Below are positions 1 to 64,000 of a stretch of 64,000 nt of DNA, in pieces. The position numbers were made by a program, and so were the translations under genes. Numbering within the stretch: the first letter of the stretch is position 1; every line of letters begins with the position of its first letter. This DNA comes from Halohasta litorea. Its GTDB lineage: Archaea; Halobacteriota; Halobacteria; Halobacteriales; Haloferacaceae. The stretch covers positions 310,001 through 374,000 of the forward strand of contig NZ_JANHDJ010000003.1 in assembly GCF_024494645.1 (NCBI RefSeq). The letters are read 5' to 3'. Below the pieces are notes generated by a model that worked only from the letters and a program-made list of their open reading frames with translations, had not been told where the DNA came from and made no database searches.

Positions 1-1
1 C

Positions 2-241
2 GGAACGATCAGCAACGTGACGATCAGTAACGACACCGACTCCGAGGCGATCAACGAGGGCGACGACGCCGCAGCCGACTGGGAGGTTTCGGATGTCGAA
101 ATCAGGGGTTCCGGCGATCTGAGCTACCCCGAAAGCTTCGAGTCAGTCTGTACGGGTGAGTCCTGTGAGCCACCGACAACCGACGTCGACAGACGAACAC
201 GGGAAATTCTATCTTCGGATATCACCCCGTCGATTAGATAA
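2..241 (+). CDS. C-terminal fragment of an unidentified protein
   Basis: An open frame runs in from the left edge of the window and ends with TAA at 239-241. A GTG at 17 exists, but the frame is open upstream of it and repeats the motif (V)TISN, so this is more likely the tail of a longer gene. The fragment is acidic (DSEAINEGDDAAADWE) and has two cysteines (CTGESC). No family is recognisable. The short TISN repeats could suit a secreted or surface protein, but that is only a guess. Confidence 0.4.
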   Translation, partial: GTISNVTISNDTDSEAINEGDDAAADWEVSDVEIRGSGDLSYPESFESVCTGESCEPPTTDVDRRTREILSSDITPSIR

Positions 242-379
242 TCACAAAAAATAATCGTACAAAAAACAAGTGCGTTTTTGTTTATTCAGTGTGTAGTTGT
301 ACCATACCTCTGGATTCTCAGATGGCCGCACGCACAGCGGCGACTGTGCGGGAGGTCCCGTGATCCGAGGAATGAACAC

Positions 380-1648
380 ATGACACACCAAACAACCGTA
401 CTCGTTATCGGCGGTGGCGGAACCGGCGTCGGAACTGCACGCGATCTGTCCGCCCGCGGCGTCGACGTCACGCTGGTCGAGCGGGATGGACTGGCTGGTG
501 GCACCACAGGGCGTTCTCACGGCCTGCTCCACAGCGGCGCGCGGTACGCCGAATCCGACCCAGAGGGCGCGGCCGAATGCATCGAGGAAAACCAGATCAT
601 CCGAGAGATCGGCGGTCACTGTATCGGTGACACCGGCGGAATCTTCGTCCAGCTGGAGGAGGACGATCCCGAGTACTTCGAGGCGAAACTGGAAGGGTGT
701 CAGGAACACGGTATTCCGGCCGAGGTCATCGACGGCGACGAGGCCCGCGATCGGGTGCCCGAACTCTCCGAAGACGTCGTCCGGGCGATGGTCGTCCCCG
801 ACGGCGTCATCTACCCCTCGCGGCTCGTCGCCGCGAACGCCGCCAGTGCCGAAGCCCACGGCGCGACGGTGTTGACACACGCACCAGTCGAGGCGATTAC
901 CGTTAGCGACGGCGTGATCTCCAGCGTCGAGGTCGGCGGCGAGGTCAACGAGACCATCGAGGCAGAGTACGTCGTCAACGCCACCGGCGCGTGGGCCGGG
1001 GAGTGTGCCGCAATGGCCGGGGTCGACGTCGAAATGCAGCCGACCAAGGGCGTGATGGTCGGCGTCGACTACGAGGGGCTCGGCCCCGTTGTCAACCGCT
1101 GTCGGGTCCCCGACGACGGCGACATCATCATCCCCCACGAGACGCAGGTCGTCCTCGGGACGACGAGCGTGGCGGTCGACGATCCCGACGAGTTCGACGA
1201 AGAAGGGTGGGAGGTCGAAAAGATGTTCCAGGAGTGCGCCGATATGATGCCAGCGCTCGACGGCCGGGAGATCGCCCGCACCTGGTGGGGCGTCCGGCCG
1301 CTGTATGCGCCCGACGAGGCCGGTCGCGGGAGCCGCGACTCCGGGAAAGGCGACGAGCGGGGCATCTCGCGTGGCTTCTTCCTCCTGGATCACGAGCAGG
1401 ATGGCGTCGAGAACTTCGCCAGCGTCGTCGGCGGCAAGCTGACGACCTACCGGATGATGGCCGAAGCCGTCGCCGACCACGTCGCCGACGTACTGGGCGT
1501 CGACGGCGAGTCGATCACCGCGACCGAACAGCTTCCAGGAGCCGACGACCCCGACCGACTCGACGAGTTCGTCGCGAAGTACAGCGCCCGCCAACCGGCC
1601 GATCTGGATGTCGTCGAGGACCGCAGCGGACAGGTAGCCGACGACTAA
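380..1648 (+). CDS. FAD-dependent glycerol-3-phosphate dehydrogenase-like oxidoreductase (GlpA family, short form)
   Basis: The ATG at 380 gives 422 residues beginning directly before a dinucleotide-binding fold (VIGGGGTGVGTARDL, residues 9-23). It continues with the GlpA/GlpD-type segment GTTGRSHGLLHSGARY, and near the end VVGGKLTTYRMMAE, typical of DAO-fold glycerol-3-phosphate dehydrogenases. Such enzymes oxidise glycerol 3-phosphate to dihydroxyacetone phosphate and pass electrons to a membrane carrier. Haloarchaeal GlpA subunits I know are longer, with a C-terminal cysteine-containing region that is absent here, and no glpB, glpC or glpK lies adjacent. It may be a single-subunit paralogue with another 2-hydroxyacid-type substrate. 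The frame is open upstream of 380, but there is no family sequence there. Confidence 0.8.
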   Translation: MTHQTTVLVIGGGGTGVGTARDLSARGVDVTLVERDGLAGGTTGRSHGLLHSGARYAESDPEGAAECIEENQIIREIGGHCIGDTGGIFVQLEEDDPEYFEAKLEGCQEHGIPAEVIDGDEARDRVPELSEDVVRAMVVPDGVIYPSRLVAANAASAEAHGATVLTHAPVEAITVSDGVISSVEVGGEVNETIEAEYVVNATGAWAGECAAMAGVDVEMQPTKGVMVGVDYEGLGPVVNRCRVPDDGDIIIPHETQVVLGTTSVAVDDPDEFDEEGWEVEKMFQECADMMPALDGREIARTWWGVRPLYAPDEAGRGSRDSGKGDERGISRGFFLLDHEQDGVENFASVVGGKLTTYRMMAEAVADHVADVLGVDGESITATEQLPGADDPDRLDEFVAKYSARQPADLDVVEDRSGQVADD

Positions 1649-1750
1649 CCCGCGTCGCTCCCTCCACGACAGCGTCTCGGTCTCCGGGTCGGCGGGCCAT
1701 CCCGACTCCGAGTAGACACCTTAACATACCGAGACCGTTCTCTGTGGTGT

Positions 1751-1936
1751 ATGGTCGATCCCACGTCCGATATTGGCGAGGATGTTACGGAGGACAACGC
1801 GCCCGAATGCGAACAGTGCAGCGAGACGATCGTTCAGTCGACGAGCCACCGGGTCGTCACGGCAGTCGAAGACGGCCGGGCCGTCCACCACCATTTCTGC
1901 AGCGACGGGTGCCGCGACGAGTGGCAGGCCGCCTAG
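1751..1936 (+). CDS. Small zinc-finger protein
   Basis: This 61-residue acidic protein has two cysteine pairs: CEQC near residue 18 and FCSDGC near residue 50, followed by RDEW. The C-terminal HHFCSDGCRDEW resembles the second half of treble-clef/TRASH-like zinc fingers. It is probably a metal-binding protein interacting with protein or nucleic acid; the exact role is unknown. It stands alone between the GlpA-like gene and SBDS. Confidence 0.7.
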   Translation: MVDPTSDIGEDVTEDNAPECEQCSETIVQSTSHRVVTAVEDGRAVHHHFCSDGCRDEWQAA

Positions 1937-2025
1937 CCGGGCATGTCGGCGTCGGCTCCACAGCTGCCTCCGGGTAGCGGTGCGTTCGGGGAGAGTTTTT
2001 ATCACCGGCGACGCTACGTCCGGGT

Positions 2026-2751
2026 ATGATTTCGCTTGAGGACGCAGTCACCGCGCGGCTCGAATCCCACGGCGCGCGCTTCGAGGTGCTCGTAGAGCCG
2101 GATGCTGCACTGGCGATCAAACGCGGGGAGTTCGACGGCGAGCTGGAGGACGTGATCGCCGCCGAGGACGTCTTCGAGAACGCCTCTCGCGGTGATCGCC
2201 CGGCCGAGAACGATCTGGAGACGGTCTTCGAGACGACCGATCCCATGGAGATCATTCCCGAAGTAATCAAACGGGGAGAGATCCAGATCACTGCCGACCA
2301 GCGCCGAGAGATGCAAGAACAGAAGCGAAAGCAACTGATTACCCGGATCGCGCGAAACGCGGTCAACCCACAGATGGACGATGCGCCCCACCCACCGGAG
2401 CGGATCGAGCGCGCCCTCGAAGAGGCGGGGTTCCGGATCGATCCGATGGAGCCCGTCGAATCACAGGTCGACGAGGCACTCGAAGACCTCCGACCGGTGT
2501 TGCCAATCCGGTTCGACGAGGTGACGATCGCGGCCCATCTCCCCGCCGAGTACGCCGGGAGCGCCCAGGCGAAGATCCGGCAGTACGGGGAGCTCGAACG
2601 CGAGGAGTGGCAGGCAGACGGCTCGTGGGTCGGCGTGGTCACCTTCCCCGCCGGGCTGCAAAACGAGTTCTACGAGCTCGTCAACGAACAGACCAGCGGC
2701 GAGGGCGAAACCCGGATTATCAAGGACGAAGACGACATCAAAACGCGGTAG
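2026..2751 (+). CDS. Ribosome maturation protein SBDS (Sdo1 homologue)
   Basis: At 241 residues it matches the usual archaeal SBDS length. The N-terminal SBDS domain begins at ISLEDAVTARLESHGARFEVLVEPD; the central helical part contains ITADQRREMQEQKRKQL and NPQMDDAPHPPERIERAL, both characteristic; the C-terminal ferredoxin-like domain ends with an acidic tail. In eukaryotes the protein works with a GTPase to release eIF6 from the large ribosomal subunit; the archaeal protein is thought to act in 50S maturation. The eIF6 gene lies elsewhere in this window (59305-59970). A TATA-like stretch (gagagttttta, near 1990-2001) precedes the ATG by about 27 nt. Confidence 0.95.
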   Translation: MISLEDAVTARLESHGARFEVLVEPDAALAIKRGEFDGELEDVIAAEDVFENASRGDRPAENDLETVFETTDPMEIIPEVIKRGEIQITADQRREMQEQKRKQLITRIARNAVNPQMDDAPHPPERIERALEEAGFRIDPMEPVESQVDEALEDLRPVLPIRFDEVTIAAHLPAEYAGSAQAKIRQYGELEREEWQADGSWVGVVTFPAGLQNEFYELVNEQTSGEGETRIIKDEDDIKTR

Positions 2752-2862
2752 CGCCGAGGGATTCTTGACTGTGGCGGGCCAACCCCGTCCATGGACGTGG
2801 TTCACACTGCGCAGCAGTAACCCCAGTTCGGCGGCACGAGCGGCCACTCGCCCGGAGGAGCC

Positions 2863-4158
2863 ATGAGAGCGATCGTCGCCAAACGGGTCGAAAGCGGCAC
2901 GGCCGACCTCGCGGAGCTTCGCGATCTGGCGGCCGCGGCGGGGTACACCGTCGTCGGCGAACTCACCCAAACACGCACGGAAGACCCCGCCTACTGTTTC
3001 GGCGAAGGCAAAGTCGAGGAGTTGGCCGAGCTGGTCGTCAGGACCGACGCCGACACCGTGATTATCGACAACGAGGTCGGCCCCTTCCAGATGTTCAACA
3101 TCGGCCAGACCCTCCCCGAGGAGACGGAGGTACTCGACCGGTTTACCCTCATCCTGGACATTTTCGGCCAGCGGGCCCAGACACGAAAAGCCCAGTTACA
3201 AGTAGAACTCGCCGAACTCCGGTACGAACTCCCGCGAGCGGCCGCGAAGGCCAGCCTCGCCAAACGCGACGAACGGCCCGGCTTCATGGGGCTCGGCGAG
3301 TACGACGAGAGCCGCGAACGGGATATCAAGGCCCAGATCGCCAACATCAACGACGAGTTGGAGGCGATCGCCGACAAGGAAGCCCAACGGCGGGCCGAAC
3401 GCCGGGAGTCGGGGTTCGATCTCGTCGCGCTGGCGGGCTACACCAACGCCGGGAAGTCGACGCTCCTGCGCCAACTGGCCGCAGAGCTCGACGTCGACGA
3501 GAACGCCGACAAACACCCGGATCTCGATTCGGTGGCCGAATCCCAGGACATGCTGTTTACGACCCTCGGGACGACCACGCGCCGGGCGGAGTTGGACCGC
3601 CGGGAGGTGCTGTTGACCGATACGGTCGGCTTTATCTCTGACCTTCCGCACTGGCTGGTCGAGTCCTTCCAGTCGACGCTCGAATCGGTGTATCGGGCCG
3701 ATCTCGTCTTGTTGGTGGTCGATGCCAGCGAGCCGATCCAGGAGATGCGCGAGAAGCTCGTCACCTCCCACGACACCCTTCACGAGCGCAACGAGGCCCC
3801 GATCCTCACCGTCTTTAATAAGGTCGACCTGCTCTCGGAGGCGGAACTCGACGAGAAGCGGGCGGCGCTGTCGGGGATCGCGCCGAACCCGATCGCCGTC
3901 TCGGGGCGGACTGGCGAGAACATCGAGACGCTCCGCCGCCGGGTCGAAGCCGAGCTGCCCGACTGGAAACACGAGCGGCTGTTGGTGCCGATGGCCGACG
4001 AGACGATGAGTCTGGTCTCGTGGGTCCACGACCACGCCCACGTCGAGACCGAATCCTACGAAGCCGATCAGGTACTACTGGAGTTCGACGCTCGCCCCGC
4101 GGTCGTCGAGCAGGCCCGTGCGAGGGCCGCCGACCTCAACCCCGTCGAGTCGACCTAG
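2863..4158 (+). CDS. hflX: GTPase HflX
   Basis: 431 residues. The N-terminal HflX domain contains the signature PFQMFNIGQ and the segment QTRKAQLQVELAELRYELPR, a glycine-rich loop (ERPGFMGLGEYDESRERDI) and a coiled coil. The G domain follows: G1 GYTNAGKST near residue 192, G3 DTVGF near 253, G4 NKVD near 320. HflX binds the large ribosomal subunit and splits or rescues stalled ribosomes in bacteria; archaeal members are assumed to act similarly. It follows SBDS in the same direction with a gap of about 110 bp. Confidence 0.95.
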   Translation: MRAIVAKRVESGTADLAELRDLAAAAGYTVVGELTQTRTEDPAYCFGEGKVEELAELVVRTDADTVIIDNEVGPFQMFNIGQTLPEETEVLDRFTLILDIFGQRAQTRKAQLQVELAELRYELPRAAAKASLAKRDERPGFMGLGEYDESRERDIKAQIANINDELEAIADKEAQRRAERRESGFDLVALAGYTNAGKSTLLRQLAAELDVDENADKHPDLDSVAESQDMLFTTLGTTTRRAELDRREVLLTDTVGFISDLPHWLVESFQSTLESVYRADLVLLVVDASEPIQEMREKLVTSHDTLHERNEAPILTVFNKVDLLSEAELDEKRAALSGIAPNPIAVSGRTGENIETLRRRVEAELPDWKHERLLVPMADETMSLVSWVHDHAHVETESYEADQVLLEFDARPAVVEQARARAADLNPVEST

Positions 4159-4203
4159 CTGGGCCAACGACGTGCAGCCCCTACAGTTTAAATAAGTTGA
4201 CAG

Positions 4204-5013
4204 TTATCTACTCCCGGTCCCTTCGATCATCTCCCGTCGAGACTCGTTGAGCGCATCACAGACGGTTCCTTGGCTGTTGACGTTGACCTTTGCCGACCGG
4301 GTTCGCCGCCGAAGCAGTTCGAACATGGATTCGTCGATCGGGTCACCGTCAGGCATCCGAAACAGCGGGTCGGTCTCGCCAGTGAGACAGCCCTCGGCAG
4401 TTGCCATCTCGAGATACTCCTCGATCGGGTCGGCGTCGACCGAAACCCCGAACGATCGGTCACCGAGGTAAATGTGGATTCGATCGTCGTCCGTGTCTCG
4501 GTCGAGGTCGGCTGGCGTGAGTGCGACGATCTGTGCAGGCGAGAGCCCGGCATCGAGCAGCGCTTCGACGGCGTCGTACTGTCGGGCCAGCCGCGCTTTG
4601 TGATCCAGCGTTGCGCGGACCGCTTCGAGCCCACCATCGGCGTCCGGGAACGCCTCCCCGAACGGGCGTCCCTCGTTGACGCCGGTGTTGATTTCCGTTT
4701 CGTGCATGTGATCACGGAGGACGATCTCCGCGCTGTCGACACCCGAGATGGATTCGATCGCCGACTTGGCGTCGGTCGCCATCATCCATGCGAACGCCGG
4801 CGAACACCACGCTGTCGGGAGCAGAAAGGCCATCCGGACGTTCGTCTCCGAGCCGCTGGGAGCCCGTTCGATGGTGATCTCCTCGATATACTCCAGTTCG
4901 ACGATCGACCGATCGAGCTCGGGATCGAGCACCGAATCGAGCGCGGTGCGAACCGACTGCTCGGTGACTGATCCGGACGACCCCGGCTGGCCGGTTGGTT
5001 CTGAGCCCGACAT
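4204..5013 (-). CDS. MIP18/DUF59-family iron-sulfur assembly-type protein of propane monooxygenase-like clusters
   Basis: 269 residues. The N-terminal part (VRTALDSVLDPELDRSIVEL) is the start of a DUF59/MIP18 domain, the fold of SufT and PaaD proteins involved in Fe-S or di-iron centre maturation. It has WCSPAFAWMMA where family members carry a cysteine. Residues after about 110 form an extra helical domain of unknown function. The gene starts 2 nt after the stop of the amidohydrolase, so they are co-transcribed. A DUF59 protein next to this particular amidohydrolase type is the arrangement in actinobacterial prmABCD/mimABCD loci, where these accessory genes follow the diiron monooxygenase genes. 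No monooxygenase gene is present here. Confidence 0.75.
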   Translation of the reverse strand: MSGSEPTGQPGSSGSVTEQSVRTALDSVLDPELDRSIVELEYIEEITIERAPSGSETNVRMAFLLPTAWCSPAFAWMMATDAKSAIESISGVDSAEIVLRDHMHETEINTGVNEGRPFGEAFPDADGGLEAVRATLDHKARLARQYDAVEALLDAGLSPAQIVALTPADLDRDTDDDRIHIYLGDRSFGVSVDADPIEEYLEMATAEGCLTGETDPLFRMPDGDPIDESMFELLRRRTRSAKVNVNSQGTVCDALNESRREMIEGTGSR

Positions 5014-5015
5014 GA

Positions 5016-6083
5016 TCAGTCGTCGGCGACCGCGCCACCGGTGGTGTCGCTGTACATCGGTGCGAGATCGTACTCCTCGGAGATGGCATCGACTTCGAGA
5101 TCGCGCTTCTTCTGTTCGATGTCGATATCATACAGTTCGGCCGCGTTCTCGCCGAGGATCTTCTTTTTCGTCTCCAGGCCGAAGTCGACGCCGTACTCGG
5201 CTTGCTGTTCGTCAGTGAGCTCAGCCTCCAGGAAGGTCTCGACGAGCCAGTCAGGGTTCCACAGCGCGTAATCGCTGCCGAACAGCAGTCGATCCTCGCC
5301 GAGCCAGTACAGCAGTTCGCCCATGATCTCGCCGAACTTCCGCGGTCGGTTGACCGCCATCGGCGCGGCAACCGCCAGTCCGCCGTAGACGTTCGGCTCT
5401 TGGGCGGCGATCCAACAGAAGTCGTCGAGTCGGGGGAGCCCGACGTGCTCGACAATGAAGTTCAGCTCCGGGAAGCTAGAGGCTGCCAGATCCACGTCGC
5501 CGACGTCGAACGCGTCCTTGTTGAGCGGCCGGATCGTTGGCCCCTTGTGTGCGTGGATATTTTTGATGCCGAGGTCGGCACACTTCTGGAGGAATTCGAA
5601 GGAGTCGTCGGAATCGAGCCGCCACCCCTTCGAGTCGCCCTTCCACTCTGCGGTGTAGACTTTCGCGCCGAGGATGTCGCGTTCTTCCTTCTGTCGCTCG
5701 AGCTCTTCGAGCCCCGCCTCGCCGTCACGGGGATCGAATCGGCCGTTGACGATGAACCGTTCGGGGTAGCGGTCGACCATCGCCCCGAGATCGTCGAAGG
5801 TGTTGAACCCGTCGTGGTAGAACTCCTGGAGGTGGGTCGGCTGGAAAATACCCATGTCGACGACGCCGTTGCCAAAGAAGTCGTCCGTCAGCCGGTCGGC
5901 ACCATACTGCTGGTACTCTTCAAACGTCCACTGTCTGTCTTCCGGGGTAAATCCGGTGTGGTAATCATAAAAACAGTCGATGAACTGCTGGCCGCCCTCC
6001 GTTTTGATGTTTTCGTCGCTTGCATCCCACATGTGTATGTGGCCATCGATCACGAATATGTCCTCGCCTTCGTATGTGAACAT
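5016..6083 (-). CDS. Amidohydrolase-family protein of the propane monooxygenase-associated type
   Basis: 355 residues from the ATG at 6083. A TTG three codons upstream is possible, but the TATA-like box at 6108-6119 favours 6083 as a leaderless start. Metal-ligand motifs of the amidohydrolase_2 superfamily are visible: HIHMWD near the N-terminus, IHAHKGPTIRPLNKDAFD, VEHVGLPR and GSDYALWNPDW. The segments FQPTHLQEFYHDGFNTF and RFDPRDGEAGLEELE resemble the amidohydrolase that accompanies propane/acetone monooxygenase genes in mycobacteria, from memory of that family. The reaction is unknown; it may be a hydrolase, a decarboxylase, or an assembly factor. It is first in a two-gene operon with the DUF59 gene. 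Confidence 0.8.
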   Translation of the reverse strand: MFTYEGEDIFVIDGHIHMWDASDENIKTEGGQQFIDCFYDYHTGFTPEDRQWTFEEYQQYGADRLTDDFFGNGVVDMGIFQPTHLQEFYHDGFNTFDDLGAMVDRYPERFIVNGRFDPRDGEAGLEELERQKEERDILGAKVYTAEWKGDSKGWRLDSDDSFEFLQKCADLGIKNIHAHKGPTIRPLNKDAFDVGDVDLAASSFPELNFIVEHVGLPRLDDFCWIAAQEPNVYGGLAVAAPMAVNRPRKFGEIMGELLYWLGEDRLLFGSDYALWNPDWLVETFLEAELTDEQQAEYGVDFGLETKKKILGENAAELYDIDIEQKKRDLEVDAISEEYDLAPMYSDTTGGAVADD

Positions 6084-6107
6084 TACATACAATCATTAAG
6101 GACCATG

Positions 6108-6119
6108 ATATATAATCCA
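6108..6119 (-). promoter_or_regulatory. TATA box of the amidohydrolase-DUF59 operon
   Basis: On the minus strand the sequence reads GGATTATATATC, centred about 28 nt before the ATG at 6083. This fits archaeal TATA-to-start spacing for a leaderless transcript. The intergenic region to the divergent CobW gene (6084-6282) is markedly AT-rich, with a second TATA-like stretch near 6130-6140, so the region probably serves both directions. Confidence 0.55.
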
Positions 6120-6282
6120 CACGGTAAATGATTATATAAACTAGTTTGAGAGGGGTAATAGTCGATTTGTTTAAATGATTTATCAGTCACCATTCTAATG
6201 ATCACTCAATTAGAGACCACAACAACAATCATGAATCCCGACGGCTCTGTAGCTTTTTGCGGATCGACGGTCGAGAAGTGGT

Positions 6283-7452
6283 ATGACTACCACCGACGAG
6301 CGCCCCCCAGTGACGGTGATCAGCGGGGTGCTGGGCGCGGGCAAAACGACACTGCTGAACCGGCTCCTGGAGAACAACCGCGGCTCCCGACTCGCGGTCG
6401 TCGTCAACGACATGGGCGAGGTCAACGTCGACGCCGATCTGATCGAACGCGAGAATCCCGAGACGGGCCTCATCGAACTCTCGAATGGGTGTATCTGTTG
6501 TCGGCTCCAGGGCGATCTGGTCGAGGGGATCGTCGACCTCGCCGAGAACCGGGAGATCGACGCGCTGGTGATCGAGGCCTCGGGGATCTCCGAGCCGACG
6601 CCGATCGCCCGGCGGCTCAGCCAGCCGCCGGAGGAGGGACTGGATCCAACTGAGGCGGTCCGGCTCGATACGATGGTGACCGTGCTCGATGCCTACGGCT
6701 TCTGGAAGGAGTTCGACGCGGGCGCGTCGCTCCCCTCAGAGGCACCGGACCCCGAACGGCCGCTCGCCGAGGTGCTCGTCCAGTCGGTCGAGTTCTGCGA
6801 CGTGCTGCTAATAAACAAGTGCGATATGGTGCCCGACGACGTGCTCGACGAGATCACAGGCGTCGTGAGCGAACTCAATCCGCGGGCGACGATCCAGGAG
6901 ACGGAGTACGCCGACATCGACCCCTCGCTCGTGATCGATACCGGCCGCTTCGACTACGAGGCGGCCAGCCGGTCGGTCGGCTGGAAGACCGCACTTCGGG
7001 AGTCGCGGACGGGCAAGACTAGCCACGACCACGCAACCGACGAAGAGGAAGCGGGCCACGACCACGCAGCCGACGACGATGAGGCTGGCTACAACCACAC
7101 AGCCCACCCGGTCGACTCCTTCGTCTATCGGCGAGCCCGCCCGTTCGACCCCGAGATGTTCGCCGATCGCCTCGTCGAACAGCCCGCGGGTGTGGTTCGA
7201 GCCAAGGGCGTCTGTCACGTCGCCGGAACCGACGACGTGATCGGGCTGAACCGAGCCGGGGCCGCAGTACAGGCCGGACCGATCGGCGAGTGGGGCGACG
7301 ACGAGCCGCGGACCGAGCTCGTCTTTATTGGGGCCGGTATGGATCGCGAGGAGATCGAGTCGACGCTCGATGACTGTCTGGTGGAGCCCGGAACGACAGC
7401 CGACGAGTGGGGGCCGACACCGTTCCCCATCGAGTCGGTCGGTGAGGCCTGA
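6283..7452 (+). CDS. CobW/COG0523-family GTP-dependent metallochaperone
   Basis: 389 residues. The G domain has Walker A GVLGAGKT (residues 15-22), the family's CxCC metal motif as NGCICC (Cys70, Cys72, Cys73), EASGISEPTPIAR and the base-specificity motif NKCD. A histidine-rich insert (about residues 246-276, with HDH, HDH, NH and AH clusters) separates it from the C-terminal CobW_C domain. Such proteins use GTP to deliver Zn, Co or Fe to client enzymes. The histidine run is a likely metal-binding site. It diverges from the amidohydrolase/DUF59 operon, so it might metallate that amidohydrolase or the zinc dehydrogenase downstream; this is inference. Confidence 0.9.
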   Translation: MTTTDERPPVTVISGVLGAGKTTLLNRLLENNRGSRLAVVVNDMGEVNVDADLIERENPETGLIELSNGCICCRLQGDLVEGIVDLAENREIDALVIEASGISEPTPIARRLSQPPEEGLDPTEAVRLDTMVTVLDAYGFWKEFDAGASLPSEAPDPERPLAEVLVQSVEFCDVLLINKCDMVPDDVLDEITGVVSELNPRATIQETEYADIDPSLVIDTGRFDYEAASRSVGWKTALRESRTGKTSHDHATDEEEAGHDHAADDDEAGYNHTAHPVDSFVYRRARPFDPEMFADRLVEQPAGVVRAKGVCHVAGTDDVIGLNRAGAAVQAGPIGEWGDDEPRTELVFIGAGMDREEIESTLDDCLVEPGTTADEWGPTPFPIESVGEA

Positions 7453-7561
7453 TCGTCCGCTTTCGACCGATCAACCGAATCTCACGCCGAGTCTCGTTCG
7501 TCTACTGGCATATGCGAGCAGGATAGGAGTACCAATCGGCAAATACAATGGAGTATTATGT

Positions 7562-7572
7562 GGATTTATTAG
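7562..7572 (+). promoter_or_regulatory. TATA-like box of the citrate synthase-like gene
   Basis: The AT-rich stretch ggatttattagcg lies about 28 nt before the ATG at 7596, the spacing expected for a leaderless haloarchaeal transcript. Confidence 0.45.
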
Positions 7573-7595
7573 CGTTCAACGGGCAAAAATGAAAC

Positions 7596-8732
7596 ATGTC
7601 TGACGAGGAGATCCACCGCGGGCTCGAAGATATCGTTGTTGGGGAAACGAACCTGAGCTATATCGACGGCCAACAGGGTGAACTCGTTATCGGTGGGTAT
7701 CCACTGTCGGAGCTTGCGACCAACGCGACCTTCGAGGAAACGCTGTTTCTCCTCTACAACGACGACCTGCCGACGGAAGCCGAACTTGAGGATTTCAGCT
7801 CGGAGCTGGCACAGTACCGATCAGTTCCGGAGGGCACCATGGACGTCGTGCGTGCAGCCGCCGTTGCCGAGTCGAGTCCGATGGACACGCTGCGGATGGC
7901 CACGGCTTCGCTGTCGCTGGATATGGATGGCGAGGAGCCACACCGGGACACGCTCGTGTTGGTCTCGCGGCTGCCGACGATCGTTGCCGCCTACTGGCGG
8001 CTCCGCGACGGCGACGAGCCGGTCGCTCCCCGCGAGGATCTCTCTCATGCAGCGAACTATCTCTATATGCTGACCGGCGAGGAGCCGGACCCCGCGGAAG
8101 TCCGCGGCCTCGAAACCTACCTGAACACGGTCGTCGACCACGGGTTCAACGCCTCGACATTTACCGGTCGCACGATCGTCTCGACGGACTCCGACCTCTA
8201 TTCGGCGGTCACCGGCGCGATCGGGGCGCTGAAGGGGCCGCTCCACGGCGGCGCGCCCGGGCCGGTTCTCGATATGCTCCTGGAGATCCAGGCAAGCGGT
8301 GACGTCGAAGGCTACATTCGTGAGACGCTGGAGTCCGGCGAGCGCCTAATGGGGTTCGGCCACCGGGTCTACGAGGTGCGTGATCCACGCGCCGAAGTGC
8401 TCTCGACGGCGGCCGAAACGTTCTATGAGGCAGGCGGTGATTCGGCGTTCTTCGAGCTGGCGATGGCGGTCGAAGACGCCTCGGTCGACCTGCTTGCGGA
8501 GTACAAACCCGGGCTGAATCTGGAGACCAACGTCGAGTTCTACACTGCCGTGTTGCTCCACGGGGCCGGAATTCCCAAGGCGCTGTTCACGCCGACGTTC
8601 GCCATCGCGAGGGCTGGCGGCTGGACGGCCCACTGCCTCCAGCAGCTCGACGACAACCGCCTTATTCGCCCGCGGGCGAGCTACGTCGGCGAGAGGGATC
8701 GAACGTGGACGCCGCTCGAAGACCGGCAGTAG
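7596..8732 (+). CDS. Citrate synthase-family protein (citrate/2-methylcitrate synthase type), divergent active site
   Basis: 378 residues, the typical length of archaeal citrate synthases. Visible landmarks are the N-terminal SYIDGQQGELVIGGYPL, the first catalytic histidine in LKGPLHGGAPGPV and the second in MGFGHRVYEVRDPRA. In the region normally reading NVDFYSG, where the catalytic Asp sits, this protein has NVEFYTA (codon GAG at 8534-8536), so the Asp is Glu. The enzyme would condense oxaloacetate with acetyl-CoA or propionyl-CoA, but activity and substrate are uncertain. It is probably a paralogue of the main citrate synthase. Confidence 0.85.
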   Translation: MSDEEIHRGLEDIVVGETNLSYIDGQQGELVIGGYPLSELATNATFEETLFLLYNDDLPTEAELEDFSSELAQYRSVPEGTMDVVRAAAVAESSPMDTLRMATASLSLDMDGEEPHRDTLVLVSRLPTIVAAYWRLRDGDEPVAPREDLSHAANYLYMLTGEEPDPAEVRGLETYLNTVVDHGFNASTFTGRTIVSTDSDLYSAVTGAIGALKGPLHGGAPGPVLDMLLEIQASGDVEGYIRETLESGERLMGFGHRVYEVRDPRAEVLSTAAETFYEAGGDSAFFELAMAVEDASVDLLAEYKPGLNLETNVEFYTAVLLHGAGIPKALFTPTFAIARAGGWTAHCLQQLDDNRLIRPRASYVGERDRTWTPLEDRQ

Positions 8733-8736
8733 GGAG

Positions 8737-8889
8737 TTAGCCTTCGAGTTCGCCGCGAAGCTCGTCCCACGACTCGTGGAAGCCGTGGGTCGAGGCCGAC
8801 TCGGTTCGGATCGCCGTCTGGTAGACATCGTCGTACTCCAGGAGGGCGGTCCACCCCTCGCTGAAACTGTAGGCACAGTACTTGCACAT
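8737..8889 (-). CDS. Small conserved-looking cysteine protein
   Basis: An ATG at 8889 opens a 50-residue acidic frame beginning MCKYCAYSFSEGW and ending LRGELEG, with a CxxC at residues 2-5. It converges on the citrate synthase-like gene (stop codons 4 nt apart). The acidic composition, codon use and CxxC support a real gene. The family is unknown. Confidence 0.6.
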   Translation of the reverse strand: MCKYCAYSFSEGWTALLEYDDVYQTAIRTESASTHGFHESWDELRGELEG

Positions 8890-9038
8890 ACTCGGCCATA
8901 CGTCGGACACACTGGTATCGATTGTGCCGCCAAACGAATCAATCCAGTTTCAGGACACTCTGGACCACCGATACAGTAATATACTCCCTCCCGAAGTAGC
9001 AGACGACTGCCGGTCGTCACAACCGGTATTCGGGCACA

Positions 9039-9188
9039 ATGATAGACCACACTCATACAACGGATTCACTCTCGGGGGAGTGTCGACACTGCGAGTGGAC
9101 CGTCATCGAATCGTCGTACGGGAGACTCGTCACGGCATATCAGAATCACCTTCGGAGCGACCACCCGACAGCGTGGCTCCGCAGTTAG
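9039..9188 (+). CDS. Small C2H2-like zinc-finger protein
   Basis: The ATG at 9039 encodes 49 residues with the pattern C-x2-C (ECRHCEW, residues 15-18), a hydrophobic spacer (LVTAYQNHLRSDH) and two histidines near the end (H37, H42). This is the layout of short haloarchaeal C2H2-type zinc fingers, likely to bind DNA, RNA or protein. The frame closes at TAG 9186-9188. The longer overlapping frame starting at 8882 has no such pattern. Confidence 0.65.
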   Translation: MIDHTHTTDSLSGECRHCEWTVIESSYGRLVTAYQNHLRSDHPTAWLRS

Positions 9189-9221
9189 GATATAAATAAA
9201 TCGGCGGCGAGAGGTCGGCAG

Positions 9222-10388
9222 TTAGGGTTCGAGCAGCACCTTCGTCACACCCTCTTCGCGGTTGTCGAAGGCCTCGTACATGTCGGGAGCCTCATCGAGG
9301 TCGACGCGGTGGGAGACGACCCAACTCGGGTCGGCCTTCCCCGAGATGATCATATCCCGTAGCTCACGGTTGTAATCCTTGACGTTACACTGGCCGGTGC
9401 CCAGTTTGATCCCTTTCTCGAAGAGTTTCCCGAAGTCGATCCCGAGCCGACCCTGTGCGGCCATCTCGTCGGGCGCACCGGGGTCAGAGGGCACATAGAG
9501 GCCGGGGATGCCGAGCTGTCCAGTCGGTCGAACCACCTGGATCAGCTGGTTGAGGACGACCGCCGGGTTCTCGCGGGCCGGATCGTAGGCGTCGTCGCTC
9601 GGATCGGTTTCGGGATCGATCGCCTGGTAGCCAACGGCGTCGACGCCCTTGTCGACCATCGCGCCGTGGGTGTCTTTGATCTGCTCGACGGGGTCGCCCT
9701 CCTCGAAGTTGATCGGTGTCGCGTTACAGTGGTCTTCGGCGAGTTCGAGGCGCGAGGGGACACGGTCGACGACGTAGATATCGCTGGCTCCCTGGAGGTC
9801 GGCGCTGTAGGCGGCCATCAGGCCGACGGGTCCGGCTCCGAAGATGGCGATCGATTCGCCGGGTTCGAGGTTTGCGAGCCGAGTGCCGTGCCAGCCGGTC
9901 GGGAAGATATCCGCCAACAGCGAAAAGGAATCCTCGTGTTCGTCGCCCTCCGGCAGTTTCAGCGCGTTGAAGTCGGCGTACGGAACACGAAGTTTCTCGG
10001 CCTGTCCACCTTTATACGGCCCCATCGCAACATAGCCGTAGGCCCCACCGGCGAAGCCGGGATTGACGTTGGTACAGAACCCCGTCTTGCCGTTCTCACA
10101 GTTCTTACAGAACCCACAGGCGACGTTGAACGGGGCAACGATCCGGTCGCCCGCTTCGAGCGTGCTGACCGCATCGCCGACCTCGGTGACCGTCCCCATG
10201 TTCTCGTGGCCGAAAACGATTCCCTCCTCGGCGGAGGTCCGGCCCTCGTACATGTGGAGGTCCGAGCCACAGATCGCGGTTGTCGTGATATCGATTATCA
10301 CGTCGTTTTCGTGTTCGATTGTCGGTTCGTCGACCTCCTCGATTGCGACGTCGTGAGGTCCCTGATAGACGACTGCTTGCATTGACAT
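9222..10388 (-). CDS. Zinc-dependent dehydrogenase, glutathione-independent formaldehyde dehydrogenase type
   Basis: 388 residues, medium-chain alcohol dehydrogenase family. The catalytic zinc region has ICGSDLHMYEGR and GHENMGTV. The four structural-zinc cysteines are in CGFCKNCENGKTGFC. The Rossmann motif is IFGAGPVGLMA, followed by YVVDRVPSRLELAE. The long loop after the Rossmann fold (DAVGYQAIDPETDPSDDAYD) is typical of the formaldehyde dehydrogenase (FdhA-like) subgroup, which keeps NAD tightly bound. A likely role is aldehyde or secondary alcohol oxidation. A second in-frame ATG lies two codons inside. Confidence 0.88.
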   Translation of the reverse strand: MSMQAVVYQGPHDVAIEEVDEPTIEHENDVIIDITTTAICGSDLHMYEGRTSAEEGIVFGHENMGTVTEVGDAVSTLEAGDRIVAPFNVACGFCKNCENGKTGFCTNVNPGFAGGAYGYVAMGPYKGGQAEKLRVPYADFNALKLPEGDEHEDSFSLLADIFPTGWHGTRLANLEPGESIAIFGAGPVGLMAAYSADLQGASDIYVVDRVPSRLELAEDHCNATPINFEEGDPVEQIKDTHGAMVDKGVDAVGYQAIDPETDPSDDAYDPARENPAVVLNQLIQVVRPTGQLGIPGLYVPSDPGAPDEMAAQGRLGIDFGKLFEKGIKLGTGQCNVKDYNRELRDMIISGKADPSWVVSHRVDLDEAPDMYEAFDNREEGVTKVLLEP

Positions 10389-10594
10389 TTGATAACACCT
10401 TCTCCGCAGTTAGTACCGTGGCTCGCCGGTCGTGAATAATTTTCTTCAGTGTTTAAGATTGTAAAATAAGACAGTGGTAACAGCTGCGGCCAAGAGTATA
10501 ATGATTAGTAGTCTCTTGCTGTAGTTAATAGCACACGGACAGAGAGTCAGCGTCGACCGGTTCGATCACCCGACTGGAGAGGGGGCGAGCGAAC

Positions 10595-11080
10595 TCAAGG
10601 CGTACGTTTTCGTTTCTCGACTACGTGGACGTTCTCGATTGCAGTGTGGGGATACTGCCCATCGCTGTCCTTTTCGACTGCTTTACACATATCCCAGACG
10701 ACGTTCAGGCCGGTGGTCACACCTTCGAGGGCCTCCATTTCACAGCCGGTTTTGCCGGTGGTTTCGACCGTGACGGTGAGTTCGATCCGGTCGTCCTCGA
10801 CCGAAAAATCGGTCCCGACGTTCGTAATCGGGATCTGGTGGCACATCGGGATGGTTTCCCAGGTGTGTTTGACCGCCTGGATCGCGCCGATCCGCGCGGT
10901 GGCGAGCACGTCACCTTTGCCGAGTTCGTCGGCTTCGATCGCGTCGATCGTCGACTCCTGGAGTCGGATCTCGCCCGCTGCGACTGCTCGGCGGCTCGTG
11001 TCCGGTTTTGCGCCGACATCGACCATCTGGACTGCTCCCTCGTCGTCGGTGTGCGTGAGCTCCTCGGGGTCCTCACTCAT
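10595..11080 (-). CDS. moaC: Cyclic pyranopterin monophosphate synthase MoaC
   Basis: 161 residues, full length. Family signatures are MVDVGAKPDTSRRAVAAGE near the start, MCHQIPITNV, and EMEALEGVTTGLNVVWDMCK; the protein ends in a lysine/arginine-rich tail (EKRKRTP). MoaC works with MoaA to form cyclic pyranopterin monophosphate, the first step of molybdopterin synthesis. Its ATG overlaps the stop of the upstream NAD(P)HX repair gene by 4 nt, so the pair is translationally coupled. Confidence 0.96.
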   Translation of the reverse strand: MSEDPEELTHTDDEGAVQMVDVGAKPDTSRRAVAAGEIRLQESTIDAIEADELGKGDVLATARIGAIQAVKHTWETIPMCHQIPITNVGTDFSVEDDRIELTVTVETTGKTGCEMEALEGVTTGLNVVWDMCKAVEKDSDGQYPHTAIENVHVVEKRKRTP

Positions 11081-12534
11081 TGTTCGAACGCCTCCTGGAG
11101 CCGCTCGATGAGATCCGTCGCCACGAGACCGTAGCCCGCCTCCTCGAAGGCGAGATCGCCCGCCCGGCCGTTTATATACGCGCCGACCGCTGCGGCGTCC
11201 CGGGGCTCGCGGCCGGTGAACAGCGAGCCGACGACGCCCGCCAGCACGTCGCCGGTGCCGCCGACGGTCATGCCGGGATTACCGGTCCGGCTGATCCGTG
11301 TTTCGTCACTGTCGGCAATCACGTCGTATGCGCCCTTCACGAGCAGCGTCTGTCCGATCTCGGCGGCGAACTCAGCGACCAACTCGGCGCGCCGCTCCCA
11401 ATCGTCGTCAGTCTCGCCACCCATTTTTATAAGCTCACCCTGGTGTGGCGTACAGATCAGGGTAGCGTCGGTCTCGACCCGCGGCACGACCGACAGCGCG
11501 TCGGCGTCGACGACCGCCCGGCCCGAATAGGATTCGAGGAACGATTCGACGGCCGCCAGCGTCTCGTCGTGGCTCCCGAGGCCGGGGCCGCAGATCACGA
11601 CGTCCTGCTCGGCGGCGAGATCGACGACGGTGTCGACGGCTCTCGGAGCGAACCGGTCGCCCTCGAAGGGGTGGACGATCAGGTTCTCGCTGTAGCTCTG
11701 GATCTGGGCGGCGACCGACGCCGGGCAGGCGACGTGGACGAGGTCTGCGCCCGCCCGAAGCGCGGCCTGTGCCGAAAGGGCAGGTGCGCCGGTGTAGGGG
11801 CCGCCGCCGATAACGAGCAGTTCGCCGTGGTCGCCCTTGTGGCTCTCGGCGGCCCGACCGCGGCCCCGGAGGTCGCCCGGTCCGACGAACAGTTCGGCCG
11901 CCTCGGGAATCCCGATATCGGCGACCGTAACCGGGATATCGAGCGATTCGAGGCCGGGTTTGCTGTCGTGGAAGGTAACGACGTGGTCGGCGTCGACGGC
12001 CACCCCCGCGGCATCACCCGTATCGGCATCGACACCGGAGGGCACGTCGACCGAGACGACCGGCGTATCAGTGGCGTTGATCGCTCGGGCGGCGCTGGCT
12101 TCGGGCTCCCGGAGCGCGCCGGTGACACCAGTTCCCAACATGGCATCGACGATGCAGTCGGCATCCTCCAGAGCGAGCCCGTCGAGGTGGATGGTGTCGG
12201 TGATGGTCGTTGTCGGCAGGTCGGCCTCCTGGAGAGCATCCCAGTTCTCGCGGGCGATGTCGGTGCCGATGGCTGCTGGTCGACCCAAAATGGCGGTTTC
12301 GACATCGTAGTCGCCGAGGAATCGCGCGGCGACGAAGGCGTCGCCACCGTTGTTGCCGCGGCCACAGACCAGAACAATGCGACTGCCGGGGTCTACTTCG
12401 GTACGAACAACGCGAGCGACGGCGTTGCCGCTGGACTCCATCAACTGCTTTCGAGGGATTCCGAGGGCGGCGGCGTTGGCGTCGACGGCCGCCATGCGAT
12501 CGGCTCTGATCATGGCTGTTCTTTGCTGGCCCAT
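11077..12534 (-). CDS. nnr: Bifunctional NAD(P)H-hydrate repair enzyme (epimerase/ADP-dependent dehydratase)
   Basis: 485 residues with two fused domains. The N-terminal YjeF_N epimerase has VCGRGNNGGDAFVAARF (about 55-71) and DAMLGTGVTG. The C-terminal ribokinase-like dehydratase has LLVIGGGPYTGAPALSAQ, ICGPGLGS, LLVKGAYDVI and the nucleotide site GNPGMTVGGTGDVLAG. Together they epimerise and dehydrate damaged NADHX/NADPHX back to the coenzymes. The domain order matches the fused NnrE-NnrD proteins of bacteria and archaea. It overlaps moaC by 4 nt, a pairing I have seen in other haloarchaeal genomes. Confidence 0.95.
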   Translation of the reverse strand: MGQQRTAMIRADRMAAVDANAAALGIPRKQLMESSGNAVARVVRTEVDPGSRIVLVCGRGNNGGDAFVAARFLGDYDVETAILGRPAAIGTDIARENWDALQEADLPTTTITDTIHLDGLALEDADCIVDAMLGTGVTGALREPEASAARAINATDTPVVSVDVPSGVDADTGDAAGVAVDADHVVTFHDSKPGLESLDIPVTVADIGIPEAAELFVGPGDLRGRGRAAESHKGDHGELLVIGGGPYTGAPALSAQAALRAGADLVHVACPASVAAQIQSYSENLIVHPFEGDRFAPRAVDTVVDLAAEQDVVICGPGLGSHDETLAAVESFLESYSGRAVVDADALSVVPRVETDATLICTPHQGELIKMGGETDDDWERRAELVAEFAAEIGQTLLVKGAYDVIADSDETRISRTGNPGMTVGGTGDVLAGVVGSLFTGREPRDAAAVGAYINGRAGDLAFEEAGYGLVATDLIERLQEAFEQ

Positions 12535-12668
12535 CGGTTAATCGTACGGGCTCGCTATGCGGCCGCTGACCGACAGCGGCATCGGGTGGCCGGTCGACAG
12601 GTCGAGTCGACCGAACAGAAACCCCGCAATAGGCGTTTATTGAACTCGGTGCCGCACCACAGTGTGTC

Positions 12669-13649
12669 ATGTCTCAGACACCACCCGACGAGCGACGCGC
12701 GGAGACGCTCGATCCGGACGCACAGGAACTGTTGGAGACCCTCGGCGAGGTGGGTGCGCCGGATATCTCACAGCTGTCGCCCGAACAGGCCCGAGCGGTC
12801 CTCGGCGACCTATTCACACCGGACGTCGACCCCGAGCCGATCGACTCGGTCGAAGAACGCAAGATCCGTGCCCCGGCGCGTGATATTCGGGTCCGTATAT
12901 ACGATCCCGAACCGGACGCCGACCTCCCGGCGACGGTCTACTTCCACGGCGGCGGCTGGGTCGCCGGGAACCTCGCGACCCACGACGGGGTGGCCCGCTC
13001 GCTGGCTACCGAGGGCGAGTGTACTGTGGTGTCGGTCGACTACCGCAAAGGGCCGGAACACCCGTTCCCGGCCGCGGTCGAAGACGCCTACCACGCGACC
13101 AAGTGGACGGCCGACGAGATCGCCGGAGAAAACGGGCTGGCGGTCGCCGGCGAGAGCGCGGGCGGTACCCTCGCAACGGTCGTCGCCCAGATGGCCGCAG
13201 AAAAGGAAGTCGGAACGCCGGAGATCGACCACCAACTCCTGTTCTATCCGGTGACGAACCACTCCTTCGAGACACCCTCCTACGAGGAGAACGCCGACGG
13301 CTACTTCCTCACCGCGCGGGGGATGGTCTGGTTCTGGAACCACTACCTCCGGAGCGACATCGACGGTGCGAACCTCCGGGCCTCACCGCTCCGCGCCCCG
13401 AAACGAATCCTTGCACAACTCCCGGATGCGACTGTCGTCACCTGCGGCTACGACCCGCTCCGTGACGAACAGTTCGCCTACAGTGAGGCTCTCGAAAACG
13501 CAGGGATCGGCGTCGACCATCACCACTACAGCGATATGATCCACGACTTCGCAAATATGCGGCGGCTGGCCGATCCCTTCGAGGGAATCGAGGCGGCCGA
13601 AGAGGTACGTGAGCGTGCCGGGGAGGCCCTCCGAGAGACGTTTAACTGA
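12669..13649 (+). CDS. Alpha/beta hydrolase (hormone-sensitive lipase/acetyl-esterase family)
   Basis: 326 residues. The oxyanion-hole motif is YFHGGGWVAGN and the nucleophile elbow is VAGESAGGT, both typical of the HSL/acetyl-esterase family. The catalytic Asp is probably in YDPLRDEQ and the His in MIHDFANM. No signal peptide is visible, so it is cytoplasmic. A TATA-like stretch (gtttattgaa, near 12637-12646) lies about 27 nt upstream of the ATG. It would hydrolyse short acyl esters; the natural substrate is unknown. Confidence 0.9.
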   Translation: MSQTPPDERRAETLDPDAQELLETLGEVGAPDISQLSPEQARAVLGDLFTPDVDPEPIDSVEERKIRAPARDIRVRIYDPEPDADLPATVYFHGGGWVAGNLATHDGVARSLATEGECTVVSVDYRKGPEHPFPAAVEDAYHATKWTADEIAGENGLAVAGESAGGTLATVVAQMAAEKEVGTPEIDHQLLFYPVTNHSFETPSYEENADGYFLTARGMVWFWNHYLRSDIDGANLRASPLRAPKRILAQLPDATVVTCGYDPLRDEQFAYSEALENAGIGVDHHHYSDMIHDFANMRRLADPFEGIEAAEEVRERAGEALRETFN

Positions 13650-13686
13650 TTCGGGCGTCGTCGGTGCCGCCACCAGCGAAGTCGAC

Positions 13687-15282
13687 TTACTGGCCGTCGC
13701 GCAGCGTCCGGACGCGAGATTCGAGTTCGGCGATGGCGTCGGTCTGGTCGTCGGTCGCCGCCACGATGTTGTCGGCGGCGTCCTCCGTCCCGGCGGCGTG
13801 TTCGCGGGCCTCTTCGAGCGTCGTGGTTACCTCTTCGACCGTCGCCGCCTGGTCGTCGGTCGCCCGCGAGACCTCCGCGATCCCGTCGGCGGTCTGGTCG
13901 ATGGCGGTGGCGATCTCCTCTAGGGAGGTCAGCACATCGGAAATCTGATCGCTCGCGGTCTCGATCTGCTGGTGGGACTGCTCGGCGGCGTCGACGGTCG
14001 AATCGGTCTGGCTCTGGAGTTCGTCGATGTTCTCGGTGATCTGTTCGGTGTACTGGCGGGTCTCGTCGGCGAGGTTCTTGACCTCGTCGGCGACAACCGC
14101 GAAGCCGTCGCCGTCCTCGCCGGCGCGGGCGGCCTCGATGTTGGCGTTCAACGCGAGGAGATTGGTCTGTTCGGCCACGTCGGAGATGATCTCGACGACG
14201 TTCTCGATGTCGTCCATCCGGTCGCCGAGTTGGGTGACGCTCTCGACGAGATCCTCGCCGAGATGGGTGACCTCGTCGGTGGCGGTGCGGACGTCCTCGG
14301 AGGCATCGAGGCCGTCGTTTGCGGCCTCCCGTGCCGTCTCGGCGGCCGTACCGACCTCTTCGGCGCTGGCGGCGACCTCCTCCATGCTCGCCGAGAAGGT
14401 CTGCATCTCGCCGACGCTCTCGCTCAACAGTTCGTTTTGCTCCTCTACGTTGTGTGAGATCTTGTCGGCGGCGCTGACCGCCCGCTTGACCGACTCGCCG
14501 AGGGCCGCCGCCTGCTCGTCGACGCGAACGACGACGTCCTGGAGGTTGTCAGCCATCTCGTTTACCTCGTCGACGACGCCGACCAGTTGGGCGTCGATGG
14601 CGTCGGTGTCGCTAAAGGAAGCCCGAGCATCGAGGTTGCCGGTCCGCAGTGCCCGGAGCGTCCCCGAGACCTCGTCGACCAGTGCCTCGGTGGCCTCCTG
14701 TCGCTGGCGTTCGTCGGTGAGGTCCTGGACCATCTCCATCGCGCCGACCAGCTCGCCGTCCTCGTAGAGCGGCATCACGGTGATCCGTGCGTAGTGTGAA
14801 ACGTCGCCGCTGTGGTCGGTCAGTCGGTCTTCCTTGGCGTAGAGATACCGCGAGCGGTCTTCGAGGGTCAGCCCGTAGACCTCGTCGGCCGTCTGGGGCG
14901 CGTCGAGGACCTGCTCGATCATCGTTTTCTCCGTCTGGTCGTACAGCAACATACCGACATCCGACCGGCCAATCGCCTCCTCGGCAGGCACGCCGGAGAG
15001 TTCGGCCATATCCCGGTTCCAGGCGGTGATTTCCCCCTCGGTGTCGATCACGAAGACGGCCTGTGGGATGCCGCCGAGCAACACGTCGGTGTCGACATCG
15101 AAGCCCTGGTCGTCGGTGTCGGCGCTCCCGGCGTCGGCCGCAGTCGCCGCGTTGTCGGGAATGGTGACTCCTTCAGTGCTCGATTTTGTCCCGACCTGTC
15201 CCCCATCAGGACGTGCAGCGTGAGCCTCAGTGCCCTCCCCGGACAGCCACGAACGTACCCGCTGCAGCAGATTCAGACGCAT
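13687..15282 (-). CDS. Soluble methyl-accepting chemotaxis-type transducer with PAS domain
   Basis: 531 residues from the ATG at 15282; an upstream in-frame start at 15348 is less likely because a TATA-like AACTATACT (minus strand, about 15309-15317) sits roughly 30 nt before 15282. There is no membrane segment. A PAS domain (GIPQAVFVIDTEGEITAWNR onward) occupies about residues 65-190, then a HAMP-like linker (LRTGNLDARASFSDTD), and a long coiled-coil signalling domain whose hairpin tip carries EIISDVAEQTNLLALNANIEAARAGE in parts. It should sense a cytoplasmic cue and signal to CheW/CheA. No che genes are in the window. Confidence 0.9.
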   Translation of the reverse strand: MRLNLLQRVRSWLSGEGTEAHAARPDGGQVGTKSSTEGVTIPDNAATAADAGSADTDDQGFDVDTDVLLGGIPQAVFVIDTEGEITAWNRDMAELSGVPAEEAIGRSDVGMLLYDQTEKTMIEQVLDAPQTADEVYGLTLEDRSRYLYAKEDRLTDHSGDVSHYARITVMPLYEDGELVGAMEMVQDLTDERQRQEATEALVDEVSGTLRALRTGNLDARASFSDTDAIDAQLVGVVDEVNEMADNLQDVVVRVDEQAAALGESVKRAVSAADKISHNVEEQNELLSESVGEMQTFSASMEEVAASAEEVGTAAETAREAANDGLDASEDVRTATDEVTHLGEDLVESVTQLGDRMDDIENVVEIISDVAEQTNLLALNANIEAARAGEDGDGFAVVADEVKNLADETRQYTEQITENIDELQSQTDSTVDAAEQSHQQIETASDQISDVLTSLEEIATAIDQTADGIAEVSRATDDQAATVEEVTTTLEEAREHAAGTEDAADNIVAATDDQTDAIAELESRVRTLRDGQ

Positions 15283-15460
15283 TCTGCACAATACTGCAGG
15301 CTTCACCACAGTATAGTTTCCCCGCCAAGAATCAGGTTTGATAGTCAACGACGGGCAGCAAGGCGGTCGCGTGGGACGCGAGTGTTGCGGCAGTAGCTGT
15401 CGGGTAGTCTACCGGTGAGCTGTCCGGGGGCGCTGTCGACACACGGATCGATCGAAGCAA

Positions 15461-16438
15461 CTACGACTGGGCCCTTTCCCACTCGAAATAGCGGCGCAAT
15501 CCGTCCGCCAGTGGTCGGTGGTCGATGCCGAGTTCCCGTTTGGCCTTCGAGTTGTCGACGCGAACGCTGTTGCCACTGAGGAACTCCAGGGTCTCGGGTT
15601 CGAACCCCTCGGGCGGCGTCGCCACGCGCTCGACCACCCGCATGCCGCTGGCGAAGACGCTGAACAGCCCTTGCGGTGCCGTTCGCGGGGCCGGGATGCC
15701 GGTGATCGACTCGGCGGTATCGAACAGTTCGGCGAGCGTCCTGGATTCCCCCGCGATGATGTACTCCTCGCCGGGGCCGCCGCGCTCCATCGCCCGAATG
15801 TGTGACCGGGCGGTATCCTCGGCGTACTCGTAGGGGAACGCCCAGTCCTGGGGCACCATCGGCAACTCGCCCTCCAGATACCCCCGAAGGATACCCCGGG
15901 TTGTCCCGTAGGGTTTGTCCCACCGCCCGAAGATGTTGCCCGGCAGGACGACGACAAGTGGCAGTCCCTCCTCCATCATCGGTTTGGCGACCTCGTAGTG
16001 GGCCTCCCACTTGGTGCGGAGATACACCGACGGCGGGGGTGTTGGCCTGTAGGATTCGTCGACCACGCCCGTCTCCGCGTCGCTGTAGAGCCCCACCGTA
16101 CTGGTATACACGGCCTTGTCGATCCCGAGTTCGTCGACCAGTTCGAGGACGTTCCGCGTCCCCTCGACGTTGATGCGTTCGGCCGTTTCCACGTTATCAG
16201 GGCCGGGGCCAATGTAGGCCCACCCCGCGATATGGAAGACGCCGTCGACGCCGACCATCGCCTCGCGCATACTCTCCTTGTGAGTGATATCGCCCTCGAC
16301 GATCGTCGTCTCATCGGGGAGATGGGCCGCGTTCGACCGCGACCGGGTCAGTCCGGTCACATCGTGGCCGTCGTCGACGAGTTGATGGACGACGTGAGAA
16401 CCGAGCAATCCTGTCGCTCCAGTGACGAAGTAGTGCAC
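15461..16438 (-). CDS. NAD-dependent epimerase/dehydratase (extended SDR)
   Basis: 325 residues starting with GTG. The nucleotide-binding motif is TGATGLLGSHV (residues 7-17) and the catalytic Tyr/Lys pair is in VYLRTKWE (YxxxK). The segment GVFHIAGWAYIGPG and the C-terminal LGIDHRPLADGLRRYFEWE fit the dihydroflavonol-4-reductase/sugar-epimerase-like subgroup. It could act on a nucleotide sugar or a small carbonyl compound; nothing nearby decides between them. Confidence 0.88.
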   Translation of the reverse strand: MHYFVTGATGLLGSHVVHQLVDDGHDVTGLTRSRSNAAHLPDETTIVEGDITHKESMREAMVGVDGVFHIAGWAYIGPGPDNVETAERINVEGTRNVLELVDELGIDKAVYTSTVGLYSDAETGVVDESYRPTPPPSVYLRTKWEAHYEVAKPMMEEGLPLVVVLPGNIFGRWDKPYGTTRGILRGYLEGELPMVPQDWAFPYEYAEDTARSHIRAMERGGPGEEYIIAGESRTLAELFDTAESITGIPAPRTAPQGLFSVFASGMRVVERVATPPEGFEPETLEFLSGNSVRVDNSKAKRELGIDHRPLADGLRRYFEWERAQS

Positions 16439-16545
16439 GTTACTGTGGAACTGACAGTCGACTATAGAGATTCGTGCAACATCTTGATTTCTGTAGCCAT
16501 GGGAGTCGACCAGCTACGGCTGAAGGAATAAGTGGCCAGTCAGAA

Positions 16546-16617
16546 AGCCTAGGCCGGAATTTGAATCCGGGCTCTCGTCCTTACCAAGGACGCGCTTTAC
16601 CGCTAAGCTACCCAGGC
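16546..16617 (-). tRNA. tRNA-Thr (anticodon GGT)
   Basis: Read on the minus strand, the acceptor arms GCCTGGG and CCTAGGC pair with one G-U. The D-arm is AGCTTAGCGGTAAAGC; the anticodon stem CGTCC/GGACG encloses the loop TTGGTAA, giving anticodon GGT; the T-arm contains the canonical TTCAAATTC. The discriminator is T. There is no intron and no encoded CCA. Confidence 0.93.
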
Positions 16618-16686
16618 ACGCAATCAATCGTTGGCCGGATATGCTTTTACGCGTTTCGATTCGACGCCGCTGCCGGGCGATTTTCC

Positions 16687-17349
16687 CTACCCATCGCTGG
16701 CCGAGGAAGGAACGGCCTCGTCGACACCCGACAACTCAGTGAGCCGACTCACAGCGGACTCCGAAAGCACGGTCCCGGCGGCCGACAGCTTCTCGCCCTC
16801 GGCGCGGGCGAGGTCGGTCGCAAACGAGAGGACCTCCGCCGAGGGGTCGGTGTCGACCGCAGTCAGCCCCGCCCGCACTGCCAGCGCGAAGATATCGGCT
16901 TCAAGATTCCGGTCGAGCGTCTCGGTGTCGGCGTCGCGTCGGCTGCGAAGTGTCTGATCGCGGCCGAAGTCCTGGACGGTCTCGACCGCGGCCGCGGAGG
17001 CCTCGGTTCGCGCCAGCAGGTAGAACCCACGAGAAACAAAGACGTCGGCGGCCAGGATGTCGATATCGGCGTCGATCTCGTCGGTCGTCGTCTCGGTCCA
17101 CGGCTCGGCGTGGGCGATCGACCGGGTGAGCCGGAGTCCCTCATAAATGAGTTGGACGCCAGCACTCCGCTCGGCAAGCGATTCGAGGTCGACCGCCGCG
17201 TTGCCCGCTTGGGCGCTCAGAAAGACCAGTACACCCGGTGCCATCGACCCCTCAGCCAGCCGGTCGAACAGCACCTCCTGGAGGTGCTGGGGCTCGATAT
17301 CCGCCACCACCTCCCGTGCTGCGGCCCGAGCCCGCGCGGCAGTATCCAT
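16687..17349 (-). CDS. Conserved haloarchaeal protein of unknown function
   Basis: 220 residues, alanine-rich and acidic, predicted almost entirely helical, without signal peptide or membrane segments. It begins MDTAARARAAAREVVADIEPQ and contains two motif-like stretches, DIDILAADVFVSRGFYLLA and NLEADIFALAVRAGL. I recognise it as a type of protein seen beside nadE in haloarchaea but know no function. It ends 45 bp before the window's NadE gene starts being read in the same direction, so the two may be co-transcribed. Confidence 0.75.
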   Translation of the reverse strand: MDTAARARAAAREVVADIEPQHLQEVLFDRLAEGSMAPGVLVFLSAQAGNAAVDLESLAERSAGVQLIYEGLRLTRSIAHAEPWTETTTDEIDADIDILAADVFVSRGFYLLARTEASAAAVETVQDFGRDQTLRSRRDADTETLDRNLEADIFALAVRAGLTAVDTDPSAEVLSFATDLARAEGEKLSAAGTVLSESAVSRLTELSGVDEAVPSSASDG

Positions 17350-17394
17350 CTCCTATTCCTAGAATTGCGACGGTCAAAGACCTTTGGAAACACC

Positions 17395-18231
17395 CTACAG
17401 GTCCAGGGGCTGGGGGGCTGGCGGCATCGACCGCTTGTGCTCGCTTCCCGCAACGAGTCCCTCGACCCGCTCGATGTCCGCGCGGCTCACGCCGTCCAGA
17501 GCCCGAACGGTCGCAGCCGTCGAAAGCGGACCGTCAATGTGGAGCGCGAGGATCGCATCGACCGTATCATACCCCACGCCCATCTCGTCTTCGTCGGTTT
17601 GGCCGGTCCACATCCCCGCCGTCGGCGTCTGCATCACCAGATCGTGGGGGACGCCGATGTGGGCGGCCAGCTGGCGGACCTGCTGTTTATACAGCCCGCC
17701 GATGGGGTTGCAGTCGACGGCTTGATCGCCGTACTTGGTGAAGTAGCCGGTCATCGCCTCCGCTCGGTTGCCGGTGCCGAGGACGACCCGGTTTTCGGCA
17801 TTTGCCACGAAGTAGTTCAGAACGGCCCGCGTCCGGACGTAGACGTTGCCGGTGGCCATCCGGTCGTCGGCCGCTTCGGGGACGGCCTCGAAGAACTGCT
17901 CGGCGATCGGTTGGATCTCGATCACGTCGTACTCGATGCCGAGATCCATAGCAACGCGCTCGGCGTCACTCATATTGTCGGCGTCGTTGACCTCGCTGGG
18001 CATGACGAGACCGTGTAATCCGTCAGCACCGAGGGCCTCGACGGCGAGGTAGGCGGTCGTCGTCGAGTCGATCCCGCCCGAGAGGCCGAGGGTGGCCCCA
18101 TCGGCACCGGCGGCCTCGACAGTCTCACGAACGAACGAGACGAGGTGGTCGCAGGTTCGATCCAGTTCGGCCTCCGAGAGTCGGAGATCCAGCGGGGCAT
18201 CTTCGGAGAGAACGTCGGCATGACTGCTCAT
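17395..18231 (-). CDS. nadE: NH3-dependent NAD+ synthetase NadE
   Basis: 278 residues from the ATG at 18231, which gives the family's usual length; the frame is open upstream to 18333 but the extra residues match nothing. The PP-loop ATP pyrophosphatase motif is LGLSGGIDSTTTAYLA, and GTGNRAEAMTGYFTKYGDQA is the characteristic deamido-NAD binding segment, followed by CNPIGGLYKQQVRQLA. The enzyme amidates deamido-NAD with ammonia in the last step of NAD synthesis. No glutaminase domain is present, so it uses free ammonia. Confidence 0.96.
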   Translation of the reverse strand: MSSHADVLSEDAPLDLRLSEAELDRTCDHLVSFVRETVEAAGADGATLGLSGGIDSTTTAYLAVEALGADGLHGLVMPSEVNDADNMSDAERVAMDLGIEYDVIEIQPIAEQFFEAVPEAADDRMATGNVYVRTRAVLNYFVANAENRVVLGTGNRAEAMTGYFTKYGDQAVDCNPIGGLYKQQVRQLAAHIGVPHDLVMQTPTAGMWTGQTDEDEMGVGYDTVDAILALHIDGPLSTAATVRALDGVSRADIERVEGLVAGSEHKRSMPPAPQPLDL

Positions 18232-18381
18232 ACCAGTTCCTTGGCTAGGATAGACTAATAGGCTCGTATTAGCCCGTCGTTGTCGACGTACGTTCAGTTC
18301 CTGTCGACTAGGTTTGAACCTACTGTCAACCACCGAGATAGGACTGCACAGAACGCCCGAAACACAAGCAGGCTCCAGCGG

Positions 18382-18822
18382 CTACTCCGGCATCCCCGAG
18401 AGCGTGTCGAACCGTTCGTAGGTGAGTTCGATCGACTCGATGGCCATCCCGTTTGCGCCGCCAGTGAGATCGGGGCCGCTCCATTTGATCGGGTAGGCGT
18501 TGGTGAACTCCCAGCCCCATGCACTTTCGCCCTTGAAGCCGGATTTGAGTTTGAGGACGACATCATGCTTCGTGATCGTCCCGCTCATCACCTCCTGGAG
18601 CCAACTCCAGAAGCTCGTGTCCTTGGTGAGGCCCCGCTGCAAGACGAGATTCGCGTGGGCGAACCCGCCGGGAAGCTGGTGGACGTGGTCGTTGACGCCG
18701 CCTTCGCGGTAGGTAACGGTATCGAGCTCCATCGTGAGCCCCGAGACCTCCGAGAAGCCAGCGACCGGCTGGCCGTCGACTTCGAGTTCGAAGTTGTACT
18801 GCGAGTAGGGATTCTCGACCAC
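18382..18822 (-). CDS. CIS tail tube protein 2
   Basis: 146 residues from a GTG start. Sequence blocks such as FELEVDGQPVAGFSEVSGL, DTVTYREGGVNDHVHQLPG, LVLQRGLTKDTSFWSWLQEV and ESIELTYERFD are the hallmarks of the conserved phage tail region/T4 gp19-like tube family (PVC1/Afp1 and Afp5 relatives). Hexamers stack into the inner tube propelled by sheath contraction. It is the last gene of the CIS gene series, 6 nt after the DUF6760-type gene. Together with the second tube protein (19615-20067) it gives the two-tube arrangement common in extracellular CIS loci. Confidence 0.93.
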   Translation of the reverse strand: MVENPYSQYNFELEVDGQPVAGFSEVSGLTMELDTVTYREGGVNDHVHQLPGGFAHANLVLQRGLTKDTSFWSWLQEVMSGTITKHDVVLKLKSGFKGESAWGWEFTNAYPIKWSGPDLTGGANGMAIESIELTYERFDTLSGMPE

Positions 18823-18828
18823 TACCGG

Positions 18829-19065
18829 TCACCCCTCGAACTCCGGATTGACCAGCTCGATGCCGCCCTCGGTGCGGCCAGTGGGGCCGCCGCGGCCGCC
18901 GGAGCCGGTCTCTCGGTTGAGTTTCTCGTTGATCGTGCTGATCTCATCACACCACCGTTGGCGTTCCCAGTGGGGCATCCGCAGGACCTCGTCGTGGCTC
19001 CAGTTGAAATGGTAGGCCACGAAGGCGACCTCTTCGTAGAGCTCATCGGGATCGTACAGCCTCAG
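18829..19065 (-). CDS. DUF6760-type CIS protein, apparent CTG start
   Basis: The conserved body reads LYEEVAFVAYHFNWSHDEVL and HWERQRWCDEISTINEKLN, matching the small DUF6760 proteins found between tube genes of bacterial CIS/phage-tail loci (recognised from memory). An internal GTG at 19020 would cut off LYEEVAF, which is conserved in the family. No ATG, GTG or TTG lies in frame upstream of it. The CTG at 19065-19063 overlaps the TGA of the preceding chaperone gene as CTGA, exactly where the neighbours have ATGA overlaps, and gives 78 residues beginning MRLYDPDELYEEVAF. The role is probably tube assembly. The C-terminal glycine-rich stretch (GSGGRGGPTG) is flexible. Confidence 0.75.
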   Translation of the reverse strand: MRLYDPDELYEEVAFVAYHFNWSHDEVLRMPHWERQRWCDEISTINEKLNRETGSGGRGGPTGRTEGGIELVNPEFEG

Positions 19066-19460
19066 CCCGTCGGGTTTCCCAGTTCGGCCTCGCCGTCGAC
19101 CGCGTCCATCCCGGTCGGCTCCAGACTGCCGCCCTCGCCGGGAACCGCGGCCTGGGCGTCGTCGGGGCTGTTGATCCGCTCGTAGAGCCCCTGGAGGAAC
19201 TCCAGGTCGGTGACGAACAGCGACTCGATCACCTCAGGGTCGACCGTCTCCAGATCGCCGAGTTCGGTGACCACGCGCGACAGCAGCACGACAGTCAGAT
19301 ACGACGAGTTCGACTGGACGCGCGGGTCTTTTAAGGGCTTGATCTCGTCGGCGGCTGTCGCCAGCCGCATGCGACCCTCCTTGTGGAGGGTGCCGTCGTC
19401 GTCGACGTACCCCTGCGGCAGGGTGAACTCGTGTTCGGTCTGGAGTGCCGAGTCGGTCAC
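19062..19460 (-). CDS. CIS tail assembly chaperone-like protein
   Basis: 132 residues. It begins with EFTLPQGYVDDDGTLHKEG and RMRLATAADEIKPLKDPRV, then NSSYLTVVLLSRVVTELGDL and DLEFLQGLYERIN, blocks I recognise from the small phage tail assembly protein encoded between tube genes in many CIS loci. The C-terminal 30 residues are glycine/proline-rich and acidic. Its ATG overlaps the stop of the 53-residue gene by 4 nt, and its stop overlaps the apparent CTG start of the next gene. It is likely a chaperone that keeps tube or tape-measure protein soluble. Confidence 0.85.
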   Translation of the reverse strand: MTDSALQTEHEFTLPQGYVDDDGTLHKEGRMRLATAADEIKPLKDPRVQSNSSYLTVVLLSRVVTELGDLETVDPEVIESLFVTDLEFLQGLYERINSPDDAQAAVPGEGGSLEPTGMDAVDGEAELGNPTG

Positions 19461-19618
19461 TGTTGACCCTCCGTTCGGCCGCAGGAGACGACGATACGGT
19501 CGGCGTGTCGCTGGCTCCGACCCGTGTGGAGATAGCCCTCGTCATCGATGCGGGCCTCAGCACTGAGGCGGTGGGTCGAGAGTGTGTATGAGTCGCGGTG
19601 TCGTGTGTGGGCCGTCAT
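19457..19618 (-). CDS. 53-residue CIS-encoded small protein
   Basis: The ATG at 19618 overlaps the TGA of the tube 1 gene (ATGA), and its own TGA overlaps the ATG of the chaperone gene, so it is embedded in a translationally coupled chain. The product is histidine/arginine-rich at the start (MTAHTRHRDSYTLSTHRL) and ends CGRTEGQQ. I do not recognise a family. Small proteins occupy this place between tube and chaperone genes in other CIS loci. The overlaps are the main evidence that it is real. Confidence 0.65.
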   Translation of the reverse strand: MTAHTRHRDSYTLSTHRLSAEARIDDEGYLHTGRSQRHADRIVVSCGRTEGQQ

Positions 19619-20067
19619 ACGTCCTTCCGCTCCATTTCGTCGAAGGTGATGACGTAGGTCTCGACGGCGACGTTGTCGCCGCCGCCAGCCCCGGAGTTGA
19701 GCGATGGCGGCTGGTACTCCTTGGGCCAGGCCTTCGTGAAGTTCCACCGCAGGTGCGATTCGCCCTGCTCGTCCTGGAGGATAACCGCGATCTCCTTGCG
19801 GGCATCGTCGAGATTGCCTTCGACGACGGTCTGCCGCCAGTCGAACATTTCGCTGTTTTCCTGCTTCGAGCCACGTTCGAGGATGAGATCGTCATAGACG
19901 GTCTTGCCCCCGAGAGCACGGTCGTGGGTCGGATCGTTTCCTTCGCGGTACTCGACCTGTTCGGTGCGCTGGGTCGGGATCTCGACGCGGCGGAAGCCAC
20001 CGATCTGGATGCCGTCGAGTTCGATACGGAACCGGTTTGCGCGTAGTGGGCCATGTCTGTCTGGCAT
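19615..20067 (-). CDS. CIS tail tube protein 1
   Basis: 150 residues. FRIELDGIQIGGFRRVEIP, VEYREGNDPTHDRALGG, LILERGSKQENSEMFDW and YVITFDEMERKDV follow the plan of phage tail tube proteins (T4 gp19/Afp1 type). It lies directly downstream of the sheath gene (33 nt), the standard sheath-tube order. The two tube proteins of this locus differ strongly in sequence; one probably forms the main tube and the other the tube-baseplate adaptor, but which is which cannot be decided here. Confidence 0.93.
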   Translation of the reverse strand: MPDRHGPLRANRFRIELDGIQIGGFRRVEIPTQRTEQVEYREGNDPTHDRALGGKTVYDDLILERGSKQENSEMFDWRQTVVEGNLDDARKEIAVILQDEQGESHLRWNFTKAWPKEYQPPSLNSGAGGGDNVAVETYVITFDEMERKDV

Positions 20068-20100
20068 TGGTGTGAGTAGTGTGGATCGTTAGCTGCGTGG

Positions 20101-21804
20101 TTAGGCGTCGGCCGTCCACTGGCCGATTCTGAAGACGACGAACTCGGCGGGTTTCACCGGCGAGATGCCGATCTCGACGATCAGTCGGCCGTTGTCGATA
20201 TCGTCTTGGGTCATCGTTTCCTCGCCGCATTTGACGTAGAAGGCCTCGTCGGCGGTCGATCCCTGGAGGCCGCCGTCGCGCCAGACGGTCGTCAGGAAGT
20301 TCTCGACCGACTGTCGGACGCGGGCCCACAGGTCCTTGTCGTTGGACTCGAAGACCGCCCACTCGGTGCCCTCCTCGATCGACTGCTCGACATAGAGGAA
20401 GAGCCGACGGACGTTGATGTACTTCCAGGAGGGGTCGCTCGACGTCGTCCGAGCACCCCAGAGCTGGATGCCGCGGCCCTGGAAGCTCCGTAGGCAGTTG
20501 ATCCCCTTCGGATTCAGGAGGTCCTGTTCGTCTTTGGTGATCTCGTGTTGGAGCGAGACCGCGCCGCGAACCGGCTCGTTGGCCGGGGCGGCATGGACGC
20601 CGTGGGTCGCGTCGCTCCGGGCGATGATGCCTGCGACGTGGCCGCCCGGCGGGACGAGTTTCTGGCGGTTGGTATGCGGGTCCGAAACCTCGATCCACGG
20701 GTAGTAGTAGCCCGCATACGAGGAGTCGACCGGCGTCTCCATGTCGGAGACCGCACCGGCGACCTGCGGGGCCTGCAGGATCGCAAACCGATCGCCCTTG
20801 TTCTCACAGTGGGCGACGACAGCGTCGGTCAGGCCGGTAATATCGTTCTCGTCGGGGACACAGACCAGCGAGATGTCGTCGTGCTGTTTGAAACCGGCCA
20901 GCCCGGTCCGCATTCCGGGCTGGTCGACGCCCTCGTAGTCCGACAGGGAGACCTCGTCGCTGTCGGGCTTCGAGGAGAGATCCGAGGCGACCTCGACGTC
21001 GACTTCCTTCTCGCCATCGCGGACTGCTTCGATATCTGCCTTCAGGTCGGACTTCTTCTGGCCCGTATCGAGATCGAGCGGTTCGCCGATCTCCTGGAGC
21101 TCGGCTTTCTTTTTGTCATCGAGATCCTCGGGGATCTGGACGGTCTGCTGGCCGCCGTCGGTCGCCGCCGCAGCGGTCCGGTTGGCCGTCGAGAGCCACG
21201 TCAGGCCCGCGGTTGGCCGTCCGTCGGCGAGATACTCGGCGTCGACGAGCACCGAGCCAGCCAGCTGCGACTCGTAGAACTGGCTCGATTCGGGATCGAC
21301 CGAGAGGTCCTCGTAGGTCGTCTCGACATCCGGGGCGGGCGTCGGTTCCGCAGCGGCAGGCTCCTCGACGGTTTCGATATCAGTAGACCAGTAGCGGACG
21401 GTGAGGTCGAAGTACTCGCCCTGTCCGTCGGAGGCAATGACTGCGACACTGTTGCCCCACTCGCCGGGGCCGTTGGCCGCCAGTTCGAGGACCGAGTTGC
21501 CGCTCTCGTCGGCCAGTTCCGCAGTTGCGAGGTCGTCATGATCGGCCGCCGTCACGCGACCGACGTAACACCGACTGCCGCCGTTTTTGAAGTAGCCGTC
21601 GACGGCGGCATCGAGATCCGAGGAGGATGGACTCTTGCCGTAGGTGCGTTTGAACTGTCCGAAACTCGTGATCAGCGTTGGTTCAACCGGACCGCGCTCC
21701 GTCTCGCCGAGGAAGCCAGCCGTGCTCGTGCTGGCCCCTTCGACGGATTTGGTTCCGGTGTCTACTTCCTCTACGTATACGCCTGGGGATTGGTATTCTG
21801 GCAT
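20101..21804 (-). CDS. CIS contractile tail sheath protein
   Basis: 567 residues. The N-terminal SPGVYVEEVDTGTKSVEGAS, SFGQFKRTYG and YFKNGGSRCYVGRV, and the C-terminal KGINCLRSFQGRGIQLWGAR, WKYINVRRLFLYVEQSIEEG and GRLIVEIGISPVKPAEFVV are diagnostic for T4 gp18/Afp2-type sheaths. The ends build the hand-shake between subunits; the middle is a surface-exposed variable region. In that middle (about residues 220-265) a charged helical insert resembles a SAP/HeH fold. There is a single sheath gene, whereas Afp/PVC loci carry several. A TATA box at 21881-21890 may give it its own promoter. Confidence 0.96.
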   Translation of the reverse strand: MPEYQSPGVYVEEVDTGTKSVEGASTSTAGFLGETERGPVEPTLITSFGQFKRTYGKSPSSSDLDAAVDGYFKNGGSRCYVGRVTAADHDDLATAELADESGNSVLELAANGPGEWGNSVAVIASDGQGEYFDLTVRYWSTDIETVEEPAAAEPTPAPDVETTYEDLSVDPESSQFYESQLAGSVLVDAEYLADGRPTAGLTWLSTANRTAAAATDGGQQTVQIPEDLDDKKKAELQEIGEPLDLDTGQKKSDLKADIEAVRDGEKEVDVEVASDLSSKPDSDEVSLSDYEGVDQPGMRTGLAGFKQHDDISLVCVPDENDITGLTDAVVAHCENKGDRFAILQAPQVAGAVSDMETPVDSSYAGYYYPWIEVSDPHTNRQKLVPPGGHVAGIIARSDATHGVHAAPANEPVRGAVSLQHEITKDEQDLLNPKGINCLRSFQGRGIQLWGARTTSSDPSWKYINVRRLFLYVEQSIEEGTEWAVFESNDKDLWARVRQSVENFLTTVWRDGGLQGSTADEAFYVKCGEETMTQDDIDNGRLIVEIGISPVKPAEFVVFRIGQWTADA

Positions 21805-21880
21805 TTATATTCCGTTGTGGAATTCTGTTTGACCGTACTATCTGTCTGAACCGGTACATAGCATACGGTTGTCACTTTGA

Positions 21881-21890
21881 CATATATAGT
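21881..21890 (-). promoter_or_regulatory. Candidate promoter of the sheath-tube operon
   Basis: On the minus strand ACTATATATG stands in an AT-rich island between the fibre-like gene and the sheath gene. The transcription start would be near 21858, leaving a leader of about 50 nt before the sheath ATG. This fits the need for far more sheath and tube than baseplate subunits. Confidence 0.5.
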
Positions 21891-21898
21891 TACGTAAA

Positions 21899-23149
21899 TT
21901 ACGCGTTCTTGGTCGCCGTATAAACGATTTCGAGGTCGACAGCGGCTTCGGCAACGCCGTCGAGCGCAATCGCGACCTCCACGGCGGGCTGGTCGTCGGC
22001 AAGCGTCGACTGGAGCTCCGCGACGGCATCGAGATACCGGTCGGCCGTCTCTTCGCGGGCCGTCCCGACGAGTTGGTCGCCGATATCGACGAACAGCGAA
22101 GAGAGGTCCGCGACCGTCGTGATATACCGATCGGGGTCGGCGTGGACCTCGTTGTGGCTGGCAGCCTCGACCTGGTGGGCGATCTCACGAGCCGCCTTGC
22201 TGACCGAGCCGTCGTGGTCGGCGAACCGTTCGGCGGTCGACCGGAACTGTCGGGCGGTCGTCTCGAGCGTTTTCCGCAGCAGGTGTGTGGTCGTCGTCTG
22301 CTGGCGAGCCTTGAGATCGGCGAGTTCGGACTGGAGATAGTCGACGCGCTCGTGAATCCCCTCCAACTCGGTTGGATCGAGCTCCGGCTCCGGAGGTTCG
22401 GCCTCGATTTCGGTCCGGTGTGGGTTCTCCGTATCGGCGAGATGGTCGACGAGCAGGCCATACAGCAGGTCGTGGTTGAGGCCGTACTCCGGCTGCGGGG
22501 CTGTCTCCGATCGAACCCAATTGCCCCCCGACTGCCGCTCGAACCCACCGAGATACACTGCCGCATCCGTGCGGCTGGGCTCGTTGGTTCGGTGGGTGTC
22601 GTGGTATGCCGCCGCGATCCGCCCGGCGAGCGCAGACGGATCGTCGGCCGAGAGATCGACATCGAGTCCTGGAACCGGTTCGCGGTCCGGCGGGCGCTCC
22701 CGATAGGTCAGCTCGAAAGACTCACGGAGCCGGTTGGACGCCGTCTCGGAGACGGGGCCGTCGGCATCGGGGACGGGCACGGATTCGAGGGCCGTTTCAT
22801 CGAACCGGACAAAGAGGTGGCACTCTTCGCCCTCTGGGGCCGGGAGCGTCTTCGTCGTCGGCGTCTCGACGACGATCGGGCGACCCGAACCGTCGATAGC
22901 GACTCCGGCGTCGACCGAGACGGTGAGTTCGCCATCGCTGCTTTCGATGGATCGAACCCCGAGCCCGCGAAGGATTCCTGCACTCGTTGTATGGCGGGTC
23001 ACCAGTTCCAACCGCCCAGCGTGGTACCGCTGTTCGGCCTCCATATCCGCTGCCGTCATGAGCTTCCCGTCGAAAAACCGGTTTTTTTCGAACTGACTCG
23101 CCGCCTGCGTCTCCGGCTGTTCGCTATCGTTGACCATTCGAGATGACAA
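21899..23149 (-). CDS. CIS fibre/baseplate-periphery protein (FFDGKL motif)
   Basis: 416 residues. The N-terminus carries FFDGKLMTAADMEAEQRYH (residues 25-43) followed by ILRGLGVRS, a block I know from proteins encoded in CIS loci. Residues 235-246 are DHLADTENPHRT, resembling the D-H-x-N-P-H-x-T repeat of phage tail fibres. A coiled coil (about 255-300) and a helical domain follow. It lies between the tail protein I gene and sheath, with its own TATA box, and is a candidate attachment or receptor-binding component. No enzymatic motif is visible. Confidence 0.75.
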   Translation of the reverse strand: MSSRMVNDSEQPETQAASQFEKNRFFDGKLMTAADMEAEQRYHAGRLELVTRHTTSAGILRGLGVRSIESSDGELTVSVDAGVAIDGSGRPIVVETPTTKTLPAPEGEECHLFVRFDETALESVPVPDADGPVSETASNRLRESFELTYRERPPDREPVPGLDVDLSADDPSALAGRIAAAYHDTHRTNEPSRTDAAVYLGGFERQSGGNWVRSETAPQPEYGLNHDLLYGLLVDHLADTENPHRTEIEAEPPEPELDPTELEGIHERVDYLQSELADLKARQQTTTTHLLRKTLETTARQFRSTAERFADHDGSVSKAAREIAHQVEAASHNEVHADPDRYITTVADLSSLFVDIGDQLVGTAREETADRYLDAVAELQSTLADDQPAVEVAIALDGVAEAAVDLEIVYTATKNA

Positions 23150-23170
23150 CCAGCGGTCCTGTGCCGAGTA

Positions 23171-23180
23171 CTAGTATTTA
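23171..23180 (-). promoter_or_regulatory. TATA box of the fibre-like CIS gene
   Basis: Minus-strand TAAATACTAG is centred about 27 nt before the ATG at 23149, the spacing of a leaderless haloarchaeal promoter. It separates the fibre-like gene from the tightly overlapping baseplate genes upstream. Confidence 0.55.
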
Positions 23181-23214
23181 GACCTACGTATCGTTCAGCA
23201 GGGAGACGGCGAAA

Positions 23215-25371
23215 TCAGTCGAGGACGGCGGTCTCTCCGAGCGCTGCCGCGCCAAGTTCGAACTGTCGTTCGGAGAGCCGCGTCGTACTGCCGAGGAAAC
23301 TGTCGACGCCGAGTCTGAACTCCGGCTCCAGTTCGACGAGCGAGCCGCGGACGTGGGCCGGGGTTTCGGCCTCGATAATCGTTTCGACCGCCTCCCGGTG
23401 GTCGGGATCGTCGAACGGCCCGGCGTAGACGGCCACCGACTGCTCGCCCGGAAGCGCCGTTTCGTAGGCCTCACTGACTGCCCTCGACTCGATCCCGTCG
23501 AGCGCCTGTGGTTCGAGAATACAGAGCCCGTGGTCGACACCTTTTAAATTATCAGATTCGCCCGGGACGAACCGGTCGCCCGGTGGCGTTTCGGGCGGCG
23601 AGATATGGCGGAGATAGAGTGCCAGTCGCTCCTGGAGTCCCTCCCTCGTTCCTCGCTTGCGATAGTGCTGTGGTGCCGAGGCCACCAGCTCACGGGTCGC
23701 CGCTGTCGGCCAGTCGACCGGCGCATCGGCACCGATCCAGGAGGCGAGCCACGGCAGCGTCTCGCTCGGCACAGCCGCGGGGTCGAAATACCGAGTCACC
23801 GTCTCGATCTCGCGTTCGACCCCAGTGAAGACGGTCCCGAACACCGACAAAAACTGTTCAAGGAAGGCCGCCGAGTCGGCATCGTCCTGATACAGTTCGG
23901 GCAGATACTGGAGATACGACTGGCGCGGCCAGAACGCACGCAAGGAACTGACGCGTGGCGTCTCGGTCGGACTCCCCACGAGTTCGAGCCGGACTGTGAG
24001 ATAGCGGCCAGTAGCCTCCGACAACAGCACGTCGGTCGACTGCGGCTCGACGGTCTGCCAGCGATCCGAGAGGGCGGTCTCGACGGCAGCCAGCGCGGCG
24101 TCGAGACAGCCACTCACCTCGTCGACAGTGAGTTCGTCGGCGAGGGCTGCCAGTTCGGCCGGGGGAGCAGAGAGCAGTTCCCAGACCGAATCGATCCCCG
24201 CCGAGGCCAACAGCGACTCGTCGAGACCAGTCACCGCCGAGAGGGGTTCGTCCAGCGGTGACCGGTCGTCGCTGGCGAGATACGACAGCCGGAGTTGACT
24301 GCTTGCAGTCGGCCGATCGCAGCCGACGGTCAGCCGGTGCCACTGGATCGATCCCCCGGCATCGAACTGCCGGTAGGCTCGCCCACGGTAGCGGCCATCA
24401 GAGTCCTGTGTGTGGGTGTCGGTCGAATCGAGCCGCAGACAGGAGCCGTCGCCAGTCACGGCATACGAAACGCCAGCAGGGCTCGCGGCCGGTGTTCTGA
24501 ACACGCGACAGCGACCGTCGAGCCGGTGTCGCTCCAGGACGCTCGACGTCCCGGGGTCGACAGCACCGACGAGAGTCTCGTCACCGGTCGACGTCGAGCC
24601 CATCACGAGCAGCGGCGACGATGTTCCCGTCGCGATCTGCGTCGGCATCACCGAGGTCTCGTCCCCATCGGTCGTTTCGAACGTCGACAGCGGGAACGGC
24701 CCGGGATCGATGTTTTCCTCGACGGTGCGTTTCCGAATCCGGTGGTTCCGACCGACCGGAATCCGGCCATCGAGGAGTTCGCCCGTGGACGCCTGTTTTT
24801 GAACCGGTCTGTGGTCGGCGTGGGCTTCGAGGACGTAGATATCGCCGGTCTCCTCGACGGCCATATCGAGCGGACGGGACAGCGAATCGAATACCGCCTC
24901 GACGCCCCCATCGTGCTGTACGGTGAACACAGCCTCGGCTGCGGCATCGAGGAGATACAGTCGGCCGTCGGCAGCGGTGATCGTCACCGGTTCGTCGAGG
25001 CCGGTTTCGATAGTACCGATCGACTGTCGAAGCCGCGTGGAGACGACCGCCAGCGTTCCCATCTCGTCGACGACGTAGAGACGCTCGCCGACCACACAGA
25101 GCGCCCGCGGCTCGGCGCCGCCATCGGCCCTCCAGAGGCGATCTTCGACCGATCGGCGCTTGTCGTGACGGGAGACGGTTCCTGATTCCTGGAGCGCATA
25201 CAGCGTCCCGTCGGCATCGACCGTGATATCACGGGCAGTGGGCGACAGCTGGTCGACGGTCAGCGAGGGCTCCGAAGCGAGTTCGATCCCGCCGTCGCGG
25301 ACGGCGATGTTCCGCCCGGCCCACTGCTGCCAGTCGGTGTCCGTGTGTTCGGTGACTGCTGAAAACTCCAT
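23215..25371 (-). CDS. CIS baseplate/tail protein I with beta-repeat N-terminal region
   Basis: 718 residues. The C-terminal third contains YLQYLPELYQDDADSAAFLE, RYFDPAAVPSETLPWLASW and QHYRKRGTREGLQERLALYL, the signature of the phage tail protein I family that links baseplate wedges to fibres. The N-terminal half (about 1-340) has repeated short blocks such as GRLYLLDAAAEAVFTV, GDIYVLEAHAD and GTLYALQESG, suggesting an NHL/PQQ-like beta-propeller, though this is inference from the repeat pattern. Its start shares a nucleotide with the stop of the preceding gene (TGATG). Confidence 0.85.
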   Translation of the reverse strand: MEFSAVTEHTDTDWQQWAGRNIAVRDGGIELASEPSLTVDQLSPTARDITVDADGTLYALQESGTVSRHDKRRSVEDRLWRADGGAEPRALCVVGERLYVVDEMGTLAVVSTRLRQSIGTIETGLDEPVTITAADGRLYLLDAAAEAVFTVQHDGGVEAVFDSLSRPLDMAVEETGDIYVLEAHADHRPVQKQASTGELLDGRIPVGRNHRIRKRTVEENIDPGPFPLSTFETTDGDETSVMPTQIATGTSSPLLVMGSTSTGDETLVGAVDPGTSSVLERHRLDGRCRVFRTPAASPAGVSYAVTGDGSCLRLDSTDTHTQDSDGRYRGRAYRQFDAGGSIQWHRLTVGCDRPTASSQLRLSYLASDDRSPLDEPLSAVTGLDESLLASAGIDSVWELLSAPPAELAALADELTVDEVSGCLDAALAAVETALSDRWQTVEPQSTDVLLSEATGRYLTVRLELVGSPTETPRVSSLRAFWPRQSYLQYLPELYQDDADSAAFLEQFLSVFGTVFTGVEREIETVTRYFDPAAVPSETLPWLASWIGADAPVDWPTAATRELVASAPQHYRKRGTREGLQERLALYLRHISPPETPPGDRFVPGESDNLKGVDHGLCILEPQALDGIESRAVSEAYETALPGEQSVAVYAGPFDDPDHREAVETIIEAETPAHVRGSLVELEPEFRLGVDSFLGSTTRLSERQFELGAAALGETAVLD

Positions 25372-27341
25372 CAGTTGCTTCCCCCGTCACGAACGGTCGA
25401 CTCGACAGCAATGTGCTCAATATAAAACAGCGAGCCGTCGTCGATCCGAACGGTCCCGTCAGGAGTGACCGAGGCGTCGCCCACCGTCCGAACCGAGAGC
25501 TCGTCGACGTGGTCGACTGCCGGAAGCTCCAGGAGCTCCTCGCGGAGCTCGGCGGTCGTCAGCGAGCGGCCGAACGGCCAGCCCTCTCCCTCGAAGCCAC
25601 GGATCGGGTCGAGATAGGCTTCGAGCCGGGTTTCGATCGCTGACCGGTCGCCGCCACCGGCGTATCGGTCGGTGACGGTCACCGAGACGGAGATATCCAG
25701 ACCGACGTAGGTCGGCGGGACGACGGCCACGCGATCGGTCAACAGGCGATGGCTGTCGAGCTGTTTCTCGACGGCTTCGCGGAACCCCTCGCTCGGCGTG
25801 GGGCGTGTCACATCGGGCGGCGCGTACGGAACGACGACGACCGAGACCGGCGAGGCCGCGTCGGCTGGCACGTCAACGGCGGTCCGAGCGATCCGCAGCC
25901 CGGGGGTTCGCTCGGCGAGCTCGGCGTACTCCGACTCGGTCACTGCGCGGTAGGTGGTGTCGAAATCACGCTTGCAGCGATCAATGGCCTCCTCGATCGA
26001 TTCGCCTCCTCGACCGCCGGTCGCAGCCCCCTTCGGAGAGACGTCGACCTGCTCCAAGAGCCCGTCGTCGAGCCGCTGGTCGCCATCGATGAACCACCAG
26101 CTGGCCGTCTCGGGGACGTTGCCATCGGCTCCGCCGCCCGCGATGTACGAGGCGGTCACCGTGGCGTCGACCGGCGGTCGCCGACCGGTTCGGTTATCTC
26201 CGAATTCGAGAATCCCTTGCTGGCGGTCAAGCACGTAGTGGCGGTCGGCAGGACCGGACGCATCGAAATCCGCGACTTCGGACCATGGCTCACCGTCGAC
26301 CGAGACAGTCGCCGACAACACGGGCGCGTGATCGAACTCATATGTTTCGGGAGCCGTACCGGCCACCCCCTCGTTGCAGGGCTCCAGTGTCGCCTCGTGG
26401 TGTCGGCGGTGGCTGGCTTCGACGACGTTCAACTCGACGGCATCGAGCTGTGGCGGGATCTCGTAGCCACCGGTCTCGACGCGACACCGGAGCCAGACCA
26501 GTCCCGGCTGGTGGCCGAACAGACCACACTCCTGGCTGCCCCACGCTGTCGGCTCCCACGTCGCTGGCCGTTCGAGAGTCACGAAACCGGTCTCGTAGAG
26601 GCTGTTTGTGGTATCGCGGCCGACTGCCAACGGCTCCCACTGGGCCTCACGGTCAGCAGGGCGGTAGCCCCGACAGTACTCCCAGACGAGCTCGACCGAT
26701 GGCTCGAAGGTCGCCGGATCGGACGTCGAGAAGGGCGGGCTCCCAGCCGACGGGTCGGGGAGATCATCGTCGTGGAAATCGACGAAAAGCGAGAGCTCCT
26801 CGGCCGATTCGAATGGGTCGCCCGCAAAGCCGAGGGCGAGCACCGATCCAGGAGCGGGATCGTCGCCAAACGCGCGGTAGTGGACGCCGTCGGTCTCGTT
26901 GGCATCCGTCTTCGGTTCGTGGCCCTGGTCGTGGTCGGCGACGACCGCAGCGAGGGAGCAGTCGGTCAGTGTCGTCCTGTGGGTCGTCTCGAACGTTTTG
27001 AGGGTCCCCGAGCCGTCGTCGACGCGGAGCGGGGTGTTCGCCGGGAGCCGACCGGCCCCTCCCTCGGCGGGCGAGAGATCGAGAACTACCGACGCTGGCT
27101 GGGGCGGGGTCGGCCGCACACCGAGTAGCTGGAGGTGTTTTTCCCGGTGGGCGTCGGTGATCTGATCCAACTCGTAGCTGTGGGTCTCGGTCAACCACGC
27201 CAGCAGTTCCAGGATCGTGATTCCTGGATCGTGAGGATTGAAATCGGTCCACGCCACGTCCGACGAGGAGATGAGCGTCTGGCCGCGATCGACCAGCTCC
27301 TCGTACTCCAGTTCGTCGAGCTGTGGCACGTCGATACTCAT
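25371..27341 (-). CDS. CIS baseplate wedge protein, baseplate J family (second copy)
   Basis: 656 residues. The start contains DFNPHDPGITILELLAWLTE and ITDAHREKHLQLLGVRPTP, and the middle VTASYIAGGGADGNVPET, ITESEY-like AVTESEYAELAERTPGLRIA, then a C-terminal ferredoxin-like part (FRREAVEKQLDSHR-like region and GFEGEGWPFGRSLTTAELRE). These are the marks of the putative baseplate assembly protein family related to T4 gp6 (Afp11/Afp12). It overlaps the first copy by 4 nt. Two such wedge proteins form the heterologous baseplate ring in Afp/PVC particles. Confidence 0.92.
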   Translation of the reverse strand: MSIDVPQLDELEYEELVDRGQTLISSSDVAWTDFNPHDPGITILELLAWLTETHSYELDQITDAHREKHLQLLGVRPTPPQPASVVLDLSPAEGGAGRLPANTPLRVDDGSGTLKTFETTHRTTLTDCSLAAVVADHDQGHEPKTDANETDGVHYRAFGDDPAPGSVLALGFAGDPFESAEELSLFVDFHDDDLPDPSAGSPPFSTSDPATFEPSVELVWEYCRGYRPADREAQWEPLAVGRDTTNSLYETGFVTLERPATWEPTAWGSQECGLFGHQPGLVWLRCRVETGGYEIPPQLDAVELNVVEASHRRHHEATLEPCNEGVAGTAPETYEFDHAPVLSATVSVDGEPWSEVADFDASGPADRHYVLDRQQGILEFGDNRTGRRPPVDATVTASYIAGGGADGNVPETASWWFIDGDQRLDDGLLEQVDVSPKGAATGGRGGESIEEAIDRCKRDFDTTYRAVTESEYAELAERTPGLRIARTAVDVPADAASPVSVVVVPYAPPDVTRPTPSEGFREAVEKQLDSHRLLTDRVAVVPPTYVGLDISVSVTVTDRYAGGGDRSAIETRLEAYLDPIRGFEGEGWPFGRSLTTAELREELLELPAVDHVDELSVRTVGDASVTPDGTVRIDDGSLFYIEHIAVESTVRDGGSN

Positions 27342-30300
27342 TGTCGGCCCCCCAGCTGGACGGAGATCGTGTGCTCGCCGCTACAGACCAGCCCATCGAG
27401 CGATAGCTCCGGTGTGGGTGAGCCCTCAGTCAGTCGGTGTCGATTGCCACTCTGCTGAACGGTCGCCGACAGCTCAGTCACAGCCTCGACGCCCGCGACA
27501 GAGGAGAGATGCGACTGGAGCGAGGCCGTCGTTGGGAGGTCGCCGAACGCCCAGCCGGTTCCGTCGTCGCCGTCGAGAGGGTGGAGATAGCAGTCCAGCG
27601 TCGATTCGAGCTCGGATTTCAGCACCGAGAGACTCGTGTCGCCGGTTGTCTGTACCGTCGCCTCGACCGAGACGGGGGCGTAGTTCGGCCCACGAACCGT
27701 GATGCCGGACCCCTCACCGGCGGTGATCCGCGCTGGGGCAGCCTCGCTGACTGCCCGCTCGACGCGCTGTTCGAGCGCCATCGAGGGCATGGGTCGGTCG
27801 TCGTTCGAGTCGGGGACAATCAGGAGAGTGATCCAGCCCGGCTGCCGGGTCCCGTCCGGGCCGAGATGCGGCTGGCACTCGACAGTCGCGAGTTTGCGGA
27901 CGGCCGTGGCTGCGATCTGCTCGAAATCCGACGCCGTAACCGCTCGCCCACGGGTTTTGAGTTCGCCCGCCGCGCGTGTGGCGACCTGTTCGGTCGGCTC
28001 GACACCGATCCCGCCGTCGGCTGGTGCAGGGTTGTCGACCGATTCGACCAGCGAGATCGGCGTTTTGAGATCCATGACTGCGCCCGATTCGACGTTTCCG
28101 GCCGGACCGCCGCCGGTAGTATATGTCGCCCGAACCGCGTTGCCGTGCGGCGGGATCGCCCCGGCATCGCCGTCGCCGAAGGAGATCCTGCCCGCCGAGC
28201 GATCAGGGCGATAGACACGACTGTCGCTACCAGCGCCGACGAAGTTGTCGACGGGCGTCCATCGAACCCAAAACGCCGTGAGTTCGCCCTGATCATCGGT
28301 GATTGCGGCAACGCGATCGGGCTGTGTCTCCTGGAGATCGGCCCGCTCGGCCGCCGACAGCGAGTCGGCCTCGTCGACCCAGACCTCGCAGTCGATGAGT
28401 GGGCCATAGGCGCAGTCGAACTGCTGGTCGGCCGAGCCGTCGCTCGTCCCGAGAGTCTCGTCTTCGATCGTCCGGGCGTTGTCAGCCCACTGCGTGTTCG
28501 GATGGAGTCCCCCAACGACGGGTGGCCGAGCGTCCGCTCGCGGCGACCGACTGCCAGCGGTCGGAGCCGATTGGTGGCTCTCGCCGCGCTCGGTCACAAG
28601 CCGATCTTCGGTTACGACAGCCCGAACCCAGTGACACCGTGTTCCGAATCGCTCGTGTTCGACGGTCGGCTCGGGGAACCGAAGCGAGACGATCCCGCTT
28701 TCGGTGAACCCACAGGTCCCGTCGTCCACGGGGAGCCGCGACCAGCTGTCGGTCTCGGGGTCCGTACAGTACTCCCACTGAACGCCGGGATCGAACCCTC
28801 GGGGATAGCCGGGGTCTGCCAGCGGGACGAAGACCGGAATCGGGCCATCCCGTAGCACGCCATCGAATCCCAGATAGATCGTCTGGCTCGCCTCGGAGAG
28901 GCGGTCGAACGGCTGAAACCGGTCTGCCGTCTCCGGCACCGACTCACGGACGCCGTTGTTCTCGGTGACCACGTGGGCAAACGAACTGTCGGTGTGTTCG
29001 TACCGAAGCGAGATACCGCCGTACTGTGGCGAGTCGGTGGGATCGAACCCACCGCTGTCGGGATCAGTCACGTCGACCGACGGCTGGCCGTAGCTCCCGC
29101 TGACGAGGCGGCCGCGAATCCAGCGTGCCTCGTGTCCCGAGACAGCCGTTGGCGCGATGTCGTCGGGAACGACGAACTGGAGAGTGCCAGCCGCACGGAG
29201 GCTGTCGGTGTCGTCCGACTGGACAGGCAACCCGGTCCAACTGGTTCCGTTCCAGTACTCCCAGGAGAGCTCCGGCGGCCCCCCGAGCACCCCGAAATCG
29301 ACGCCCGAGGAATCACCGTCGACAGAACCGTTTGGCTCGCTGGGAGCCGACGCCGAGTCCGTCGACGAATCGGCCACCGGTGACTCGAACGAGAGGGTAA
29401 CGAGGGCACCGGGTTTACTGAGCGGTTCACTTGCAGTGAGATAAAACGTCGAAGACGGCTGTGGGAGCCGCCCAAGGGGCCGAATATCGGAATCATCCCC
29501 GAAGGAGAGTGGCACGTCGTCGGTGAATCCAGCGTCGGGCGTGAGCCGGTCCCTCTCGGGCGACTGGCCGACCAGTACGCGAACTGACTCGATCTGTGTG
29601 GCAAACGGGGCCGATGAAGAGGTATCTACTCGACATCGAATCCACCGTGATTCGATCCCATCGATAGTCGTCGAGACGAACTCGTTCGGAAGCCGAAGGC
29701 AGACCGAATACCCCTCGTCGGTCGACTGTTGACGTGTCGAGAGCCGGTCAAGCCGGTGGCGCAGCGACTCCCCGGCGTCACCGTCGGCGATCGCCGATCT
29801 GTCGGCGGTCGCTGCGGTGTCGGTCGGGAGGCTGTGCCAGCCCTCTCCCCCGTCCTCGTCGACGCCATAATACTCCCAACAGAGACACGCTTCGAGCACC
29901 TGTGGGTCGACCGAACCGCGAAGCTCGATCTCGATGATCGAGCCGGGATCGAGTTCGAGAACCGAGCCGTCGCCGAAATACAGGGCGTGGTGCTGGTGGT
30001 TTGGGCCCGCAAACAGTCGCTGCGAGTCGCCGTCGATCGCTGCCTCGTGGCTGACGAGTCGGTCGGTTTCGGGGTCGACGGTATACCACGCCATCGGCGA
30101 GGCGGGTGTCGCCTCGAAGCTCCCTTCTTGTGGAATCTCGAATACCGCCGTCTCGTCGTCGGCCGTCGCCGCGACGGCCTGTGTCCCACTCGGAACCGAT
30201 ACGTTTCGGTCGAGATCGGCCGAGACGTCGACCGACAGCGGGAGTCGGGCGGCCTGCGGTGGACGGCGCTGAAAGCCGAGACTGTCGAGAAACGCCGCGC

Positions 30301-30490
30301 GATGTTTTTCGGGCAGTCGGTTGAGCTGTTGGATCGTCTCGCCGCCGAACTCCGCAGCGATCCGGAGCAACAGGGAGGCCACGTCGGTCGAACTCGACTC
30401 CCACCCGTCGACGTAGCTGTCGGCCAGCTCGGTGAGTTCGCCTACGAGCTCCTCCTGGCTCCGGTCGTCGAGCGTCGGCGGCTGGGTCAT
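27338..30490 (-). CDS. CIS baseplate wedge protein, baseplate J family (large copy)
   Basis: 1050 residues. N-terminal RIAAEFGGETIQQLNRLPEK and FLDSLGFQRRPPQAARLPLS open the family domain. Several inserted beta-rich modules with WEYYG, WEYWNGTSW and WEYCTDPETDSW repeats occupy the middle. The C-terminal core has FGDGDAGAIPPHGNAVRATY, GGPAGNVESGAVMDL, GRAVTASDFEQIA and GTGWAFGDLPTTASLQSHL. It is a gp6/Afp11-like wedge. The tryptophan-containing WEY-type modules, at least three, are probably domain duplications facing outward. It overlaps the gp25-like gene by 4 nt. Confidence 0.92.
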   Translation of the reverse strand: MTQPPTLDDRSQEELVGELTELADSYVDGWESSSTDVASLLLRIAAEFGGETIQQLNRLPEKHRAAFLDSLGFQRRPPQAARLPLSVDVSADLDRNVSVPSGTQAVAATADDETAVFEIPQEGSFEATPASPMAWYTVDPETDRLVSHEAAIDGDSQRLFAGPNHQHHALYFGDGSVLELDPGSIIEIELRGSVDPQVLEACLCWEYYGVDEDGGEGWHSLPTDTAATADRSAIADGDAGESLRHRLDRLSTRQQSTDEGYSVCLRLPNEFVSTTIDGIESRWIRCRVDTSSSAPFATQIESVRVLVGQSPERDRLTPDAGFTDDVPLSFGDDSDIRPLGRLPQPSSTFYLTASEPLSKPGALVTLSFESPVADSSTDSASAPSEPNGSVDGDSSGVDFGVLGGPPELSWEYWNGTSWTGLPVQSDDTDSLRAAGTLQFVVPDDIAPTAVSGHEARWIRGRLVSGSYGQPSVDVTDPDSGGFDPTDSPQYGGISLRYEHTDSSFAHVVTENNGVRESVPETADRFQPFDRLSEASQTIYLGFDGVLRDGPIPVFVPLADPGYPRGFDPGVQWEYCTDPETDSWSRLPVDDGTCGFTESGIVSLRFPEPTVEHERFGTRCHWVRAVVTEDRLVTERGESHQSAPTAGSRSPRADARPPVVGGLHPNTQWADNARTIEDETLGTSDGSADQQFDCAYGPLIDCEVWVDEADSLSAAERADLQETQPDRVAAITDDQGELTAFWVRWTPVDNFVGAGSDSRVYRPDRSAGRISFGDGDAGAIPPHGNAVRATYTTGGGPAGNVESGAVMDLKTPISLVESVDNPAPADGGIGVEPTEQVATRAAGELKTRGRAVTASDFEQIAATAVRKLATVECQPHLGPDGTRQPGWITLLIVPDSNDDRPMPSMALEQRVERAVSEAAPARITAGEGSGITVRGPNYAPVSVEATVQTTGDTSLSVLKSELESTLDCYLHPLDGDDGTGWAFGDLPTTASLQSHLSSVAGVEAVTELSATVQQSGNRHRLTEGSPTPELSLDGLVCSGEHTISVQLGGRQ

Positions 30491-30885
30491 CCGTCACCTT
30501 CCGTCAGATAGAAGGGATACACCATATTCGAGAGGCTGTTGGTGGTTCTGACGTGGTATGCGATCTCGATCAGTACCTTGTTCGGCTCCTCGTCGTCGGT
30601 GTGGGCGTCGACTGATTCGATATCGATCCGTGGCTCCCACCGGACCAGCGCCTCTCGGACGCTGCTTTCGATGAGGTTCAGCGTCGACGGCGTCGCGGCC
30701 GAAAACAGGTGTTTGTGGATGTCACAACCGAACTCGGGTCGCATGAGTCGCTCGCCCTTCGCGGTGCCCAGAATGATTCGGATCGACTCCTGGATGTCCT
30801 CGTCGGCCGACGAGACCGCGACATCGCCCCGACGGTCGGTGCCGACCGGGAAGCGCCAGCCGGTTCCTAAAAACTCCTCGGACAT
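30487..30885 (-). CDS. CIS baseplate protein, GPW/gp25 family
   Basis: 132 residues: FLGTGWRFPVGTDRRGDVAVSS in its N-terminal half, then ESIRIILGTAKGERLMRPEFG, the classic gp25 core containing the EPR-like loop region, and HVRTTNSLSNMVYPFYL at the end. gp25 joins the inner baseplate to the first sheath ring and starts sheath assembly. It follows the PAAR gene with 6 nt spacing. Confidence 0.95.
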   Translation of the reverse strand: MSEEFLGTGWRFPVGTDRRGDVAVSSADEDIQESIRIILGTAKGERLMRPEFGCDIHKHLFSAATPSTLNLIESSVREALVRWEPRIDIESVDAHTDDEEPNKVLIEIAYHVRTTNSLSNMVYPFYLTEGDG

Positions 30886-30891
30886 CGTGGA

Positions 30892-31179
30892 TCACCCGAT
30901 GTGGACCGACGGACAGCCCGACACGATCGTGTTCGGCGGGCCGTTTTCGATCACCTTGTCGCCGAGCCGCGTGGCGGGCAGCTTGTTAATAAATACCGAG
31001 CTGCTCCCTTTGAGGACGGAGCCGCCGACGTGCGGGACGACCCCGCTGGTCAGCGGACAGGTGTGGTGATCCAACACCCGCCACGCTGGCTTTTTGCCGA
31101 TCATCACGTTCGTACTGCATTTTCCGACGAGTGGCGTTCCGTGTGCAGTCCCGTCGCCGAGTCGTGCTGCTGGATTCAT
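30892..31179 (-). CDS. CIS spike tip, PAAR-domain protein
   Basis: 95 residues, PAAR type: MNPAARLGDGTAHG at the start, then NVMIGKKPAWRVLDHHTC, HVGGSVLKGSSSVFINKLPATRLGD, and SGCPSVHIG. Conserved histidines and cysteines would bind the zinc at the sharp tip of the spike. It follows the spike gene directly (1 nt between them), consistent with the tip sitting on the spike. Confidence 0.95.
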   Translation of the reverse strand: MNPAARLGDGTAHGTPLVGKCSTNVMIGKKPAWRVLDHHTCPLTSGVVPHVGGSVLKGSSSVFINKLPATRLGDKVIENGPPNTIVSGCPSVHIG

Positions 31180-31180
31180 G

Positions 31181-31927
31181 TTAGTTAAGGAATATCATCT
31201 TCCCTTTGATATTTAAAATCGCGCCCGCTTCGATCGCCATCGCCATCGTACTATTTATATCGAGTTTGCCCTTGCTCGTCAGGCTCGCCTTCGATTTGCT
31301 TGAGAGATCAAGCGACTGCTTCGCGCCGATGTCGACGGTCTTGTCGCCGCGGAGTTTGATCGTCTTGGCTCCCAATTCGAGTGTGTCGGCGGCCTCGATC
31401 GAGACCGTATCGGACGACGAATCGAGCCGAATCCGATTCTTGCCGGATTTATCGGCGATTTCGACCTTTTCTTTCCCATCCGCATCGTTGAGTGTGATCG
31501 TGTGGCCAGCCTTGGTTTCGATCGTGAGCTGGCCGCCATCGTCACCGTCATCGAACTGGACCCGATGACCCTGCCGGGAGACGATCTCGCGGATGTCGTT
31601 GTTCCCGTCGCTGTTCTTCTGTGGGGGTTTTCGGTTGCCGTTCCACAGCGAGCCGATGACGAACGGCTGGTGGACGTCGCCGCCCGCAAAGGCCACGAGG
31701 ACCTCATCGTTGATCTCCGGCAGGAAGTACGAGCCGTACTGTTTGCCGCTCATTTCCGTCGCGATCCGGGCCCAGTAGCTCTCGTCGTCGGCCTCCCGCC
31801 ACGGGAACCGGAGCTTTACCCGGCCGAGGTCCTTCGGGTCCTCGTTGTCGGTGACGATCCCGATCCGGACGCCGCTGATCCCGTCGCGGTTCTTGGTCGA
31901 CCGGTCGAAGATGTCGGCGTGGTCCAT
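31181..31927 (-). CDS. CIS spike protein, phage baseplate assembly protein V/gp5 family
   Basis: 248 residues. The OB-fold part includes VRIGIVTDNEDPKDLGRVKLRFPW, SYWARIATEMSG, YFLPEINDEVLVAFAGGDVHQPFVIGSLW, all typical of gpV/VgrG spike domains. From about residue 125 the chain is made of short repeats (GHTITLNDADGKEKVEIAD, DTVSIEAADTLELGAKTIKL), consistent with a triple-stranded beta-helix needle. No lysozyme domain is present. It shares one nucleotide with the hub gene's stop codon. Confidence 0.95.
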   Translation of the reverse strand: MDHADIFDRSTKNRDGISGVRIGIVTDNEDPKDLGRVKLRFPWREADDESYWARIATEMSGKQYGSYFLPEINDEVLVAFAGGDVHQPFVIGSLWNGNRKPPQKNSDGNNDIREIVSRQGHRVQFDDGDDGGQLTIETKAGHTITLNDADGKEKVEIADKSGKNRIRLDSSSDTVSIEAADTLELGAKTIKLRGDKTVDIGAKQSLDLSSKSKASLTSKGKLDINSTMAMAIEAGAILNIKGKMIFLN

Positions 31928-32946
31928 CAGGCCACCTCCGTCGCCTCGAAGCTCGTCCGATACCCCGAGCCCCCCATGCGGTGGGTGGCGTTGGTGACGT
32001 AGTAGTCGCCGGAGAACCGGCCGCCCAACTCTTCGAGTGTGACAACCTCACCGGCTCGAATCGCGGGGTTGCCATCGGTCTCGCCGTGGCCCTCGATGCG
32101 GCCGTCGGCGTGTCGGCTGTGCTTCTTTTCTGCGATCCGTTTGGCTTCGTTTCGTGACATAACTGGTACTCTGAACACTTCGGTGTAGTCGGCGGCGCTA
32201 CTGCCTGCGGTGGCGACGATCTCCTCTGCGGCTTCGGCATCCCACGACCGAACCTCGACGCGGTGGTCGGACTTGGTGTCGGTGATCTCGGCGTAGAAGT
32301 CGTGGAGCGCCTCGCCGTACCAGAGTTCGGCCACCGGTTTGCTGTCGCTCCCGCGGCCGGTCTGTGGCCGAAACCGAACCGTGTCGCGCTCGGCAAAGAA
32401 CGCGAAGCCGTAGTGGTCGGCCAGCGCCTCCAGAAATCGGTAGTCGCTCTGGTTGTCCTGGATCAGCTTCACGCGCTTGATATCAGCGTCCTGGACGTCG
32501 ACCGTGCCGAAGGGGTATGACGAGAGGACGTCCTTGACGGCATCACCGACAGTCACATCCTTCCACGACCGGGAGTTCGTCCCGTTCATCAACTGCTTGA
32601 GGAGACCGTAGCCGCTGATCGTGACGATCGGCCCCTTGTCGACGGTGAACTCCGAATGGATCGACCGGATCGAGCCGGTCAGAAGCGACGTCAGCGTCCC
32701 ATCGCCGCCGTACCCCATGGCGATCTCGATGTCGGTGCCGATCTCGAAGGTCGTCCAGTCGAGCCCGCTGAACTCGCCCAACTCCTCGTCGAAGGGGTAG
32801 TTCAGCGTAAACGAAAACCGGTCGGCCCCCGACAGCGTGGTCTCGACGACGAGATCGGCGATCCGGCCGCCGGGCTCCTGGAACGTCGTCGACCCCACAT
32901 CGACCGTAAACCGCGGCGAGTAACGGGGTTGAAGATTGGCACACAT
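31927..32946 (-). CDS. CIS central hub protein, phage late control D/gp27 family
   Basis: 339 residues. YSPRFTVDVGSTTFQEPGGRI, DWTTFEIGTDIEIAMGYGG, LLTGSIRSIHSEFTVDKGP and ISGYGLLKQLMNG belong to the gpD/gp27 fold, and later YRFLEALADHYGFAFFAERD and RAGEVVTLEELGGRFSGDYYV fit the C-terminal hub part. With the separate spike gene it corresponds to a split Pvc8/VgrG. It forms the adaptor between tube and spike. The gap to the LysM protein gene is 2 nt. Confidence 0.93.
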   Translation of the reverse strand: MCANLQPRYSPRFTVDVGSTTFQEPGGRIADLVVETTLSGADRFSFTLNYPFDEELGEFSGLDWTTFEIGTDIEIAMGYGGDGTLTSLLTGSIRSIHSEFTVDKGPIVTISGYGLLKQLMNGTNSRSWKDVTVGDAVKDVLSSYPFGTVDVQDADIKRVKLIQDNQSDYRFLEALADHYGFAFFAERDTVRFRPQTGRGSDSKPVAELWYGEALHDFYAEITDTKSDHRVEVRSWDAEAAEEIVATAGSSAADYTEVFRVPVMSRNEAKRIAEKKHSRHADGRIEGHGETDGNPAIRAGEVVTLEELGGRFSGDYYVTNATHRMGGSGYRTSFEATEVA

Positions 32947-32948
32947 GA

Positions 32949-33626
32949 TTACAGTGGGGGTAGTTCCAGCGTCTCACCGGCACTGATCTGCCGGGGGTTT
33001 TTGATATCGTTCTGTTCAGCAATCGTCCGCCAGTGGCTCGAATCGCCGTACTCCTCGGCGGCGATCAGCCAGAGCGTGTCGCCTTCGGCGACCGTCCACC
33101 GCTTGGTTTTATCAGTCGACTCCGGCGAAACCTCGGATTTGTGGTAGTCCGCAGTTTTGTACTCCGTAAACTGGAGTTGGACACGCGCGCGGATCGGCAC
33201 GCCGCTCGGCAAGAACTTGGTGAACCGCTTTTCGGCGTGTTCGACCAGGGCCGTAAAATCGATCCCGTCGCCCCAGACGAAGCGACAGACCGGCGGGGCG
33301 TGGAGTTCGCCGTCGACCGCCAGCAGCGTGTCGATCATGTCGGTGTACTGCTTGCGGACATCGACGGCCTTCTGGTTGGGATCGGAGCCGTCGAGTTTGT
33401 CGGTCGTATCGAAGAACAGTTCCATCGACAGCGTCTCGGCGTTGCCGTCGACGAACTGCATGATCGACGCCCCCGATCCCGTCGCCTTCAGATCGCCGTA
33501 GTTGACGCTCTTGCCGACGGTGTACTCGGTGGGGTTGAACTTACAGTCGATGCTGTCGCCCTCGTGTTTGCCGTTGAGGACGAGGATCTGTGCCGTTTCG
33601 AGTTTGCCGCTGTGTGTGCCTGCCAT
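32949..33626 (-). CDS. CIS baseplate protein with LysM domain (Pvc7/Afp7-like, gp53 role)
   Basis: 225 residues. The N-terminal part with DCKFNPTEYTVGKSVNYGDL and ETLSMELFFDTTDKLDG is the tube-initiator-like domain of the Afp7 family, followed by ILPSGVPIRARVQLQFTEY-like sequence (KFLPSGVPIRARVQLQF). The C-terminal 50 residues are a LysM motif: VAEGDTLWLIAAEEYGDSSH and ISAGETLELPPL. In related particles this protein clamps the hub into the baseplate. It starts immediately after the stop of the 1515-residue gene. Confidence 0.93.
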   Translation of the reverse strand: MAGTHSGKLETAQILVLNGKHEGDSIDCKFNPTEYTVGKSVNYGDLKATGSGASIMQFVDGNAETLSMELFFDTTDKLDGSDPNQKAVDVRKQYTDMIDTLLAVDGELHAPPVCRFVWGDGIDFTALVEHAEKRFTKFLPSGVPIRARVQLQFTEYKTADYHKSEVSPESTDKTKRWTVAEGDTLWLIAAEEYGDSSHWRTIAEQNDIKNPRQISAGETLELPPL

Positions 33627-36600
33627 TTAGAATCCCGTCCGTTCGCGTTCGATCCGCAGTTTCCGTTCGAGTCGCCGGTAGAGCGTCTCGACGACGCGGT
33701 CGACATCGGCGTCGTACGCCAACGACGCCCCGCTGATCGAGTCGCCCAACCCATCGTGTGACCGCCGATCGGGATCTCGTCGAGCGGCAGCCGATCGGAC
33801 CGATTCCTGGTCGGTTGGTGGGGTGGGCTGCCGGTCGGGCCGCTCGACCGGTTCGAAGGGGTCCGACCGGCTCGTCGTCCGATCGTGGCGATCCGACCGG
33901 GGTTGTGGCGTCTCCTGACTGCCTGCACGGCCATCAGTCGCCGTCGACTGCCCCCGCCGGTGGCGGTGGTCAGCGGTGCCACGACTCCCGGCTGCGTCGT
34001 GATCCGATTCGGACCCTCGCTGGCTCAGTGGCTTTTTAAATGTCAGCTGCGGTCGGCTGTTTTCTCTGCTGGAGCCGTCCGTTGCTGCCCGTCTCCGGCC
34101 GGTATTCTGGCTCTGCGATTCGGTCGACGAACCCGCCCCGATAGCCTGCGTCAGCGACGAGGATCGAGCCGACCGTGGCCGCCGACCAGCGACGCGACTG
34201 CTCTCCTGGATTGCAGCATCGGGATTCCGACCGCTATCGCTCGATGCGGTGTTCATCGGACGAGCAGCTGGCACCGACAGCACGGACGCGTCAGGGCCCG
34301 TGTCACCCGGTTCGCGGTCGACCAGCGTGGGGGTCGAACCGATAGAGGTGCGCGACAAGCCGTCCGGATCGAGTCGGGACCGAACGGTGGTGTGCGGAGC
34401 CGTTCCTGGATAGCTGTCGTCACGGGGAGTCACAGTCCGCAAGACGCCGGTCGCCGATCGAGTCCGCCGTGAACGGTTCGTACCCGGCGAGGAACGATCG
34501 GAAGCGATGGCCGTCGACTGTTTAAAAGGCCGATTGAGTACCGAGCGCTTATCCTCCACAACGCCCGTGTCGCTCCGAAGCTGTTCGGAATGCTGTGGGA
34601 CGGACGCTAAACTCGACGACGGATCGGAGTGTTGACCGCCGGGCGAGTGGTTCCGATGGTGTCGGTGAGACGACGGACCGAGCCCCTCAGTGTGCCACAA
34701 CCCACCGGCAGATCGTCGCGGTCGGAATCCAGCCGACTCCGAGGGACGAGGGGTTGGTTCGGACTCGCCGCCCACGGCGGTCGACTGTCGTAATCGGTGG
34801 ATCGGTCGATCGATCGGCTGCGAAAGCCACGACAGAGTGGCGGGTGGCGAATCGGGAGCAACCGAACGGCCAGCCACGTCCTGTCGCGTCGGCAGTCGAG
34901 ACTGGTCGACGTCGGTCTCGGCGGTCCGTGTAGATTGGCGGACAACGGCCAACGCAGGTGGAGTGATGTCCGAGACATCCGAACTGCTCGCGGGAGGGGC
35001 GATACCGGTCGTCTGCGGGGTCGTGACGGTTGGTTCGGTGTCGGTACGGAGGGGCCGTCGAGCGAGCGACGACAGTAACTGATGGCGGTCGGCACTCTGG
35101 CTCGGCTCCAGGACCGACTGCTGTCGAGGGGCAACCGGTCGGCTGGCAGTTGGATCACTGTCACGGGCTGTCGGTCCCGTGTCGTTGGTAGCGGTCAGGG
35201 GATGGCGAGAGACGACCGCCGACTGCCGGAGCGAATGCCTCGGTGATCTCGGCGACGCAGAACCGGCCACAGACTCCTCCGTCTCGGTCGGTGGCGCTGG
35301 TGCTGCCGAATCGGCGTGCCCAAGCGGAGCGAGACGGCCAGCAACTCTCGGGGACGGAACCGCACGGGAAGCCGCAACGGGACGAGACCGAGCCGTCGTC
35401 ACAGCAGTTGTCTCTGGCGTGGCAGTCAGACCGGTTTGTGAGCCAGTCGGGAGCCGACTTTCAGCGATCCGATCCACCGACGCAGAGAGTCCCGACCGGG
35501 ACCGAACTGTCGGCGAGTCCTGATCCGACGGTGAGGGATTCGGTCGTGTGGCGCGACAGGAGAGAGTCGGCCGACGGCTGGCTGTCGAAACCCCATCGGA
35601 GAGCGTGGGAGCGAGTGTTGTCGGTGAGCCACCGGTGAGCTCCGGGTTGTGAGTGGGCCACGACCGGTCACTGCCACCAGCTGGCGGCTGTACAGCAGTC
35701 AGCGTCGGCTGGGAACGGGAGTCAGGGTGTTGTCGAGGTGGCTTTGTAAATCGGAGGGAGCTGGCTGTCACCGGCCATCGAGAGATGTGCACGGAGTCGA
35801 CGCCCCGGGAGTCAGCCGATGGATCGCTTGCCGCGAGCGGAGCAAGCGAGATGTGGGACGCTCGGTGTGGTTGAGGGGTAGGTTCGATGCGGGGCCGCAT
35901 CGGTTCTGGCTGTCGCTGGAGGGTAGCCACCGCTGAGTAAGAGTCGGTGGGGGTCCACGAGCGAGCCGACGGCTGCAGTCGGCGTGGCTGCCGGGACTGC
36001 TGTGAGGGGAGCGACGACGAGTCGTGTGGATGATCAATCCGACTGATAGCGACAGAACTAGCGGGGCCACGATCCTGCCTCTGTGATCGGTGGATCTGAG
36101 ACAAACGATCCGAAACCGGACGAGACCGAGCGGCTGCGTCGGTAGCTGTGGAGGCTCCAGGAGCATCGGCCGTGAGCGCGGTTTGCAGTGCCAACACTGT
36201 CCCCCGAGTGTGTTTTCGGGACGGGCGCCGCTGGCTGTCCGTCGAACGACCGGCGGCAGCCGGTTGCTCCGGCCGTGATGGAACTGTGTTCGCGGGGCGG
36301 CGGCGACCGTGAGAATCTACCGTCGTGAGGGTAGCCTGCTTGTGAGCCGACGGTACCGCTGTGTCGGCGGGCGCAAACACCCGGTCAGTGTGGAATCGTC
36401 GACCGCTAGACGGATCGCCCCGACCTCTGGGACCCACACTGCTCGCCACAGAAACAACGGGGGCGAGCACACGCGTGGGGACGACAGGAGAGGGTAAGCG
36501 GTGCCGACCAGCTGGCTGGTGCCAAGGGCGATTGTCCTCACGAGAAGGAGAGAGTAGTTCCCCCGCCTCTGTGGCTGGTCGGCGGTCGATGCTTGCTGTC

Positions 36601-38174
36601 GATCGGGTCAGAGTGTGATCGACCGAACCAGTGTCGATGACAAAATCGACGCCACTCACCGTGAGTAGGCCGAACGTATTCGTCGAAAACCGACCGGCGG
36701 TTCGCACCGTGAAAGGATCACGTGTAGTCGAAGACTGGCCGATCGGTCTTGTGGAAAGATCGGACATCCGCGGCTGTGTGGTGGACGCTACAATCGGTCT
36801 CTGTGTGAGATTGGGGTCTCCACGAGGTGGGCCGAAATCCGAGCGTGCGGCGTCGGCAGTGATCGGTGGGGATCGGGCCGAGCCGACTGCAGAGTGGATT
36901 GGGCGGGACGAATCCGATGCCCGCCGAGGCTGCGGTGTTTGTGCTTGGGGAGATTGTTCGGGTGTGGGGAACCATCTCCTGGTTGTCAGCAACCCCGAAG
37001 CACGGGATGATACCGAGGTGGTGCCACCAACTCGAAGCGGTGGCTCACTGTCGGCAGTGGCTGCTCTGCTGCGTGCTGCTGGCTGTGTCGTCGGCGCCGA
37101 CCGTGTCGCGCTGTTCGGCGAGGAGCGGGCCGCTGGTTGCGACTGCGTCGAGTGTTGGTCAGCAGCCGCCGGCCATCCTGTCGCGGCTCTAACGGAGACA
37201 GCTGACTGGGTGGTGTGTAACTGGACAGTATCGACGGAAGGCTGTCCGTGATCGACCGCGGCCGCGGCGTGGCGCAGGGACTGCTCAGACTCAGACCGAT
37301 CATGAAACCCGTGCGTACGCGATTCGAATATATCGGTGTCGACAAAGCCGTCAGCCGTGATGACCGAGCCGGATAACCCACCCAAATGGGAAGGCCTGTC
37401 TTGCTCAACGGATCGATAGCGGAGGTCACGCCGCGGTCGGTGGGGACGACTCGCTGGTTGCGAACCCACCCACCCTGCAGTCCCAGAGTCCGCGGTGTGA
37501 GTGTCGGGGGCTGGCTGAGCCGAGTCAGTGAGCGACACCGATGGCTGCGGGTGAGTCCTAACAGACAGCCGATGTGCGGTCGACTGTCCAGGAGCGGTTC
37601 GTCTCGGTCGGTGAGGAACGGGTGGCCATGTTGGCCGATCCTGGACGGATAGTCGAACGGTCGGCGAGGCGTCTGTCGACCGGTTTGCCAGCGGTGGTGA
37701 TTGGTGTTTCTGGCCGGTTTGATGGGGGAAATCCATCGTCGAGGAGCTGCGGGGAGACAACCGATGGAGTGTTGGGATCGTAGTGTCGGCGACACGTGGC
37801 GGACGGTCGTGGTCGGCCGCAACAGTGGATCGATCCTGGAGTGCTGACGACACGTCCGGAGAACCATCCGATGGGCTGTCAAACGGTGTCTCGGTCGGGG
37901 CGTCGGCATGTGGATGACGAAACGTGAGCGTCACCGGACTGCTGTGGCGCGCGAGGCCGAACCCGAGCAGGCCAGTGAACGATCCGCGATCAGTAGGTAG
38001 TCCAGCAGTCACACGGCTTTCGGCGCTCAACACCGTGTCGAACGATGTCGAGACAGTGTCGATACCGCCGGTTCGGCGACCGGCGGCAGTCTCGTGAGAG
38101 GGGTCGGTGACACGGATCGACTGCAGCCGTCTGTCGAGCGGTGAGTCCGCACCCGATCGATGACTGCCGGTCAC
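33627..38174 (-). CDS. Giant basic, disordered CIS protein; tape-measure candidate
   Basis: 1515 residues from a GTG start. Nearly the whole chain is Ser/Thr/Arg/Pro/Gln/Asp-rich and low in hydrophobics, so it is probably disordered; it has no catalytic motif and no membrane segment. It is arginine-rich in an otherwise acidic proteome. Only short hydrophobic patches stand out, for example FGLLTVSGVDFVIDTGS (about 506-522) and FTGLLGFGLARHSSPV near residue 67. The last 25 residues switch to an ordered amphipathic helix, DVDRVVETLYRRLERKLRIE. It abuts the LysM baseplate gene and follows the tail-terminator gene, the neighbourhood where Afp14-type length-determining proteins occur. A ruler or scaffold role is inference. 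No homologue is known to me. Confidence 0.8.
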   Translation of the reverse strand: MTGSHRSGADSPLDRRLQSIRVTDPSHETAAGRRTGGIDTVSTSFDTVLSAESRVTAGLPTDRGSFTGLLGFGLARHSSPVTLTFRHPHADAPTETPFDSPSDGSPDVSSALQDRSTVAADHDRPPRVADTTIPTLHRLSPRSSSTMDFPHQTGQKHQSPPLANRSTDASPTVRLSVQDRPTWPPVPHRPRRTAPGQSTAHRLSVRTHPQPSVSLTDSAQPAPDTHTADSGTAGWVGSQPASRPHRPRRDLRYRSVEQDRPSHLGGLSGSVITADGFVDTDIFESRTHGFHDRSESEQSLRHAAAAVDHGQPSVDTVQLHTTQSAVSVRAATGWPAAADQHSTQSQPAARSSPNSATRSAPTTQPAARSRAATADSEPPLRVGGTTSVSSRASGLLTTRRWFPTPEQSPQAQTPQPRRASDSSRPIHSAVGSARSPPITADAARSDFGPPRGDPNLTQRPIVASTTQPRMSDLSTRPIGQSSTTRDPFTVRTAGRFSTNTFGLLTVSGVDFVIDTGSVDHTLTRSTASIDRRPATEAGELLSPSREDNRPWHQPAGRHRLPSPVVPTRVLAPVVSVASSVGPRGRGDPSSGRRFHTDRVFAPADTAVPSAHKQATLTTVDSHGRRRPANTVPSRPEQPAAAGRSTDSQRRPSRKHTRGTVLALQTALTADAPGASTATDAAARSRPVSDRLSQIHRSQRQDRGPASSVAISRIDHPHDSSSLPSQQSRQPRRLQPSARSWTPTDSYSAVATLQRQPEPMRPRIEPTPQPHRASHISLAPLAASDPSADSRGVDSVHISRWPVTASSLRFTKPPRQHPDSRSQPTLTAVQPPAGGSDRSWPTHNPELTGGSPTTLAPTLSDGVSTASRRPTLSCRATRPNPSPSDQDSPTVRSRSGLSASVDRIAESRLPTGSQTGLTATPETTAVTTARSRPVAASRAVPSPRVAGRLAPLGHADSAAPAPPTETEESVAGSASPRSPRHSLRQSAVVSRHPLTATNDTGPTARDSDPTASRPVAPRQQSVLEPSQSADRHQLLSSLARRPLRTDTEPTVTTPQTTGIAPPASSSDVSDITPPALAVVRQSTRTAETDVDQSRLPTRQDVAGRSVAPDSPPATLSWLSQPIDRPIHRLRQSTAVGGESEPTPRPSESAGFRPRRSAGGLWHTEGLGPSSHRHHRNHSPGGQHSDPSSSLASVPQHSEQLRSDTGVVEDKRSVLNRPFKQSTAIASDRSSPGTNRSRRTRSATGVLRTVTPRDDSYPGTAPHTTVRSRLDPDGLSRTSIGSTPTLVDREPGDTGPDASVLSVPAARPMNTASSDSGRNPDAAIQESSRVAGRRPRSARSSSLTQAIGAGSSTESQSQNTGRRRAATDGSSRENSRPQLTFKKPLSQRGSESDHDAAGSRGTADHRHRRGQSTATDGRAGSQETPQPRSDRHDRTTSRSDPFEPVERPDRQPTPPTDQESVRSAAARRDPDRRSHDGLGDSISGASLAYDADVDRVVETLYRRLERKLRIERERTGF

Positions 38175-38286
38175 GGCCGCTCGACCCCCCGAGTGACCCC
38201 GGCAGATCGGAGCGAGCCGCCGATCGGTCGTCTGGAATCAGGTCGATACATACAGAGCTGTTAGGATACGTTGGCCAGCATCCCAC

Positions 38287-38296
38287 ATTTAAAATT
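38287..38296 (-). promoter_or_regulatory. Candidate internal promoter before the giant CIS gene
   Basis: Minus-strand TTTTAAAT lies in an AT-rich patch in the 175-bp gap between the tail-terminator gene and the 1515-residue gene. The start of transcription would fall near 38264, giving a leader of about 90 nt. Confidence 0.35.
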
Positions 38297-38349
38297 TCGT
38301 GCCGGGAGGCGGTCCAGCGGGCAGTGGGTAGCGATCCGGTCAAGGGTGA

Positions 38350-38961
38350 TTAGCTATCGGTCGTGCGGTCGACCGTCGTCTCACGATCGGTGACCGGAAC
38401 GACCTCTTCACGCTGCCGTGAGTCGATCAACACTGGCCCGACGTGGTAGACGGCCGACGGTTGGAAGGCGGCCTCGGGAACCGTCGACCAGAGCCCCGAG
38501 AGCTCGTCGATCGAGGCGTTCACCAGCGAAATCTGCAGTTCGAGCTCCGGATCCAGCGAGCCAGCGAGCTGATCGCCGGTCAAAACGGCGTTGTCGTGGA
38601 ACGTCTGCATCGCCAACCCCAGTATCCGTTGTTGTTCGACTGTTGCCGCAGCCCCGTCATCGGTGCTACCCGGATAGGCGGTCACGAGATAGTAGAGATC
38701 CAACGCGAGCGGCGGCTCTTGGGAGACGGTTGGGTCTCCAGTATGGCGAGCCGCCTCGGTGTTTTTCATTGCGGCGTTCTCCTCGACCCGATACAATGAC
38801 AGCGACAGCCGGGTCTCGGAGTCCGTACTCACTTCATCGGGGGCAACCAGCGAAACCGCCTTGCCGTCCATCGAAAATACGTCGTCGCGGGCGGCAAACC
38901 GATCCCGAAGCAACCCACGCAGCGTCTCGCTCACATCCGCTATTGCGGTGTACGAAGCCAT
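38350..38961 (-). CDS. CIS tail terminator protein, DUF4255/Pvc16-like
   Basis: 203 residues. ETLRGLLRDRFAARDDVFSM, RLSLSLYRVEENAAMKNTEA, PLALDLYYLVTAYPG and AEQQRILGLAMQTFHDNAVL-like blocks match the DUF4255 family, named after Pvc16/Afp16, which caps the sheath-tube end distal to the baseplate. It is the first gene of the CIS series. The sequence after residue 185 (DSRQREEVVPVTDRETTVDR) is a charged tail. Confidence 0.92.
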   Translation of the reverse strand: MASYTAIADVSETLRGLLRDRFAARDDVFSMDGKAVSLVAPDEVSTDSETRLSLSLYRVEENAAMKNTEAARHTGDPTVSQEPPLALDLYYLVTAYPGSTDDGAAATVEQQRILGLAMQTFHDNAVLTGDQLAGSLDPELELQISLVNASIDELSGLWSTVPEAAFQPSAVYHVGPVLIDSRQREEVVPVTDRETTVDRTTDS

Positions 38962-39064
38962 ATACGTCGGTTAGCGTGTGCGCTTCCTAGCAATCAAGAC
39001 AGTTATCGAACAGATCATGGTGACGAATGTGTGTCCGACACGGATATACCTTTCACTAGTACAG

Positions 39065-39076
39065 TATTTTAAATAC
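39065..39076 (+). promoter_or_regulatory. TATA box of the membrane-protein gene diverging from the CIS
   Basis: TATTTTAAATAC is centred about 29 nt before the ATG at 39101. This supports that start over the more distant in-frame start at 38978 and predicts a leaderless transcript. Confidence 0.6.
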
Positions 39077-39100
39077 GATAACCAATCCAAAGCGGCACAA

Positions 39101-40222
39101 ATGCTCCTCGCGCGTCTCAAAAAGAGCGGACGAAAATACGCTGCAAAGTATCTCCGGCTGACGCTCCTGTCGCTGGTTGTCGCCGCCGTTGTGACAGCCG
39201 TTATCAGTGCAGTCGGGAATCCACGCCAGATTTCAGTGCTTCCCGAACGCCTCGGCCCGCCGCTCGTGGGAGTCTTCATACAGGTACTCGTCGTATGTTT
39301 CGTGGGTGGGTTGATTATCCGTCTGGTCAGCGCCCACAGTGCTGATCTTAAGCAGGCCTGGAACGAGCGGATCGGTGGTCCACTCGTCGACCGGTGGACC
39401 GGACTGGCACGACGAACCAGGGCCATCATCACGGGGGTGGCGACAGCAGTCGTCGCCGGGACCGCTGCCGCAGTCGCAGGGGTCGTCTACCCGGTCCCGC
39501 TGTCGCTGATCGGGGCCGTCGCGCTGTTCGCATGGCCAGTGGGAACCTACTGGTCGCTTCGACGGCAGTCGACCGCCGAGTCCGCAAACATCGGCAAGTC
39601 GGTCGTCGTCCGAAGTCGGTATGCCGACCTTCGACAGCAGGAAACGCGGACGGTTGCCCTGTTGGGTGGCTTCCTGATCGCGGCAGCCACCGGTACCGGA
39701 CTGTGGCTGTTAGGTGTCGACACCGCAGCGACAGCCGGGATCGCCGGACTCGTCTGGCTGGTGGCCACAGTGATCGTCTACAACCGATACGAGACGATAC
39801 TCACCGAACGAACAGCGCTCGCTATCGTTGCCACAACGACCACGACCGAAAGCGACGGGCTCGAACTCATGATCAAAAACCGGGGCGAAGAGACGGTCGA
39901 CCTCACGAACCCGACACTCGAAGACACGACGCACGAACGCTACCGGATCGAACGACAGTTCACGCTCCAACCAGGAGGGTGTGCCACGATTCAACTCCCG
40001 GCGTCGTTCACGTGGTCGACGACGACTGCGGAACGAACGCTCCCACTGGGCTACACGCTCGACCGGAGTCAAGCGGTCCCGATCGTCTACACCCAACAAG
40101 GGACAGCCTTCGAACTCCAACACGACGGCCAAACCGAGGAGAACACAGCATGGGCCGGGAGCGACGAGACGTACACACCGGAGCCGACGACCGTCTCGAA
40201 CGGAGCCCACAGCCAGGATTAG
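39101..40222 (+). CDS. Polytopic membrane protein of unknown function
   Basis: 373 residues from the ATG at 39101. Membrane segments are visible near LTLLSLVVAAVVTAVISAV, LVGVFIQVLVVCFVGGLII, AIITGVATAVVAGTAAAVAG, LSLIGAVALFAWPVG, and a pair at ALLGGFLIAAATGTGLWLLG and AGIAGLVWLVATVIVY. A C-terminal soluble domain of about 120 residues with beta-like sequence follows (GLELMIKNRGEETVDLTNPTL), recalling a small Ig-like fold. It diverges from the CIS tail-terminator gene and precedes another membrane-protein gene. No family is recognised. Confidence 0.75.
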   Translation: MLLARLKKSGRKYAAKYLRLTLLSLVVAAVVTAVISAVGNPRQISVLPERLGPPLVGVFIQVLVVCFVGGLIIRLVSAHSADLKQAWNERIGGPLVDRWTGLARRTRAIITGVATAVVAGTAAAVAGVVYPVPLSLIGAVALFAWPVGTYWSLRRQSTAESANIGKSVVVRSRYADLRQQETRTVALLGGFLIAAATGTGLWLLGVDTAATAGIAGLVWLVATVIVYNRYETILTERTALAIVATTTTTESDGLELMIKNRGEETVDLTNPTLEDTTHERYRIERQFTLQPGGCATIQLPASFTWSTTTAERTLPLGYTLDRSQAVPIVYTQQGTAFELQHDGQTEENTAWAGSDETYTPEPTTVSNGAHSQD

Positions 40223-40303
40223 GAACCGGATCGGGGGCGAATCGAGGCCGTTTCGGAGCAGAGCTTAGTAATCGTTATACGGCGGCTGTCCATTGGCTGA
40301 ATT

Positions 40304-41140
40304 ATGCAACGACGCGCTGTGGCAGTGTATGTCGCGTTCTTCGTGCTCATCGCGGCAGCGTCATACACGCTTCTCGCGACGGCCGAAGAGCCGACAATCA
40401 CGCTCGAAAATGCCGAGTACGAGCTCTCACAGAACGATACGTTCAGTGTGGGTGGCCAACAGTACACTGTAACCAGTATCGAGGAGGGTGAGGACGGCAG
40501 TGGATCGGGAACCCTCGAATGGACTGAAACTGACGTCGAGATGACCGAGACGTGGGCCAACGAGTCGACGGTCGAAATCGGTGGCACCGAGTGGACGGTG
40601 CTGATCGAGGGCGACGCGGCGAACGCCACCTCGTTCACCTTCGAGGAGGTCGTCGATCGACAGGCGATCCTCGAAGACGATCCGGACGTGCTCAATGAAA
40701 CCCAAGAGGTCGACGGCGAGGAGTACGTTGTCGACCAGTCGAGTGGGGAAAACGACCTCATCCCGGCCGAGGAGTACTTCGGTGCACCGGCCACACAGAC
40801 CGCCAGCGTTGGCGATAGCTTCACCTACAACGATCAGACGGTGACCGTCGACGAGATTGGAGCTAATGGCGTCACTGTGGCGTGGACCCAAGATCAGACG
40901 AACACGATCGACCTCGCCCACGAGGGGACGAGTGAACTCGCCGACGACAACGAGTATCTGGTCTTCTTCCCCGGTGACGGGACCGTAATGTTGACACAGG
41001 ACACCTCAAGCTACGATGCACAGGTCGAAGCCCAACAGGAGTTCTCCGAGCGACAAACCGGATTCCGGTGGACGACGTTCACCTCGCTGCTGTTCGCACT
41101 GTCGCTGATCGCGTTCGCCTTCCTGCCATCGCGGTACTAA
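40304..41140 (+). CDS. Membrane protein with large extracytoplasmic domain
   Basis: 278 residues. One membrane segment at the N-terminus (VAVYVAFFVLIAAASYTLLA) and one at the C-terminus (FTSLLFALSLIAFAFL) enclose about 225 acidic residues rich in Thr, Glu and Val with NxT/S sites, presumably outside the cell. Repeated beta-strand-like stretches (SVGGQQYTVTSIEEGEDG, FTYNDQTVTVDEIGANGVTV) suggest two copies of a small beta domain. It follows the previous membrane-protein gene with an 81-bp gap in the same direction. Function unknown. Confidence 0.75.
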   Translation: MQRRAVAVYVAFFVLIAAASYTLLATAEEPTITLENAEYELSQNDTFSVGGQQYTVTSIEEGEDGSGSGTLEWTETDVEMTETWANESTVEIGGTEWTVLIEGDAANATSFTFEEVVDRQAILEDDPDVLNETQEVDGEEYVVDQSSGENDLIPAEEYFGAPATQTASVGDSFTYNDQTVTVDEIGANGVTVAWTQDQTNTIDLAHEGTSELADDNEYLVFFPGDGTVMLTQDTSSYDAQVEAQQEFSERQTGFRWTTFTSLLFALSLIAFAFLPSRY

Positions 41141-41161
41141 ACGGCGGTAGCTACAACCGGC

Positions 41162-42244
41162 TCACAGTTCCGGGTGGCGCTCGGCGAGGCCGTCCCGCCA
41201 GTCGACGCCCACCGGTTCGTGTGTGACCGTATACCCCTCTGCAGTGCGTTCGATATCCGAAATACTGACCAGCTGGAGCGGCATCTCCTGTTTCGTCATC
41301 ACCGAGAACTCGTAGTGGTCGGCCTCATATTCGAATGATTCGCCGTCAGCACGGCGGTCCGCAACGAACTGTTCGTGTGACCGGAGCCGGTCAGCAACGA
41401 TGCGGTCTGTTACTGCAGAGATACCTTCGACGCGCTCGGCGAAGGCGGATTCGAACCCCGAATCAAGTTCCTTGCCGACCGAGTTCCGCCCGGCGGCCAT
41501 TGCGGCGAGTGTCGTGGTTCCAGTCCCCCAGAACGGATCGAAGACGGTGTCGCCGTACACTGAGTACATATTGATAAGCCGGTACGGAATGGTGATCGGG
41601 TAGGCCGCAGATCGATCTCGCTCTTCGGTTCCGGTGAGCTGTTGATGTCGACCGGTGATCCCCGTCCAGAGGTCGCTGAACCACTCGTTTCGCTCCTCCC
41701 AAAAGTAGGCTGCCGTATACCGCCGATCGGCGTTCGGCTCGAAGGTACGGGAGTCGGTGCCGTTTCTGAACACTAAGAGGTGTTCGTGCTCGAGTGTGGC
41801 GTAGGCGTTCGGCGGCAACATACCCGAGCCCATGAACTTGGCGGCGCTGTTGGTCGGCTTCCGCCAGAGAATCGACGGCAGCGGCTCGAACCCCAGCTCG
41901 TCGAACGCCGAGACGATACGGGCGTGGTTCTGATACCGACGAAACGAGCCATCGAGGCTGCGCGTGGCATCGCCGATATTGATACAGGCGATACCGCCGT
42001 CGACGAGAACATCCCGAAGCTCTTCCCACACAGAATCGAGTGCCGTGTGCATCGCCTCGAAGGCTGCACGGCCGCGGCCAGCAGCGAGATAGCCTTCGAT
42101 CGTCGGATCGAGCGAGCCGAACAGCTCGTCCCACATTTCGATCATGGGATACGGCGGTGAGGTGACTACGAGGTCGACCGAATTCGAGTTGAGACGATCG
42201 AGCGACCGGGAGTCACCGATATGGACGCGGTGGTCCGTTTCCAT
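41162..42244 (-). CDS. zim: N4-cytosine-type DNA methyltransferase, probable CTAG methylase (Zim family)
   Basis: 360 residues, beta-class order: catalytic motif TSPPYPMIEMWDELF (near residue 28) comes before the S-adenosylmethionine motif VFDPFWGTGTTTLAAMAAGR (near 235). TSPPY rather than DPPY points to N4-cytosine methylation. Sequence and length resemble the widely conserved haloarchaeal Zim protein that modifies CTAG, a strongly under-represented tetramer in haloarchaea. No restriction endonuclease gene is adjacent, so it appears to be an orphan. The CTAG specificity is by resemblance only. Confidence 0.8.
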   Translation of the reverse strand: METDHRVHIGDSRSLDRLNSNSVDLVVTSPPYPMIEMWDELFGSLDPTIEGYLAAGRGRAAFEAMHTALDSVWEELRDVLVDGGIACINIGDATRSLDGSFRRYQNHARIVSAFDELGFEPLPSILWRKPTNSAAKFMGSGMLPPNAYATLEHEHLLVFRNGTDSRTFEPNADRRYTAAYFWEERNEWFSDLWTGITGRHQQLTGTEERDRSAAYPITIPYRLINMYSVYGDTVFDPFWGTGTTTLAAMAAGRNSVGKELDSGFESAFAERVEGISAVTDRIVADRLRSHEQFVADRRADGESFEYEADHYEFSVMTKQEMPLQLVSISDIERTAEGYTVTHEPVGVDWRDGLAERHPEL

Positions 42245-42347
42245 TGGGCGTACCTCTTCCGTGCCGAGTAAAACCCCTTGGCACTGGTTCGCACTCTGTG
42301 ATAATTACCGGCAGGCTACCGATAGAAGGGACTGTCTACCGATGGCC

Positions 42348-42737
42348 CTAGACATCGAAGCCGCTGGCGTCGTCCTCTTCGAGCATCCGCTCGGCTTCGT
42401 CGACCGATTCAGCCTGCTCGCCGTTGTAGCCGACATCCCGCGACCGCCGCTCGAAGGCGTTGACGACCACTTGGTTGGTATCACCGTCGATGACACGGAT
42501 CGCCCGATTTAACCCCATCTCCTTGAGTTCGCCCTGTGCGACCTTGATCGGTTTGGCAGCCTCCGGCGATGGGGGTCGAAAGCCCGACAGATCGTTGATG
42601 ATGTCGAAGCCCGACTGGAGTTTCTCGGCCTCCGAGAGCGTTTTGTCGGCTGCGTCCTGCATCTCATCGGCGTCGACGCGGCCAGTGATATCGAGGTAGA
42701 GCCTGTTGTGCGACGTGTCAGCCCGAATATCGAACAT
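42348..42737 (-). CDS. STAS/SpoIIAA-like protein
   Basis: 129 residues from the ATG at 42737; a TATA-like AGTATAATG on the minus strand (about 42762-42770) lies about 28 nt before it, so the longer frame from 42767 is less likely. The pattern MFDIRADTSHNRLYLDITGRVDADEMQ followed by FDIINDLSGFRP resembles STAS or SpoIIAA-like folds, in which small acidic domains bind partners or lipids. No conserved phosphorylation serine can be assigned. Function unknown. Confidence 0.65.
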   Translation of the reverse strand: MFDIRADTSHNRLYLDITGRVDADEMQDAADKTLSEAEKLQSGFDIINDLSGFRPPSPEAAKPIKVAQGELKEMGLNRAIRVIDGDTNQVVVNAFERRSRDVGYNGEQAESVDEAERMLEEDDASGFDV

Positions 42738-42817
42738 ACTAACGAATAACACGGGAGATACGCACATTATACTTCGGTCATTTGTATCAAATACAATATT
42801 TAGGGAAGATCAACAAA

Positions 42818-42832
42818 ACGGGCACGATGGGA
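42818..42832. repeat. Outer left att copy of the integrated element
   Basis: The 15-bp sequence acgggcacgatggga is identical to 48728-48742, which spans the 3' end of tRNA-Arg(TCT). It is therefore probably the attachment-site duplicate created by integration. A second copy lies 79 bp further right. Confidence 0.65.
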
Positions 42833-42896
42833 CTCCCGCAAGCGACCGCAGTGAACCGGGGAGAAAATCGTATCCGTGAGGGAACAAGGTGACTGA

Positions 42897-42910
42897 ACGG
42901 GCACGATGGG
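42897..42910. repeat. Inner left att copy of the integrated element
   Basis: The 14-bp sequence acgggcacgatggg repeats the tRNA-Arg 3' end a second time, 49 bp before the integrase stop codon. Preceding bases tga- also resemble the tRNA flank. Either this or the copy at 42818 is the working attachment site. Confidence 0.6.
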
Positions 42911-42958
42911 GTCCGGTTCTTTCGGGGGTTGACACTCGATTAGTAGCGTTCATGGTTT

Positions 42959-44008
42959 TCATAGGTCAGGAAGCAGGTTGCTGCGCTGTTCGGCCTGTTC
43001 GCGGTCGGAACGGCGGTCATAGTGCCGATCGAGGATGTCCTCGCTCGCGTTGAGCCGGTCTTTCACGACTCGCCGCGGAACGTCCTCACGTCGGTAGTAC
43101 GTGACGCGCCCGCTGCGGAGATCGTGGGGCGACCGTGACGAGGGGCATTTACTCGCGTGATCGAACTGCGTAGCCTCACACTCGGAAATCTCGCGGTCGT
43201 GAGGACAGTCCTCACCGTACCAGCAGGGACGGGTCACCCGATACAGGGTCTTCCTGAGGGTGTTCCCCGCAGGGCGACCGTGCTTCGTCGTGATCAGGGG
43301 CTCCCGCCCATGCTCGTCGGTCACGTCGTCGCGGTGGTACTCGATGTAGTCCGAGATGTAGCGAGCAGCTTTCTCGCTAATCCGGTTCCATCGAGTTCCT
43401 TTGTCCTGATTCTTGAGCGGCGTCCCGGTCTTGGGTCGGTGAACGAACTGGATCGCCGGGCCGGAGACGCGAGGGTGCGAACCGTCGAGATCGAGATCGC
43501 GGAGATCGAGACCTCGAACAGCACCCGTTCGGGCTCCGGTTCGCCACAGCAGCATCACGATGATGTGGTCTCGTGACGCCGGGTGCGCCTTCTCCAGATA
43601 GTCAAGAATCTGAACCGCGCGTTCGGGTTTCAGTGTCGATTCAGACACGTCTTCGCCGTTCTTCATCAGCGGTAGCGTGAGCTGTTCGTACAGCTCTGGA
43701 TCTACGGCGTCGATGTTCGCCGCGAAGCGGAGGAACCGCCGCAGGGTAGCGAGTTGGCTTTTCAGCGTGACCAGCTTGATCGCCTCTCGTCCGTCACCGT
43801 GACCTTCGCGCCGCCACGTCCGGTAGCGGTAGAGATCCCGACCCGACAGCTCGTTCAGGTTCTCGATCTCGTGTTCATCGCAGTACTGGATGAACGCGCG
43901 AAGCCGGTGTTTCTCGCTTTTGCGTGTCGAAGCTGCGTGTTCGTCACGCATCGCTTCATGGTACATCTGGACCGCCTCGATCGGCGAGATCGGATCGAGC
44001 CCAGTCAT
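42959..44008 (-). CDS. Tyrosine-type site-specific integrase
   Basis: 349 residues. The N-terminal core-binding domain (TRKSEKHRLRAFIQYCDEH) is followed by the catalytic domain with Arg in LLWRTGARTGAVRGL (Arg160), His-x-x-Arg in SPHDLRSGRVTYY (His295, Arg298) and the nucleophile Tyr330 in LDRHYDRRSD. An insert with CWYGEDCPHDREISEC and SKC (Cys262, 268, 277, 288) is probably a zinc site. It lies directly next to the left att copies and should recombine the tRNA-Arg att sites. Its ATG overlaps the stop of the upstream zinc-ribbon gene by 4 nt. Confidence 0.93.
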   Translation of the reverse strand: MTGLDPISPIEAVQMYHEAMRDEHAASTRKSEKHRLRAFIQYCDEHEIENLNELSGRDLYRYRTWRREGHGDGREAIKLVTLKSQLATLRRFLRFAANIDAVDPELYEQLTLPLMKNGEDVSESTLKPERAVQILDYLEKAHPASRDHIIVMLLWRTGARTGAVRGLDLRDLDLDGSHPRVSGPAIQFVHRPKTGTPLKNQDKGTRWNRISEKAARYISDYIEYHRDDVTDEHGREPLITTKHGRPAGNTLRKTLYRVTRPCWYGEDCPHDREISECEATQFDHASKCPSSRSPHDLRSGRVTYYRREDVPRRVVKDRLNASEDILDRHYDRRSDREQAEQRSNLLPDL

Positions 44009-44136
44009 CGGTCACCGTTGACGAACGCGAGTGACAGCCGGTCACTCTCCGAGCCGCAGGCGGGGCAGGTCGACACGTTCTCGCCTGTCAGCACCGAGCA
44101 GTCCGGGCAGATGTACAGCCGGTCGCTACTGCTCAT
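44005..44136 (-). CDS. 43-residue zinc-ribbon protein
   Basis: The ATG at 44136 opens a short frame with two CxxC pairs, ICPDCSVLTG and TCPACGSESD, a classic zinc ribbon. It is coupled at both ends by ATGA overlaps: with the 61-residue gene upstream and with the integrase downstream. Such microproteins often accompany haloarchaeal integrases; it may assist DNA binding. Confidence 0.8.
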   Translation of the reverse strand: MSSSDRLYICPDCSVLTGENVSTCPACGSESDRLSLAFVNGDR

Positions 44137-44318
44137 GGATCACTCCGTTCAGTCTGATCCGGTAGAAATCGAGCACACCGGCTACAGATAGGTTCGGACC
44201 GCTTGGCGTCGAGACCGTCGGCGTAGTTCTCGCAGTACGAACAGGTCCCGTCGGAGTTTTCACTCAGCGTTACGTCTGACCGTCTGGGGTTGGCTAACCC
44301 CGTGTTGGTTCCGATCAT
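44133..44318 (-). CDS. 61-residue zinc-finger protein
   Basis: Two CxxC pairs, TCSYCENYADG and ICSRCARFLP, are separated by about 18 residues. It is the first gene of the three-gene integrase operon and overlaps the next gene by 4 nt. Upstream on the minus strand a purine-rich GAGGTGG lies after the hairpin at 44342-44365 and could be the ribosome binding site. Confidence 0.75.
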   Translation of the reverse strand: MIGTNTGLANPRRSDVTLSENSDGTCSYCENYADGLDAKRSEPICSRCARFLPDQTERSDP

Positions 44319-44341
44319 GGCTTAGAGCCGGAACCACCTCT

Positions 44342-44365
44342 GGGCCAACGCTGCAACGTTGGCCC
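44342..44365. promoter_or_regulatory. Perfect inverted repeat in the integrase-operon leader
   Basis: GGGCCAACG and CGTTGGCCC pair perfectly around the loop ctgcaa (9-bp stem). It lies 24 nt before the ATG of the 61-residue zinc-finger gene and upstream of its likely ribosome binding site. It may be an operator for the divergent winged-helix protein or an RNA hairpin that affects translation. Confidence 0.5.
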
Positions 44366-44524
44366 TTCTTCACTACCCGACAATTCATCACTAAGCTACT
44401 GGGTAGCTCCGCGTTTCTCATTACATATCAGCGGGACTTAATTGTTGCGTCTAATTAGTAACGTCCAGTTGGTTGCCTGAGTATGACAGCACCATTTTAG
44501 TTGGCCGGATTCGTAGCTACAGCT

Positions 44525-44908
44525 ATGGCCGATTACGAACCCTCAGAACTTGAGAAGTACATCGAAAGGAACGGTTGGAGAGTAAGTACTGGAGAGTATG
44601 ATCATGAAGAACTTGACCCTCCAGACTGGCTCACCGAACTGGACAGAGAGATCTGCGTCTTGTTGGGGCACGGGTTCATTTTCACACCCTCATTGATCGC
44701 AAAGAACATAGACCGTCCACGGAGTTCTGTCTCACGGCGGTTGAACACGCTAGAAGCGGGAGGTATCGTTGAGAAGGTTGAAAGAGGGCACTACAAGCTC
44801 ACAGAAGAAGGTTACGCGAGGTTGTTAGAGAGAGTAGAAAGGGAGGGGGATTGGTTTACAGTAAAAATACCATCTCCAGAGGAAGTTGAGAAATCAAGTG
44901 AGGAGTAA
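44525..44908 (+). CDS. Winged-helix DNA-binding regulator (PhiH1 repressor-like)
   Basis: 127 residues from the ATG at 44525; a TATA-like attttagttgg about 27 nt upstream favours this start over one at 44501. The central part FIFTPSLIAKNIDRPRSSVSRRLNTLEAGGIVEKVERGHYKLTEEG, shown here in pieces as IAKNIDRPRSSVSRRL and LEAGGIVEKVERG, is a winged helix-turn-helix like those of haloarchaeal phage-repressor homologues. It diverges from the integrase operon and probably controls element genes. Confidence 0.8.
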   Translation: MADYEPSELEKYIERNGWRVSTGEYDHEELDPPDWLTELDREICVLLGHGFIFTPSLIAKNIDRPRSSVSRRLNTLEAGGIVEKVERGHYKLTEEGYARLLERVEREGDWFTVKIPSPEEVEKSSEE

Positions 44909-45011
44909 CCAGTCACGTTCGACTTTCGAGAACTCACTCAAAACACTAAGCAAAAGAAGCGGCAAAGAGTTCAGGTTCTCAAGGTGTGGCCCGTGATCGG
45001 GCCGGAGGCTG

Positions 45012-45112
45012 TTTCGACGTGGACGGAGCCCGTCGATTTTCTCGTTACAGGGACTCACTCGAATACCATCAGTTTCCCACGAACAGCGGTGACTGAGTTG
45101 GATACTTACCAA
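45012..45112 (+). repeat. Degenerate direct repeat, copy 1
   Basis: This copy shares with copy 3 (45832-45931) an extended alignment over about 100 bp, including cgtcgattttctcgtt/cagtcaattttctcac, gggactcactcgaa/gggactcgatcgaa, cccacgaacagcggtgac/cccacgtacagcggtgac and atactta/atacttg. Copy 2 covers the first 55 bp. In one frame all copies translate as FDVxxxxxFSRxxDSLE-like peptides. Confidence 0.6.
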
Positions 45113-45121
45113 TGGTAAGTA
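45103..45121. promoter_or_regulatory. 19-nt palindrome, candidate operator
   Basis: TACTTACCA and TGGTAAGTA are perfect inverted repeats with a single central base. It lies 90 nt before the small membrane-protein gene and after the winged-helix gene. Its dyad symmetry fits a dimeric repressor site; which protein binds it is unknown. Confidence 0.4.
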
Positions 45122-45210
45122 CACAATAGGTTAGAACGGGCTATGCAAGACTGCGAACGCAAGCACACCGACAAATAAACATGATTAGAGGATTGTCTAA
45201 TACGTGATCA

Positions 45211-45450
45211 ATGTCCCGAACCCGAACAGTAAACACACGTGATGAATTGGAGAATGTAGTAGACGAGTATGTGGAAAAAGGCTACAAAGTCAAAAGTTCA
45301 AGCCAAGAGAAGGCGGTCGTTAAGGAGCGTAGCGTCGGTTCTTGGGTGATTCATCTGCTACTTCTGATATTCACAGTTGGGTTCGGTAATCTCGTCTACT
45401 TGCTCTATTCATGGGCTACAGCTGATACCGTGGAAATCAACCTCAAATAA
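45211..45450 (+). CDS. Small membrane protein
   Basis: 79 residues. A charged N-terminal half (ENVVDEYVEKGYKVKSSSQE) is followed by WVIHLLLLIFTVGFGNLVYLLYSW, long enough for one or two membrane passes, and a short polar tail. Its base composition is more AT-rich than the flanking chromosome, in line with the mobile element. Function unknown; possibly a maintenance or superinfection-type protein. Confidence 0.65.
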   Translation: MSRTRTVNTRDELENVVDEYVEKGYKVKSSSQEKAVVKERSVGSWVIHLLLLIFTVGFGNLVYLLYSWATADTVEINLK

Positions 45451-45674
45451 GTATGTGGAGCGGGGGTAGAATCTGCCCCACTAAGAACGAGACCACTGTC
45501 AAGAATAGAGATCTTCGCTTCCATTTATCAACGTCTGACTGTGTCACAATCGGGTCCCCGTTTACAGACGGTGGATCACCTAAATTTAGTGCCATAATAC
45601 AAATCGCTCATCCCAGTGAAATAATTGTTACCCCGTGTCCATCAAGAATGAATGTTCATCCTACAATAAGTTTC

Positions 45675-45733
45675 GACGTGGGCGTAGACAGTCGTTTTTC
45701 TCGTTGCGGGGACTCACTCGAAAAGGGTAGTAG
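45675..45733 (+). repeat. Degenerate direct repeat, copy 2 (partial)
   Basis: tttcgacgtgggcgtagacagtcgtttttctcgttgcggggactcactcgaaaa, quoted here only in part as tttcgacgtggg and gcggggactcactcgaaaa, matches the first half of copies 1 and 3 and then diverges. Confidence 0.6.
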
Positions 45734-45831
45734 GGACATGTTATACATCAATTTCGGCAAGTACGCCGTTCCCAGTATCCTAGAGCGGTTCTAGGAAAAT
45801 GGGAACGGCTCAAACAGCCATTTCACCGGCT

Positions 45832-45931
45832 TTCGACGAGGACGTAGCCAGTCAATTTTCTCACGCCGGGGACTCGATCGAAAACCAGCCAGCTCCCACG
45901 TACAGCGGTGACGGATTCGCATACTTGTCAG
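45832..45931 (+). repeat. Degenerate direct repeat, copy 3
   Basis: Contains tttcgacgaggacgtag, cagtcaattttctcac, ggggactcgatcgaaaacc and cccacgtacagcggtgacgg, aligning with copy 1 over its whole length with scattered substitutions. It lies about 100 bp from the 3' end of the Rep gene. Confidence 0.6.
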
Positions 45932-46027
45932 TCTCTCTCGCTGTACTCGATGGATCGGGTGCGCTCAGTCGCCGACGGAGCGGACCGACTACTGGGCGTA
46001 GCGAGCTGGCAAGACGCTCACCGGCAT

Positions 46028-47893
46028 CTACGACCACACGTCAGCCGTCGGCGGTGGACGGTCGCCGCGAGACGCAAGGTGTAGCGGTTCATCCGGGTCG
46101 TGTACCGGTTTTTCGACGGACGCTAACTGTCGCGTTGGGAACCACTGAGACGGGAGATCGTCGTAGCGGTACGTACCGAGGTACTCGATGTTCACGAACG
46201 GGGACGAAACCACCTGCGAGACCGCAGATCGGTTTCGATCGACCTCTTCGAGATCGTCCAGCTCATCAACGGTAAAGTGGTCTTCACCGATGGCTTCGCA
46301 CGCGAGCATCACGTCCTGTTTGGCCGCCCATCGAACAGCGCGGGCTTCCTCGTCATCGAGCTGGCTATCGCGGTCGATCGCCCGCTCGATGGAACGCGAG
46401 ATCGACCAGAACCGCTTTTCGGTCGCCCAGTACATCGCCAGCTTCCACGTAGCGAACTTGTCGCTGTACGTGTCGCTGTCATCGGTGGAGGCTCCTGTTT
46501 CGTCTAAGAGAGCCGCGAAGGTCATACTCAGGTACTTACCGAGGTACGACCCGGCGGTTTTCTGCATCGGGTTTTCGTCCTCGCCAGCCATGTCGATCTG
46601 GTGAGATCGAGATCGCGTTTCGACTTTGGACGAGGCGAGATTGTGGTCACCGTATCTGTACCAGCAGACGAAGCCCTGGTCTTCGGCGAACTCCGCGCCG
46701 TCGAGATCGGCGAGATCGTCGCGGTAGACCAGCGGGTAGGCGTCCACAATCTGCCCCTGTCCGTAGTCCTGCCACTTGTCCGAAAGCTCCTGTTTGTGCA
46801 TCAAAAACGGCATTCCGTTCTCATCGGTGGGTACGTCGAAAAAGAGGACGTGCAGGTGTGGCAACCCGCGTTCCGTGAACTCCAAGGCCTTGATGTAATC
46901 AAGCCGTTCACGGGGCCGCGAGGTAACCACGTCAGCACGGTCTGATCGGTACGAGACGATACCCGGTTCGCGGGTGTCGTCCTTGGTCGAGGGATCAGAC
47001 GCCATGTACTGGGTCAACCGGTGGAAGTTCTCGTTCACTGATTCGGTCAGTTCGAGAATCCCACGCGGATCAGGTCGATCGTCGTCGTGGCGGGTTCCGG
47101 GGTCGCTGGTCAGGGTGACCAGCACCGCGTTCTCAGCAGAGTCATACGCGTGTTCGAGGGCGTCATTAAACCGGGCGAATCCTCGCTTTATCCGGCCTTC
47201 GTCGTTGAATCGGGTCTTGTAGTCCTTCGTCATCCGGCGGCTGCCGCCTCGACCTCGATGGTCGTAGTGTTGCACGTCGAAGGCCAGCCGGTAGTCTTCG
47301 ATACGGTTCAGGTACGATTGTAACGCAGAGCTGAAGAACTCCTTCTGTGAGTCAGATACCGAACTCGTCGTTTTGAGGACTTTGCGGATGAACTCGCGGT
47401 CATATACCAGCGAGCTATCGGCGTTGGGTGTTTCAGTAATGCCTGCTGAAATCAAGTCAAGCAGGTCAGTTGTCGGATGGGCGACTTGCCCGGCTGGTGA
47501 GTCCGTGAGACGCACCAGACCTGCGTCCTCAGCGCGAGGCAGGAACCGACGGGTAAACTGGTAGTCGGCATCAGAGCCGTTCAGCGGGACCGTCTCACCG
47601 TTGTCAGCGATGGAGTCGAGCGCGTAGTCGTGACGCTCCCACTCGTCGCCTGTTAGATCGTAGAAACCGCTGTACGTGTCCGGGTTTACGCCTTTCAGCA
47701 CGTAGTGAACCAGATGGTTCAGAACGATGCCCTCAGGCTTTGAAGCAATAAATTTGAGCAGCCGAACGCGATCTTCGTCGCGTTTCGTTATCGAGTCGTC
47801 ACTGGTGACGCCGTGAGCCAGTAGATCCCGCTCCGTGAGGGGACCCACTAAGGCCCGTGTGTTACAACGGGTAGCGTCAGTACCGCTCAGCAT
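46028..47893 (-). CDS. HUH-superfamily replication initiator (rolling-circle-type Rep)
   Basis: 621 residues from the ATG at 47893. The three HUH motifs are in order: motif I VLVTLTSDPG (257-266), motif II GLPHLHVLFFDVP with the metal-binding His346 and His348, and motif III SYLGKYLSMTF with a single catalytic Tyr450 and Lys453. The protein should nick the replicon's double-strand origin and start rolling-circle replication. The N-terminal 200 residues look like a helical DNA-binding region. An alternative CTG start at 47932 overlaps the stop of the preceding gene and stays in frame. Related Reps occur in haloarchaeal plasmids and alphapleolipoviruses (family knowledge). Confidence 0.88.
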   Translation of the reverse strand: MLSGTDATRCNTRALVGPLTERDLLAHGVTSDDSITKRDEDRVRLLKFIASKPEGIVLNHLVHYVLKGVNPDTYSGFYDLTGDEWERHDYALDSIADNGETVPLNGSDADYQFTRRFLPRAEDAGLVRLTDSPAGQVAHPTTDLLDLISAGITETPNADSSLVYDREFIRKVLKTTSSVSDSQKEFFSSALQSYLNRIEDYRLAFDVQHYDHRGRGGSRRMTKDYKTRFNDEGRIKRGFARFNDALEHAYDSAENAVLVTLTSDPGTRHDDDRPDPRGILELTESVNENFHRLTQYMASDPSTKDDTREPGIVSYRSDRADVVTSRPRERLDYIKALEFTERGLPHLHVLFFDVPTDENGMPFLMHKQELSDKWQDYGQGQIVDAYPLVYRDDLADLDGAEFAEDQGFVCWYRYGDHNLASSKVETRSRSHQIDMAGEDENPMQKTAGSYLGKYLSMTFAALLDETGASTDDSDTYSDKFATWKLAMYWATEKRFWSISRSIERAIDRDSQLDDEEARAVRWAAKQDVMLACEAIGEDHFTVDELDDLEEVDRNRSAVSQVVSSPFVNIEYLGTYRYDDLPSQWFPTRQLASVEKPVHDPDEPLHLASRGDRPPPTADVWS

Positions 47894-47928
47894 CGGCGTG
47901 GGTAACCGACTCGGCGGCGGCTTGCCGG

Positions 47929-48075
47929 TCAGATCGGATGTTCATCTACACCCTTCGAGGGACTGAACGCCTCGCAGACCCGGCAGTAGACGATTGGGCC
48001 GCCTGATGGCCGTCGAGAGACGTGGGGTTCGTGTTGATCGAGGCGAACGCGGCAGTTCCAGCAGCGGTCACTCAC
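47929..48075 (-). CDS. 48-residue zinc-ribbon protein
   Basis: A GTG at 48075 overlaps the stop of the upstream zinc-finger gene and opens a frame with RCWNCRVRLD and YCRVCEAFSPS, two CxxC pairs of a zinc ribbon. The frame ends with TGA at 47929-47931, 35 nt before the ATG of Rep, so it belongs to the rep operon. Confidence 0.7.
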   Translation of the reverse strand: MSDRCWNCRVRLDQHEPHVSRRPSGGPIVYCRVCEAFSPSKGVDEHPI

Positions 48076-48271
48076 AGGAACCACCTCCAAGACCAGCAAA
48101 GGAACAGTGCAGACACTCGCGGTGACGAGTTCGAGGCAGGTCGATATGGTTGATACAGTCCTCTCGGCAGCTGCTACAGCGGTATGCGACGTACTGGGTA
48201 GGATCGAACGAATAGACCCGTGAACGAGAGTTACGGGTGAGAGAGTCAGATCTGGAGCTGCCGGAACTCAT
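48068..48271 (-). CDS. 67-residue cysteine-rich zinc-finger protein
   Basis: The ATG at 48271 is preceded on the minus strand by a strong GGGAGGT ribosome binding site, which decides the start over the longer open frame to 48391. After a Ser/Arg-rich head, YRCSSCREDC and RECLHCSFAG give two cysteine pairs plus an extra Cys. It is the first gene of the operon leading to Rep. Confidence 0.72.
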   Translation of the reverse strand: MSSGSSRSDSLTRNSRSRVYSFDPTQYVAYRCSSCREDCINHIDLPRTRHRECLHCSFAGLGGGSCE

Positions 48272-48413
48272 AGTAACCTCCCGACGGCGGTCTTCCTGTG
48301 AGAGTGACAATCGATCAAACGCCTCTGCGGCTGACCGCAAACTCGTGGGCGGCCCGTCGGGTGCGGCTCTGCCGGTCGGGTCGACCCGCAAGGGGTCGCT
48401 TCCGCCCGTAGTT

Positions 48414-48440
48414 GCGGCGGCGATTGGCGCTCGCCGCCGC
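48414..48440. repeat. 10-bp perfect hairpin
   Basis: GCGGCGGCGA and TCGCCGCCGC pair perfectly around the 7-nt loop ttggcgc. A hairpin presenting a single-stranded loop is the usual nick-site context for HUH Reps, but the actual nick site cannot be read from sequence alone. Confidence 0.5.
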
Positions 48441-48501
48441 TACCGCAGTTGGCCGTCGGGTCGAGCGTCGATCGTCGATCGGGCAGCTGGAGATCAGCCC
48501 A

Positions 48502-48536
48502 CCACCCGCCAACCCCATTGAGGGGTCGGCGGGTGG
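48502..48536. repeat. Long interrupted hairpin
   Basis: CCACCCGCC pairs with GGCGGGTGG (9 bp), then after a one-base mismatch an A-T pair and CCCC/GGGG continue the stem to the loop attga. It is followed by additional G-runs. Confidence 0.5.
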
Positions 48537-48602
48537 GTGGACGGGTGGGTACGTCATATCGGGTAGCTCCGAAAATCGAAATCGACGGCAGGCTTCGGGG
48601 TG

Positions 48603-48619
48603 CGTTCGATGATCGAACG
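48603..48619. repeat. 17-nt palindrome
   Basis: CGTTCGAT and ATCGAACG are perfect inverted repeats around one central g, between the hairpin-rich segment and tRNA-Arg. Confidence 0.45.
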
Positions 48620-48710
48620 AGACCCAGATTTAGAGATTCGGATCTACAACTCGTATCGCCATCGTAACCGTTCGAGAAGCCTTGAGCAGCTGTTTCAGGA
48701 TGAACTTCTG

Positions 48711-48730
48711 AAACGTCAGTCTTCTGACGG
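48711..48730 (-). terminator. Possible tRNA-Arg terminator hairpin
   Basis: Immediately after the tRNA 3' end on the minus strand, CGTCAG and CTGACG form a 6-bp stem followed by TTT. It overlaps the att sequence by a few bases, so it may equally be part of the recombination site. Confidence 0.35.
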
Positions 48731-48742
48731 GCACGATGGGAT
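48728..48742. repeat. Right att site within tRNA-Arg
   Basis: acgggcacgatggga covers the 3' acceptor strand, discriminator and first T-arm bases of tRNA-Arg and is repeated at 42818-42832 (15 of 15 bases) and 42897-42910 (14 bases). Confidence 0.65.
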
Positions 48743-48802
48743 TCGAACCCACGACCGTCGGATTAGAAGTCCGACGCTCTCTCCGGACTGAGCTACGTGC
48801 CC
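48729..48802 (-). tRNA. tRNA-Arg (anticodon TCT)
   Basis: On the minus strand the acceptor arms GGGCACG/CGTGCCC pair perfectly, the D-arm is AGCTCAGTCCGGAGAGAGC, the anticodon stem encloses CTTCTAA (anticodon TCT) and the T-loop is TTCGAATC. The gene is intact despite the element integrated at its 3' end, because the att core restores the acceptor sequence. Confidence 0.95.
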
Positions 48803-48899
48803 TCATCGGTAGGTCGACCAATCGCGTACAAAGCCGTTTGGGTTCGGACCGGGAGACGAACAGCACACCTAAGTCCGTCACCCGACTATCGCCGACAGA

Positions 48900-49502
48900 A
48901 TGAGAGTAGTTGGAACGGTCGGCCTCCCCGGAAGCGGGAAGGGTGAACTGGCAGCAGTCGCCCGCAAGGCGGAGATTCCAGTCGTGACGATGGGTGATGT
49001 CATCCGGCAGGCCTGCCGCGACCGCGGTCGTGATCCCTCGACCGACCACGGCGAGGTTGCCAAAGCACTCCGCGAGGAAGACGGTCCGGCGGCGATCGCC
49101 GAGCGGTCGCTGCCGATGATCCGAGACGCCATGGCGGAGACCGATACCGACACCGTCGTCGTCGACGGCCTCCGGTCGATGGTCGAAGTCGAAGCCTTCC
49201 GGGAGGCATTCGGTGAGGCGTTTCTGATCGTGAGCATTGAAGCCCCGTTCGATCTGCGTGCCGAGCGGCTCGCTGACCGCGGCCGGGATACCTCCGACAG
49301 CAACCTTGAAGCCCTTCGGGCCCGCGACGAGCGGGAACTGGGCTTCGGGATGGGCGAGGTCATGGACGCCGCCGACGTTCGCATTGATAACACCGACTCC
49401 CTCGAAGCGTTCCGGACTAGGGTGCGCGAACTACTATTGGAGTCGACTGTCGGTTCGGAACCGACGACCGAATCACCTGCCGAGACGGACACAACTCAAT
49501 GA
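48900..49502 (+). CDS. UPF0200-family P-loop kinase-like protein
   Basis: 200 residues. The P-loop is TVGLPGSGKGELA (residues 5-17), followed by VVTMGDVIRQACRDRGRDP, VVDGLRSMVEVEAFREAFG and RDERELGFGMGEVMDAADV, the block pattern of the archaeal UPF0200 family related to dephospho-CoA/nucleotide kinases. The substrate is not established. Its stop overlaps the next gene's ATG by 4 nt. Confidence 0.9.
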   Translation: MRVVGTVGLPGSGKGELAAVARKAEIPVVTMGDVIRQACRDRGRDPSTDHGEVAKALREEDGPAAIAERSLPMIRDAMAETDTDTVVVDGLRSMVEVEAFREAFGEAFLIVSIEAPFDLRAERLADRGRDTSDSNLEALRARDERELGFGMGEVMDAADVRIDNTDSLEAFRTRVRELLLESTVGSEPTTESPAETDTTQ

Positions 49503-49915
49503 TCTACAGTATCGATGTTCGGATCGAGGCCCCAGTACAGCCAACCGAAGTAACCGACCGCGTCGCCGACGCTGTCAGTACCGTCTTTCCGAACGCCGAG
49601 TTCACACACGAGCCAGGCAAGCTCGTCGCCGAAACACACACCCTCGACCCGTTTTCCGACGTGCTCCACGAACAGGAGATCCTGGATACAGCTCGCCGGG
49701 AGTTCTTCAACGGTGCCGACGAGGAGGGGTTTTCGTTTGCACTCAAAAAGCAGGCGGCCTTCCAGGGTGTCGTCAACTTCGCCGTCGGCAACCCGGACGA
49801 ACTCGGCGATATCAACGTCGACGTGCGGGTCAGTGAGCCGGATGTCGAATCGATCATCGACGCCATCGCCCCGCCGACCGAAGACGGCACACCCGTAGAC
49901 CCCGAGTCGCGCTGA
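49499..49915 (+). CDS. UPF0201-family RNA-binding-like protein
   Basis: 138 residues. IEAPVQPTEVTDRVADAVSTVFP at the start and FFNGADEEGFSFALKKQAAFQGVVNF, noted in pieces as DEEGFSFALKKQAAFQG and DINVDVRV, match the archaeal UPF0201 (COG1325) family, annotated as RNA-binding. It is co-transcribed with the UPF0200 gene through an ATGA overlap, a conserved archaeal pairing. Confidence 0.9.
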   Translation: MIYSIDVRIEAPVQPTEVTDRVADAVSTVFPNAEFTHEPGKLVAETHTLDPFSDVLHEQEILDTARREFFNGADEEGFSFALKKQAAFQGVVNFAVGNPDELGDINVDVRVSEPDVESIIDAIAPPTEDGTPVDPESR

Positions 49916-50160
49916 GCTGTCGCGTCGAAGGTACCGACACATCAAGCGAATTCAACCGGAACAGCCCAATTATGACAGAAATCCAATTGATAGAGAGAAA
50001 CATCGTTAGAATAGGTTATAAAATATCTAAGCGCGTCTAAGGAAGTTGTAAACTGTCGTGAAGATTCCAATTTTACGTTTGAAGGATGTAAATCTACAGC
50101 AATACTCGTCGTATTATATGGGCATCTGGCTCCATGGTGTATCCAGACGGTGACCAACAG

Positions 50161-50424
50161 ATGAAAAATCTCACACCAAACCACGGACAGAACACGAGCG
50201 TCGAGACGGATTCGGCTACAGACCTCGCGCGGCAGGGAGCCGTCGGGCTCCGAGCCGCGATTCGATGGGTGAGTTTCTGGGCGGCAATCCTGTTGCCGCT
50301 GGTCTATCTGCCACTCCTGTCCGGTGGCTTGGGACCACAGACCGGTTACATCGTCATTGGCCTGCTCGCATTGAATCTGATCGCACTGTTCGTCGGACAC
50401 AGCCACCCCCACACCCACCAATGA
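50161..50424 (+). CDS. Small two-pass membrane protein
   Basis: 87 residues from the ATG at 50161 (an in-frame ATG at 50134 would add nine residues, but a TATA-like tattatat at 50108-50115 places transcription start near 50138). After a polar head, IRWVSFWAAILLPLVYLPLLSG and GYIVIGLLALNLIALFVGH are membrane segments, and the tail is histidine-rich (HSHPHTHQ), possibly metal-binding. Its stop overlaps the next gene's ATG. Confidence 0.7.
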   Translation: MKNLTPNHGQNTSVETDSATDLARQGAVGLRAAIRWVSFWAAILLPLVYLPLLSGGLGPQTGYIVIGLLALNLIALFVGHSHPHTHQ

Positions 50425-50687
50425 GTGCCACACCACAATCCGTTAGGACTGACGCCTCGACCAGCGACTCCAAATCGAAAGACGAGCGGCTTGCCGATTA
50501 CCTTCGCGCACGCGTCGACGACGGAGAGATGTACTTCAAAAGCAAGTTCATCGCCGACGACGTTGGCCTCTCATCGAAGGAAATCGGGGCGCTGATCGTC
50601 AAGCTCCAGGACTCGGTCGACGACCTGTCGATCGAACGCTGGTCGTACACGGGTGCGACCACCTGGCGTGTCGAGCAGACCAACTAA
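50421..50687 (+). CDS. Haloarchaeal small winged-helix-like protein (DUF7123 type)
   Basis: 88 residues. After a disordered Ser/Thr head, RLADYLRARVDDGEMYFKSKFIADDVGLSSKEIGALIVKL, seen as MYFKSKFIADDVGLSSKEIG, is the conserved core of a small haloarchaeal family I know as DUF7123, which looks like a helix-turn-helix. It is coupled to the membrane-protein gene by a 4-nt overlap. Role unknown; possibly regulatory. Confidence 0.75.
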   Translation: MSATPQSVRTDASTSDSKSKDERLADYLRARVDDGEMYFKSKFIADDVGLSSKEIGALIVKLQDSVDDLSIERWSYTGATTWRVEQTN

Positions 50688-50729
50688 CGACGTCACCGTC
50701 GACCCACCACCACTCCTTCGAGACCACCC

Positions 50730-51707
50730 TCAGAGCGCCAGCAGTGTGACGACTGCAATCGAGATGAAGACGATCTTGAGCGCCGTGTTGACGACGATCA
50801 CCTTCGTGCCGAACTCCGCGCCCCAGATGCCGTACTGAAACGGGATCGAGCGCTTGAACGTCGAGACCGCAAACGAGATGATCCCGCCGAGCAGCAGCGT
50901 TGCGACCGCCTGCCGGGGTGTGAACACGTCACCAAAAGAAGCGAGCATCGCCGCACCGGAAGTCGTATCGAGCGTATAAAAGGCGATGACCGGAATCGAA
51001 GCCGCGGGCAACCCGACGAGAGACGCTAAGGGATCGGTAGCCGATCCGGAGATCGCATCCACATTGTACTGTGAAATAAGGAGGGTCACAAGGGTGTACA
51101 CGATCGCCAATCGCGGGACGAGTCGACGGAGCGTCGGCCGGGTGCGATCCCATGCCGCGACGAACCGTTGGCGAACCGTCCGGTCCTCGTCGTTGAGTTC
51201 GTCGGGATCGAGCTGCGCGGAGACGTCGACGTTCTCCGCGGAGAGCAACACCGCGCCCGCAACGATCCCGACAACGGTGATCGCCAGCGCGATCAGGGCC
51301 CGCGAGGCCACATAGAACACGCCGACGTAGAGCCCCAAAGTCGGAATGAGGACCGGAATGTAGTAGGTAAAGACGTGCTGGGCGAAGCCGAAGAACGTGT
51401 TCATCACCACCGCGATCAGCGTCGCCCGGTCGTCGAGAAAGCCCGACTCCCGGAGGTCGGCCAACATCGCGTAGCCAGCGGTGGTCGAGACGGTCGTCGT
51501 CAGAATCGCGGTCCCGACCTCGTCGGGCAGGTTCGCTGGACCGGTCAGGAACCGCGAAAGCCCGGCGATCTGCTGGACGAGCCCGAAGGCGACCGCCACG
51601 TTGGCGATGTAGACCGCAACCGAGACCAACACGGCGATGCGGCCGACCCGCGGCACCACGTCGACGAGCACCTCGCCGACCGACTGGAGAAGATACACCG
51701 ACTGCAC
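50730..51707 (-). CDS. Nucleoside-recognition (Gate) domain membrane protein
   Basis: 325 residues from the GTG at 51707; the open frame continues to 51986 but runs antisense through the YjbQ gene. Eight or more membrane segments are visible (IAVLVSVAVYIANVAVAFGL, VFTYYIPVLIPTLGLYVGVF, ALIALAITVVGIVAGAVLL). The blocks LPDEVGTAILTTTVSTTAGYAML and YTLDTTSGAAMLASF recall the SpmA/SpmB/FeoB Gate domain. A transporter or ion channel-like role is likely; the substrate is unknown. Confidence 0.82.
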   Translation of the reverse strand: MQSVYLLQSVGEVLVDVVPRVGRIAVLVSVAVYIANVAVAFGLVQQIAGLSRFLTGPANLPDEVGTAILTTTVSTTAGYAMLADLRESGFLDDRATLIAVVMNTFFGFAQHVFTYYIPVLIPTLGLYVGVFYVASRALIALAITVVGIVAGAVLLSAENVDVSAQLDPDELNDEDRTVRQRFVAAWDRTRPTLRRLVPRLAIVYTLVTLLISQYNVDAISGSATDPLASLVGLPAASIPVIAFYTLDTTSGAAMLASFGDVFTPRQAVATLLLGGIISFAVSTFKRSIPFQYGIWGAEFGTKVIVVNTALKIVFISIAVVTLLAL

Positions 51708-51810
51708 AGACTCACTCCGAACGCGACAATGAAAGGGCCGTCGGTCGGCCGTTAGCCACTGCCTACGCTTCGACGCCACCTTTTCGAGCACCGAAACCGG
51801 AGTGGACGGT

Positions 51811-52194
51811 ATGGCCGAGTTCACCGTCGAAACCGCGGAGAAAACGACCGTCGTCGATATTACCGATCGCGTGGCCAAGACCTTGCCAGCCGACGCCGAG
51901 GGCGTCTGTACCGTCTTCGTCAGGCACACGACCGCAGGCGTAGTGGTCAACGAAAACGAGCATCGGCTCCGCGAGGACCTGGCCAACGGGCTCGAAACGC
52001 TGGTCCCCGACGAGGGATGGAGTCACGACACCCTCGATGGAAACGCCGACAGCCACGTGCGGGCCATACTCCTCGGCGAGAGCGTCACCGTTCCGGTTCG
52101 GGACGGCACCCTCGACCTCGGCCGGTGGCAGTCGGTGCTGTTCATGGAGTGTGACGGCCCACGAACCCGAAGCGTTGACGTACTGGTTCACTGA
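51811..52194 (+). CDS. YjbQ/UPF0047-family protein (secondary thiamine-phosphate synthase type)
   Basis: 127 residues from the ATG at 51811. FVRHTTAGVVVNENEHRLREDL, DTLDGNADSHVRAILLGESV and LDLGRWQSVLFMECDGPRTR, with conserved histidines, are the UPF0047 signatures. Bacterial members show weak thiamine-phosphate synthase activity; the physiological function is unsettled. Confidence 0.93.
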   Translation: MAEFTVETAEKTTVVDITDRVAKTLPADAEGVCTVFVRHTTAGVVVNENEHRLREDLANGLETLVPDEGWSHDTLDGNADSHVRAILLGESVTVPVRDGTLDLGRWQSVLFMECDGPRTRSVDVLVH

Positions 52195-52243
52195 CCGAAC
52201 AGTGTACGATAGTTTTTGCTGATGGAACGCCGAGGGTCGCCCA

Positions 52244-53092
52244 ATGCATCTGCTGTTGACGAACGACGACGGCATCGGGAGTCCTGGATTGGCGGCGCTT
52301 TACGAGGCGCTATCGGCGATCACGACGGTCACCGTCGTCGCGCCCGCCGCGGATCAAAGCGGTGTCGGCCGCACGCGGTCAGATCTCTCCTTCGAACTCG
52401 ACAACCGGATCACCATCGACGACCACGAGTGGGGGTACGTCGTCGACGGCACGCCCGCCGACTGCGTTGCGGTCGGCCTGCGGCATATCCCCGAGGCCGA
52501 CGAGATCGACCTCGTCGTCTCGGGAGCCAACGACGGGCCGAACGTCGGCAGCTACATCCTCGGCCACTCCGGGACGGTCGGGGCGGCCGTCGAGGCGGCG
52601 TTTCTCGGCACGCCAGCCGTCGCAGTCTCGGGGTACGACCGCGAGACGTACTTCCCCGAAGACAACGACGATCGGTCCTTCGGGCCGATCGCGGCCGCCA
52701 CACGGGAGCTCATCGGGCTGCTCGACGGTCGGTCGCTGTTCGACGGTGAGATCGACTACCTCAACATTAACGTCCCCACGGAACCGGCCGAGAGAGTCGT
52801 CGTCACTCGGCCGCTGGCGGATTACGACACCGCAGTCGTTGCGACCGATGACGGCGAGAAGGCCTTCGAGAGCAACTACTGGGCGACCCACCCGGTCGAC
52901 GGAGACGGGTTCCCGATCGGGCTCGAACGCTACGCCGACGACTACCCGGCGTGGAGCGATCGGGCGGCGGTCGTCGACGGGGCGATCAGCCTGACACCGC
53001 TCGGGACGCCACAATCGATCGTCGACACACCGCCGGCGCTCGCCGAACTGGTCGAACGGTACAACGAGACGGGAGCAGACATCGAACCGTAG
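52244..53092 (+). CDS. surE: 5'/3'-nucleotidase SurE
   Basis: 282 residues. The metal-binding LLTNDDGIGSPGLAAL starts at residue 4; further signatures are VVAPAADQSGVGRTRS, VDGTPADCVAVGLRHI and VVSGANDGPNVGSYILGHSGTVGAA, all typical for SurE. The enzyme dephosphorylates nucleoside monophosphates and, in some members, short polyphosphate. It converges on SRP54. Confidence 0.95.
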   Translation: MHLLLTNDDGIGSPGLAALYEALSAITTVTVVAPAADQSGVGRTRSDLSFELDNRITIDDHEWGYVVDGTPADCVAVGLRHIPEADEIDLVVSGANDGPNVGSYILGHSGTVGAAVEAAFLGTPAVAVSGYDRETYFPEDNDDRSFGPIAAATRELIGLLDGRSLFDGEIDYLNINVPTEPAERVVVTRPLADYDTAVVATDDGEKAFESNYWATHPVDGDGFPIGLERYADDYPAWSDRAAVVDGAISLTPLGTPQSIVDTPPALAELVERYNETGADIEP

Positions 53093-53128
53093 GCGTCGAC
53101 TAACAGGACGTAGGAGGCGACTACCGGC

Positions 53129-54526
53129 CTACAGCTGGCCACCTGGGCCACCGAGACCGCCGAGCCCGCCGCCACCGCCATCGCCCTGCTGCATCCGTTT
53201 CATCATCCGCTGCATATCGCCGTCGCCCATTCCCTGGAACTGCTTGATCGTCTGGTGCATCATCTTGTGTTGTTCGAGTAGCTCCTGGACCGTCTCCTCG
53301 TCGGTGCCCGAACCGCGGGCGATCCGTTCGACCTGCGAGGCACCGATCGAGCGGGGTTCTTCGAGTTCGGCGTCGGTCATCGAGTCCATGATGATATCGA
53401 ACCGCCGCATCCGGTTTTGGGTGACGTCCATCGCGTCGTCCGGTAGCTGATCCATCAGTCCGCCGCCCATGCCCGGAATCATATCCATCACCTGGTCGAG
53501 CGGACCCATGTTGTTCATCGCCTCCATCTGCTTTTGCATATCCTTCAGGGTGAACTCGCCTTCCAGCATCTGCTCGGGATCCCAGTCGTCGTCCTCGGCT
53601 TGAGTCTCTTCCATCGCCCGCTCGACCCGCTCGGCGAGCTGTTTGAGGTCGCCCATCCCCAAGAGCCGGGAGATGAAGCTGTTGGGCTCGAAGCGTTCGA
53701 TATCCTGGACCGTCTCACCGGTTCCGAGGAAGGCAATAGAGGAATCGGTCTCGTTGACCGCGGTGAGGGCACCGCCACCTTTGGCAGTCCCATCGAGTTT
53801 GGTGATGGCGACGCCGCCGATACCGACGGCCTCCTCGAAGCGCTGGGCCTGTTCCTTCGCGCCCTGGCCGATTGCGGCATCGAGCACCAGCAGGCTCCGG
53901 TCGGGGTCGGCGGCCGATTCGATCTCCTCGATCTCGGCGATCAGGTCGTCTTCGAGGGCGTGTCGACCCGCCGTGTCGACGATATGAACCTCGGCTTCCT
54001 CGGTCGCTTCGAGGCCGTCACGGGCGATCTTGACAGGGTCGGATTCGTCGGGGTCGCCGTAGAACTCCACTTCGGCCCGCTCACACATTTGTTTGGCCTG
54101 ATCGTACGCACCGGGGCGGAAGGTGTCGGTCTGGATGACGGCGGGACGGAGCCCCTTCTTCGAGAACCACCACGCCATCTTGGCGGCGGTGGTCGTCTTT
54201 CCTGAGCCTTGGAGTCCGGCGAGCATGATCGTCTGGGATTCCAGCGGGAGCTCCGTGGAGTCGCCGACGAGTTCGACGAGCTCCTCGTAGACGATCTTGA
54301 GAACGTGGTCCCGAGCGGAGGTGCCGCCCGGCGGCTCCTCGTCGAGGGCCCGGGTTTTGATGCTGTCCGACAGGCTCATCACGAGGTCGACGTCGACGTC
54401 GGCCTGCAGCAGCGAGCGTTGGATCTGCTTGACGACTGCTTGGACGTCCTCCTCGTCGAGACGGGACTTCCCGCGGAGGTCATCGAGCGTCCCCCGAAGG
54501 GAGCTCCCGAGATCATCGAGTACCAT
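53129..54526 (-). CDS. srp54: Signal recognition particle GTPase SRP54
   Basis: 465 residues with N, G and M domains. The N domain begins [19 protein letters not shown]; the G domain has [29 protein letters not shown] and [11 protein letters not shown]; the methionine-rich M domain ([39 protein letters not shown]) binds SRP RNA and signal sequences. It recruits ribosome-nascent chains to the membrane with the receptor FtsY encoded at 57179-58441. The glycine-rich tail is typical of haloarchaea. Confidence 0.97.
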
Positions 54527-54653
54527 TTGGCGGGTCTAGGAGTCCCAACTGCTAAAGCATTGTTCGTCCACATCCCCGGGACGATCGAAACAGTCGAGCG
54601 TCCGACTTACCACACCGGTGGAATTATTACATAAGAAACACCCATTAATTATA

Positions 54654-55658
54654 ATGGGAAGTCGAGATCTGTCTCTTTATATCGGCCCGACAGGGATGGG
54701 TTCCCAAATCGAGGCTGCGGTAGAGAGTACACAGCTCGTCGTAGAAGAAACGACCGCGGCGGGGGTGGGCTCCCTCGACGACGAGACGAGCCCGGACTGT
54801 ATCGTCACGGATCACGACCCGCCGGAGCGGGACTGTTTCGAGCTGTTGGAGGCGGTGCCGCCCGAGATTCCGGTCGTCCTTGCGCCGAGCGGCGGCAGTA
54901 GCAGTCTGGCCACCCGCGGGCTCAGGGCCGGAGCCGAGACGTATCTCGATCCAACGACCTGTGAGGACGGCGCGGCAGCGATCGCAGCCGAGATCAACCG
55001 TATCACCGCGGAGAGATATCGCAACGACGACCGGATCGAACGGTTCACCAGCCTCGTTTCCCACGAACTGCGAAGTCCGATCCAGACGGCCAAATCCGGG
55101 CTCGATCTCGCCAGAACGGAGTGTGACAGCCACTATCTCGATAACGTCGCGGAGACGATCGACCAGCTGGACCAGCTGATCGACAACCTCGTCGACGAAC
55201 TCAAACACGACGAGATCGCCGTTGAGATGGATGCGGTCGACCTCGCGGCAGTCGTCGAAGAGACATGGGCCGACAGGACGGGGGCCACGCTGTCGGTCGA
55301 GTCGGAGCTACCAACCATCGAGGCCGAACGGAGCCGACTGCGACAACTGCTCGACAACGTGTTCCGAAACAGTGTGAAACACGGCGGCGACGGAACTACC
55401 GTTCGGATCGGTGTGATAGAATCACAGGACGGCTCCGACGACACCGTCGGCCTCTATATCGCCGACAATGGACCGGGAATCGAACCCGACCGCCGCGAAG
55501 ACATTTTCGACTACGGGTACACCGGGTCAGCGAACGGCACTGGTTTCGGCCTTGCCATCGTCTCCGAAATCGTTGAGGCCTTCGACTGGGAGATCAGCGT
55601 TACCGAAAGCGGTGACGGTGGCGCACGGTTCGAACTCCACAATGTGAAAGAATTCTGA
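54654..55658 (+). CDS. Sensor histidine kinase with degenerate receiver-like N-terminus
   Basis: 334 residues from the ATG at 54654; aattatta about 27 nt upstream fits a TATA box. The N-terminal 115 residues (CIVTDHDPPERDCFELLEAV, PVVLAPSGGSSSLATRGLRAGAETYLD) follow a receiver-domain pattern. The kinase part has the H-box FTSLVSHELRSPIQTAKSG, N-box LLDNVFRNSVKHGG and G-boxes YIADNGPGIEP and GTGFGLAIVSEI. It is soluble and probably pairs with the HalX-type regulator 44 bp downstream. Confidence 0.9.
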   Translation: MGSRDLSLYIGPTGMGSQIEAAVESTQLVVEETTAAGVGSLDDETSPDCIVTDHDPPERDCFELLEAVPPEIPVVLAPSGGSSSLATRGLRAGAETYLDPTTCEDGAAAIAAEINRITAERYRNDDRIERFTSLVSHELRSPIQTAKSGLDLARTECDSHYLDNVAETIDQLDQLIDNLVDELKHDEIAVEMDAVDLAAVVEETWADRTGATLSVESELPTIEAERSRLRQLLDNVFRNSVKHGGDGTTVRIGVIESQDGSDDTVGLYIADNGPGIEPDRREDIFDYGYTGSANGTGFGLAIVSEIVEAFDWEISVTESGDGGARFELHNVKEF

Positions 55659-55702
55659 TTAAAACACAACGGTTTTTTTAACTATCGGTGAGAGTTTCAG
55701 TC

Positions 55703-56272
55703 ATGACCGAGGAAGACCGGAAAACGGTACTTATCGTCGACGACGAGGAAATGGTCGCCGAGTCCTACGAGCTGTATCTCCAGGACGACTACGAGACGAT
55801 CGTCGAACTGAGCGGCGGCGCGGCACTGATGGAACTCGACCAGCGGGAGGTCGACCTCGTATTGATCGACCGACGGATGCCGGGGATGTCGGGCGACGTG
55901 GTGGTCGATCACATCGACAAGTGGGATATGGACTTTCAGGTCGTTATGGTGACGGCGGTCGACCCCGACATCGACATCATCGATATGCCGTGTGACGGCT
56001 ATCTCACCAAGCCGGTCTCCGAAGACGAGCTGGTCGATGCCGTCGAGCGGGCGTTCCTGATCGACCACTACGAGGACCTCATCGCGGAGTACAACCAGCT
56101 CTCCGAGAAGTACGAAGTGCTCACCTCGCAGTTTTCGTCACGAGAGCTATCTAATAAAAAGCGGTTCACCGAACTCGAAGCCCAGATGGAGGAGATGGAA
56201 GCCGAAATCGCCGACACCGCCGCCCAGTTTTCCGACAGCAAGCTCAGCGACGCGTTCAGTCGGCTCCACTAG
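55703..56272 (+). CDS. Response regulator with HalX domain
   Basis: 189 residues from the ATG at 55703. The receiver domain has LIVDDEEMVAESYELYL, the phosphoacceptor in LVLIDRRMPGMSGDVVVDHI and the switch Lys in DGYLTKPVSEDELV. The C-terminal HalX domain (LIAEYNQLSEKYEVLTSQFSS onward) is a coiled-coil module specific to haloarchaea whose function is unknown. It is encoded with the histidine kinase upstream. Confidence 0.93.
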   Translation: MTEEDRKTVLIVDDEEMVAESYELYLQDDYETIVELSGGAALMELDQREVDLVLIDRRMPGMSGDVVVDHIDKWDMDFQVVMVTAVDPDIDIIDMPCDGYLTKPVSEDELVDAVERAFLIDHYEDLIAEYNQLSEKYEVLTSQFSSRELSNKKRFTELEAQMEEMEAEIADTAAQFSDSKLSDAFSRLH

Positions 56273-56286
56273 TCGGGGCGACTGGC

Positions 56287-57069
56287 TCAGAACACTTCTC
56301 GTATATACGATTGGATGCGGTCGACCCGGTCGGGATCGTACGTCCACAACCCGCGCCAGACGTTCGGCCCGGTCTCCTCGGCGACGAGGGCGATCTGGTC
56401 GCTCGTCGATCCGGCTGGCGGACTGAAAACCACGAACCAGAGCCGCCGGAGTTCCGGATCGTCGTTGGCGTGGACGGTCACCCCGAGGTCGTCGACCGCG
56501 GTCGGATCGTCCCGAACCCCGTAGACGTGGGCGTCGACACCGGAGTCGGCGAGCCACTCGTAGACCCGCCGGGTGCCGTACTCGTCGTCGAGTCGGGACA
56601 GTAGTTGAAAGGAGGCATCGAACGTCCCTGCGCCCTCCGAGAGCGCCTGAAACTCGATAAACCGAGAGATGACGACCAACAGGAGTTTTTCCTTGTTCGA
56701 GGCCGGATACCCCCGGACGGTGAACTCGATATCGTCCAACCCGGTCAGAACGTCCGGGAATGAACCAGTCTCGATCTGCTTGGTGCCGGTCCGGTAGCGG
56801 TCGGTGTTAATAAGCAAAAAGGCGCGCTTGAGTTCGGCCCACGAGGAGGTGGCGACGACCTCGCCGTCGTCGACCAGACAGACGAGGTTCTCGGTTCCCT
56901 CCGAGAGCCGTCGCTCGCTGATCGTGACCGACTCGCTGTCGAAGACCCGATCAAGCAGCGAGATCTGTGGCTTGGCCGCCGCATCCGTCAGGTTCATCAA
57001 CAGCAGCGTCTTCTCGGAGGTGTCGACCTCGTCGATAATCGCCACCAGTTCGGTCAACTCATGTGCCAT
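56287..57069 (-). CDS. DICT-domain sensory protein
   Basis: 260 residues. The blocks KTLLLMNLTDAAAKPQISLLD, ERRLSEGTENLVCLVDDGEVVATSSW and RGYPASNKEKLLLVVISRFIEFQAL are typical of the DICT domain linked to two-component and diguanylate-cyclase-like systems. The C-terminal half (RRVYEWLADSGVDAHVYG, LRRLWFVVFSPPAGS, ALVAEETGPNVWRGLWTYD) completes it. It lies beside a kinase/regulator pair, so a signalling role is likely. Confidence 0.85.
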   Translation of the reverse strand: MAHELTELVAIIDEVDTSEKTLLLMNLTDAAAKPQISLLDRVFDSESVTISERRLSEGTENLVCLVDDGEVVATSSWAELKRAFLLINTDRYRTGTKQIETGSFPDVLTGLDDIEFTVRGYPASNKEKLLLVVISRFIEFQALSEGAGTFDASFQLLSRLDDEYGTRRVYEWLADSGVDAHVYGVRDDPTAVDDLGVTVHANDDPELRRLWFVVFSPPAGSTSDQIALVAEETGPNVWRGLWTYDPDRVDRIQSYIREVF

Positions 57070-57178
57070 ACAACTGCGAACCTATTCGGGTTGGTACCAA
57101 ATCACAACTGAATAGTGTTTTGCTTCCTGGAGCCGGAACAGTCACACCAGCCGTAGTCACCGAACCAATGACACGGGC

Positions 57179-58441
57179 TCAGTCCTCGCCGAGCAGTTGG
57201 TCGACGAGCTCTTCGGGCACGAACGGTTCGATGTCGTCATACCCCTGACCGGTCCCCAAAAAGAGGATCGGCTTGCCCGTTACGTAGGAGATCGAGATCG
57301 CTGCCCCGCCCGAGGAGTCGGCGTCAGCCTTCGTGAGGACGGTGCCATCGATCTCGGCGGCGTCGTTGAACTCCTGGGCACGCATCACGGCGTCCTGTCC
57401 GGCGACCGCCTCGTCGACGAACAGCGTCATGTCGGGGTCGACGACGCGGTGGATCTTTTCGAGCTGCGACATCAGGTCGTCGCTGGTGTGGAGCCGTCCC
57501 GCCGTATCGCCGAGGACGACGTCGATGTCGTTGGCCTCGGCGTACTCGACGGCGTCGTAGATCACTGCGGCAGGATCGCCGCCCTGCTGGTGAGTGATGA
57601 TCTTCCGATCGACGTTCTCGGCGTGTTTCTGGAGCTGTTCGTTGGCTCCGGCGCGGTAGGTGTCGCCGTTGGCCAGCACCGAGGAGTAGTCCCGCTCGCC
57701 GAGGTATTCGGAGAGCTTGGCGATCGAGGTGGTTTTGCCGACGCCGTTGACGCCGGTAAAAACGATGGTGACGGGTTTGTCGGCCTCGGCGAGCCGCTGC
57801 TCGAAGTCGAACTGGCCGACGCTGATCACGTCGACCAACGCGTCGTGGAGCGCGAGTTCGACGAGTTCGCCGGTCGTGTCGACCTGTTTGCGCGTCTCGC
57901 CGATCATCTTCTCGCGCACCGTCTCGAGGATCTCCTCGGCGACGCTCATCTCGACGTCACTTTCGAGCAGCGCCATCTCCAACTCCCAGAGGGGGTCGTC
58001 GAGGTCCTCCTCCTCGATGATGATCTTGCCGGTGGCGAACGCCGCGACTCGCTTGAGGGTGCCGGGACCGTCCGATTCGTCGTCCTCGGCGTCGGTCTCC
58101 TCGGTAGTCTCGGTCGACGCCTCGGCCTCTGCGTCGACGGTCTCCGTGTCAGCCGCCGCAGCGTCGGCTTCGGTAGCGCCAGCTTCGGTAGCAGCAGCCT
58201 CGGTGGCGTCGGCGTCAGCAGCGTCGACCCCTTCGGTCTCAGCAGACGCTGTCTCGGTGTCTGTGGGCGATTCTGGCTCCGGTGTCGACTGAGCGGCCTC
58301 GGTCTCGGCTGTGGGCGAGTCGGCTGCCTCGCTGTCCGAGACGGTAGCCTCGCTGTCGTCTTCGGCGGCCGCCTTCTCCTCGGCGGTCTCCTCGACGTCG
58401 GACCGGAACTTGCTCAGTTTGTCTTTGAGTCCATCGAACAC
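57179..58441 (-). CDS. ftsY: Signal recognition particle receptor FtsY
   Basis: 420 residues. After MFDGLKDKLSKFRSDVEETA comes a 115-residue acidic, Ala/Thr/Glu-rich repetitive stretch. The NG domain follows with FTGVNGVGKTTSIAKLSEYL, DTAGRLHTSDDLMSQLEKI and LTKADADSSGGAAISI and ends LVDQLLGED. It docks SRP at the membrane and hydrolyses GTP together with SRP54. It is the last gene of the ribosomal/prefoldin operon. Confidence 0.97.
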   Translation of the reverse strand: MFDGLKDKLSKFRSDVEETAEEKAAAEDDSEATVSDSEAADSPTAETEAAQSTPEPESPTDTETASAETEGVDAADADATEAAATEAGATEADAAAADTETVDAEAEASTETTEETDAEDDESDGPGTLKRVAAFATGKIIIEEEDLDDPLWELEMALLESDVEMSVAEEILETVREKMIGETRKQVDTTGELVELALHDALVDVISVGQFDFEQRLAEADKPVTIVFTGVNGVGKTTSIAKLSEYLGERDYSSVLANGDTYRAGANEQLQKHAENVDRKIITHQQGGDPAAVIYDAVEYAEANDIDVVLGDTAGRLHTSDDLMSQLEKIHRVVDPDMTLFVDEAVAGQDAVMRAQEFNDAAEIDGTVLTKADADSSGGAAISISYVTGKPILFLGTGQGYDDIEPFVPEELVDQLLGED

Positions 58442-58474
58442 GGCTGGAAAGAGTTTCTGGCTGCAGTCGGGGTG

Positions 58475-58954
58475 TTATTCGCCGTCTTCTTCGCCCTGCA
58501 TCGCCTGCATCTGCTGCATCTGCTGTTGCTGCATGCGCTGCTGGATCGCTTGGGCCTGCTCTTCGAGGGTGTCGGCTTCCTCTTCGAGCTCGTCGATCTC
58601 GCTTTCGAGCTCGTCGACTTCCTCGGAGATGGCGTCCTGTTTGAGTCGCAGCGAGTCGATGGCGGTGTCCTGGTCCTGCTCGGCCGCGTAGCCGCCGCCG
58701 AGGCTGACGATGACCTCGTCGATGTCCTGGACTTCCGCGCGGAGGTAGGCGTCGCCACCGAGGGGAACCTGGACCGTCGAGCCACTGTCGAGGGTTTCGA
58801 GGGCTTCGATTGCCTCGTCGATCTCGGAGCTTTCGGTCGTGAGTTCGGCGATCTCCTCGTTGAGCTCGGCGATCTCGCCGTCGAGGGCTTCGAGCTGCTG
58901 TTGGAGCTGCTGGAGCTGCTGGCCGCCGCCACCGCTTGCGCCGCCGCCCATCAT
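58475..58954 (-). CDS. pfdA: Prefoldin alpha subunit
   Basis: 159 residues: a glycine-rich start (MMGGGASGGGG), a coiled coil (LQQLQQQLEALDGEIAELNE), the beta-hairpin centre VQVPLGGDAYLRAEVQDIDEVIVSLGGGYAAE, seen as TVQVPLGGDAYLRAEV, and a second coiled coil, then a Gln/Met-rich tail (QRMQQQQMQQMQAMQ). With prefoldin beta it forms a hexameric holdase delivering proteins to the thermosome. Its start overlaps the L18Ae stop by 4 nt. Confidence 0.95.
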   Translation of the reverse strand: MMGGGASGGGGQQLQQLQQQLEALDGEIAELNEEIAELTTESSEIDEAIEALETLDSGSTVQVPLGGDAYLRAEVQDIDEVIVSLGGGYAAEQDQDTAIDSLRLKQDAISEEVDELESEIDELEEEADTLEEQAQAIQQRMQQQQMQQMQAMQGEEDGE

Positions 58955-59127
58955 GCTGCGACGACCTCCTCGATCGTGACCTGTGTGCGTTTGAGGCCGT
59001 GTTCGCTGCCGAACTGCGAGAGGATGTGCTCGCGTGCAACGTTCTCGTTGACCGCCTCGATATCCTTTGAGAAAGATCTCGGGCCATCTCGGCCGTCGAA
59101 CTGACCACTAATAGTGAACTGACTCAT
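58951..59127 (-). CDS. 50S ribosomal protein L18Ae (LX)
   Basis: 58 residues from the ATG at 59127 (MSQFTISGQFDGRDGPRSFS). It contains AVNENVAREHILSQFGSEHGLKR, noted as NVAREHILSQFGSEHG, characteristic of the small archaeal L18a/LX protein of the large ribosomal subunit. It is downstream of eIF6 and coupled to prefoldin alpha. Confidence 0.95.
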   Translation of the reverse strand: MSQFTISGQFDGRDGPRSFSKDIEAVNENVAREHILSQFGSEHGLKRTQVTIEEVVAA

Positions 59128-59304
59128 ACCCACACGGTCGGGTAGCGACGGGGAAGTATCTTCCTACTCAGGGATGGTGTGGGAGCCAACCGCGCGAGGG
59201 GGAGCTGAGTCGACAGAAACGGCCGCAGCGGCCGAGACAACCGACTCAGCAGGCAGTCGACGGTAAGGGAAAGACGGAAAAGCGGTTCAGTCGAGAAAGC
59301 CGGT

Positions 59305-59970
59305 TCAGTCGAGGAAACCGAGGGTGTCCTCGATCCGACCCAGCTCCGGGCCGGTCGTGTCTTCGCCGACGAGATAGCTCTCGTCGTTGGCGACGAGCCC
59401 CGAACCGAGCAGGGGGGTCCCGTAGTTGATCGTCCCCAGATCGGCGTAGACGTCGAGATGGTCCTCCAGGGTTTCGAGTTCGGACTCGCTGGCCTGCGGG
59501 TGACAGAGCACGCCGGTGTTGTTGGCGACTGCCGCGGTGCCGACCGTGTTGACCCCGCCGAGATCGCCGCGGAGAACGGGCACGTCGAGGGCGTCCTTGA
59601 CGGCCTGGACGGCCTCCCGCGTGAGGTCCGGGTGGACGTACGCACCGTAATCGTTCGCAAGGACGACGTTTCCGGCCGCATTGATCTTGCCGGGGAGTTC
59701 GACGACCGGCCCGTCGACGACATCGGCGATGCGGTCGGTCTCCCGGTCTGTGACCCGGTTGGAGACGAGCACACCGTTTTCGTTGCCCACAGCGAGCGAG
59801 CCGACCGTGCCGGAGCCGCCGACGGTCGTTGCCACTGGCTCGACGCCGAGTTCGTCGGCCATCGAGTCGATCTGCTCGTCGTCGACGTCGTGGCGGACCA
59901 GGAGACACTCGGGCGTCGCGCGAGCGAACACACCGACGTACGAGGAGCCAGCGACTGAAAGGCGAAGCAC
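59305..59970 (-). CDS. eif6: Translation initiation factor 6 (aIF6)
   Basis: 221 residues from a GTG start. The pentein-fold repeats are visible as [36 protein letters not shown] and [20 protein letters not shown]. The factor binds the 50S subunit and blocks premature joining with 30S. Release in eukaryotes involves SBDS, encoded at 2026-2751. It follows L31e in the operon. Confidence 0.97.
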
Positions 59971-59973
59971 GTG

Positions 59974-60249
59974 TTAGGCGACTTCGGCTTCGACGATCGC
60001 TTCGTCGTCCTCAACGAAGCGGGCCGCGCGAACGCGGATCTTCGACGGCGGGTTCTGTCGGCCGCGCTCCCAGACTTTCTCGTTGATCGAAGGGTCCAGT
60101 CGGACCTCCTCACCCTCGACGTTGAAGTGCTGGGAGAGGTGGTCGCGGATGATCGTCATCGCGCGGTCGGCACGCTCCTGGGTGGCGACCTTGCGAACGT
60201 CTCGGAGCGGGATCGTTACGACGCGTTCTTCGAAATCACTCGTACTCAT
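59974..60249 (-). CDS. rpl31e: 50S ribosomal protein L31e
   Basis: 91 residues, family length. RVVTIPLRDVRKVATQERADRAM and VEGEEVRLDPSINEKVWERG, noted as RLDPSINEKVWERGRQNPP, are typical of L31e. It is encoded 2 nt after L39e and 3 nt before eIF6. Confidence 0.97.
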   Translation of the reverse strand: MSTSDFEERVVTIPLRDVRKVATQERADRAMTIIRDHLSQHFNVEGEEVRLDPSINEKVWERGRQNPPSKIRVRAARFVEDDEAIVEAEVA

Positions 60250-60251
60250 TG

Positions 60252-60404
60252 TTACTCGTCAGTGTTGCTGCGCCGCCAGTTCCGGCGTTTGGGGTTTCGG
60301 GAAACCTGCATATCCGTCTTCATCATGACCCACATCGGGACACGCGTGTTCTGCCGTTCGTGTTTCGCAAGCCGCTTTTTCTGCGCCTTCGTCTTCTTAC
60401 CCAT
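60252..60404 (-). CDS. rpl39e: 50S ribosomal protein L39e
   Basis: 50 residues from the ATG at 60404: [19 protein letters not shown] at the start and [15 protein letters not shown] at the end, a near-perfect L39e. It lines the peptide exit tunnel. It is the first gene of the operon L39e-L31e-eIF6-L18Ae-prefoldin-FtsY. Confidence 0.97.
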
Positions 60405-60479
60405 AGTAGCATACCCTCTTACTCCGCGGCTTAAAATCCTGTCCATCCCGTACGGGGGTTAGGCAAGCGAATTGAGGAG

Positions 60480-62459
60480 TCAGAACTTCTCTAACAAGGA
60501 TTCGTAAAAGCTCGCATCGCTGGCTTCGCCAGCCAGCTTTTCGACGATCAACTCCGGCGTCGATCGCGCTAGGTGATCCTTCACTGGCGAGCGGTCGACC
60601 TGCAGTTCGCCATCCACGAGGCCGACAGCCTGAATCCCGTCGACGGCCACCGGTACGTCGGCAGCCGCCCGTATCTGGTCGGCGAGATGTGAGACGAAGA
60701 CCGCGGTTGCGCCCTGGGTGTCGAGAGCCTCCAGGATACCCGCAATAATTTTCGCGCTCGCGCCGGGTTCGGTGATCGACTCCAACTCATCGACCAGCAC
60801 GAGCCGCCCGTCGGCCCCCGAAATCAGGTCGCCGAACTCCTGGAGCGTGCTCTCGAAGGCCCCCGCATCCAGCGTCCCCTGCGATTTGGCGTAGTAGTGC
60901 AGCTCGGTGAACCGCTGGAGCCGAACCGACTCGGCGGGCACCGGCAGTCCCATATGTGCGAGGATGACCACCAACCCGACGAGATCCAGCAGCGAGGTCT
61001 TCCCGCCGGAGTTGACGCCCGACAGCAGGGTGACGCCCTCGACGCCGTAGTCGACCGGGTCGACGTGCTGGAAATCGACATCGAGGAGCGGCGACCGACC
61101 AGCCCGAATCTCGAAGCCCGTCTCGGGGTCGCCGAACTCCGGCATGACGCAGTCGAAATCAGTGGCGAAACGAGCGATCGCCAGTTCCACGTCGAGTTCA
61201 AGGGCGTTGCGGACGAGCTGGTCGACCGGCTCCCGGAGCTCGGCGAGATCGGCGGCCAGCTCGCTTTTCAAGGTCGAGGCCCGTCGGTCGCGGGCGGCGG
61301 TGAGTTCGTTTTTAAGTCGGGAGACGGCGTCTTCGCGCCGACTGATGGGGAAAGTCGGATCGCCACCGAAGATCCGGTCTGCGAGTTCACCCTCCTCAGG
61401 AGCCAGCGAAAGGCTGTCTCTGAGATGTGTTCGCGCCTTTTTAAGTGCGGTTTCGAAATCCTCGTCGAGTTCACGAGCGAGCAGAGAGTCGACGCGGGCT
61501 CCCTGTTCGACTAAGGAGAGGAAGTCCTGGCCCTCGATGGTGACGTTGCGTTCCTTGATCGCATCCCGCAGGTGGTCGTTGGCGACCGACTCGGCGGTGC
61601 CGACCGCCGCGTCCAGATCGTCGACCGCCACTTCCAGTCGGCGGAGTTCCTCGTCGCCGACGATGGTGCCGTCGTCGTCGACGCGGTCGAGGCCGTTTAT
61701 AAGTGTATCCAGCTCACAGGGCGGCTCCAGCCCGGCGAGTCGGTGGACCTCGGCGGCCGCCAAAATCGGCTCGCGGTTGGTCGCGAAAAACGACAGCAGG
61801 CGCTCGGGGACGACGGTTTCGGGTTCCTCAAGCGCATTAGGGAGGATTCGCACATCGCCGTCGATATCGATCCCGGCGAACGATTCGTCCAGGACGAAGA
61901 CAGTGGCGTAGGAACGGGCCAACTCGTCGATGTCGCGGGCGTCGTCGACGACCTCCGCCGACAGCTCCGGCATTCGGTTTTTGGCTTTGGCGTACTGCTC
62001 GGCGTCGGCGGTCGCCAAACACCGATCCCGAACCCGGAGCCCCGACGGCTCGGCCAGCGGATCGACGCCGCCGAGGGCATCGAGCACGTCGGAGTCGGGG
62101 TCGCGGGACAGGGCGCGGTCGACCAACTGGTGGACCTCCTGGATGCGGGACGCACAGGGGCTGGGGTACAGCGTTTCGAGCCGTTTTTCGGCGTACTGCG
62201 TGACAGCCCGCTCCTGGAGCAGCGACAACGCGTCGTCGTACAGCGATTTTGCGCGGTCGGTGGCCAGAAAGCCGCCGGGGTCGTCGTGGCGGCGCTGGAT
62301 CGCCCCGCGGGCGATGGCGGCCGCCCGCCCCTCGGTGATGCCGGGGGCCGACGCGATCGTCAGTACGTCGCCGGATTCGAGGGCGGCCTCGGGGGCCTCG
62401 AGCTCGGCGAGCGCCGCGGCCGTCTTCCCGCCGACACCGGGAATCGATTCGAACTCCAT
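60480..62459 (-). CDS. MutS-family ATPase with helix-hairpin-helix N-terminus
   Basis: 659 residues. The N-terminus has a helix-hairpin-helix pair (SIPGVGGKTAAALAELE and ASAPGITEGRAAAIARG). A long helical lever/clamp region follows. The C-terminal ATPase has Walker A TLLSGVNSGGKTSLLDLVGL, Walker B GRLVLVDELESITEPG and the signature ATAVFVSHLADQI. It lacks the mismatch-recognition domain I and the Smr nuclease of MutS2, and corresponds to the archaeal MutS-related group. It probably acts on branched or recombining DNA; the exact role is unknown. Confidence 0.88.
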   Translation of the reverse strand: MEFESIPGVGGKTAAALAELEAPEAALESGDVLTIASAPGITEGRAAAIARGAIQRRHDDPGGFLATDRAKSLYDDALSLLQERAVTQYAEKRLETLYPSPCASRIQEVHQLVDRALSRDPDSDVLDALGGVDPLAEPSGLRVRDRCLATADAEQYAKAKNRMPELSAEVVDDARDIDELARSYATVFVLDESFAGIDIDGDVRILPNALEEPETVVPERLLSFFATNREPILAAAEVHRLAGLEPPCELDTLINGLDRVDDDGTIVGDEELRRLEVAVDDLDAAVGTAESVANDHLRDAIKERNVTIEGQDFLSLVEQGARVDSLLARELDEDFETALKKARTHLRDSLSLAPEEGELADRIFGGDPTFPISRREDAVSRLKNELTAARDRRASTLKSELAADLAELREPVDQLVRNALELDVELAIARFATDFDCVMPEFGDPETGFEIRAGRSPLLDVDFQHVDPVDYGVEGVTLLSGVNSGGKTSLLDLVGLVVILAHMGLPVPAESVRLQRFTELHYYAKSQGTLDAGAFESTLQEFGDLISGADGRLVLVDELESITEPGASAKIIAGILEALDTQGATAVFVSHLADQIRAAADVPVAVDGIQAVGLVDGELQVDRSPVKDHLARSTPELIVEKLAGEASDASFYESLLEKF

Positions 62460-62568
62460 TCGCCTGCGGGTCTCTCGGGGAATGACTAAAGGCTGCGGGT
62501 GGGGTCAAAAGCCGGTCGACACACCCGATGAACAACGGCCTTTTGGCTCGGCAGGCCAATCGACGGCT

Positions 62569-63426
62569 ATGACTCCCAGCCACAAAGCCGCGGCCCTCCG
62601 AGATGATCTCGCCGACTGCGACGGCGTCCTCGTCGCCTTTTCGGGCGGCGTCGACTCGGCGGTCGTCGCGACGCTGGCCCACGAGGCGCTGGGCGACCGG
62701 GCAGTCGCCTGTACGGCCAGAAGCGAGACGCTTCCGGCGGCCGAACTCGACGAGGCGACCCGTGTGGCCGAGGAGATCGGGATTCGCCACGAACTCGTCG
62801 AATTCTCCGAGCTCGATAATCCCGACTTCGTCGAAAACAGCGGCGACCGCTGCTATCACTGCCGAACGATGCGGCTCGGCAAAATGTACGAAACGGCCCA
62901 AGAGCTCGGTATCGAGACCGTCTGCGACGGGACCAACGCCTCCGATCCAGGAGAGGGCCACCGCCCCGGCCTCCAGGCCGTCGAGGAGCTGTCGGTGCGC
63001 TCGCCGCTGCTCGACCACGACATCACGAAAGAGGAGGTCCGGGCGATCGCCGACGACCGCGGGCTGTCGGTCGCCGACAAACCCTCGATGGCCTGTCTTT
63101 CCTCGCGGATTCCGACCGGACTCGAAGTCACCGAAGCCAAACTCACCAGAGTCGAAAAGGCCGAACGGGTGCTCCGAACGTGGGGCTTCGAGCAGTTCCG
63201 GGTCCGGGACCACGACGGCCTCGCCCGAATCGAGGTCGCCCCCGAAGAGCTGGATGCCGCCCTCGACGCCGAGTTCGCCCGGGCGGCCCGCGACCACCTC
63301 TCGGATCTCGGTTTCGATCACGTCACCCTCGACCTGCACGGCTACCGGACCGGCAGTGTGAGCCCCGCCAGTGACAGTGATGCGGTCGACGACGATCTTC
63401 TAACGCAGCAGTATCCCTCGACGTAG
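62569..63426 (+). CDS. larE: LarE-type ATP-dependent sulfur transferase
   Basis: 285 residues from the ATG at 62569, the family length; the open frame extends far upstream only as antisense of the MutS gene. The PP-loop is VAFSGGVDSAVVATLA; CYHCRTMRLGKMYE, DGTNASDPGEGHRPGLQA and SMACLSSRIPTG are LarE hallmarks. LarE adenylates and sulfurates the pyridinium precursor of the nickel-pincer cofactor. The CxxC and the third Cys in ACLSSR suit the type that carries a [4Fe-4S] cluster rather than sacrificing its own Cys. No larB or larC is adjacent, so another sulfur-transfer role is possible. Confidence 0.88.
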   Translation: MTPSHKAAALRDDLADCDGVLVAFSGGVDSAVVATLAHEALGDRAVACTARSETLPAAELDEATRVAEEIGIRHELVEFSELDNPDFVENSGDRCYHCRTMRLGKMYETAQELGIETVCDGTNASDPGEGHRPGLQAVEELSVRSPLLDHDITKEEVRAIADDRGLSVADKPSMACLSSRIPTGLEVTEAKLTRVEKAERVLRTWGFEQFRVRDHDGLARIEVAPEELDAALDAEFARAARDHLSDLGFDHVTLDLHGYRTGSVSPASDSDAVDDDLLTQQYPST

Positions 63427-63503
63427 GGACGCCACGTCGAGGGCCGGTGTCAGTCCCGGCGGCAGGTCGTAACGCTTGCCTTCCCACCGCACCGAGAAGC
63501 GAT

Positions 63504-63758
63504 ATGGCGATTCCAGTCGAAGTGAAGATCTACTCCCGGGCCGACTGCCATCTCTGCGAGGAAGCGAAAGCGACCATCGAAGCGGTCGCCGAGGAGGTCG
63601 ACACCCCTGTTACGATCAAAGAGGTCGATGTCGACGAAGACGAGACGCTCCGGGCGGAGTACGGCGAGCGCGTCCCCTACGTCTTCGTCGACGGCTGGCC
63701 CGCTTTTAAATACGAAGTCGACGCCGACGGGTTGCGTCGACAGTTAGAGAACCCATAA
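63504..63758 (+). CDS. Glutaredoxin-like thiol-disulfide protein
   Basis: 84 residues from the ATG at 63504. VKIYSRADCHLCEEAKATIE contains the redox CHLC motif (Cys15, Cys18); later RVPYVFVDGWPAFKYEVD supplies the cis-proline and the second half of the glutaredoxin/DUF836-like fold. It probably reduces protein disulfides or glutathionyl-like mixed disulfides. Confidence 0.9.
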   Translation: MAIPVEVKIYSRADCHLCEEAKATIEAVAEEVDTPVTIKEVDVDEDETLRAEYGERVPYVFVDGWPAFKYEVDADGLRRQLENP

Positions 63759-63919
63759 TGCCGACAGCGTACCGCCTATATTCCAGTAGTCTTTGCTTAC
63801 GTGCCGAGATGGAGGCCACACAACGCGCCGTTCGGTTGTTCACGGACCGAACAGTCACGAAATCCGATTTCGCATCGCCGGTCACCGGCGAGACCTCAGC
63901 CGCCGAAAGCGGTTGGTAA
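63758..63919 (+). CDS. Possible small protein after the glutaredoxin gene
   Basis: An ATG overlaps the TAA of the glutaredoxin gene (TAATG) and opens a 53-residue frame ending AAESGW. It has no recognisable motif and the base composition does not argue strongly for coding. The last 80 bases of the window hold an ATG at 63953 that could begin a gene cut off by the window end. Confidence 0.25.
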   Translation: MPTAYRLYSSSLCLRAEMEATQRAVRLFTDRTVTKSDFASPVTGETSAAESGW

Positions 63920-64000
63920 CAAAACGATCCGTTCGAGAACTCGTACAGAGGAATGGATGGGACACACCGACAGCCGACAGGGGAATATCAGGTCAGACCC

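Follow-up and report, generated by a model that had tools for sequence, protein, structure and literature searches.

Gene content of the locus

The window, meaning the whole 64,000-nucleotide stretch of Halohasta litorea DNA that was analysed, carries the gene cluster of a contractile injection system (CIS), encoded entirely on the minus strand. Its genes run cis16, giant, cis7, cis8a, spike, gp25, two J genes, cis12, CIS13, sheath, tube, chaperone, DUF6760, cis5. The giant, a protein of 1515 aa, is the subject of this analysis. The genes were assigned as follows, with the chaperone and DUF6760 parts listed further below.

39394..40491, plus strand: protein with six TM segments and a soluble domain at the C-terminus, putative CIS membrane anchor (resembles Hbor_38620 by description)
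38350..38961, minus strand: cis16, Pvc16_N terminator/cap protein (Pfam, 9.2e-44)
33627..38174, minus strand: the giant, 1515 aa, disordered, CIS tape-measure candidate
32949..33626, minus strand: cis7, tube initiator with LysM (CIS_tube 3.3e-34, LysM 4.3e-6)
31927..32946, minus strand: cis8a hub, Phage_GPD / VgrG-like (family match)
31181..31927, minus strand: cis8b spike, Phage_base_V (family match)
30487..30885, minus strand: cis9, gp25-like (family match)
27338..30490, minus strand: cis11-type baseplate J protein (family match)
25371..27341, minus strand: second cis11-type baseplate J protein (TIGR02243)
23215..25371, minus strand: cis12-type wedge protein, Tail_P2_I (family match)
21899..23149, minus strand: CIS13 family protein (NCBIfam, 7.4e-154)
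20101..21804, minus strand: cis2 sheath (family match)
19615..20067, minus strand: cis1 inner tube (family match)
18382..18822, minus strand: cis5 tube adaptor (NCBIfam CIS5_fam, 2.2e-82)

Natrinema follows the bacterial order (chaperone, DUF6760, cis5, anchor, giant, cis7), and the window cluster is a permutation of it in which about 14 kb separate the giant from the chaperone genes further downstream. The CIS_TMP HMM (PF19268) gave no match in this genome. A 53-aa ORF lies between the tube and chaperone genes (19457-19618, minus strand), and Haloferax larsenii has a counterpart of 50 aa (L092, 28842-28994). Beside the CIS, the minus-strand segment 41162-44008 contains ORFs that by eye resemble a DNA methyltransferase (41162-42244) and an integrase/recombinase (42959-44008).

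Composition and predicted disorder of the giant

The giant ORF starts with GTG at 38174, and its TAA stop abuts the cis7 ATG at 33626 with no gap. About 35 stops would be expected in this frame from base composition, with a probability of about 5e-16 of its being open, and the five other frames over the ORF hold 20-38 stops each. The product is rich in S (14.6%), R (12.2%), P (10.9%), T (10.4%) and A (10.1%), with 0.6% K and nearly no Y, W or C; its net charge is +46, and the other structural proteins of the cluster are acidic. In a charge-hydropathy plot the giant falls on the disordered side of the line. Its GC3 is 0.63, compared with 0.73-0.84 in the neighbouring genes, and its codon bias is weak.

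Searches of Pfam, NCBIfam and PHROG returned no family match for the giant, tape-measure families included, and no coiled coil was found. Neither a significant repeat nor any periodicity was detected, and autocorrelation and Fourier analysis of eight residue classes revealed none matching the tube rings. The motif P.[LIV].[VLIFYT]R is enriched (30 occurrences, 7.4 expected); as the excess comes mostly from one conserved site near the C-terminus and several orthologues lack the motif, it was rejected as a recurring element.

The preliminary description had reported a 4.5-kb, Arg/Ser/Thr/Pro-rich frame between a terminator gene and a LysM gene, and these points hold: the ORF is real, is now placed on the minus strand, and has the Pvc16_N gene upstream and the LysM-bearing CIS_tube gene (cis7) downstream. 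The disorder suggested there agrees with the charge-hydropathy position. Its portrayal as basic holds for this protein but is not a conserved trait: the net charge of orthologues spans -58 to +87, and many of them are close to neutral or negative.

Conserved termini, selection and length variation

With cis7 as the query, 46 CIS genomes were recovered from 391 Halobacteria genomes. An equivalent of the giant lies directly upstream of cis7 in all 46, and in each of them this ORF ends in the same helix, with N-terminal motifs common to most; in one (L078) the ORF reaches the end of the retrieved stretch. The conserved segments map to the window as follows.

33636..33719, minus strand: C-terminal amphipathic helix, residues 1486-1513, proposed hub-binding anchor (AlphaFold2, conservation)
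37905..38174, minus strand: conserved N-terminal segments, residues about 1-90, with the patterns '.R.I.V' and 'L.P.RL.G...RI....L'

AlphaFold2, run with 45 orthologues, predicts a single confident helix at residues 1486-1513 (pLDDT about 94), the rest of the last 150 residues being disordered, and no confident fold in the first 130 residues. Helicity in the modelled terminal segments is therefore confined to this helix, which departs from the helical or coiled-coil build usual, if perhaps not required, in tape measures. The helix includes ETLYRRLERKLRIE, the segment in which a single amphipathic C-terminal helix had previously been proposed, and the model bears that proposal out. Its conservation extends beyond haloarchaea to Rhizobium, Nostoc and Paenibacillus.

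Between close orthologues, dN/dS is 0-0.3 (about 0.05) for the last 40 residues, 0.1-0.55 for the first 100 and 0.55-0.96 (about 0.7) for the middle, and nearly all indels are multiples of 3. Because of this dN/dS pattern and the in-frame indels, the giant is taken to be translated, with its ends under selection; the middle is held mainly to composition. The 46 orthologues and the in-frame indels also exclude a wrong-frame artefact. Low GC3 and weak codon bias would suit a wrong-frame or decaying ORF without a product, a reading whose probability is nevertheless close to nil: 1515 codons are open against the chance value of about 5e-16, the ORF is intact in 46/46 genomes, its indels keep the frame and its C-terminal dN/dS is about 0.05, so that the comparative sequence data already refute it.

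Orthologue lengths range from 381 to 2365 aa and fall into two groups, one of 381-625 aa and the other of 1096-2365 aa. In a cis7 tree, all forms of at least 1096 aa belong to one clade (support 100/98), with the short haloarchaeal and bacterial forms outside it. A putative membrane anchor of the archaeal T6SS has been described (Hbor_38620; PMC11566945), and the anchor gene was detected at 28 loci of the long clade, including the window and a Haloferax larsenii plasmid, and at 0 of 12 in the short clade. Zachs et al. distinguished two clades, 29 members with the anchor and 12 without, and the long and short giant clades agree with these when matched by description, not accession.

Between sister Natrinema genomes the giants, 1852 and 2154 aa long, show a gap of about 300 aa; those of Haloferax have about 2300 aa. 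The net length change is consistent with a random walk of indels; hence no tight length constraint is seen, and the idea that length is kept by compensating indels was rejected. Recent tandem duplications are present inside some giants (TTARIPRS...SRAT in L011, TTRRDGSTWGSDTMQESE in L014), representing a likely route to length change.

Chaperone pair and predicted ribosomal frameshift

Three features at the far end of the cluster define a tail assembly chaperone and its predicted frameshift product.

19062..19460, minus strand: gpG-like tail assembly chaperone (phrog_508, 1e-8)
19074..19080, minus strand: G_GGA_AAC -1 ribosomal frameshift site, in phase, at the 3' end of the chaperone gene
18829..19080, minus strand: T part (DUF6760) after the -1 shift (PF20546, 4.8e-28)

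The chaperone gene lies downstream of the tube gene, and the -1 frame at the slip site enters DUF6760, giving a predicted GT-like fusion of 127 + 83 residues. An in-phase G_GGA_AAN is present in 13 of the 15 haloarchaeal chaperone genes tested, compared with an expectation of 0.75 (mean of 2000 synonymous redraws, maximum 5). By gene arrangement and predicted shift, the chaperone and DUF6760 correspond to the lambda G/GT pair, and HCTV-1, a haloarchaeal virus, also has G_GGA_AAC as its g-t shift site (PMC5009743). Atkins et al. describe the tape measure as the binding partner of gpG/gpGT and the tube subunit as that of the T part (PMC5009743). No paper on DUF6760 was found in the open-access library searched, and a G/GT frameshift in an archaeal chromosomal CIS would give this domain a role.

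The chaperone gene occurs in 46/46 CIS genomes versus 4/345 other Halobacteria. Two genomes, G310 and G387, combine a strong chaperone match with the absence of a cis7 match and are possibly proviruses, cases of missed genes or incomplete assemblies. Among bacterial loci, a disordered ORF of at least 255 aa lies in or next to the slot before cis7 in 12/12 with chaperone and DUF6760, whereas the slot ORF is at most 71 aa in 6/6 without them; several Streptomyces relatives are included, making the independent cases fewer than 18, and Deinococcus, with its split cluster, was left out. Bacterial chaperone genes (L093, L094, L097, L102, L103, L105, L111-L114) carry a conserved G run before the stop, mostly CTGGGGGAA, which is perhaps another frameshift signal.

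Bacterial relatives

An HMM of the haloarchaeal C-terminus was run on 3535 ORFs from 16 bacterial CIS loci. The top three matches, in Rhizobium (335 aa, 1.3e-8), Nostoc (524 aa, 1.7e-5) and Paenibacillus (532 aa, 3e-4), are ORFs just upstream of cis7 and always involve the extreme C-terminus. In Streptomyces, the interval from DUF6760 to the tube adaptor holds large ORFs rich in Pro, Ala and Arg (908, 1020 and 1381 aa); their C-terminal pattern resembles that of the haloarchaeal giants, and none was significant with this HMM (E 8.3 for the 1381-aa ORF). Among viral sequences in IMG/VR, no relative of cis7 was confirmed.

A candidate tape-measure protein and its alternatives

Published work reports that haloarchaeal clusters (PMC11566945) and those of Streptomyces lack a tape measure. 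The giant provides a named, testable candidate for clusters thought to have none: we infer that it is probably the tape-measure protein of the haloarchaeal T6SS-like CIS. It is best read as a candidate of a new, disordered kind, an extended chain rather than a coiled coil, outside the CIS_TMP family. The strongest evidence for such a ruler is the predicted lambda G/GT-type chaperone pair in the same cluster, given its phrog_508 match, the slip site in 13/15 genes and its presence in 46/46 genomes. As in phage tape-measure proteins with lambda-type G/GT, the giant ORF is large, with conserved ends and a middle of variable length (381-2365 aa overall); its conserved C-terminus is encoded beside the hub and baseplate genes, and in Natrinema and bacteria its gene follows just after the tube and G/GT genes. 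It would likewise be a putative chaperone client. Unlike phage tape measures, the giant is predicted to be disordered and R/S/T/P-rich, not a helical coiled coil, and has no sequence match to them. With Afp14 / CIS_TMP it shares a proposed role in CIS length control, but neither sequence nor gene position. The preliminary description had suggested a ruler in an Afp14-type position; the G/GT pair, conserved ends, variable middle, hub-gene adjacency and C-terminal helix favour the ruler, while the positional argument was imprecise, since characterised CISs encode the spike plug Afp6/Cis6, not Afp14, in the slot directly before the LysM gene.

In the proposed mechanism, the C-terminal helix, probably in trimeric form, would dock in the hub (Cis7/Cis8), within the cavity that faces the tube and that seats the small Cis6 plugs in other CISs. 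Copies of the gpG-like chaperone, together with a few GT fusions produced by the -1 shift at G_GGA_AAC, would coat the chain and recruit tube subunits. Cis1 rings and then the sheath would polymerise along the giant to its end, where Cis16 would cap the structure, leaving the giant in the tube lumen and allowing its chain length to set the tube length.

The main rival to the ruler, in itself unlikely, is an enlarged Cis6-type plug whose helix would form a trimer within the spike cavity and nucleate the baseplate, the disordered part being a luminal tail or filler that measures nothing. The gene for a 50-52 aa spike plug, cis6, immediately precedes cis7 in Anabaena and Algoriphagus (PMC8894136, PMC8894135), and the giant occupies this slot (asl3322 directly precedes all3321/cis7) and, like Cis6/Afp6/Alg6 (DUF5908), ends in a helix. 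The C-terminal helix of Alg6 forms a trimer in the spike cavity on the side of the tube, and assembly depends on it (PMC8894135), slots lacking a giant hold proteins of 59-71 aa, one of them a DUF5908 protein, and the middle of the giant evolves under little constraint, all of which a plug with a long tail would accommodate. The Cis6 plugs 7b5h_AL and 7aef_t, retrieved from the PDB with a DUF5908-like probe that had no other use, consist of an N-terminal strand and a C-terminal helix. Against this reading, the giant spans 381-2365 aa compared with 50-60 aa for Cis6/Afp6/Alg6, a PDB search with its C-terminal profile gave no relevant match, and neither HMM nor profile comparison matched it to DUF5908 (PF19265); homology of the helix to Cis6 was accordingly rejected as not detectable. 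A plug also leaves unexplained why the G/GT chaperones accompany the giant and not small Cis6, the DUF5908-type loci examined having none, and why no orthologue has lost its disordered residues, which number in the hundreds to thousands.

That the giant is a cargo or an effector carried inside the tube, as with Tme and Sle1 of Streptomyces CISs, is improbable. These proteins are likewise large and CIS-encoded, and partly disordered or tape-measure-like; Tme is very large, about 70% disordered and encoded just upstream of baseplate genes (PMC11126660), and D. grandis carries a fusion of tube, disordered, DUF4157 and helix parts. Unlike Tme, which has DUF4157, and Sle1, which has a DUF4157 partner, both with toxic C-terminal domains, the giant shows no enzymatic or other family match. 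Family searches detected no Tme-type N-terminal DUF4157, and its last 150 residues contain no enzymatic domain, the conserved part being a 28-residue helix where a toxin would be expected. Every CIS genome has one such gene and only one, whereas cargo varies between strains, and the published T6SS-dependent secretome of H. borinquense lists DUF4157 proteins and not the giant. More remote still is a cationic filler that binds nucleic acid or the acidic lumen of the tube. The net charge of +46 in this orthologue and the negatively charged lumen of AlgoCIS and tCIS would speak for it; orthologue charges from -58 to +87, many near zero or negative, run counter to it. The cargo-scaffold and nucleic-acid-binding roles floated in the preliminary description consequently find no support, the giant having no DUF4157 or effector domain and its positive charge not being conserved.

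Extending the tape-measure reading beyond haloarchaea gives a tentative picture, somewhat short of probable, of a wide CIS class (archaea, Actinobacteria, cyanobacteria, Bacillota, Proteobacteria) in which length would be set by a disordered, fast-evolving chain, loaded by a frameshifted G/GT pair and ending in one helix that doubles as the spike plug. A single lengthening event would then have accompanied the haloarchaeal shift to long, membrane-anchored T6SS-like machines.

Chain length and particle length

If the giant is a ruler, length control is possible without a helical scaffold, and particle length could become readable from sequence, with giants of 381-625 aa specifying short and those of 1340-2365 aa long particles. 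The published contracted sheath of H. borinquense, 220 nm long with a rise of 17.09 A, corresponds to about 129 layers, and at a ring spacing of ~3.9-4.1 nm, the AlgoCIS value being assumed, to an extended tube of ~500 nm. Long-clade giants of 1340-2365 aa reach ~500 nm only when largely extended, at ~0.2-0.4 nm per residue, and would not span it as an alpha-helix at 0.15 nm per residue. This match of scale is a consistency check, with the sheath taken from H. borinquense and the giant lengths from other strains. The giant is not named in published mass spectrometry of H. borinquense, which covers contracted sheaths or secretomes only; the orthologue in the window would yield 87 tryptic peptides of suitable size.

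CISSc particles of S. coelicolor are uniform in length, with 61 sheath and 60 identical tube layers and no known TMP (PMC12237407); on this scale, the Streptomyces slot ORFs with the similar C-terminus measure 908-1381 aa. Particles of D. aquatilis measure 365 nm (PMC12998442); Deinococcus was set aside as a length comparison, its cluster being split and the D. grandis giant fused to a tube domain and DUF4157. This fusion, encoded on D. grandis pDEGR-1 (L108, 11502-15281), comprises 1259 aa and joins a tube domain to a disordered region, a HEVTH region resembling DUF4157 and a helix at the C-terminus.
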